From Bolinopsis microptera (taxonomy: Eukaryota > Ctenophora > Tentaculata > Lobata > Bolinopsidae), in the NCBI RefSeq assembly GCF_026151205.1, contig NC_087074.1, positions 9,581,226-9,645,225 of the forward strand: a stretch of 64,000 nucleotides of DNA, written 5' to 3'. The translations under genes were made by a program, and so were the position numbers. Within the stretch, counting starts at the first letter, position 1; every line of letters starts with the position of its first letter. This document shows, one piece after another, positions 1-64,000 of this stretch. The notes below the pieces were generated by a model that was not told the origin of the DNA, searched no databases, and saw nothing but the letters and a program-made list of their open reading frames with translations.

Positions 1-276
1 TTATCAAATGTTAAAACTGGGTGATACAGTCACCAAAAATAAATACTAAGTATAATAAGTAAATAAATTAAATGTGGTCTATAAAACTACCACTAGGTAT
101 AATAGGTCAATAAATTAAAAGTGGTTTATAAAACTACCACTGTGCGAACCCTTTCTCCAGTTAAAACATGTCAGTCATGTGCAAAATCAATCAAAATGGT
201 AAGGTGGTAAAAAAGGGGCAAATCCTTTCGATACATCAATTATATATGCCTCAGATTTAAAAGAATTAGAAGATAC
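1..276 (-). repeat. LINE 3' untranslated end with two 47-bp tandem repeats
   Basis: After the ORF2 stop (277-279) the sequence is AT-rich and non-coding. Positions 48-94 and 95-141 are two diverged tandem copies of a 47-bp unit ending in ACTACCACT on the plus strand. Short tandem repeats are common at the 3' ends of non-LTR elements that lack a poly(A) tail, so this probably marks the 3' region recognised by the element's RT. The true 3' terminus may lie beyond the left edge of the window. Confidence 0.55.
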
Positions 277-493
277 TTAGTTATCGTCGACTATGATTGC
301 TGTGTAAAATTTGTCATATGAATTGTCGACGGTATAATTATGGTCTGTTGTTATAGATGAGAGTAGCTGTTTCTTATAAGAATCACTAAAGCTTTTAACA
401 TCGGGCAGATTTCGTAGATCTGTTGGAACATTATTCCAACATTTTGCCCCCAAGTATTGAAAGTTTTTATGTGATGTTGATCTATTAACATAT
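277..493 (-). pseudogene. 3' fragment of LINE ORF2, separated by an insertion
   Basis: Read on the minus strand in the frame that ends at the stop at 277-279, this segment contains LGAKCWNNVPTDLR, the typical C-terminal signature (G-K-x-W-N-x-x-P) of CR1/L2-like LINE ORF2 proteins. It continues the frame that breaks off at 1958: both breakpoints share AACATAT on the plus strand (487-493 and 1958-1964). The continuation is therefore the displaced C-terminus of the same ORF2, not an independent gene. Confidence 0.8.
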
Positions 494-1957
494 TAAGACG
501 CAATGAAACTACCGGACCACGATGTATGGGGACTTGCCACCCCATGGCAACATTAAAATATATCGACTCTGTTACATCGTTTCCTGTTAATATAAAACTC
601 CGTTACAAAATGAACTGGGATCTGGCAATACTACACCTTAGTTCGATAAAATATGATAAAGTAATGTATAACTAGACTTAAGTAAAAGTCTGAAAGAATA
701 TAGAAAACAAAATATATACTGCTAGAAAGCTAAATAATAAACTGCCAAAGAATCGTTAACGTGATATAAAACTGTTCCAAAACGATCAAAGGGGAAAGTG
801 AATAGATCACGGACGAGGTAACATGCATAAGGAATTACAAGGTTTGGCCTCACACACAATATAATTACATGAAGTCATTTACTGTGAAATTGTGCCAGTG
901 TTTAAAGATGCACGCTGGTTGACTGTTAATAAATAATTTAAGATGTCTATGTAAGATTTTCCGTTCAAAATTCTGGGTGATCAGTTTATCGATTAATAAT
1001 TTAACATCATGAATAAATTCATTCACTACTGAGGAGGATTTGCATATCCTATATAGTTCACCTACAAATATTCCATATGAAGGTTTCACAGGTACGTTGG
1101 ATTTAAGGTTAGGAAAAGTGACGACTTTAAAACTGAAATCACGTCGTTTGTCATATAATTTAGTGTAGAAACGACTGTTCGTAATATAAATGTCTAAATC
1201 AAGAAAAGTCGTAGATAAAATGCTAGAGTTTGTGACTACAATCTTCAACTCTACTGGGTAAATATCCTTGCAAATTATATCGACAGTCTTATGACTGATA
1301 TTAGGGGTAGTTAAATCATCAATATATCGACTAGCATGTTTCAAAGTGTGAACCACAGGGTTCTTGTTTTTAACTTGCAATGTAATGTAATCATGCTCGT
1401 ACCAGTATAGAAATAGGTCAGCGACCTGAGAGGCACAATCACATCCCATTGGGATACCAATTACCTGTCTGTAGATCACACCTCGAAACTTAACATAAAT
1501 ATTATCCATTAAGAATTTAAACATATCTATCAGGTCACTACATGTAAAAGACCACTTAGTCTTATCAACTCCCGACCATCTTGCCCGAAACTGGTCGTTG
1601 ATTTTGATAAAATCAAGTTTCTTTTCCTCAAAACATAATTTAATCAAAGATGATAACTTCTCAATAAGTTTATCATGGGGGAGGTTGGTGTAAAGTTTCT
1701 TAAAATCAAACGAATATACTGACTTAGCTGAGCAGGTATTATTAAGATAATTTAAGTTAGATGTCACTTTGTCTTTATTGTTGACAATCCAATAACCAGA
1801 AGCGTCTAAGAACTTAAAATTAAAATTATCTTGGTATTTTAAAGTAGTACCAAGCAGTTTAAATACCCCACTCAGGATCTTAGAAAGAACTTTTGTGGAA
1901 GATTTAACCCCAGCTGCAATGTACCTGAAATCCAAGGTCGGTTTATGGAATTTCGGC
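494..1957 (-). mobile_element. 5'-truncated reverse-transcriptase element inserted in the LINE
   Basis: A 1464-bp insert interrupts LINE ORF2 and is flanked by an exact 7-bp direct repeat (AACATAT at 487-493 and 1958-1964), read as a target-site duplication. It lies in the same orientation as the LINE. The 5' part is missing: the RT reading frame starts abruptly at the insertion edge, as expected for incomplete reverse transcription. The 3' end (865 down to 494) is untranslated and has no poly(A) tail. The family is Penelope-like or a close relative, judged from the RT. Confidence 0.8.
865..1957 (-). pseudogene. Penelope-like reverse transcriptase, N-terminally truncated
   Basis: About 364 residues are open, from the insertion edge to a stop at 865-867. 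The start is LPKFHKP, the conserved N-terminal block of Penelope-like RTs (LPK-x-HK). Motif A is FDFKKLYTNLP, motif B is GIPMGCDCASQVADLF and the catalytic motif C is RYIDDL. A conserved C-terminal block follows (LYDKRRDFSF, then PSYGIFVGEL). No GIY-YIG endonuclease is seen before the stop, so the element resembles the endonuclease-lacking RT families that are widespread in marine invertebrates. The nominal ATG at 1962 is created at the junction and is not a real start. Assignment to Penelope-like elements is by motif resemblance only. Confidence 0.75.
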
Positions 1958-4723
1958 AACATATAGGTTGCAGCTTTCGCCGCTCCTACTACCTCCTGAT
2001 ATGTAACTAAATTTGTTCATAAAGTTTGTAGGACAATTGTCATGGATGATTCTAAACATATAATTTGACAGATGGAGTTGTCGTCTAAGATGGAGTGGTA
2101 ACCATTTCATGTCTCTATAAACATTAAGGCTGCTCTCTGTTTGTGGAACGTTGAGAGCTATTTTGGCTACCTTTTTGTACAGAGTGTCAAGTTCAGCAAG
2201 TTTTGTCTTGCCAGCTCTACAATAGATCGTGTCTAAATAATCGAATTGTGGCAACATGAGTGCATTGGCAAACATTTTCCTATATTTAATGGGTAGCAGT
2301 GCTTTACTTCTATACATGGCACCAATTCTCTTCATGACCTTCCTAATAATATAATCTACATGGCTTTTGAAGTTTAATTTACTATCTAGAATGAGGCCAA
2401 GATATTTTGTCTCTTTGCACTCCTTGATTGTGAAAGTTACCTCATTACATTCAATGGTTAATTCATCATGTTGATCAACAGAATCAAACAATAGGAATTC
2501 AGTCTTCTTTTCATTGAGTGATAATTTATTTACACTGAGCCATTTAAAGATTGTCATAAGTTCTATTTTCATGTTTATAAATGTGCTTCTGCAGGTTTGA
2601 TCAAAGAATAGTGCACCATCATCTGCAAATAGAAAGGGCTTAGATAGGTTACAGGCATAAATGATGTCATTTATGAAGATACTAAATAATATAGGCCCAA
2701 TGATGCTTCCTTGTGGTACACCACTCAGAACTTCTAAAAATGAACTTATTTTGCCATTGATCCTAGTGCATTGATATCTACAAGATAAGAAGTTCTTAAA
2801 CCAGGTTAAAGCAATGCCACCAATTCCATAATATGCCAGTTTTTGAAGCAATATTTCATGATTCACTGTGTCAAAGGCCTTCTTAAGATCAAGAAAGATG
2901 ATTCCTGGTTTATAAGACTTAGATTTACTCATATATATTTCGTCCATCAGATCGTACATCAAATAAGTTGTGGAGTGATTTTTCCGAAAGCCATATTGAT
3001 GCCGGATGAAAAGTTTGTTCTCTTCCATGTAATCAGTGAGTTGCTTGCCGACAAAGTATTCTATAAGTTTTCCTACAAGTGGAAGGATGGATATTGGCCT
3101 GTAATTATTAGGATCATCTTTCATTCCTGCCTTATGGATGGGAGTTACTCTAGCTTTTTTACAAAGGGTTGGTACAACACCTGTATTAAGGCTCAAATTG
3201 ACAATATGGGTCAGTGGCTCAACTATGTGTGGTACAGCTTGCTTAAGTAAAAATAGAGGCACATCGTCATATGAGGCCTTGTCATTCTTGAGCGTTTCGA
3301 CATACATTAGGATATCAGTTTCATTTATTTCTTGGAATCTATCAAATGAGATGTTAGAAGTTCTAGGAGGTAAAAAATCAGTAAAATTAACTCTTTCAAT
3401 ATTGGGGGCCTGATTTTGTAATCTTGATCCAACATTTGCAAAATGAAAGTTAAATAGCTCAGGATCATTCTCATTGATAGTTTGACAATTAGTTGTACCA
3501 GGGGTCATATTTGATGCCAGTTTGATAGTTTTCCATACCCCTTTAAGATCATTCTTGGCACTTTTAACTTGAAGATCATCGATTACATTAGCCTTTTTGC
3601 AGGTTTTAGCTAATTTATTTCTAATATTTCTCTGAATCTTGTAGCAATCCCAGGCCTCATTACACTTTATACATTTGCTACATATACCACATTTATTGCA
3701 ATTTCCATTGTCTCTCTTATCCTTCTTTTTACGGAATTTCTTTAGAAGAAAATGTGTATGATTAATGGCATTTAAAAGTTCAGTAGAAGGTTTATGTATG
3801 AACTTTTCATGCCTTTCTATGGTCTTGCAAGGGAAGAAGGTTGCATATGCCTGTTCAATATGATGACAAAGGCCAGCAGTGATAGCTTCAACATCTGTAC
3901 TTTCCAATAGTGGACTGTAATCAGAACAGGTATCTAGATAGTCTAAGAATTGTTTAACATTACGTTTACAATGATTTCTAATTTCAACCTTTTCAAATTT
4001 AGGAGCTATAGGTACTTTACAATCTATCTCACACATAATAGCTTGATGATCCCCAATACGTTCATCAAGAACAGAAGATTGAACAAAATCTGCATAACAG
4101 TTAGTGAATATTACATCAATAGTAGTCTGGGTAAAATTGTCTCCACGTTTAGCAACTCTAGTTATCCCTTGAATGGTTTGAACTAGATTGTAACATCTCA
4201 AGGTCATATCTAATTTTTTGTACTGGGTGGATGAGATATTATTCTGGTCAATGTTTATATCCCCAATCCAGATAACCTTTTTCCCGTTCAATTTTTTCAT
4301 GCAAAAATGAATGTACTCAATAAAGTTATCAACACTGCAATAATTTCCAGAGCGATAGAAGCAGCAAACATTGATCTTGCTATTCTTAAGCTTCACCCAT
4401 AATGCTTCAATGTTATCAAGCTTACTATCCATAACTAATTCTGTGTAAGCTAGTTTTTTGTTTATCATTAAGCCACAACCACCCCTAGAACTGTTTGGCC
4501 TGTCGCATCGCATGATGTTGAAGGAGGAAGGAATATTTATGGTGTCTGTGTCAATAGTATCATTAAGATTCATCTCATTTAGGGAAAGTATGTCTAGCTT
4601 ATGATCTCGAATGAGTTGAGTAAGTTCATTACTTTTAGCTTAATTTAGGAGACCACCTTGAATGTTACAGTGACCAATGCAAAGGTTATGAAATTTGTCA
4701 GCTGAGTTGTGAATATTTGTCAT
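1958..4723 (-). pseudogene. LINE ORF2: AP endonuclease and reverse transcriptase, broken
   Basis: The likely start is the ATG at 4723-4721. A TAA at 4641-4639 interrupts the frame after about 27 codons, and the remaining open part (from ATG 4573) encodes 876 residues. The N-terminal part is an APE-like endonuclease, with WIGDINID in the middle and a GDHQA block (the catalytic Asp-His). A Cys-rich knuckle follows near 3660-3715 (CNKCGICSKCIKC). The RT has motif A FLDLKKAFDTVNH, motif B SGVPQGSIIGPILF and motif C LFADD near 2630. The C-terminal domain is cut at 1958 by the inserted element; the last four residues of the open frame come from the insert. The normal product would nick target DNA and prime reverse transcription. 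This copy cannot make a full protein. Confidence 0.88.
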
Positions 4724-4858
4724 TTCACAAAACGTGTTAGTCGTTGTGTCTGATTAAACTAAAATCAGGTGAAAATTATCCGCCTGTAAATATTTTCAAT
4801 AGAAAAGTTTTAAACTTGAAATCAAAATAAATATTCAGGTGGAAATGTCATGTCGATT

Positions 4859-6469
4859 TCAATGGTGAGCATGGTACTTGATGTGCTTTGCTAGTTTAAA
4901 GATACCATCGCTGTTTAGATGCACATTGTCTTCCCCAAATCTACTAAAACAAGATGATTTCCTAAATCCAGATCTATCACTAAACAAAAATCGATTGTTC
5001 TCTGTGGGTATAAAGCTAACAAACGAGTATTTGGAAGGAATCTTAGATAAAAAGATATTGATGTCATTTATCACTTTATTTCTAGCAAAACTTTCTCTTG
5101 GTAAAATGTTTATGATCTTAATTTTTGCAGCTGGAGCCCACGAGTGAAGTGACTGGATCAGATTATCAATAGAGCGATTGGTGTTATCAAGGGCCTTTGC
5201 TTTTCCTGTGAACTCATCGGGTGACAATAATCTATTCCTCATGTGTCGAGGACTCTCTAGGATTAAGTCCACATCATTAGTTCCACACATGAGTACGATG
5301 GTCTTCACATTATTTGCATCAATTGACCTCTTTCTTTCATCTGAGTGGAAGCGTTCATTGATACCGTTTGCAATGCCACCAGGATAGTGAAATACATGTG
5401 CTTCTTGATGAGCAGAGGATAGTTTTGTAGCATCTAACTTGGAGAACATGCTTGAGCTAACATACACAGCAGGGGATTTGCTTTTGACTGAAGCAGGGGG
5501 TATGGTGCTCTTATGAGTGATTTTGTTGGGTGATGATTTCCCTTTGATTGAGGGTTCAGTTTCTCTTACAGTAACGAAAGGCTTACTTGAGGTATCGGGT
5601 GGAGCAGACAAGGTTGCACTGCCATCAATCTGGCGCAGAGTAATGCTAATTCTCATGTCATCAGTATGGTCCTGAATAAGGCTGTGTTCAAAGCTGTCCT
5701 GAGATTTTCTGGTCATAATCATTATGTCGCCATGGGAGAGAGTAAGATTGGCAATGTGGACTTTGCTTTTAGACCTAAAACTGAGGACTCTTGTTGCTCC
5801 TAACGATATGGTGGAAATCATGGAGCCTGGTGATATGGACCTCTCATCATCTGAATGGAATGGTATTCCTTGCTTGCCATTTTCATACTTAGTGATCATG
5901 GCGCTGTTAAATTTCAGACTTGGGAGCTGGGAGCGTAAACGTTCTAAAATAGACTTTAATAAGGGATTGTCATTTAACGGCCTTGTGTTATGGAAGCCTC
6001 CATTGTAGGCATATGGGAAATCCCCATAGTATGCTACAGTCCTATTGTTAAACGTTTGTGTGTATTGTGTTTCCATATCCAACTTGAGAGTATCAACAAA
6101 CCTGAATACACCTCGACTCAAATCATGATATGGATTGATGGACTTACCCACAACGTTAACACTGGTTGAAGATTGTTTGTTAACATCAGAAGAATTCACA
6201 AGAGATGGGTTGCTATTAAGTTCAGTCACACTGCTAACTTCACAGTTTTGAGTTTCTGATTCATGTTCAGAGATAAGAACACTGTCCCCGCAAGAGAATG
6301 GAACCGCAATTTTGTCATGGCCTGAGCCTTGGGTAAGTTTGGTTAGACGAGCAATTTGTCTCCTCAAATTGTCGTTTTCAAGACTTAGTGATACACAGGT
6401 AGAACATTTTGCTTTTGCACTGTTAGGTCTGTCACGAAGGCTGTAATTTCTGATTGGGATACCGGACAT
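4859..6469 (-). CDS. LINE ORF1 protein with AlkB-like dioxygenase and SGNH hydrolase domains
   Basis: 536 residues, intact. Residues 20-45 hold a CxxC pair and a short Leu-rich coil. Residues about 115-282 look like an AlkB-type Fe(II)/2-oxoglutarate dioxygenase: HSD (H205, D207) and H262 as iron ligands, and RISITLR (R273, R279) matching the 2OG-binding Arg pair. Residues about 332-535 resemble the SGNH/GDSL esterase domain found in ORF1 of some CR1-like LINEs: YVSSSMF as the Ser block, the Gly of YPGG, GTND (396-399) and DNVHLN (D514, H517). The usual GDS is replaced by SSS, so the nucleophile assignment is uncertain. ORF1 proteins normally bind element RNA. A role of the AlkB domain in removing alkyl damage or RNA methylation is inference. 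ORF1 precedes ORF2 by 135 bp. Confidence 0.85.
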   Translation of the reverse strand: MSGIPIRNYSLRDRPNSAKAKCSTCVSLSLENDNLRRQIARLTKLTQGSGHDKIAVPFSCGDSVLISEHESETQNCEVSSVTELNSNPSLVNSSDVNKQSSTSVNVVGKSINPYHDLSRGVFRFVDTLKLDMETQYTQTFNNRTVAYYGDFPYAYNGGFHNTRPLNDNPLLKSILERLRSQLPSLKFNSAMITKYENGKQGIPFHSDDERSISPGSMISTISLGATRVLSFRSKSKVHIANLTLSHGDIMIMTRKSQDSFEHSLIQDHTDDMRISITLRQIDGSATLSAPPDTSSKPFVTVRETEPSIKGKSSPNKITHKSTIPPASVKSKSPAVYVSSSMFSKLDATKLSSAHQEAHVFHYPGGIANGINERFHSDERKRSIDANNVKTIVLMCGTNDVDLILESPRHMRNRLLSPDEFTGKAKALDNTNRSIDNLIQSLHSWAPAAKIKIINILPRESFARNKVINDINIFLSKIPSKYSFVSFIPTENNRFLFSDRSGFRKSSCFSRFGEDNVHLNSDGIFKLAKHIKYHAHH

Positions 6470-7202
6470 AGTTCAAATAAACACAATAATGCAAAGAATT
6501 CAGGATAGAGTCTAAAACCGATGCTACTGTTTATAGTTATTTAGTTGTTGATTACAGTACCTTTGCAGCAATTCAGAAGATGGGAATGAGTGGTGTCTGA
6601 TATTCTTTAGGTGATAGATGGGTGATAGGTGATAGATGGGAGTTAACAGCTCTTAAAAACGATGTCTGATAGTCTTTAGGATGTCTTTAAATAAACTATC
6701 ATGCAACAACCATTTACATCGACATACAACCTGTAATGGTTGCTACATTTGATTGAGGTGTTAATTCCCACTAGGGGTCCTCAATAAATGTAATAGATTT
6801 GTAGTGTTGTAATTAGTTTAAAACTGTAATTGATTGATTTGAAAGATTTCAATAAAAAAAAGTGAGGAATCTTGATATCAAGCTGGTTTAGTTGAGATTA
6901 AATTTATAAGCTGCATAATATTGTTTTCTATACCAGGCTTAAATGAGTATTTTTTAATGTCGAAGCATAGTATTTAAATATTAGAATTTGTTTATTTATT
7001 TATAATCTTATTGAGGAAATTCAATAACAACCTTAGTCATCTCCTGATGGCTAATATAATATTTTCCGTGCAATTTTCATGATCTTTTGTGCTAAATGTC
7101 CAATCTAGGTAGTGGATATTATACAACTGCTCTTTCTTCTAACAATAATACAATTATTTATCAAGTGTTTATGGGAATTGTCTTGTAAATTAACAAGCAA
7201 GA
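6470..7202. other. LINE 5' region and macoilin upstream region
   Basis: No gene. The part near 6470-6690 probably belongs to the LINE 5' UTR; it contains short imperfect repeats (GTGATAGATGGG near 6610 and 6633, and TCTGATA-TCTTTAGG near 6597 and 6666). The rest is AT-rich and must contain the macoilin promoter and 5' UTR, but no clear TATA box or initiator could be assigned. Confidence 0.4.
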
Positions 7203-22187
<14,985 letters not shown>

Positions 22188-22860
22188 ACAGAAGATGTTA
22201 GCTGAGCTTGTATGGTTAACCAATGAATAAGCTGCTAGTGACCCTTATGTACCTACCACGTGATGTTTAATGTTGTGTCCGGTCTAGGGTAATACTGCTA
22301 GTTATGTATGAATAACGTGTAACATGTAAGGGTTTGGCGTTTCTGTTATAAATTATACAACTTTGTCGCGCCCTCTCGCTGCTGTTTTCATAGGGCGTCG
22401 TAATTTTCAAGGAGTTTGATTATGAGAATTTGATTTTATCTTGTTGTGACAAGAACACGGTGTTTAACACTATAAAGTATAATTTTAATTGTACTTTTAG
22501 AGGTTAAATAGTATGATGATTATTAGATAATTCTTGATACGGTATCGCATCAGAAATACATTCGTGTCTTTTATTTGGTTCAGCTTTGGTGTTAAAAATG
22601 TTATTTTAATTTTATTTGTGATATTGGAGTTTATAACTTGACCAAAAAAGCAAATCATGATGAAAATTGAGATGTTACCATCAAAAAATGGCACACAATT
22701 TTGTGTTCGACACTGTCAATAATTGGTTTGAAATTAACTAGCCGGAATTCCCTCCCCTTTACCTTGCTTACTAATGAGCTAGTCTCTTGCTGGCTTCTCT
22801 TATTATCGGGTGATAGTGATACTGGATGGTGATTAATCATCCAGTATCTGGATAACACGT
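22188..22860 (+). other. Macoilin 3' UTR and downstream sequence
   Basis: AT-rich sequence after the macoilin stop. No second gene is recognised; small open frames here have no family signature. A palindromic stretch near 22802-22858 (GATAGTGATACTGGATGG, later ATCCAGTATCTGGATAAC) suggests a small decayed inverted-repeat element. Confidence 0.5.
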
Positions 22861-22864
22861 TATC

Positions 22865-23040
22865 TGGGTGGCCCTGAATGACTTTTCGAAACGCTAACCC
22901 TCTAATCTAATCTTAAACCTAACCCAATCCCTAATTATAGCATTATTCTGAAAACCTAACGAGAAATTAAACCAACTTCTTCATGTCACGTGATCGAGAC
23001 AGTTTTTCGCAGGGGAGCGTTTTAACCCTATTATGTCATG
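22865..23040 (-). repeat. Diverged copy of the telomere-like dispersed repeat
   Basis: It contains a degenerate CCCTAA-like stretch (22898-22945) followed by TCACGTGATCGAGACAG and GAGCGTTTTAACCCTA. This matches, in order, the reverse complement of the element at 23645-23920. The copy is older and more diverged; its ends are not sharp. Confidence 0.6.
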
Positions 23041-23354
23041 ATTGGGTTGATTTGAAAATCAGCGTTCGAAAATACATCGATTCATGTTGGTTCAACCTGT
23101 CGGGAGTTAAACTTTTAGAAAGTTCTCGAAGATCGAGTGTAGAGTGATTTAGCACAATGAACAATCTCGAAGGATTGACATCGTCAATCAAATCCAAGAC
23201 TGTCGACGATAGTGAAGTCAATCCCGATCTGGGATTTCCCGACCATTTTTGACCTGAAATTCCCGACCGGGAAATCTTTTTATTTCCCGAATTTCGGGAA
23301 ATTTTATGCTATGTAATTTTAATAATGTTAGCCCCTAGCTAGATCATAGTCATA

Positions 23355-24819
23355 CTGCCGTTTTCTCAGAAAAGGCAGTAAGTCCAATTTTTCGAAATAT
23401 GACAATATTGGTATCAACATTTTCAGTAGAAAATTCTCTACAACATGAGGCTGAGCTACATATTAAAGTATAGAAACATTGTTGCATGCAATTCCTGAGG
23501 AAGTAAGTCCCAGTTGAGAAACATTATGTTTGGTTTTGGCCAATTATTTTCTGAGACAAGGACGCAAGTCCGGAATTACTGCCTTTTCTGAGAAAATCTT
23601 GAAAATTTTCTGAGATAAGGAAGTAATTCCGTGGACTTACTCATCCACGGATCACCCCCCATGACGTAGGGTTAAAATGCTTCCCTGGAGAGTTATGGGC
23701 AAAAAACTGTTTTGGTCACGTGACAGGCTAGTAAAACGTGAATTCGATTATTTAGGGCTCGGGTTAGGGTTAGGGTTGTGGTTAAGATTATGGATAGCTT
23801 CGGGGTTATGGTTAGGGTTAGGGTTGGGATTAGGGTTTATGTAAAACCGTTTTGTACGGCTGCAAAACCAAAAAAACCAAAGTCACGTGAAATTTTTGGG
23901 CGAGCGATTTAGTAAAAGCCCTTACTCATACTGCCTTTTCTGAGATAAATTATCTGCGATTGGAAAAGGTAGCTGGACTTAATTCCTATAAGTATAAACG
24001 CATGCTAAAAACGGAATTTTAGAAAGCGATTTCCCAAAAAGAACATAACAGTAACTTTGTCTTTACTGCCGATTGATATTTTCGCTTGAAATTTTCAGAA
24101 TCGATGTATAATTACATTTCAACCTTACGTAAGTGATCAAAATTTTCATTTAGGCCTCAAAAACAATTTGAATTTGGTGGCCGATTTTCAAAAACGCCGG
24201 ATGTATTTTAGTCGCAAAACATAAACATTGGAGCAGTTATTGGGCTGTTATAAGAGCAGACAATGTTTAGTTTAGGTATATCTTTTAGATCAAGTTCATT
24301 TTCATCAAAATATCGATAAGATATCATTGATCATTTAATGCACTGAAATCTTTCAAAATTGGCGAGTTAAGGGCATACTATTATTCAAAAACATTTAATT
24401 TATATGATATGGAGCAATTTAGATTTACCTAATTGTTTATATTTTACAATATAATCCAAAATACATAGATCCCAACCTTAAAAATTTAGTAAAAAGCTTG
24501 GACTAAGTACTTCCTTCTCAGAAAAATATTGAACAGAGATTTTTCTCAGAAAAAAAGTAAGTCCAAGTTTTCTCAGAAAAGGCAGTAATGTCTATAAGCT
24601 CGATTATTTGGCATAAAAATGGTTATATCTAAGCTTATTATGGACGGCTCAAAGCTTTAATTTTTTTGACAAATTAAAATTTGACTAATTATTGATAACT
24701 CAACGTGTTTATTTTCGATCTTACGCAAAAAATAAGCGGAGAAAAAACCATAAACGCAAAAGTCGCAATATCTCGAAATGGCAAATATGGACTTACTGCC
24801 TTTTCTGAGAAAACGGCAG
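23355..24819. mobile_element. 1.47-kb non-autonomous DNA transposon with 32-bp palindromic TIRs
   Basis: The termini at 23355-23386 and 24788-24819 are perfect 32-bp inverted repeats, each itself a hairpin (CTGCC...GGCAG around TTTTCTCAGAAAA). They are flanked by CATA on both sides (23351-23354, 24820-24823), a probable 4-bp target duplication. Fragments of the TIR motif (TTTTCTGAGA, GGCAGTAAGTCC) recur inside near 23470, 23565-23640, 23930, 24512 and 24550-24590, like subterminal transposase-binding repeats. No transposase ORF is present. A second element is nested at 23645-23920. Confidence 0.85.
23645..23920 (+). mobile_element. 276-bp nested element with telomere-like TTAGGG repeats
   Basis: It is flanked by an exact 9-bp direct repeat CTTACTCAT (23636-23644 and 23921-23929) inside the 1.47-kb transposon. 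The middle (about 23755-23836) is a degenerate TTAGGG array. Flanks include TCACGTGAC and GGGCGAGCGATTTAGT. Related copies lie at 22865-23040 and, in opposite orientation, 56360-56667. It has no coding capacity and no clear TIRs; the superfamily is unknown. Confidence 0.75.
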
Positions 24820-24872
24820 CATAGATTAAAGAGCTTGATAATGCTCGATCAATCTTCGATGCTCACGCTGGG

Positions 24873-24958
24873 TTACTTGGCCGCGCTCAGCCTGTCATTC
24901 CGCCGAATTTCTTTTCCATATTCGTTTATGAACATAATAGCCTGGGGTGCCCAGGTAA
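24873..24958 (+). mobile_element. Miniature ~85-bp inverted-repeat element, copy A
   Basis: It starts TTACTTGGCCGCGCTCAGCC and ends GCCCAGGTAA. The flanks are an exact 8-bp duplication ACGCTGGG (24865-24872 and 24959-24966). The ends are imperfect inverted repeats about 28 bp long (CTCAGCCTGTCAT against CTCAGGCTATCAT in other copies). Confidence 0.9.
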
Positions 24959-25043
24959 ACGCTGGGTAACAAATGATCATGGTATAACACTCGATCATCG
25001 CCACACGTGCTTTTATTTTATGTTACACGTGCTTTCATTTTAA

Positions 25044-25084
25044 ACATAGATTCGGCGGAATGACAGGCTGAGCGCGGCCCAGTA
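25044..25084 (-). mobile_element. Miniature inverted-repeat element, partial copy B
   Basis: Only one arm is present (GGCGGAATGACAGGCTGAGC followed by GCGGCCCAGTAA). The other arm is missing or replaced by unrelated sequence. Confidence 0.75.
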
Positions 25085-25503
25085 ACTAGCTTGTATTTGT
25101 AACTGCCTGATCCGACCACTTTGTCTTTAGTTCTGTGGAGTGTGGTTGCTTTGCTGCGCGCGAGTTCACGAGTTGGTTTCGTTTACACGTCAATTGATCA
25201 TTCCTGCTTCCGACTCTATTAATTAACTTTTTGCAAACAAAGCTAAATGTTCGAATCTAATACGAATTCAAGTGTAAAGTAACATTTTTGTTTGTTATCT
25301 TCAATTTGGATGGATAAACTTTTTGAACTAATATTTAACGATTCTATTTAAAAATTCTAATCCAAATTGCAATTGACACTCTACACTTTATACTGCTTCA
25401 AGTACACTTTTATGAAACTCATGGACATGAACGAATCGTAGTCGAACTCTAGAATTGACACTATTTATATAAATCCCGGGATCAATCCAAGAAATTTCCC
25501 CGA

Positions 25504-25735
25504 GGTCGAGACGTCTGTTTAAATTAAACCAACTCTAGTACCACCACCAGCCAGTAACTTTTCCTGGGGAGACTTCCGGTTTTTTGCAAAGTGTTTGCTT
25601 TGTAAAAATAACGTTACCTCCTTAGTATAGGAGGAAAATTAGGGACATTGTAGATTTTGAGTTAATACCCCGAAAAATATGATTTTGGGCCGAATAAAAG
25701 GTTGCAGCTTTATAATTTTGCAAATAAATGTGGTT
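25504..25735. repeat. Satellite-like repeat, first copy (junction of two units)
   Basis: Positions 25504-25562 (GTCTGTTTAAATTAAACC, ACTCTAGTACCACCACCAGC) run directly into 25563-25735 (CTTCCGGTTTTTTGCAAAG, AACGTTACCTCC, AGGAGGAAAATT). The same two blocks occur at 26800-26868 and 26535-26705 but in swapped order. This fits a head-to-tail junction of a repeat unit of about 333 bp. Confidence 0.65.
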
Positions 25736-25860
25736 GTCACGACTTCATGGCTGAATTCAGATTTTAAACGCGTACACGCAGCGAGCTTTACGTTGACATA
25801 CGTTGCATGCCACTTTTCGCGCGTGATACGCAACATGAATCAAAGATTCGGCGGAATGAT

Positions 25861-25941
25861 TTACCTGGGGACCTCAGGCTATCATGTTCATAAACATGAA
25901 TAGAGATTAGGCGGAATGACAGGCTGATCGCGGCCCAGTAA
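25861..25941 (-). mobile_element. Miniature inverted-repeat element, copy C, nested in another copy
   Basis: TTACCTGGGGACCTCAGGCT to GCGGCCCAGTAA, flanked by exact 9-bp CGGAATGAT (25852-25860 and 25942-25950). The flanking sequence is itself the right arm of an older copy (GGCGGAATGATAGGCT, ending GGCCAGTAA at 25971), so the element has inserted into its own family. Confidence 0.9.
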
Positions 25942-26004
25942 CGGAATGATAGGCTTAGCGCCGGCCAGTAACACTTTACGCATTTTACACCTGACATTTA
26001 TTAG

Positions 26005-26186
26005 TTACCTGGAGAGTCGGAGATCCCAGGCTATTATGTTCATAAAAATTTGAATAAAGATTCGGCGGAATGACAGGCTGAGCGTTACCTGTACTGCATA
26101 CTGGGGACCTCAGGCTATCATGTTCATAGAGATTAGGCAGAATGACAGGCTGAGCGCGGCCCAGTAAGCTGAGCGCCGCCCAGTAA
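26005..26186 (-). mobile_element. Miniature inverted-repeat element D containing nested copy E
   Basis: The outer copy D (26005-26084 plus 26176-26186) is split by copy E at 26085-26167. E is flanked by an exact 8-bp duplication GCTGAGCG (26077-26084 and 26168-26175), a motif inside the element's own arm. This is a second case of self-targeted insertion. Confidence 0.88.
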
Positions 26187-26237
26187 ACATTTAGTACTTC
26201 TTAAGATGCAACATTTATGACATTACACCATGTTGTA

Positions 26238-26335
26238 GCGCGATGCACTACTGGGTCGCGCGCGCATCCAATAATGCTTCTCGCAACCACAGAGCAGATC
26301 GGCGAGATGCGAAGGATTGACATCGTCAATCAATA
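26238..26335 (+). repeat. GC-rich dispersed repeat ending in a small hairpin, copy 1
   Basis: AGCGCGATGC, CGCAACCACAGAGC, AGATCGGCGAGATGCG and ATTGACATCGTCAAT occur in this order; the last is a perfect 6-bp-arm hairpin. A related copy is at 27797-27920, and the terminal part alone (GAAGGATTGACATCGTCAAT) recurs at 23170-23190. Confidence 0.7.
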
Positions 26336-26386
26336 CACCATGTATCACACATGTCTACAAAATAACATCGCACTATATTATATATG

Positions 26387-26439
26387 TTACTGGGCGGCGC
26401 TCAGCCTGTCATTCCGCCGAATCTCTATTCCCCAGGTAA
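26387..26439 (+). mobile_element. Miniature inverted-repeat element, copy F (53 bp, internally deleted)
   Basis: It runs from TTACTGGGCGGCGCTCAGCC to CCCAGGTAA and lacks most of the right arm. The flanks are an exact 8-bp duplication TATATATG (26379-26386 and 26440-26447). If the deletion preceded insertion, both terminal ends alone are enough for transposition. Confidence 0.85.
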
Positions 26440-26534
26440 TATATATGTTGATACAAAAAGGAAGTGATACGTTTTCAATGAAGTGATAAGTTCCCAGGAA
26501 CCCTGACCGGATGGGGCTTAACTTTGAAAGTAAA

Positions 26535-26868
26535 AGAGTTGGAGACTTTCGGTTTTTTGTAACATGTTCCTCTTTTACATTTTAAAAGTAACGTTACCTC
26601 TCCAGGAGGAAAATTCAAGACAACGTAATTGTTGAGTTATCTCAAAATCTCCAGAAAAGTCCCCTTTCGGTCCGATCAAAAGTTTGCAACTTTAACTTTG
26701 CGGATTCCTGTACTCTGGTTGGCTGAATTGTGTCACGTGTTAGCTGCTTGAACATTGGAATGCGCCACGCGTGCAAATCATGCTTGTTGTCGCGCGCGAG
26801 GTCGAGCCGTCTGTTTAATATTAAACCAACTCTAGTACCACCACCAGCCGGTAACTTTTCCTGGGTTT
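26535..26868. repeat. Satellite-like 333-bp unit, second copy
   Basis: 26535-26705 matches 25563-25735 and 26800-26868 matches 25504-25562, with about 95 bp between them (sharing GGCTGAATT with the first copy). Together they define one full unit in permuted order relative to the copy at 25.5 kb. Confidence 0.6.
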
Positions 26869-27101
26869 TCAATGTAACAATAATGTAAATGTAAATAATG
26901 TAACAATAATGTAAATATAAGTTATATTTTGCATTCATTCAATGATAAATTGAATTTGAACTTAAACCACGATTCAGTTTACTAAAAATAAACTTGGGGA
27001 ATATTTTGATTGACAATGCGAAGCAAGAATGCTAGTTTGCGCGGCGTGTCGAAGCAGCGAAGTCTAGTCCTCCAAGGAATATTATAATGTTTTATTGTCT
27101 A

Positions 27102-27742
27102 CCTTACAAGACATATTTATGTGGATCATAATTCTGGGGATCGGAATTATATTTATGGGGGATATATATATATATATTATGGGGGAACGAAAATATGGGG
27201 ATTTTTTTCAGAAATCCCCAAATTTCGTACCCCAAATTAAATTGTCGCATTTTCTGTTTTCACGCTAAATTATTTCAGAGAAATCAAAATCAGTTTTTGA
27301 TGGAATTTTTTTAAATCGTGAAAAACTAAATTAATTAAAAATCATTCTCGTCGTTTAAATCGTCTTCATCGTCGTCTCTTTCACCTTGAGTCTGCTCACC
27401 GGTGTAGTCCCAGGTGTATGCCTCCCTCAACAGGAGTTTGAGCTTGTCAATTAAGTCTCCCCTACTCTTGAATGTGAGTAGGGGAGACCAGTATTTTCTA
27501 TTCAGTAATTTTTATACTAAGTAACTTTCTATTTACCTGAGAAATGCGTATCCTTGTCTCACAAAAAAAGGTAAAACAACTTATTTGACAAATTCACCTC
27601 AAATTAGCCCTATTTAAGCCAATTACATACAAATTGATGTGTGGGATTTTGAAATGGCGGCCACAATTTTGGTAGTACGAAAATATGGGGATTTTTTCCA
27701 AAAATTCCCAAATTTCGTACCATATAAATATGTCTCGTAAGG
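27102..27742. mobile_element. TA-flanked DNA transposon remnant (641 bp)
   Basis: The ends CCTTACAAGACATATTTATG and, inverted, CCTTACGAGACATATTTATA form TIRs of about 23 bp with two mismatches, each preceded by TA as in Tc1/mariner-like elements. A subterminal inverted block (CGAAAATATGGGGATTTTTT) occurs at 27193 and 27679. Inside lies the C-terminal end of a minus-strand acidic ORF (27335-27453) and a perfect 13-bp hairpin (27455-27488). Confidence 0.7.
27335..27453 (-). pseudogene. C-terminal remnant of an acidic protein, probably of the surrounding transposon
   Basis: On the minus strand a short open stretch reads LIDKLKLLLREAYTWDYTGE, then an acidic tail containing RDDDEDDLNDEND, and ends at TAA 27337-27335. 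The upstream part is missing. It resembles the end of a transposase-type protein by context only; no domain can be named. Confidence 0.4.
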
Positions 27743-27796
27743 TATATAATGATCTATGATGATTTAATATAGTAGAATTTATGTATGAGTATTTCT

Positions 27797-27920
27797 TGTA
27801 GCGCGATGCGTTACTGTGCCGCGCCGCACACTCAATGAGGCTTCTCACAGCGACTAGCTAGATCGGCGAAATGCGCTACTGTGCCGCGCCGAGCTGCCAT
27901 GAATTGACATCGTCAATTAA
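27797..27920 (+). repeat. GC-rich dispersed repeat, copy 2
   Basis: AGCGCGATGCGTTACTGTGC, GGCTTCTCACAGC, AGATCGGCGAAATGCG and ATTGACATCGTCAAT match the copy at 26238-26335. It is inserted just outside the TA-flanked element. Confidence 0.65.
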
Positions 27921-28794
27921 GAGTATTTCCATTAGGACAAATGGTTGATAATAATAATAATTTAAACTTTAATAGATTATAGTGGCACAACAACTAAAAA
28001 TGCACAGGTGTGCCACAAAAACAAGTCAGGATACAAAAAAAGCTGAAAAGCAATCCACATTTAGGTTCCAAACCATAGAAAATTGTAAAGACTTGATACA
28101 CTAAATTACAAGGTTAAGGGTATGCACTTAACAGTAGAAACGTTGAAAAAATAGTAAATTAATTAATATCATAAGCACGTTTAAAAAGAAACGTTCTCAG
28201 ATAGACTTTAAAAGATTCCAGGAGAAATAGTTGATTTTAGTGAGACATGGTCAGTTTCTCAATGATTTTAGAAATTTTCTACTTACAGTAAGCAATGCTG
28301 AGTGGAAGAAATGAGGTACCAAAACGCTTGAGGCTAATATAGTAGCTCATTAAAATCAATTATTCTAATATAAGCTGGATGGTGCAGCCTTATTCGAGCC
28401 ATCTTCTGAAAACATTTTTGGTTCTGATCAAGAGTCTTACTTCAGATATTACCCTTGAACCCAGTTATGCGACCATTCATAATTAAGTTGTTATTACTTT
28501 GTGTTTAAAATTGAGATCCTCTGCCTACTGTAAGAGAAACGAGTACTCAAATTTGCTGCTAATGGCTGGAAAGAATATTGAAGTTGTTACAAAGTATTGG
28601 AATTGTCCTCAAATGGGGTATGAGCAACTCGCTAGAGTGTGGAGGTGATAATTCACTATAATTTAAATAAAACGAAGGTTATTTGTTTCCAACCCTCAGA
28701 TGTCTCTGCCATTCCTGATTGATTCAGATGTTAAGTATTCAAATTTCTGAAATAGGAGTCAGTAGACTCCGTCCAAATAGATAATACGGGATCT
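27921..28794. other. AT-rich sequence, possibly decayed retroelement
   Basis: No intact ORF. The minus strand reads as a stop-ridden stretch with hydrophobic blocks, compatible with an old LINE tail, but no diagnostic motif remains. Confidence 0.3.
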
Positions 28795-28925
28795 TAGTAT
28801 AGTAAAACCCTGATTTACCGAAAACCCAGTTTTACTGCAGCCATTTATTTTCCTCAAATAGGGCATGCATAATGTGAACAAACAAAACCCAAATCTCTGC
28901 GGTAAATCAGAGTTTTATTGTACTA
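28795..28925. mobile_element. Pogo-like MITE, 131 bp
   Basis: The termini TAGTATAGTAAAACCC-TGATTTACCG and the reverse complement of the other end (TAGTACAATAAAACTC-TGATTTACCG) are 26-bp inverted repeats with three mismatches. The AAACCCNGATTTACCG core is typical of pogo/Tigger-derived MITEs. No coding sequence. Confidence 0.75.
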
Positions 28926-30581
28926 CTGCTCCTTTGGCTATGAAGGACAGACAGCTATCCATTTACCACTTAATACAAATTATATATATATTTTCGAATT
29001 CATAAGTTTAGGCTCGGCGCCGTCATTGTAACACGTGACTAGCACCGCGCTGATAGAAATTTATGATTGAGATTAATCTTTGAGTATATAGTAAAAAACG
29101 TATTTTACATAGCATATCCAATTTTCACGAGTTTATTATCGGATGTTTAAGTTTAACTATTTTTATTAGTAAAACAAAATTTAGTAAAACAAAATTTTTA
29201 TTTACCACAAAACAATCAATACATATTTAATATTATTATACATTTATAAATAAATCTAAATTTAAATTCGGCTATATACACAATACACAGCCCACCGCGC
29301 AGACAGCCACACATTGCTGAGAGATTCTCAGGTGCAGATGTAAGCGCCGCGCGCGAGGTTTGTTATCTTACAATTACATGTCACGATATATTATTATTAT
29401 TAATTATCAGAGAATTTTAGATATTAATATTATGATATTAATATTCATTGTAATATGGGAATCAAATTTAAATTTCGTATATGCTGATGAATACTTTCTA
29501 CACGAAGCTGTATCTTCCTGATGTTGGCAATGTGATATCTAGCCTGGATAAACTTGATTGAGAATTAATTAGTTTATTTGCTAAACAGCCAGTGCTCCAT
29601 CTAAGTAGCTTAAAAGGCACTCTTTTTACTGCAACATAATGCCATTCCAGGACTATTACCTCGAATAATGACATATTCGACAACCAACACATCTCCTCTA
29701 TTGTCAACTTTGCAAACTGCACCAAACATTTAATTGTGCCTGAGGAGCTGGACCAGACTGGTGTGACATAGCAACTACTCACACATCGTATTAGTTCACC
29801 TTTCTCTTCCACACCCAGTTGCCACAAGTTAAGCATTCATACACGACACATCTTACAACACTTACCATCATCCTACATTACACATTCTGATTCCGAGGTA
29901 GGCAAAGCATTCACATGCTATCCTCTCGTGGGCTATCCAGGCCCAGCCTCTCCTTAAAATTTTAATTGAAAAAATTGAAAAACACACTGCCAACAATGCA
30001 GCACATACCTTAAATGAGTATGATATATCCAAGTTTTTAATTGAAGAACATCCAACACAAAATCAAGTTCTATATGTCTTTTATGAATTTATTCTAAAAG
30101 AATTGATCTGTGTCTGCCAACTAAATTGTAGTATATGTCAGAAAAGGAGGCTCTATTCCGGGACACCTTTATTATCTTGTATATTATCATTTTGTTTGTC
30201 TGATGAGTCTCATACATAGATCTCTTGTGGTCATCATCTATTTTTTTATGTTTTGTTAGAAAACCTGCTAACCTTTCTTGGATATCTTCTTGTTAGGTGT
30301 ATCTGCCTTATTTAGTCGGGATTTAACTTGTAGTTATTAACTTCCGTTTTTACCTCCGTCCAAGGCGAGATGCACGATCTCTACTGTCATTTAGGTATCA
30401 TTTACAGCTGTGCATAGGGTTAAATTTAAATTATTTAACCTTTTGGTGCTGTATAAAAATAACATTAATTTATTATTATTATTATTATCTAGTTTACATC
30501 AGTAATAAATGGCCTGAAATTAAAATGTGTAGATAACTGACATTTTTTTGTTTGAATGGTTTGCATGGTATATTACCCTGT
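28926..30581. other. Intergenic, nothing recognised
   Basis: AT-rich with a GC-rich patch around 29290-29360. A 112-codon minus-strand open frame at 29498-29836 has no recognisable domain and is not supported as a gene. An ATT simple repeat lies at about 30470-30488. Confidence 0.5.
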
Positions 30582-31003
30582 CCAGGCCTGGGGATCATGC
30601 GCTTTAGTACTGGACCTGGCGTTAGGGTGGTGGGTCATATTTTTTTCCAAAACACAGTTAATAGTTTTGTACTAAGTGGTGGGTCTGCTCCTCATTTCCC
30701 AGAAAAACAGATAGTACATGGTACTAAGGGGGGTGTCCAACCCAAAAAATCACAGTTAGTATCGTGATTTCTCAACAGTTAGTACCACAGAAGGGTGTGG
30801 GTGTCTTAATTATTATCCGAAAAAACAGTTAGTACCGCGAAGGGGGTGGTTGGGTCTTTTGAGAATTTGAGACAATTTTGTAAGAAAAGACAATTTTATT
30901 ATTTATCACCAATTCAATAAATTTGGAATTTTTCAAAATTCCAAGATAACACTTTGTCGACGTCACGTCCAAAACTTAGTACCTGATTCCCCCGCCAGGC
31001 CTA
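30582..31003. mobile_element. TIR element with internal ACAGTTAGTACC repeats
   Basis: Ends CCAGGCCTGGGGATCATG...TTTAGTACTGGAC and the inverted GTCCAAAACTTAGTACC...GCCAGGCCT form imperfect TIRs of about 32 bp. Between them a motif of the form ACAGTTAGTACC-(n)-GAAGGGGGTG is repeated at least four times (30650-30860). No ORF. Probable non-autonomous DNA transposon. Confidence 0.6.
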
Positions 31004-31625
31004 AGCCATGGACTACAACGGATTTGATTTTTTACAAAACAAATCTTCAACTTATTCTTAGGAAACAAATTTCATTACTATGTATGACATAGATATAGAT
31101 TCGTAAATTTAGGTTTAGAAAATTAGCTCGATGAGATTTTTTGATATTAAACAACTGATCAACTTATTTTCAAGACACAAATTTCATTTCTACATGACAT
31201 CTAAGATTTGTCAAATTTAGACAGGTGATCTATCTCTATTTTTCTGGCATGTATCAGTGATACTCTGGTTATTGGATGTAATTCTATGTTTTTGGGTAAA
31301 ACTTACATATACTAGATTTTTCATTAATGCGTGGATTGGAAGAAATTATAATATATTTTCCTCAGCCTTTGAAATACTTCGTTTGGAAATCGTTTTTACC
31401 ATAGTGGGGAAATTACATTTTGCTAATGACAGCATCGTGAATAGGTATATCGTCAATAACTCTAATTGTCGGGACTTTCCCTTCTGTTTTTGCTTTTGCA
31501 AATTTTGATCGCTATATTGTTTTATGTCACCCCTCAATCTGCTAGTTGCCCACTATGGTTTTTTTGGTGTGTTCACTGACATTAACTCTGGTCAATGGTG
31601 GGACCCTGGTATAATTTGGGTAGGG

Positions 31626-31694
31626 CAGTAGAACCCCGATTTACCGTGGAGTTTGGGAGAAAGGAAATAGCCGCAGTAAATCGGGGTTTCACTG
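31626..31694. mobile_element. Pogo-like MITE, about 69 bp
   Basis: CAGTAGAACCCCGATTTAC at one end and the inverted CAGTGAAACCCCGATTTAC at the other: nearly perfect TIRs with the CAGT start of pogo-type elements. It lies 180 bp upstream of the tomosyn start codon. Confidence 0.75.
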
Positions 31695-31876
31695 TAGTAT
31701 CGGTAGTTATTTCCTCTAAATTTACGAATTATTATCAAAATTCTGCTCCCTATCGTTTTCTCTGCCCTAGAAATTGGTTCTGTTTTAGAAAACAGTCACT
31801 GATCACTTTTCCACTACAGCTCTAATGTGAGAAATGAAGCTGAGATTGACCTACGTTTCCTTTTTGAGATGAGAGG

Positions 31877-46025
<14,149 letters not shown>

Positions 46026-48136
46026 ACGGACAATTCTTTGACATTGACCGTTCAGCTCGCATTTATTTCGTGCCATGATTGGTGAGAAGTTTTTGTTCTT
46101 TCCAGCAACATCATACATGCTAAAACGAATTCGTTAAAAATGGTCATCGCCTGGTTAAATTCAGAGTTTTCTAATTTCACTCAATCACACTAATAATTTA
46201 ATATATATTATATAACTTTCACTCTTAATAATAATTATGATGTTAATTTGTTAATACTCTAGGATTGAATAATAACCCAATTTTAACTTTTGCACATAGT
46301 TATCACAATTCACATATCATTAATTAAGTTTAATCTATGTATTTATTTTGAATGTTTGCTTATTGTTAATTAATATTACGTTGATTGTATGAATTGAATT
46401 TGTCGGTAGAAGGTGCATGTTCACCTTTCATTGTTATAATTGATCATTTAAAACATGATCATACTTAATTCGAGTTGTATTTTCATGATTGATAATTTAT
46501 TACTTTGTTTAGATATAGGTACATAATATGTCGAGTATCGTCGATGTCAATATCTTTCGCGCACGATATCTTGCTCCGTCCTCTACATTTTAAATATGTG
46601 AATTTAATTTATTTTATCAGTCAATGTTACAAGCATTCAGCAGCTGAAATAAACAATTTGTGTTTCATGGATATTGGATATCTCACTAAGTTTCAAAGTT
46701 GTGATAAGATGAATCAAGGGATTAGGGGCTGTATAATATATTTTTGAAGTATTCAGACAAGAATGTAAGGACTAGGTCATCCATAGGTTACCCACCTTTA
46801 GATACCTTCCTCCACTATTGCACCAAAATTCAAAAACCAAGATCGTTTGCCGTGTCCATAAGCCATGTTTTAGTTTTTTTAATTGACCTACAACCAGAAT
46901 GAAACTTCTATTCATAGTCGAGGATCTATCGTTACTGAATTAGTATATTCTGGGCGCCTCGCTTGAAACAATATCCGCTTCCTCAATCCTCATCCACGAT
47001 ATTCATAGAACTTATATTGAAACAAACCTCATCCTTTACTAGACACAAGCAATCTATGGATGGCCCTTTAACCCATTATAGTTTAGTTAACTTATTCGGA
47101 GATTAATCTATTTATCAAAAGGCTGTCAGAGTCCAGCCTGTAAAATCGTTTTTGATAATTATTTAATCATTAACCACATCACATTGTTAACCAGACTCAT
47201 GCTGCTTAATTAAAAGCGTCCTCACTAATATTGTGATTTCAATGTTGAAGCTAATATATTTATTATTTCATTTTAATTATTTATTATTGATTAGATGGTG
47301 AGATATATAATCATTATCAAGATGAATTATTTACCGGTTGTTTGTTTTGACACGTGACAATAATATGTTCGAACATTATACTGTATTCTCTAATATCATG
47401 TTGTTATCGGTTTACTTTGTTTGTTCCGTCATCACAGACTTTTTAATTGAGCTAGTAAATAATTTTACCGATCGAGATAGAAACAACAAAAATTGAAATT
47501 CCAATCTTAGTTTTTTATCAGCTTGATAAGTGATAAGTAAATTAAAATCAATGATATATTAGCAGTAAAATCCCCACATTCACTAAGCATTGGAGGTCTG
47601 TTACTGGAAGGAGGTGGACCGTATGTTTTCTGACACGTTACAAAGTGTACCAAACTTCCAGCATGGACCGATCAAAACTTCATGTCACGTGCCTATGAAA
47701 ATAATGTTCACCTCATCAGCATCCAGATCTGACAGTTAATTGATAAAAGTTAATTGTTGAGAAGCATCGGCAAGGTATGATTATACTTATAACTATAAGT
47801 TAGCAATGCAATGCAACTGAATAATAATAGAATGGTAATTTGTGTAAAGCGTTTTACGAGTCCTTATATAACCCAACTATTATGAGTTGAATACTCGCCC
47901 TTCTTTCTCATCCCTTCTGTCAAGTATATCCGCCGCTCTTTTTTCAAACCGGTGTATCCAGTTCCTGTACGTTTAATTCCTGTACGTTTTTCCTGACACT
48001 TCCCACTTGTTCGTCATCATCTGTAAATTAGAATTTGAAAGGGAATCTCTTTTCTTGGCTCTGTAACAATAGTTTGTACGTACAAAGTACAAAGCTTTTG
48101 AAAGACGTATTCCACTTTTTATGGGGGTCTTATGGT
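46026..48136. other. Tomosyn 3' UTR and intergenic sequence
   Basis: AT-rich, with no recognised gene. Small open frames (for example 46505-46747) lack any family signature. The GPCR 3' UTR should occupy the right-hand end. Confidence 0.5.
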
Positions 48137-49300
48137 CTAGTAAATACTGACATGTCTAGTAAATACTGACATGTGTATTTGATATATACCTGTAGATAAT
48201 GAGGCGGCGGTCCTGGAGGTCAGCAGAGATATTGGTGCCACAGGAAATAGCTTCGATACAAGGAATCTTCGGAAGCTACTCATTGTCAGAGTGCAGATAT
48301 AAACATTTGACATCCTATTTAACATTCCCACGAAAAAGGCTATTCTATAAAATTCATGGTGAAACAGGCCCGCAGGATCTTTATTGACATAACGTTTACT
48401 TATGTTATAGGCAAACATAGGTAATTTAGAGCCGCAGTAGATAACAGCAATTAGAGCAACTGTTAGAGCTTCTTCCCAGGAGACGCTTCCTCGGGAAAGT
48501 AACTGTCTTCTAGCTCCAGGACGTCGTGCCACAGAGCCTTGTGCCCAAGTAGGGTTAGGGTCAAGGTCAGGGTTTAGGTTAAGATAATAACTGTCACTGT
48601 GGAGTAGAGCCTTCCGGGGCAAGACGACGTGAACCCCTCGGGCACGTTCTCTTGATCTTTTAGCTGCAACTATGTCTTTCAAGATAGAAATTGTTGTAGC
48701 AACAATGATGATGTTCGGAACAATAACATTAATGGTTGAGATACTGGGCAGTATCCTTTTGTATATACTTGAGTTAAACCCATAGTTACAAGAATATGTT
48801 CGATAACCAAAGGCAGCATCATCCTTATCCACAGCTAGCATTATAAATGTCGTGATAGCAGGTGGAATCAATACAACATAGCATGCTTGGTGAGACATCT
48901 TCTTAGTCCAATTTGAAGATGGCTTAGGATACTTGAGAAGTAGCCATTCACAGGTGGTCAACACCGCGATTAGAGACATCCCTGACAAGTTAGACAGATA
49001 GCCCAGGTAAGACGTAATACAGCAAATGGTGTCCCCAAGGAACCAAGAGTCTGCAATCAATGAGGCAGTTGTGGGAATACCACAAAAAGTAGTATGAGCC
49101 AAATCAATGACAGTAATGTGTTGTATAATTGCCACTATTAATTTGTTCAATTTAAAAGCGTCCTTCTGGAAAGATGCACAGAGGATGAGACTATCTCCGA
49201 TGATGATTGATATCAGTAGGAAGACATGGTATCCAACCCACGAGTATCTCTCAGCACTGTTATTAATCCCAAGAGTTGAAGTGTTGGTGAAGTTTACCAT
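48137..49300 (-). CDS. Rhodopsin-like G-protein-coupled receptor, divergent, intronless
   Basis: 387 residues in one exon. The N-terminus has three N-glycosylation sequons (NFT, NTS, NNS). Seven hydrophobic segments can be placed: about 23-45, 55-78, 93-116, 140-160, 186-205, 282-302 and 318-340. A conserved disulfide pair is likely (Cys in DTICCITS at the start of TM3 and in TYSCNYG of loop 2). The E/DRY position reads CEW, TM6 has CGSKLP in place of CWxP, and the NPxxY region reads SNVYI, so activation motifs are strongly changed. Loop 3 carries an Arg/Pro-rich insertion (about residues 215-275). Ligand and coupling cannot be predicted. Large families of intronless, lineage-specific class A receptors are typical of cnidarians and other invertebrates. 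Confidence 0.8.
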   Translation of the reverse strand: MVNFTNTSTLGINNSAERYSWVGYHVFLLISIIIGDSLILCASFQKDAFKLNKLIVAIIQHITVIDLAHTTFCGIPTTASLIADSWFLGDTICCITSYLGYLSNLSGMSLIAVLTTCEWLLLKYPKPSSNWTKKMSHQACYVVLIPPAITTFIMLAVDKDDAAFGYRTYSCNYGFNSSIYKRILPSISTINVIVPNIIIVATTISILKDIVAAKRSRERARGVHVVLPRKALLHSDSYYLNLNPDLDPNPTWAQGSVARRPGARRQLLSRGSVSWEEALTVALIAVIYCGSKLPMFAYNISKRYVNKDPAGLFHHEFYRIAFFVGMLNRMSNVYICTLTMSSFRRFLVSKLFPVAPISLLTSRTAASLSTGIYQIHMSVFTRHVSIY

Positions 49301-50251
49301 TCACGGTAATTCGGCTTGCTCTTTTGGCGAAAAAGCTTCCTTCTGATCCTAAAATTAAATCAAGATAGTTGGTTGCAAACAATCATCTTTTAAAATCATT
49401 TTAAAGAACTGCTGAATACAGGTAACAACTATTACATAATATGACACTACAATTTAAGAATATCGTGCATCTTTGATATATTCTATATATTCCAAAGAGC
49501 TTCGCATTAATGCAAACATTGAACAATGCCATGCTATATGGGAATTTAAGAACCAAACTTAATTATTAATGTAAAACTGAACTCATTAAACCTGCTTAAA
49601 CTAAACACAATCAAAAATTGCTACAGATCCGGACTTAATAAATATTATGGCCCCTAATAGATAAAACGTTATATAGGATATAAATGGAAAATAAAAACAT
49701 CGCCATAGGATAATAGGTTAATTAATCATTAACTTCAGCAGAATTAGCCCTACCCCAATCTCATAAAGCATTGTAAAATGACATAATAATTACGAAATTA
49801 ACTGCTGTAATATCATAATGAAGTATCAACAATATAAAACGTTTTTGTAATTACTAGGAAGGTACTGCGAAAACGATTTGATTATTGTGCCCTATAAGTA
49901 TTATAATGCGTTGTAATGTTTTTATGAAGCTACAGCTAGCTCAAGCTGCTATAACTATAAGTATAACATATGAACACTTTTTTATAGTGCTAGCATTTCT
50001 GCCAAATAATGCTGTAAAATAACAGAAATATAAAGTATGATCAATTCGTCAAAGTGGCAATTGTAATATTTAGTATTTTAATATCATAGTTGAATTTAAG
50101 CCAAATTCAAAGCACTACTAGTACTATGGAATAAAGTTTGAAGTTTAAATAAACGGGATTCCCTTTTATCAGTTTTTCTTCAAGATTAGTGTAATTTGTA
50201 GTGATCGGAGAGCTAAACTTGATATTCAGCTAGATAACATGAACAATCACA
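49301..50251. other. GPCR upstream region, AT-rich
   Basis: No genes or repeats recognised in this stretch. Confidence 0.5.
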
Positions 50252-50335
50252 GCGAGTGTTTCGATCCCGTGGTTCAGTTTTGTGCTGAGTGAGTGACTCA
50301 CTCAGCACAAACTGAACCACGGGATCGAAATTCGC
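50252..50335. repeat. 84-bp near-perfect palindrome
   Basis: Arms of about 40 bp (50252-50294 and 50296-50335) are reverse complements apart from two small differences near the outer end and one extra T; a single G (50295) is the centre. The arm contains TCGATCCCGTGGTTCAG and GTGCTGAGTGAGT. It directly abuts the MITE that starts at 50340. Probably a hairpin-type element or an inverted duplication made at insertion. Confidence 0.92.
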
Positions 50336-50339
50336 TTAA

Positions 50340-50437
50340 GGGGTCGTTCACATATTACGTAATCAGCCGAGGGGGGGTTTCAAATGATTACGCTAGTGTA
50401 ATTTTGACACAATAATAGTAATATGTGAACGACCCCT
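50340..50437. mobile_element. Harbinger-like MITE, about 98 bp
   Basis: Termini GGGGTCGTTCACATATTAC and GTAATATGTGAACGACCCC are perfect 19-bp inverted repeats. TAA flanks both ends (a 3-bp target duplication), as in PIF/Harbinger elements. No ORF. Confidence 0.82.
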
Positions 50438-50759
50438 AACAGCTCATTCTGAGCGAGTAATGGAGTATGAGGCTATCAGCAGTGCCGCAGTGCAGCATTT
50501 TCCCGAGCAAGTCACAGATACTCATACACAACAGATGGACAGAGCCCATCACATGGCTTATAGTGTTACCAGGAGACACGGGCCTTCTTAGTTCTTCTGT
50601 GTATAAAGAAGCCATGAGGCCGTTATAGTGAGGATAGCAATTCCACCGAGTTTAAATGACAAGGCGAGACTTTTAAAAAGGGACTAGACTAAACAGAGAA
50701 ACCTGGAGGAAAGCTGTTGCTCTAGGATCGCGACTTTGCAGAACGGTTCATAATTATAC

Positions 50760-50844
50760 TTACTGGGTCGCGCTCAGCCTGTCATTCCGCCTAATATAAT
50801 CATATTCATGTTAATGAACATGATAGCCTGAGGTCCCCAGGTAA
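50760..50844 (+). mobile_element. Miniature ~85-bp inverted-repeat element, copy G
   Basis: TTACTGGGTCGCGCTCAGCC to GGTCCCCAGGTAA, flanked by an exact 8-bp duplication AATTATAC (50752-50759 and 50845-50852). Same family as the cluster at 24.8-26.4 kb. Confidence 0.92.
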
Positions 50845-52077
50845 AATTATACAACACACCGCTGCATACTAACTTGGTTAAACACTGCTTTTAAGAAGTA
50901 AAAGTATGGACTATTAGATTTAGATAAAACACAGGGACAATTGACTGTAGTTTGATACATTTATTATGTGAATAGTATCTCCAAACCTGCGATCCCCATT
51001 TAATAGGCTCTCACGTGATGTGTACACGATCCCGTAGAAAATCTACTAGACTGACATCTCACTTAATAAAATGACGGAGATTCCATCTTTATGGATAATT
51101 TAAGAAGCAGTCAACCCCCTCCTTCATCCATGATCGCAATTACAGTCCGTTGTAGAGTGCATGACATAAAAGTGTCCCTTTGTTTCATTCAGTCTATATC
51201 GTGATAAGATTGTCTATCATGGCGATCTCTATCTATTGTCGATCGATGAAAGAATCAAATAAGCGCGCGCTAGCTAGCTAAGCTATGCGCGTCTTGTTTG
51301 ACAGTAATAACAATTTGTGCTTTTTACATTAGTTCCGGCTAAAGTAGACCCTATCGGCCCACGGGTGACGGAAATTTGCCACCCTGTTTCCGTTATTTTG
51401 TAGAGATGTGCGCTTGACTGAACTGTGAAGTCAGAATTCTCATGACCGAACAAAGTTTTCCTGGCATGTTACCAGTTTCTACGGACGGTGACATGATCTG
51501 GTGGTCAAAGTTTCCATTCTTATCAATAAGCAGCCATTGGATATTATGTTATTCTCTCAAATTTACGAATAACAATCAGAGAGGAGTAAAAATACTAGAG
51601 ACCAGACTTTTGGCAGTGGCATCGCATTATAGCTAGGTTATTGAAGTCACATTTAAGACTGACCATTCCGGGTGAATAGACGTTAGGATTATAACGTGCT
51701 AGTTTCATTAAAAGTCGTGGACATACGCCAGAATAAAATTATATTACTGCGAAGTAAGAATCTTTGGCAAGGGGCACATTTTCCAAATACTCTGTACGTA
51801 GGTTAGTTAACTTTTGGTAACATTTTCCTAATATTTAGTCCTGGCTAATACCCAAAGTGAATGAAAGCAGTGGCCCCAGAAGCTCTCCAAACTATCTTAC
51901 GATTACGAAGCTGTCGAAACTACCATAGCAGATTACACTAATCTTTGCATTATTTTTATTAGATATTGAATAGATTTAAGCTGGAATGTTTGATTTCAAT
52001 AGCACCGATAACCGTTTGTTTGTTACCAGAATTTTGGAAAAGCTTCGCTGTATTAGAATTGTATAGCAGTCTGGTTC
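50845..52077. other. Intergenic, nothing recognised
   Basis: Mixed-composition sequence with a short alternating GCGCGCGCTAGCTAGCTA stretch near 51262. No supported gene. Confidence 0.5.
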
Positions 52078-52083
52078 TTTATT
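52078..52083 (-). terminator. Poly(A) signal of the Hsc70 gene
   Basis: AATAAA on the minus strand, about 155 bp downstream of the Hsc70 stop codon. Confidence 0.55.
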
Positions 52084-52235
52084 GCTAACAGAAGACAAAA
52101 TGAAACAGTCCAATACAATTTTGTTAGAAGAGTTAAACTTTTACAAATAGAAATTCAGGAACCGTTGAAGGTCAGTTTAAAATAAAACACAAAAATAACT
52201 ATCTTTAAAAGTTTAGTCCTTGTCGACACAGAGGA

Positions 52236-55026
<2,791 letters not shown>

Positions 55027-55033
55027 GATTTAT

Positions 55034-55449
55034 CTGAAATAAAATGGAGGTGAGGAACAAGTTCTCATTTGAGCTGTGAAATGTCAAAGAAATTGAGGAA
55101 GCTTAAGGTGATTGGAATTGTGACACTGGCTGGAAGAATACAGACGATATAGGCCAGTCTGAAGTTCGCAGCAGTGCTTAAAGTTTTGATTATAGTGCAG
55201 TGTGGACTCTACTACTAGTTTAAACGATCACGCAGAAATTCGGATCTGCACCGAAATTTGGTCTTAGCTACCCTAATTTTAAGATAAAATCTGATAAATG
55301 GGGAATTGTAATATGGTTGTAAAATGCGTTAGGGTGCTTCGCTATCCTATCCATTCCATTGAAGTATCTCAAAAATTGGAGCTGAGACCAGGTCACAGAA
55401 CTAGATTATCACAAAGAGCATGCAAGATAGATGAAATTAGAACACGTAC
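55034..55449 (-). other. 5'-UTR intron of Hsc70
   Basis: On the minus strand a donor CAG|GTACGT (55450/55449) and an acceptor TTTCAG just 7 bp before the ATG bound a 416-bp intron. A similar leader intron is typical of HSPA8-type genes. Confidence 0.6.
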
Positions 55450-55522
55450 CTGATAGTTGGGTATTGGGTACAAAACAAAGTAAACAGTAATAAATTAATG
55501 TGCAGAACGACAGCCCGAGTGA

Positions 55523-55534
55523 CTTTATTTATAT
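55523..55534 (-). promoter_or_regulatory. TATA box of Hsc70
   Basis: ATATAAATAAAG on the minus strand, about 75 bp upstream of the putative leader donor and 60 bp downstream of the heat-shock element. Transcription would start near 55500. Confidence 0.6.
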
Positions 55535-55593
55535 GAAAAGTTAAGATCTGGAGATCTGTCTAGAAATTGCGCGTATCTTCAGTGTGTGCTTGA

Positions 55594-55606
55594 GAAAGTT
55601 CGAGAA
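55594..55606 (-). promoter_or_regulatory. Perfect trimeric heat-shock element
   Basis: On the plus strand GAA-AG-TTC-GA-GAA: three alternating nGAAn pentamers with exact spacing, the consensus site of HSF1. It lies about 60 bp upstream of the TATA box of the minus-strand Hsc70 gene. Confidence 0.8.
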
Positions 55607-55983
55607 ATATAGCGCCTCTTCCTCCCTGTGAATTTTCTTGATGTTACAGGGTTACTTGTGCAAGAGGCGATGGCTTTTGCGCAAGCGTTTCTACGTCTTG
55701 AAGATTACCATCCGAACCATGCTTCAGTCTGCGCGGCTTTACATTTCTTGCTGACTTGGTTTAATTTTCATCATCTCAATTTGCTCCAGTTTAACATAAT
55801 TTACTTACAATATAAACTTTTTTAACACAACTTAATTGTTACATAATTTGTGAATACTAAATCGAATAAATATTTTATATACGGTCAAAACAAAATTGGA
55901 AATTTATTGTACACCCCGCGCCGCGCTCATTGTAAATAGTTGATACATAAAAAATATATAATATCAAATATGTATATCTTATA

Positions 55984-56063
55984 TTACTGGGCCGCGCTCA
56001 GCCTGTCATTCCGCCTAATCTCTATTATGAACATGATAGCCTGAGCACTGAGGTCCCAGGTAA
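55984..56063 (+). mobile_element. Miniature inverted-repeat element, copy H
   Basis: TTACTGGGCCGCGCTCAGCC to GAGGTCCCAGGTAA. It is the closest copy to a family consensus on the left arm. No exact 8-bp duplication directly abuts it, although TGTATATC occurs just outside both ends (55971-55978 and 56065-56072). Confidence 0.85.
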
Positions 56064-56359
56064 ATGTATATCATGAGTTTAAATACATAACTTTATAGGA
56101 TTCTTTCTTTTATAAAGGCCACAATGTAATGAAAACTTTATCGATCATACTTGCTCTATCCAAAGCCCTTGCGCTTGCAGTAGCGCCCGAAGTGGCGCGA
56201 AAGCACATGGTTATGGGTTAGGTGAACGATCATACTATCACTATATTAGGCTCCAAGCTCGCTCCCACTAAATCGCTCGCCCAAATTTAAATTTTTTTTG
56301 TAAAAAGGCACTACTTAAGGTATAAATGAAATGTAATTTTTTTCAGTGTATTTTAGGAA

Positions 56360-56667
56360 GCTCTCACTAATTCGCTCGCCCAAAAATCATCACGTAACTT
56401 TGGCTTTTATGGTTTTACAGCCGAACAAAACGGTTTTACATAAATCCTTATCCCATGCAGCTATTCATGACCGGACCCTGAAGAACAATCGAATTCGTGT
56501 TTAACTTTATCTGGGGACCTCAGGCTATCATGTTTATAAATAAAGGAATTAGGCGGAATGACAGGCTGAGCGCGGCCCAGTAATTTTAACTAGCCTGTCA
56601 CGTGACCAAAATAGTAATTAGCCCATAGGCATAACTCTTCAGGAAAGCATTTTTACTTTATGTCATG
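56360..56667 (-). repeat. Copy of the telomere-like dispersed repeat, interrupted by a miniature element
   Basis: The plus strand reads CACTAATTCGCTCGCCC, ACAAAACGGTTTTACATAAA, ATCGAATTC, ACTAGCCTGTCACGTGACC and GGAAAGCATTTTTAC, in the order of the reverse complement of 23645-23920. The telomere-like core is reduced to CCTTATCCCATG. A miniature element (56506-56584) is inserted between ATTCGTG and CTAGCC. Confidence 0.8.
56506..56584 (-). mobile_element. Miniature inverted-repeat element, copy I, with related empty site
   Basis: TTATCTGGGGACCTCAGGCT to CGGCCCAGTAA with flanks GTTTAACT/TTTTAACT (8 bp, one mismatch). The homologous repeat at 23.7 kb has an uninterrupted GTTTTACT at the same place, a related empty site. 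Confidence 0.88.
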
Positions 56668-57047
56668 AAGGATGATGTTGGATGTATGACCCGCTACGCA
56701 CGAGTGCGCGGCTCCCCCTGTATCGTAGAAACTCTACAGTGAAACGACAGTGGGGGTTACGACATGATACAAGGATGATTCGGAATCAGCGTCCAAAAAT
56801 ACACCGACTTGCGAGAGCGATTATGTGGGAGCGGACTAGACTCATATCATGTATTAACAATTAAGACTAGTAATATAATAAATCACTATGATTCGTATCA
56901 CCCACGCCGCGCAAAGGAACAAAAGTTGTTATCAGTTATGGATTAAAGAATCGAGCGCTCTTCTTGAAATTCCACCACTGCCTGCGTGCTTTAACTTATT
57001 TCTCCCATCTGATCACCCGATACGCTGTAGAGACTGCAATCGCTAGT

Positions 57048-59751
57048 ATGTCTCGTCCAGAGCACACTGGTCCACCAGAATTATTTTACAATGAGTCGGA
57101 AGCAACAAAGTATACGAATAACACCAGGATCATCGAAATTCAAATGACGATGAGCGCACGTGCCATTGAATTGCTTAACTTGCCAGAGGATCAACCCTCG
57201 TTTATACTTGATGTTGGGTATGTGTTACTTATTTCTTATTTTTGTTGCCAATTTCTTTTGTCTGGGATTTGTGATCTGTTTTTTATTCATGTTTTTTCCT
57301 TCCGATTGTTCACAATTCACATTGTTGCCTTTTAGACATGCTATTTAGTCAGAACAAGTCAAACTTACTCTACCTTTCTTTACGATATTGATTGGCTACC
57401 TGGTGATGGGCTACCTGGTGATAGCGATCAGTTGTCCTTGTAGTCAATGCAACATGTTGAGTAGCAATGTTAGGTGCCCTAGTGGTTAGAGCATCCGCCT
57501 TCTGTGCAGAAGGTTCAGGGTTCGAATCCCAGTGTCACCTAGTCTAGAAGGTAGCTAAGGATCCATTGGATCTATGCGATCTCCTCGGTCTACTCAGCCG
57601 AATGATAGGAAACTTAATTGAGGGTTAAATGGGGAGGGGTACCTGTTAAAAGTTTAAGACACTTCTTAGGATACCCCTTCAGTGCATACTGTAAACATAG
57701 TACTATTAACTATTACTATTAGTTTTGTAACATCTTCAGTCTTCACATGCTTACACTAATAATTGCAGTTGTGGATCAGGGCTCAGCGGGGAAGGTATAA
57801 CAGAAGCTGGACACTATTGGGTTGGGATGGACATCAGTCCCAGTATGCTCGGTTAGTTCCCAGGCACGGTAGTTTTTCTGTGATGTTTACTAAAGAGTTA
57901 TCTAGTTATGCGACTGTAACTCACTGTAAGGATCAAGATTCATCGCTAATTATTCATCATTAAGGGATTATCTCATCTATCACACACTTTCTTTAGAAAT
58001 TGCTGTTGAACGAGAAACTGATGGTGATGTTGTATTAGCAGATATCGGGGAGGGAGTTCCGTTTAGGGCTGGTGCTTTTGATGGAGTTATCAGGTATTGC
58101 CCTTTATTCTTGAACCTGTATTGTGGTTATTTTAAGGCAATCCCTAATCGCTCATTATCCCATTTTCATATTGCAAATTTCCAATTTGGATGTTTGTTTG
58201 AGCGGGCACACATTATTTCAGTATATCAGTGTTGCAGTGGCTGTGTAACGCAGACAAAGTTTCGCACAACCCTTTTAAAAGATTAAAACGGTTCTTCACA
58301 ATGTTATATTCATCAATGGTAAGTTGTTTTTAACAGTCCAATGATAAAGTGTATATTCTTCCTTAGATATATTATAAGCTTAGTTACTCAAAATGTGTCT
58401 TCTCGATGTTAGCTGTAGATCATTATCTTTTATTTGCATAGTAAACACTGGAAATTAAAGCAGAGTGGAACTTTATGTAAATAATTGGTTTCTTGACTTA
58501 TGACTAATAAAGATGTGATCTATTGAATAATTAAAGTACAATACATTTCATATGTTTCAGTAATCACGTATTATTTTCCAGAGGAGTGGTGGAAGAGCAG
58601 TGTTTCAAGTTTACCCCGAGTCACCCAAACAGATGGAGCTCATCACAGGTAATAATTATCAAAGTTGTCAGTATGATTTATTCTGTTGTTCAGGAGTATC
58701 TTTATTTAACGCTTTTCTTGTTGTCCTGTTTCTCACAAATTGGGAGTTGTTGTGTTTGATCTCCAAGATAATACCAAATATTAGAACCATAAATTTGATT
58801 GAAACTGCATGAAGTAGCAGATATTTGTAAATACTGTCAACATTAATCAAGCAACTATCGATTAGCTTATATCACATATTATTATAATATAATAGTACTA
58901 TCAGAGTAATACTACTCCTTATCCTCAGAACAAGCCACAAGATGTGGGTTTACAGGAGGGGTGGTGGTCGATTTCCCAAACAGTACCAAAGCTAAGAAGA
59001 TATTCCTCTGTCTGTTTGCTGGTACTCCTGTAGCAAACTACAAGTTACCACAGGGACTAGGAGCTGAGGGTTCTAATACCATACAGTATGGCAACGACAG
59101 GTTAGCTGGAATACAGTGTTTTGGTATAATTTATAATCACAATAAGAGCAAGGTTTTGGTGGAGTTCTCACCATTCCAAAGCAACATTATCTCTAGGTTT
59201 ATAATAGGTACGGAGCTACATGAACTGAAGAATAATGTTACGGTTACCTCACGAGCAAGAGTGTGGTATCGTGCCAAAGGCACGAGCGCTGTAATTACAT
59301 ATACCACATTTTCATGAGTTATTGTACTCTCACCAGACCGGGAAACATAATAAAAATCTTTGGTGCACTTAATTACATCAACAATTTTCAATGCTTTATA
59401 TTTATTTCCTTCGTTACCCTTTGGATTTTGTTACTGGCAGAACCAACCCGCTAGATTTATTGAACCTAACAGAGCTTCAAACTGTATTTTGTAATGTTTA
59501 TTAAAGTATTGATCTTTTGATGGCATGTCGAATCGCGCGATTTTGAGTTGTCCCGTTGTTCTTGGTACAGTTCAAACATTTTTGCTAACTTCGCTTTATT
59601 CGTCAGATTTACGGGAAAAAAACGTAAAAGAAATGGTGATGTCACCAGAAAGGAGTGGATTCAAAATAAGAAGCAAAAAATGCGAGCCAAGGGCAAGGAT
59701 GTCACAGCAGATTCTAAGTACACTGCTCGAAAGAGGAAACCCAAGTTTTAA
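57048..59751 (+). CDS. BUD23: 18S rRNA (guanine-N7)-methyltransferase Bud23
   Basis: Seven exons: 57048-57217, 57769-57851, 57997-58093, 58222-58318, 58582-58648, 58929-59100, 59607-59751, all GT-AG and in phase, 276 residues (human 281). The start [15 protein letters not shown] matches the family N-terminus. The SAM-binding motif I is LDVGCGSGLSG, followed by [22 protein letters not shown] and [11 protein letters not shown]. The basic C-terminal tail ends TARKRKPKF, like the nuclear-localising end of human BUD23. With TRMT112 it makes m7G in 18S rRNA of the pre-40S subunit. The ATG chosen gives the family-typical N-terminus. Intron 1 contains a SINE. AATAAA at 59850-59855 is the likely poly(A) signal. 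Confidence 0.97.
57473..57715 (+). mobile_element. tRNA-derived SINE in BUD23 intron 1
   Basis: 57473-57540 is tRNA-like: A box around TAGTGGTTAGAGC (57480-57492), anticodon-type stem CCTTC/GAAGG and perfect B box GGTTCGAATCC (57519-57529). The acceptor stem pairs poorly (GGTGCCC against TGTCACC) and the anticodon loop is 6 nt, so it is not a functional tRNA. A ~150-bp tRNA-unrelated part follows, ending in an AACTATT/ACTATT short repeat. The 3' limit is approximate. Confidence 0.75.
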
Positions 59752-59849
59752 CTTGTATTGATAGATTTAAAGATGTAATTTAAGTTAAGTTTTTATTTAA
59801 TTTATTATGCAATTTTGATAGTTCCATGACGACCTAATACCCGGGCAAA

Positions 59850-59855
59850 AATAAA
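59850..59855 (+). terminator. Poly(A) signal of BUD23
   Basis: AATAAA 99 bp after the BUD23 stop codon. Confidence 0.6.
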
Positions 59856-60202
59856 GAAACTGGTTGAGCTACGATAACTGGAACGTCATCATTGGATTTG
59901 CTTATAAATCTGATGTTTTATATTTGGTCTTACATGTATCCCAACTCAGTTGTTTGTCTTTTTAAATGGCAGCTTCTACCGACAAGTGCTGTTATAAAGT
60001 TTAATTTATTTAAACTTTATTTTAAAAGTTAAATAGGCAATTTCATAAATACCTAATTTTACGATAACATTTCCATCATCAGTGCTCTAATATTAGCGAT
60101 CAAAGCGGGCATTACCGTGCGAATAAGACTCCGGAAAGTTTTACCAAACTTTCAGTTTGCCGAAACCTAATATTACTTGCTAACTGTTAACAATTCATTA
60201 GG
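59856..60202 (+). other. Intergenic between BUD23 and the M6P-receptor-like gene
   Basis: AT-rich. It contains the small palindromic stretch AAGTTTTACCAAACTTTCAGTT; nothing else is recognised. Confidence 0.5.
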
Positions 60203-61790
60203 ATGAGCAATGTCCGATATCTAGTTCTACTGATAAGGTTCCTAGTGTTATCTGCGGTAAAGGGAGCGTGTCCAATCATCACCGGACAGCCGGAGGGTTA
60301 CGATATATCTCCTTTAAACTTGTGAGTCAGTTGTGTAGTCCGGAAATGTTATTAGCTTAGGTTTTTCGTTCTTGGCGAAACAAATATTTTTCCAAATAGT
60401 TTTAACTTTTTCAAAAATTATTTCCATGATCTCCAAGTAATTTAAAATTGCTCATTATATATTTTTGTATTCTTTCAGAGATTTCTTAACAGTATACAAT
60501 ACATCGGCTTTACACATCAACTTGTGCGGCAACGCTGCATCCTGTCAAGGTATGTTTCTTACTGTTGATACTTTTATTTTGGGTTTGGGTTTTAACCTAT
60601 ATTTCCCTGGGGCATCTCAGAAGCATCACCTTCAAATAGGATTTTTTAAATGTGGAAAATTTGGTCTTTAATCCTATCATATGCTCTTTAAATTATCTTT
60701 AAAAACTCCCAAAACTGTGTTATATTTGGTAGAATAGCTTGTAAAAGGGTGGTTATATGGATGAATAACTGTTCCTTAAATTAAAAAGGTGTTAAAGTTG
60801 GTGGGATTGGTTGCAATGATTATCTAACACTCTCCCATTACGCCAGGTAACTCTGCATGTTACACCTCTGGGGACGGTAACGTGATCCTGCTGGGTAATG
60901 TGTCCTCAGCAGAGGCCCAATCTGATCACGTGAACATCACGTTATCTGGAGTCTCCGTTACTACTCACGTCACCCTGCTTTGTGGCAACAGCTTGGTGAG
61001 ACAGTTTGTTAGTCGTTTTGTTGTTTTGAGTTAACTGATCAATAGGATTTTTTGATTGAAAATTGTTTTGAGACCATGTTGATTTCAACATCTCACACTC
61101 CCGAAATCTGCCAGGGAAGACCGGAAGTACAGCTACTGAAAGATTCCCACGTTGTGCTAGTGTGGGAGACTCTAGCTGCTTGTAGAATGTTGAACCTACC
61201 AAAGCAGTCCCCTGCTATGCGTACAACGAGCAGAAACAGTTGGTTGATTTGGGTGACCTAGTTGGGATTAACTATCATATTCCTATCGTTAATAGTAAGT
61301 GCAAAATTATGTAACGACTTCGTTTATTTTTAGAAAAGTTTTGAATAGTTTCCAAAATATTAGCAGCGAGTTATGAAAACAATAACTCCCATATTATAAT
61401 AAAAAGCATATTCAATTTTGATTCTAAATGTTAATGACTTGATGATAAAAATTATATCAAAAAATGTTCATCTAAACTACAATATTTTTCAAATCATTGC
61501 TGCGTTTGAAAAGTCTTAAAAATAGGCTAATTCTAACTCTTAAACTCTCAGGTACAAAGTCAATATATTTCTCTCTCTGTGGTCCGGTGACGGGAGAAAA
61601 CGCCTGCGGAGGTGGTGGAGTGTGCTACAAAGACGACACAGGGAGTGCCAGTATCGGGAGTGTAACACACGGTCCCCACGTCAGCACTGAGGACGGTGGA
61701 GTTGTGGTGAGCTACGTGGCTCAGCGCCCACAGAGTCAGTCCTGTCCGGAGATCACCACCACGCTGCTTCTCATCTGCACTCCAAATCAG
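60203..61790 (+). CDS. Secretory protein with cation-independent M6P-receptor-type repeats (partial gene)
   Basis: Exons seen: 60203-60321, 60479-60549, 60847-60995, 61115-61294, 61552-61790. Residues 1-22 form a signal peptide (MSNVRYLVLLIRFLVLSAVKG). Two CI-MPR/MRH-type repeats follow. The first has DISPLNL, ALHINLCG, the TTHVTLLCG block and VLVWETLAAC, matching the F-x-W-x-T-x-x-A-C signature; the second has VDLGDLVG, SIYFSLCGPVTG, the TTTLLLICT block and ends at a donor. The next exon (with the second WxTxxAC) is not found before the antisense EXD1-like gene, so the gene probably continues beyond it or is truncated. Such repeats bind mannose-6-phosphate glycans in lysosomal sorting receptors. 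An apparent 1-nt deletion at 61184-61185 shifts the frame after LAAC; the conserved CYAYNEQKQLVDLGDL block continues one frame over. Confidence 0.75.
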
Positions 61791-62190
61791 GTAGGGCAGG
61801 CGCTTAGTTGTGGTTTATTAACCATGTTTTATGGCAATGATCATGGTGACAATTTGACAGAGAATTCTGATACCAGAAAGTGAGGTGAGTGTGAATATTC
61901 AGTAGTCTACTCACTGTTAAAAAACTACAAATTTGAATCTTACAAACAAAATACATTATTTAAAAGAAGGTTATACTACATCCGCACAATAGATATTACA
62001 ATTTTAATTGAAAAAAAAATGCTCATGCGACCAAATGGAAAATCTTTTCCGTCCTAAAACCTAAAACAATAAAATCAAGTTGAATCATGATATGAGAATA
62101 AGTACATGTTTGTCATAATAATACGAGAAAATGTGCGTGCGCTTTTTTAACAAAAAATCTAAAACATTCCTCACTATTTTGATGAAATAA
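61791..62190. other. Sequence between convergent genes
   Basis: AT-rich sequence with no supported coding segment; includes the 3' UTR of the minus-strand EXD1-like gene. Confidence 0.5.
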
Positions 62191-63416
62191 TCAATATAAA
62201 TTATTCATTAAATCATACGTGTCATCATACGTGTCATCAATACCAACATTTATTAAATCATACGTGTCATCATACGTGTCATCATACGTGTCATCAATAC
62301 CAACATTTATTAAATCATACGTGTCATCATACGTGTCATCATACGTGTCATCAATATCAACATATTGCTGATAAGAAGTTGTATCGCTCCAGTGATCAGG
62401 AGCAATTGCTCGGTGTCTACCTTTGGTAAAAGGAGGGAGGAGGCACTCATCTGCTCTCTTCTCAGACTCTCTCTTGACCCAGACCTTGCCTCTTTGCTGC
62501 AGTCGTCCTTCAAGTCTTTGGTAAATTCGTAGAAGATACACAACCCCCATTGCGCTGTACTTCAGCGCTATAGCGCTCAGTGGTCTTCTTGTTAAATTGT
62601 CATATGATCCTCCTTTATGGGGGAAGAAGAGTTTGTTGGCACGTTCGTCGATCTGGACAAATTCCGCCCTCTCTTGGTCGTCAAGACCACCATACTCTAG
62701 CGTTATTTTTTTACCGCCACAAACAAAACGAGATCTTGGTATGGCTTGCCTCCTCACGCCGACTTCTGCTAGTTGGACACAGAAAACGTTTTTGAGATGG
62801 ATTCCGTAGTGATGATAGAGTGCATCGCTGTCAGAACGCGGATCACAGAATAGTTTTAATGTAGTTTGGTCCTCCAGCAGCTGCTTTACTGATGTCCACT
62901 TGTATTCACGTGTTTGGTCACGTGATTGGTCTCCAGAGATGGTCGTGAGACAGGTTGGTCCTAACTCCTGGATATAAAGTGGTACAGTTTGACAAGTTTA
63001 AACTTTGTAAGGCGCCTTTTTAAATTTTAAACTTTCTGGATGTGGGTGAGAATTATAATCTAATATAGGTACCCAACTTATCTGTGTATAAAATGCATTC
63101 ATATCATGTACAGATAAGTCGGCTTTATTACTGTATATTATAATTTATAGTACATAGAAGGCGATGGAACAAAAACTCTAGGCAGATCAAGAGAATAAGG
63201 CTCAGAATTTCATACCTGCACATCTACAACATATACCACGTAATCATTCCAGCAGAGAGCTAGAAGAGACAAGGTACCGTTTCTACACAAGTCCCACCCC
63301 TCCGCATCAACCGATATCAAACTAGGTCTCTCTCGGTTGAGAGCTTGTAGCATCTCGCACAATTCTGTCTCCGATGAGACCATATTGAGATCTTTGTTTC
63401 CTAGTTTTGTTACCAT
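62191..63416 (-). CDS. EXD1-like protein with DEDD 3'-5' exonuclease fold
   Basis: Two exons on the minus strand: 63416-63216 and 62967-62191, joined in phase 0 at GT-AG sites, 325 residues. Motif I of the DnaQ-like fold is SVDAEGWDL (Asp and Glu), followed by GTLSLLAL. Motif II is KLFCDPRSDSDALYHHYGI with its Asp. The motif III region RPLSAIALKYSAMGVVYLL aligns with the Y-x-x-x-D block but has Gly where the last catalytic Asp is expected, so catalysis is doubtful. Known EXD1 proteins are RNA-binding, catalytically inactive adaptors in the PIWI pathway of mouse and silkworm; the same role here is inference. The C-terminus is an acidic tandem repeat (units of IDDTYDDTYDLINVG, about 19 residues) with matching DNA repeats at 62205-62360. 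ATG 63416 is the first in frame. Confidence 0.8.
62205..62360. repeat. Tandem repeat encoding the EXD1-like C-terminal tail
   Basis: A 12-bp unit (ATCATACGTGTC) is repeated two or three times inside a longer 57-bp unit, giving nested periodicity in a coding exon. It encodes DDTY repeats on the minus strand. Confidence 0.85.
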
Positions 63417-63822
63417 GCTACTATGGAGGAATGTGGTTATTCTAACAGACTAACACACCCAGAACGTTTTTAAATTCCCAGTCGAAGGTTTCCCCTAAAA
63501 AATGTCTCATGCCCTAAGAAAAGAAAAAAATCAGGCCTGACAAAAACTTTCACTTCGGCACCAAATTGAAATTTTAGTAAACACTACACCTTAATAATTC
63601 TAGCGCGAAAATTAGAAAAAAATTCAACTCACCACCACACTTGGTGTATTTGCTCATCCCTGAAGCCAAAGTTACCTTTTTTTGCCACGATCTCCAAATA
63701 TAAGCATCTAAGTGCCTATATTGCTTTGTAAGTTGTATATAAATGTGGCCTTTGCAGTTCGATTCCTAGCTCAATTTACGAAAATCCAGGGATATTTTGG
63801 ACCACGTATAGTCACATTAATA
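63417..63822. other. Upstream region of the EXD1-like gene
   Basis: No coding signal. A promoter must lie here, but no clear core element was identified. Confidence 0.45.
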
Positions 63823-64000
63823 CAGGGTGGGCCAAAGGTCAGTGTACATACGTTGGCCTAAATGGCCTTAATAACTCAGTCACTGAGTGCCCAATTGAAA
63901 TAATTCTTTCTGGTATGACTTAATACCACCACTGGTTCGAGGAATTTGTCAATTCGAAAAATATTCGAGTTCATTTTTTTCAAATGAAGGTTCATTCACG
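63823..64000 (+). mobile_element. Left end of a mariner-like MITE, cut by the window edge
   Basis: TA followed by CAGGGTGGGCCAAAGGTCAG, similar to the terminus of the element at 34057 (CAGGGTGGCCCAGAAGTAAC). The body also shares TTAATAACTCA with the first 60 bp of that copy. The right end lies outside the window. Confidence 0.6.

Follow-up and report, generated by a model that had tools for sequence, protein, structure and literature searches.

A family of short inverted-repeat elements in the Bolinopsis microptera genome combines constant ends and short target duplications with a centre of its own in nearly every copy (112 distinct centres among 126 sampled copies). Simple copying of a small mobile unit would not be expected to produce this pattern, and the centres were probably made independently in nearly every copy. 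We tentatively favour, short of conviction, the reading that the copies are scars of excised longer elements, the middle of each having been rejoined independently by end joining.

Copies in the window and in the genome

In the analysed window, the whole stretch of 64,000 nt, the family is present at all nine places named by the original prediction, one of them (25044) being a left end only and another (26005) an interrupted host copy (Table 1). The inverted ends are TTAC(C)TGGG, as had been stated, and seven copies are complete or nearly complete. Five carry exact duplications, four of 8 bp and one of 9 bp, and these are the five originally reported: ACGCTGGG, CGGAATGAT (9 bp), GCTGAGCG, TATATATG and AATTATAC. 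The duplications GTTTAACT/TTTTAACT and ATGTATATC come in addition to those claimed. The first had been scored as none by the automated test, which used a start one base off, and the second is separated from the left end by 5 extra bases, no duplication being found directly at the ends. The host copy at 26005 showed no clear duplication belonging to itself. The 53-bp copy has lost its centre and most of its right end, its right half consisting of CCCCAGGTAA only.

Table 1. Members of the main family and of families B and D in the window, with their duplications.
Position	Strand	Feature	Duplication or remark
24873-24958	+	Main family, complete copy, 86 bp	8 bp, ACGCTGGG, 24865-24872 and 24959-24966
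25048-25085	-	Main family, solitary left end, outer 38 bp (place 25044)	No right end found
25832-25860	-	Main family, older copy, first piece	Interrupted by the insertion 25861-25941
25861-25941	-	Main family, complete copy, 81 bp, nested in the older copy	Exact 9 bp, CGGAATGAT
25942-25971	-	Main family, older copy, second piece	Starts with the second CGGAATGAT
26005-26084	-	Main family, host copy, first piece	Hosts the insertion 26085-26167
26085-26167	-	Main family, complete copy, nested in the 26005 host copy	Exact 8 bp, GCTGAGCG, 26077-26084 and 26168-26175
26168-26186	-	Main family, host copy, second piece	
26233-26333	+	Family D member (TTGTAGCGCG...CGTCAATCAA)	Exact 9 bp, TACACCATG
26387-26439	+	Main family, 53-bp copy	8 bp, TATATATG, intact
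27796-27920	+	Family D, second window member	Exact 9 bp, GAGTATTTC
50760-50844	+	Main family, complete copy, 85 bp	8 bp, AATTATAC
55984-56063	+	Main family, complete copy, 80 bp	9 bp, ATGTATATC, 55970-55978 and 56064-56072, by eye
56151-56226	+	Family B member (TTGCTCTA...GGTGAA)	9 bp, CGATCATAC, 56142-56150 and 56227-56235, by eye
56507-56583	-	Main family, complete copy	GTTTAACT/TTTTAACT, 7/8 match, by eye

The genome-wide consensus search that had been proposed, run with a 32-mer of the left end and allowing up to 2 mismatches, revealed an abundant family, with 3,620 matches in the 264.65-Mb genome against 0 for the reversed pattern, used as a control in the same genome. Duplications were scored at the flanks of 126 complete copies (65-141 bp long), swapped flanks giving the chance expectation. 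They are exact in 87 copies, with a length of 8 bp in 63 (expectation 0.58), 9 bp in 23 (0.20) and 7 bp in one (0.02), and carry one mismatch in 14 others (0.23). The duplications put forward originally are hence borne out in 101 of the 126 copies, allowing at most one mismatch, and absent from 25, while the strict length of 8 bp has to be widened to 8 or 9 bp, exact 8-bp duplications being common. With 3,620 matches against 0 and duplications far above the swapped-flank expectation, chance is excluded. Recognised duplications are nearly intact, with 14 mismatches in 823 bp. The sample leaves out 13 left ends for which no right end was recognised. Among these are the 53-bp window copy, three complete copies that have an indel in the right end or close to it, and two or more left ends truncated by the locus end. 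Counts of pieces with a single end in the window and the loci read (20 left-only and 6 right-only versus 68 paired) are not decisive, five left-only pieces being counted twice since the locus L001 is part of the window.

Constant ends and one-off centres

MITEs are defined as non-coding elements shorter than about 600 bp, with inverted ends, target-site duplications and a high copy number, and their copies are expected to share an interior derived from one or few source copies. By its length, inverted ends, duplications and 3,620 left ends, the family resembles MITEs; a shared interior was not found, even among the 42 copies having 52 identical end bases, which display 39 distinct centres. In this set, the duplication is exact in 36 copies and has one mismatch in 3 more, the median edit distance between centres is 13 nt for a mean centre of 33 nt, and identical centres were found in 4 of 861 pairs. 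Likewise, 38 copies with the other common right end contain 32 distinct centres. Many centres, which are rich in AT, are palindromic, with stems averaging 6.1 versus 4.7 in shuffled centres (significant at P<=0.05 in 25/125), and some resemble short tandem expansions. Regarding the ends, sub-terminal hairpins were significant in 2 of 8.

The positions of the joins are narrow: 42-46 bp of the left end are retained in 107/126 copies and 34-44 bp of the right end in 102/126. Among joins without filler, 25 of 48 have microhomology of 2 nt or more, compared with about 19% when the same reference tails are joined bluntly at random. Fillers of at least 5 nt occur in 42 copies, that of the copy L104 being 64 nt long; 25 of them were tested for a template, 8 resembling nearby element sequence (P<=0.05) and 17 having no significant template. 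None of these 42 copies shares its centre with any other sampled copy, versus 24 of the 84 copies with a shorter filler or none, the commonest shared centre (4 copies) being a join at a 3-nt microhomology. Such a restriction of sharing to simple centres is what recurrent joining would give. Of the 152 facing end pairs that carry a duplication, every one combines a left and a right end of one family; cross-family chimeras and left-left palindromes were sought among them and none was found.

Identical centre strings less than 500 kb apart amount to 5 pairs versus 0.35 by chance in one slice of the genome and to 1 pair versus 0.25 in a second one, a clustering that could come from short copies transposing locally or from local duplications. 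Two pairs of copies (L012/L013 and L093/L095) look like duplicated insertions, both recent, and have identical centres within each pair. In a third pair (L047/L127), each copy sits at the end of a family D copy, and the abutting flanks are similar (82% over 62 bp) while the centres are different; these may be separate insertions or a single one whose centre changed after insertion.

Four more short families (A to D) show a similar pattern in small samples. Distinct stretches between the end seeds were found in 18/18 rows for family A, 15/15 for B, 16/16 for C and 18/19 for D. Exact 9-bp duplications occur in 7/15 rows of family B and 8/19 of family D, whereas the duplications of family A and of the main family are mostly of 8 bp. 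Centre stems in family A are weak (4/15 at P<=0.05). For the family B member of the window, the automated scan scored no duplication, the right boundary having been set a few bases short.

Search for a parent element and its transposase

Among 365 candidates, 150 scored matches to hAT transposases were obtained, and several hAT groups of the genome align along their length. In 30 hAT loci from these matches, the repeat boundaries read begin with CAG, TAG or CAAG. A hAT partner was rejected: TTACTGGG/CCCAGTAA are exact in 3 of the 30 loci, unpaired, and where printed, the family's end does not follow. Merlin-type domains gave 58 matches in the genome, and the four loci inspected (~2 kb each) were likewise rejected as partners, having no TTAC(C)TGGG ends. 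The P-type transposase PF21787 had 0 matches in the genome, a weak test as the controls gave no matches either.

A longer form does recur. L051 and L155 have ~105 bp in common beyond the left end and differ in their left flanks, and L155-L158 all begin like L051 just past the left end, three of them sharing only ~9-10 bases before they differ. L051, the one followed further among the 13 left ends lacking a right end, was rejected as the long parent, since the 20 kb read downstream held no further end of the main family flanked by the same duplication, and a complete parent with both ends was not recovered. The long transposase-encoding element with the same inverted ends, the search for which had been suggested, was thus not found among the 30 hAT and 4 Merlin loci or at L051 (20 kb).

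L051 adjoins a block with matches to DUF6589 (E 2e-5 and 7e-5, below the curated cut-off), DEAD (E 7e-9) and Helicase_C (E 4e-4, below the cut-off), and neighbours a family D left half. The block (L059/L060) ends near a 9-base piece of a second family D left half, which is only a lead because it consists of that 9-base match within the final 20 bases of the stretch read. A scan of this stretch for TT...AA boundaries with 8- or 9-bp duplications and similar ends on either side of the block gave nothing convincing as termini.

Origin of the centres

According to the excision-scar reading, a longer element would insert and make an 8- or 9-bp duplication, and its transposase would later excise it by cuts about 46 bp in from the left terminus and about 38-44 bp in from the right one. 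The host would then seal the two stubs, separately for each copy, through alternative end joining of a polymerase-theta-like kind, and the apparent MITE family would be mostly a field of excision scars. We infer the parent element, its transposase, the excision event and the end-joining enzyme from what the sample displays, namely constant ends, duplications, one-off centres, narrow joins, microhomology and some templated fillers. Several points count against this reading. No transposase known to us leaves stubs of about 40 bp on both sides, and the reading demands thousands of excisions from which few parents have survived. Moreover, most tested fillers have no significant template, 24 copies share a simple centre with another sampled copy, in some cases between unlinked places, and the 53-bp window copy has its join outside the usual range.

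A close layout is that of P-element excision in Drosophila, whose junctions comprise the 8-bp duplication, 17 nt of one end, a microhomology or T-nucleotide insert, 17 nt of the other end and the duplication, repair involving SDSA and end joining with polymerase theta (PMC2895639). These scars share with the present copies the flanking 8-bp duplication, the fixed end stretch, microhomology or templated joins and differences between events, but retain 17 nt per end versus about 42-46 and 34-44 here; the match is one of sequence anatomy, no excision having been observed here.

Self-moving MITEs with a centre remade at each cycle are a serious explanation that we nevertheless hold to be unlikely. 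The centre would be remade by abortive gap repair, refilling from the sister chromatid on both sides until synthesis stops inside and end joining seals the gap, or by a break and rejoining while the transposase holds the ends, and only products keeping about 42 and 36 bp would stay mobile. All the data on centres and ends fit this explanation equally, the narrow join positions possibly reflecting sequence required for mobility. It also accommodates short copies nested in short copies with exact duplications, which excision scars explain too, and the excess of nearby copies with identical centre strings in one of the slices. Gap repair combined with end joining is documented for P elements (PMC2895639). 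However, gap repair on an 80-bp template would be expected to be often perfect or else to stop anywhere, whereas most joins fall within a few bases, and no copies with a common complex centre were found among the 126 sampled. A MITE family issued from gap repair would be expected to descend from a single deletion product, or a few, and to have a common interior; here interiors are rarely shared. MITEs arising by abortive gap repair, an idea of Rubin and Levy (1997) as cited in PMC4161770, are otherwise similar in being short and non-coding, with inverted ends, duplications and high copy number. Microsatellite-associated MITEs have been described (PMC8449440), and the titles and abstract openings of the papers found by literature searches made no mention of MITEs with a different centre per copy.

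Ordinary MITEs whose AT-rich hairpin centre, once inserted, mutates quickly through slippage and hairpin deletion appear still less probable. The AT-rich palindromic centres, those resembling tandem expansions and the pair L047/L127, if it is one insertion with two centres, would agree with such a process; against it, the duplications are nearly intact while identical-end copies differ by a median of 13 centre edits, the two duplicated insertions keep identical centres, though both are recent, and fillers as long as that of L104 are not slippage products.

Finally, the hAT-type MITE family originally proposed is very improbable, despite 8-bp duplications in most exact cases and many hAT transposases in the genome, because the ends differ from the hAT signature C/TAGNG and from the boundaries of the hAT loci read, and because 23 of the 86 exact 8- or 9-bp duplications are of 9 bp.

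Concerning other superfamilies, Merlin elements (IS1595-type) also make 8-bp duplications (PMC10045372) and have domains in the genome, but the four loci of the 58 matches lack the family's ends in the ~2 kb read of each. AcademH elements, helicase-encoding Academ DNA transposons, generate 9- or 10-bp duplications (same source). The likeness lies in the 9-bp duplications of families B and D and in the DUF6589 and helicase block beside a family D left half, and the difference in the mostly 8-bp duplications of the main family and family A, the block ends that were not recovered and the DUF6589 matches below the curated cut-off. It is conceivable, although we would not count on it, that at least five high-copy 'MITE' families are excision scars, a transposase, possibly AcademH-like with a helicase, cutting long elements some 40-50 bp inside their ends and each scar being a junction joined separately and in part templated.

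Significance

To our knowledge, the distance inside the ends at which elements of the Academ group are cut is unreported, and the copies, if they are excision scars, would reveal it for the transposase responsible. Were every copy the record of a separate break and its repair, a single genome would hold thousands of natural end-joining junctions, making germline repair outcomes readable in an untouched animal, and MITE-like repeats would have a new route of origin without amplification. Under the excision-scar reading, the centres could serve as natural barcodes for thousands of independent excisions, comparable to V(D)J junctional diversity. Repeat annotation could then take scars for mobile families.

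Main-family repeats in the window and the genome

The original prediction placed the ~80-bp repeats with TTAC(C)TGGG inverted ends at nine positions of the window, and all nine indeed belong to one family; as copies they need amending, one being a solitary left end and another the host of a nested copy. The five target duplications reported with them are all exact (four of 8 bp, one of 9 bp), and two more window copies, read by eye, carry imperfect or offset duplications. In the whole genome (264.65 Mb, the window being C3:9581226-9645225), a search for the left 32-mer that tolerated two mismatches gave 1,781 forward and 1,839 reverse matches, and the reversed pattern used as a control gave none.

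Regarding the surroundings, the window holds genes for Hsp70, a Lgl/tomosyn-like protein and a rhodopsin-type receptor. The open reading frame adjoining the LINE-type reverse transcriptase bears an AlkB-like 2OG-Fe(II) oxygenase domain (E 4e-18), followed by a stretch that looks like an SGNH-hydrolase; to our knowledge, an AlkB-type domain would be unusual in the first open reading frame of a LINE.

Every recognised complete copy was taken from 100 listed exact matches to the left 32-mer (all in the first 14.4 Mb of contig C1), from 21 places found by similarity search, the window among them, and from other loci obtained by then, giving 126 copies; 13 further left ends were set aside. A 14-Mb part of a single chromosome supplied most of this sample, and selection was for a perfect left end, so that by design 107 of the 126 copies carry the exact 32-mer. 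Duplications are exact over 8 bp in 63 copies, over 9 bp in 23 and over 7 bp in one, have one mismatch in 14 and are absent from 25, while flanks paired across different copies yield by chance 0.58, 0.20, 0.02 and, with one mismatch, 0.23. Since the recognised duplications, each permitted at most one mismatch, differ at only 14 positions in 823 bp, the copies carrying them are fairly young.

Constant ends, variable centres

While the ends of these repeats are nearly constant, their middle is variable, with 112 distinct centres among the 126 copies. Even the 42 copies whose left 32 and right 20 bases are all the same, 36 of them with exact duplications, have 39 distinct centres (mean length 33 nt, median edit distance 13 nt, 4 identical pairs out of 861), and a second end-identical set has 32 among 38. 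Measured against reference tails drawn from the same copies, the left-end match stops at 42-46 bp in 107/126 copies and the right-end match at 34-44 bp in 102/126, with a mode of 38 bp (44 copies).

Among 48 filler-free joins, 25 have microhomology of at least two bases, against 19% for random blunt joins of the same references. Extra bases at the other joins range from 1 to 64 nt; the 64-nt filler, in the centre of copy L104, is mostly without significant resemblance to the element. Fillers of at least 5 nt number 42, and the template test covered the 25 flanked on either side by a clear tail: eight resemble nearby element sequence above shuffled fillers (P ≤ 0.05; about one expected), and 17 have no significant match to it by this comparison. 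Centres also form longer stems than shuffled ones (mean 6.1 versus 4.7; P ≤ 0.05 in 25/125), and some joins, judged by eye, resemble an inverted copy of the adjoining end, e.g. TTCGGCGGAAT; these look like what snap-back synthesis is expected to leave.

Descent or recurrence of shared centres

No centre with a filler of at least 5 nt (42 copies) recurs within the sample, against 24 centre-sharing copies among the 84 with shorter or no filler, and the centre shared most often is a join at 3 nt of microhomology. For two pattern slices, 88 distinct strings were counted in the 100 places listed of 341 and 75 in the 100 listed of 171. For the second slice, listed places on contigs C3, C4 and C5 include five pairs of identical strings within 500 kb (0.35 expected; none of 2,000 shuffles as high), and for the first, one such pair (0.25 expected, not significant). 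Such neighbours may be either local duplications or true siblings.

Support for stable centres is thin, because only three sampled pairs of loci have flanks matching right up to the element, of which two keep their centre: L012/L013, with 300 identical bases of left flank, and L093/L095, inside a larger repeat with few differences. The centres of the third pair (L047/L127) differ; its left flanks agree at 82% over 62 bp and both copies sit at the same point of a family D end, as either separate insertions or alteration of the centre after insertion would explain.

Possible excision scars or remade mini-elements

A break mid-way between the paired ends, followed by alternative end joining, would produce the observed anatomy. 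Among published cases, P-element excision in Drosophila comes closest: it leaves 17 nt of each end beside the 8-bp duplication, the stubs being joined with microhomology or templated inserts and polymerase theta being important (PMC2895639). A mobile mini-element whose centre is remade in every cycle would account for the same data. We prefer to read the main-family copies as excision scars, because joins fall within narrow ranges and no complex centre occurred twice in the sample.

Regarding longer forms, two loci (L051 and L155) have ~105 bp in common past the left end and different left flanks, and a longer form thus recurs at least once. At least five more places among the matches listed start like L051, and the three of them that were read (L156, L157 and L158) diverge from it after ~9-10 bases. 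No complete parent element was recovered among the loci read.

Other short families and a candidate partner

These loci and the window also hold four other short families (A-D), which likewise combine 5'-TT...AA-3' ends and duplications with a variable middle. Distinct stretches number 18/18 (A), 15/15 (B), 16/16 (C) and 18 among 19 rows (D, two rows being one copy found twice), a distinctness easier to reach than in the main family, the samples being small, matching loose and each stretch comprising all between the end seeds, with parts of the ends and sometimes other inserted repeats; by eye, differences concentrate in the middle. Exact duplications are of 8 bp in 9 of 16 family A copies with flanks, of 9 bp in 7/15 (B), of 8 and 9 bp in two each of 15 (C), and of 9 bp in eight and 8 bp in one of 19 rows (D). 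Where facing ends are paired and carry a duplication (152 cases), they are always the two ends of a single family (main 108, A 13, B 11, C 9, D 11).

Other features of the window and of two further loci (L059, L060)
Feature	Position	Strand	Basis
LINE-type reverse transcriptase ORF (RVT_1, endonuclease) and adjoining ORF	window 1943-4639 and 4859-6472	minus	domain matches
Family D member	window 26233-26333		TT...AA ends, variable middle
Family D member	window 27796-27920		TT...AA ends, variable middle
Family B member	window 56151-56226		TT...AA ends, variable middle
DUF6589/DEAD helicase/Helicase_C block	L059:3390-10000 and L060:1-9570	minus	domain matches

The hAT-like origin first proposed finds no support in the loci inspected, where several hAT groups align over ~800 bp at 96-98% identity, unlike the variable middles of the short families. 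Merlin and P were not supported as partners either, on four loci read of 58 Merlin-type matches (~2 kb each) and a weak domain test for P (PF21787, no matches). The L059/L060 block has two weak matches to DUF6589, which we take to be a mark of Academ transposases, one to a DEAD helicase and a weak one to Helicase_C. Positions 444-494 of this stretch hold a family D left half, and a 9-base piece of a second, inverted one falls within the last 20 bases of the stretch. The block may be an AcademH-like transposon, ~19.6 kb long and bounded by family D ends; AcademH elements, as described in PMC10045372, encode a helicase and make 9- or 10-bp duplications. For family D, an AcademH-like partner is a lead; for the main family and families A-C it may be one by analogy only.
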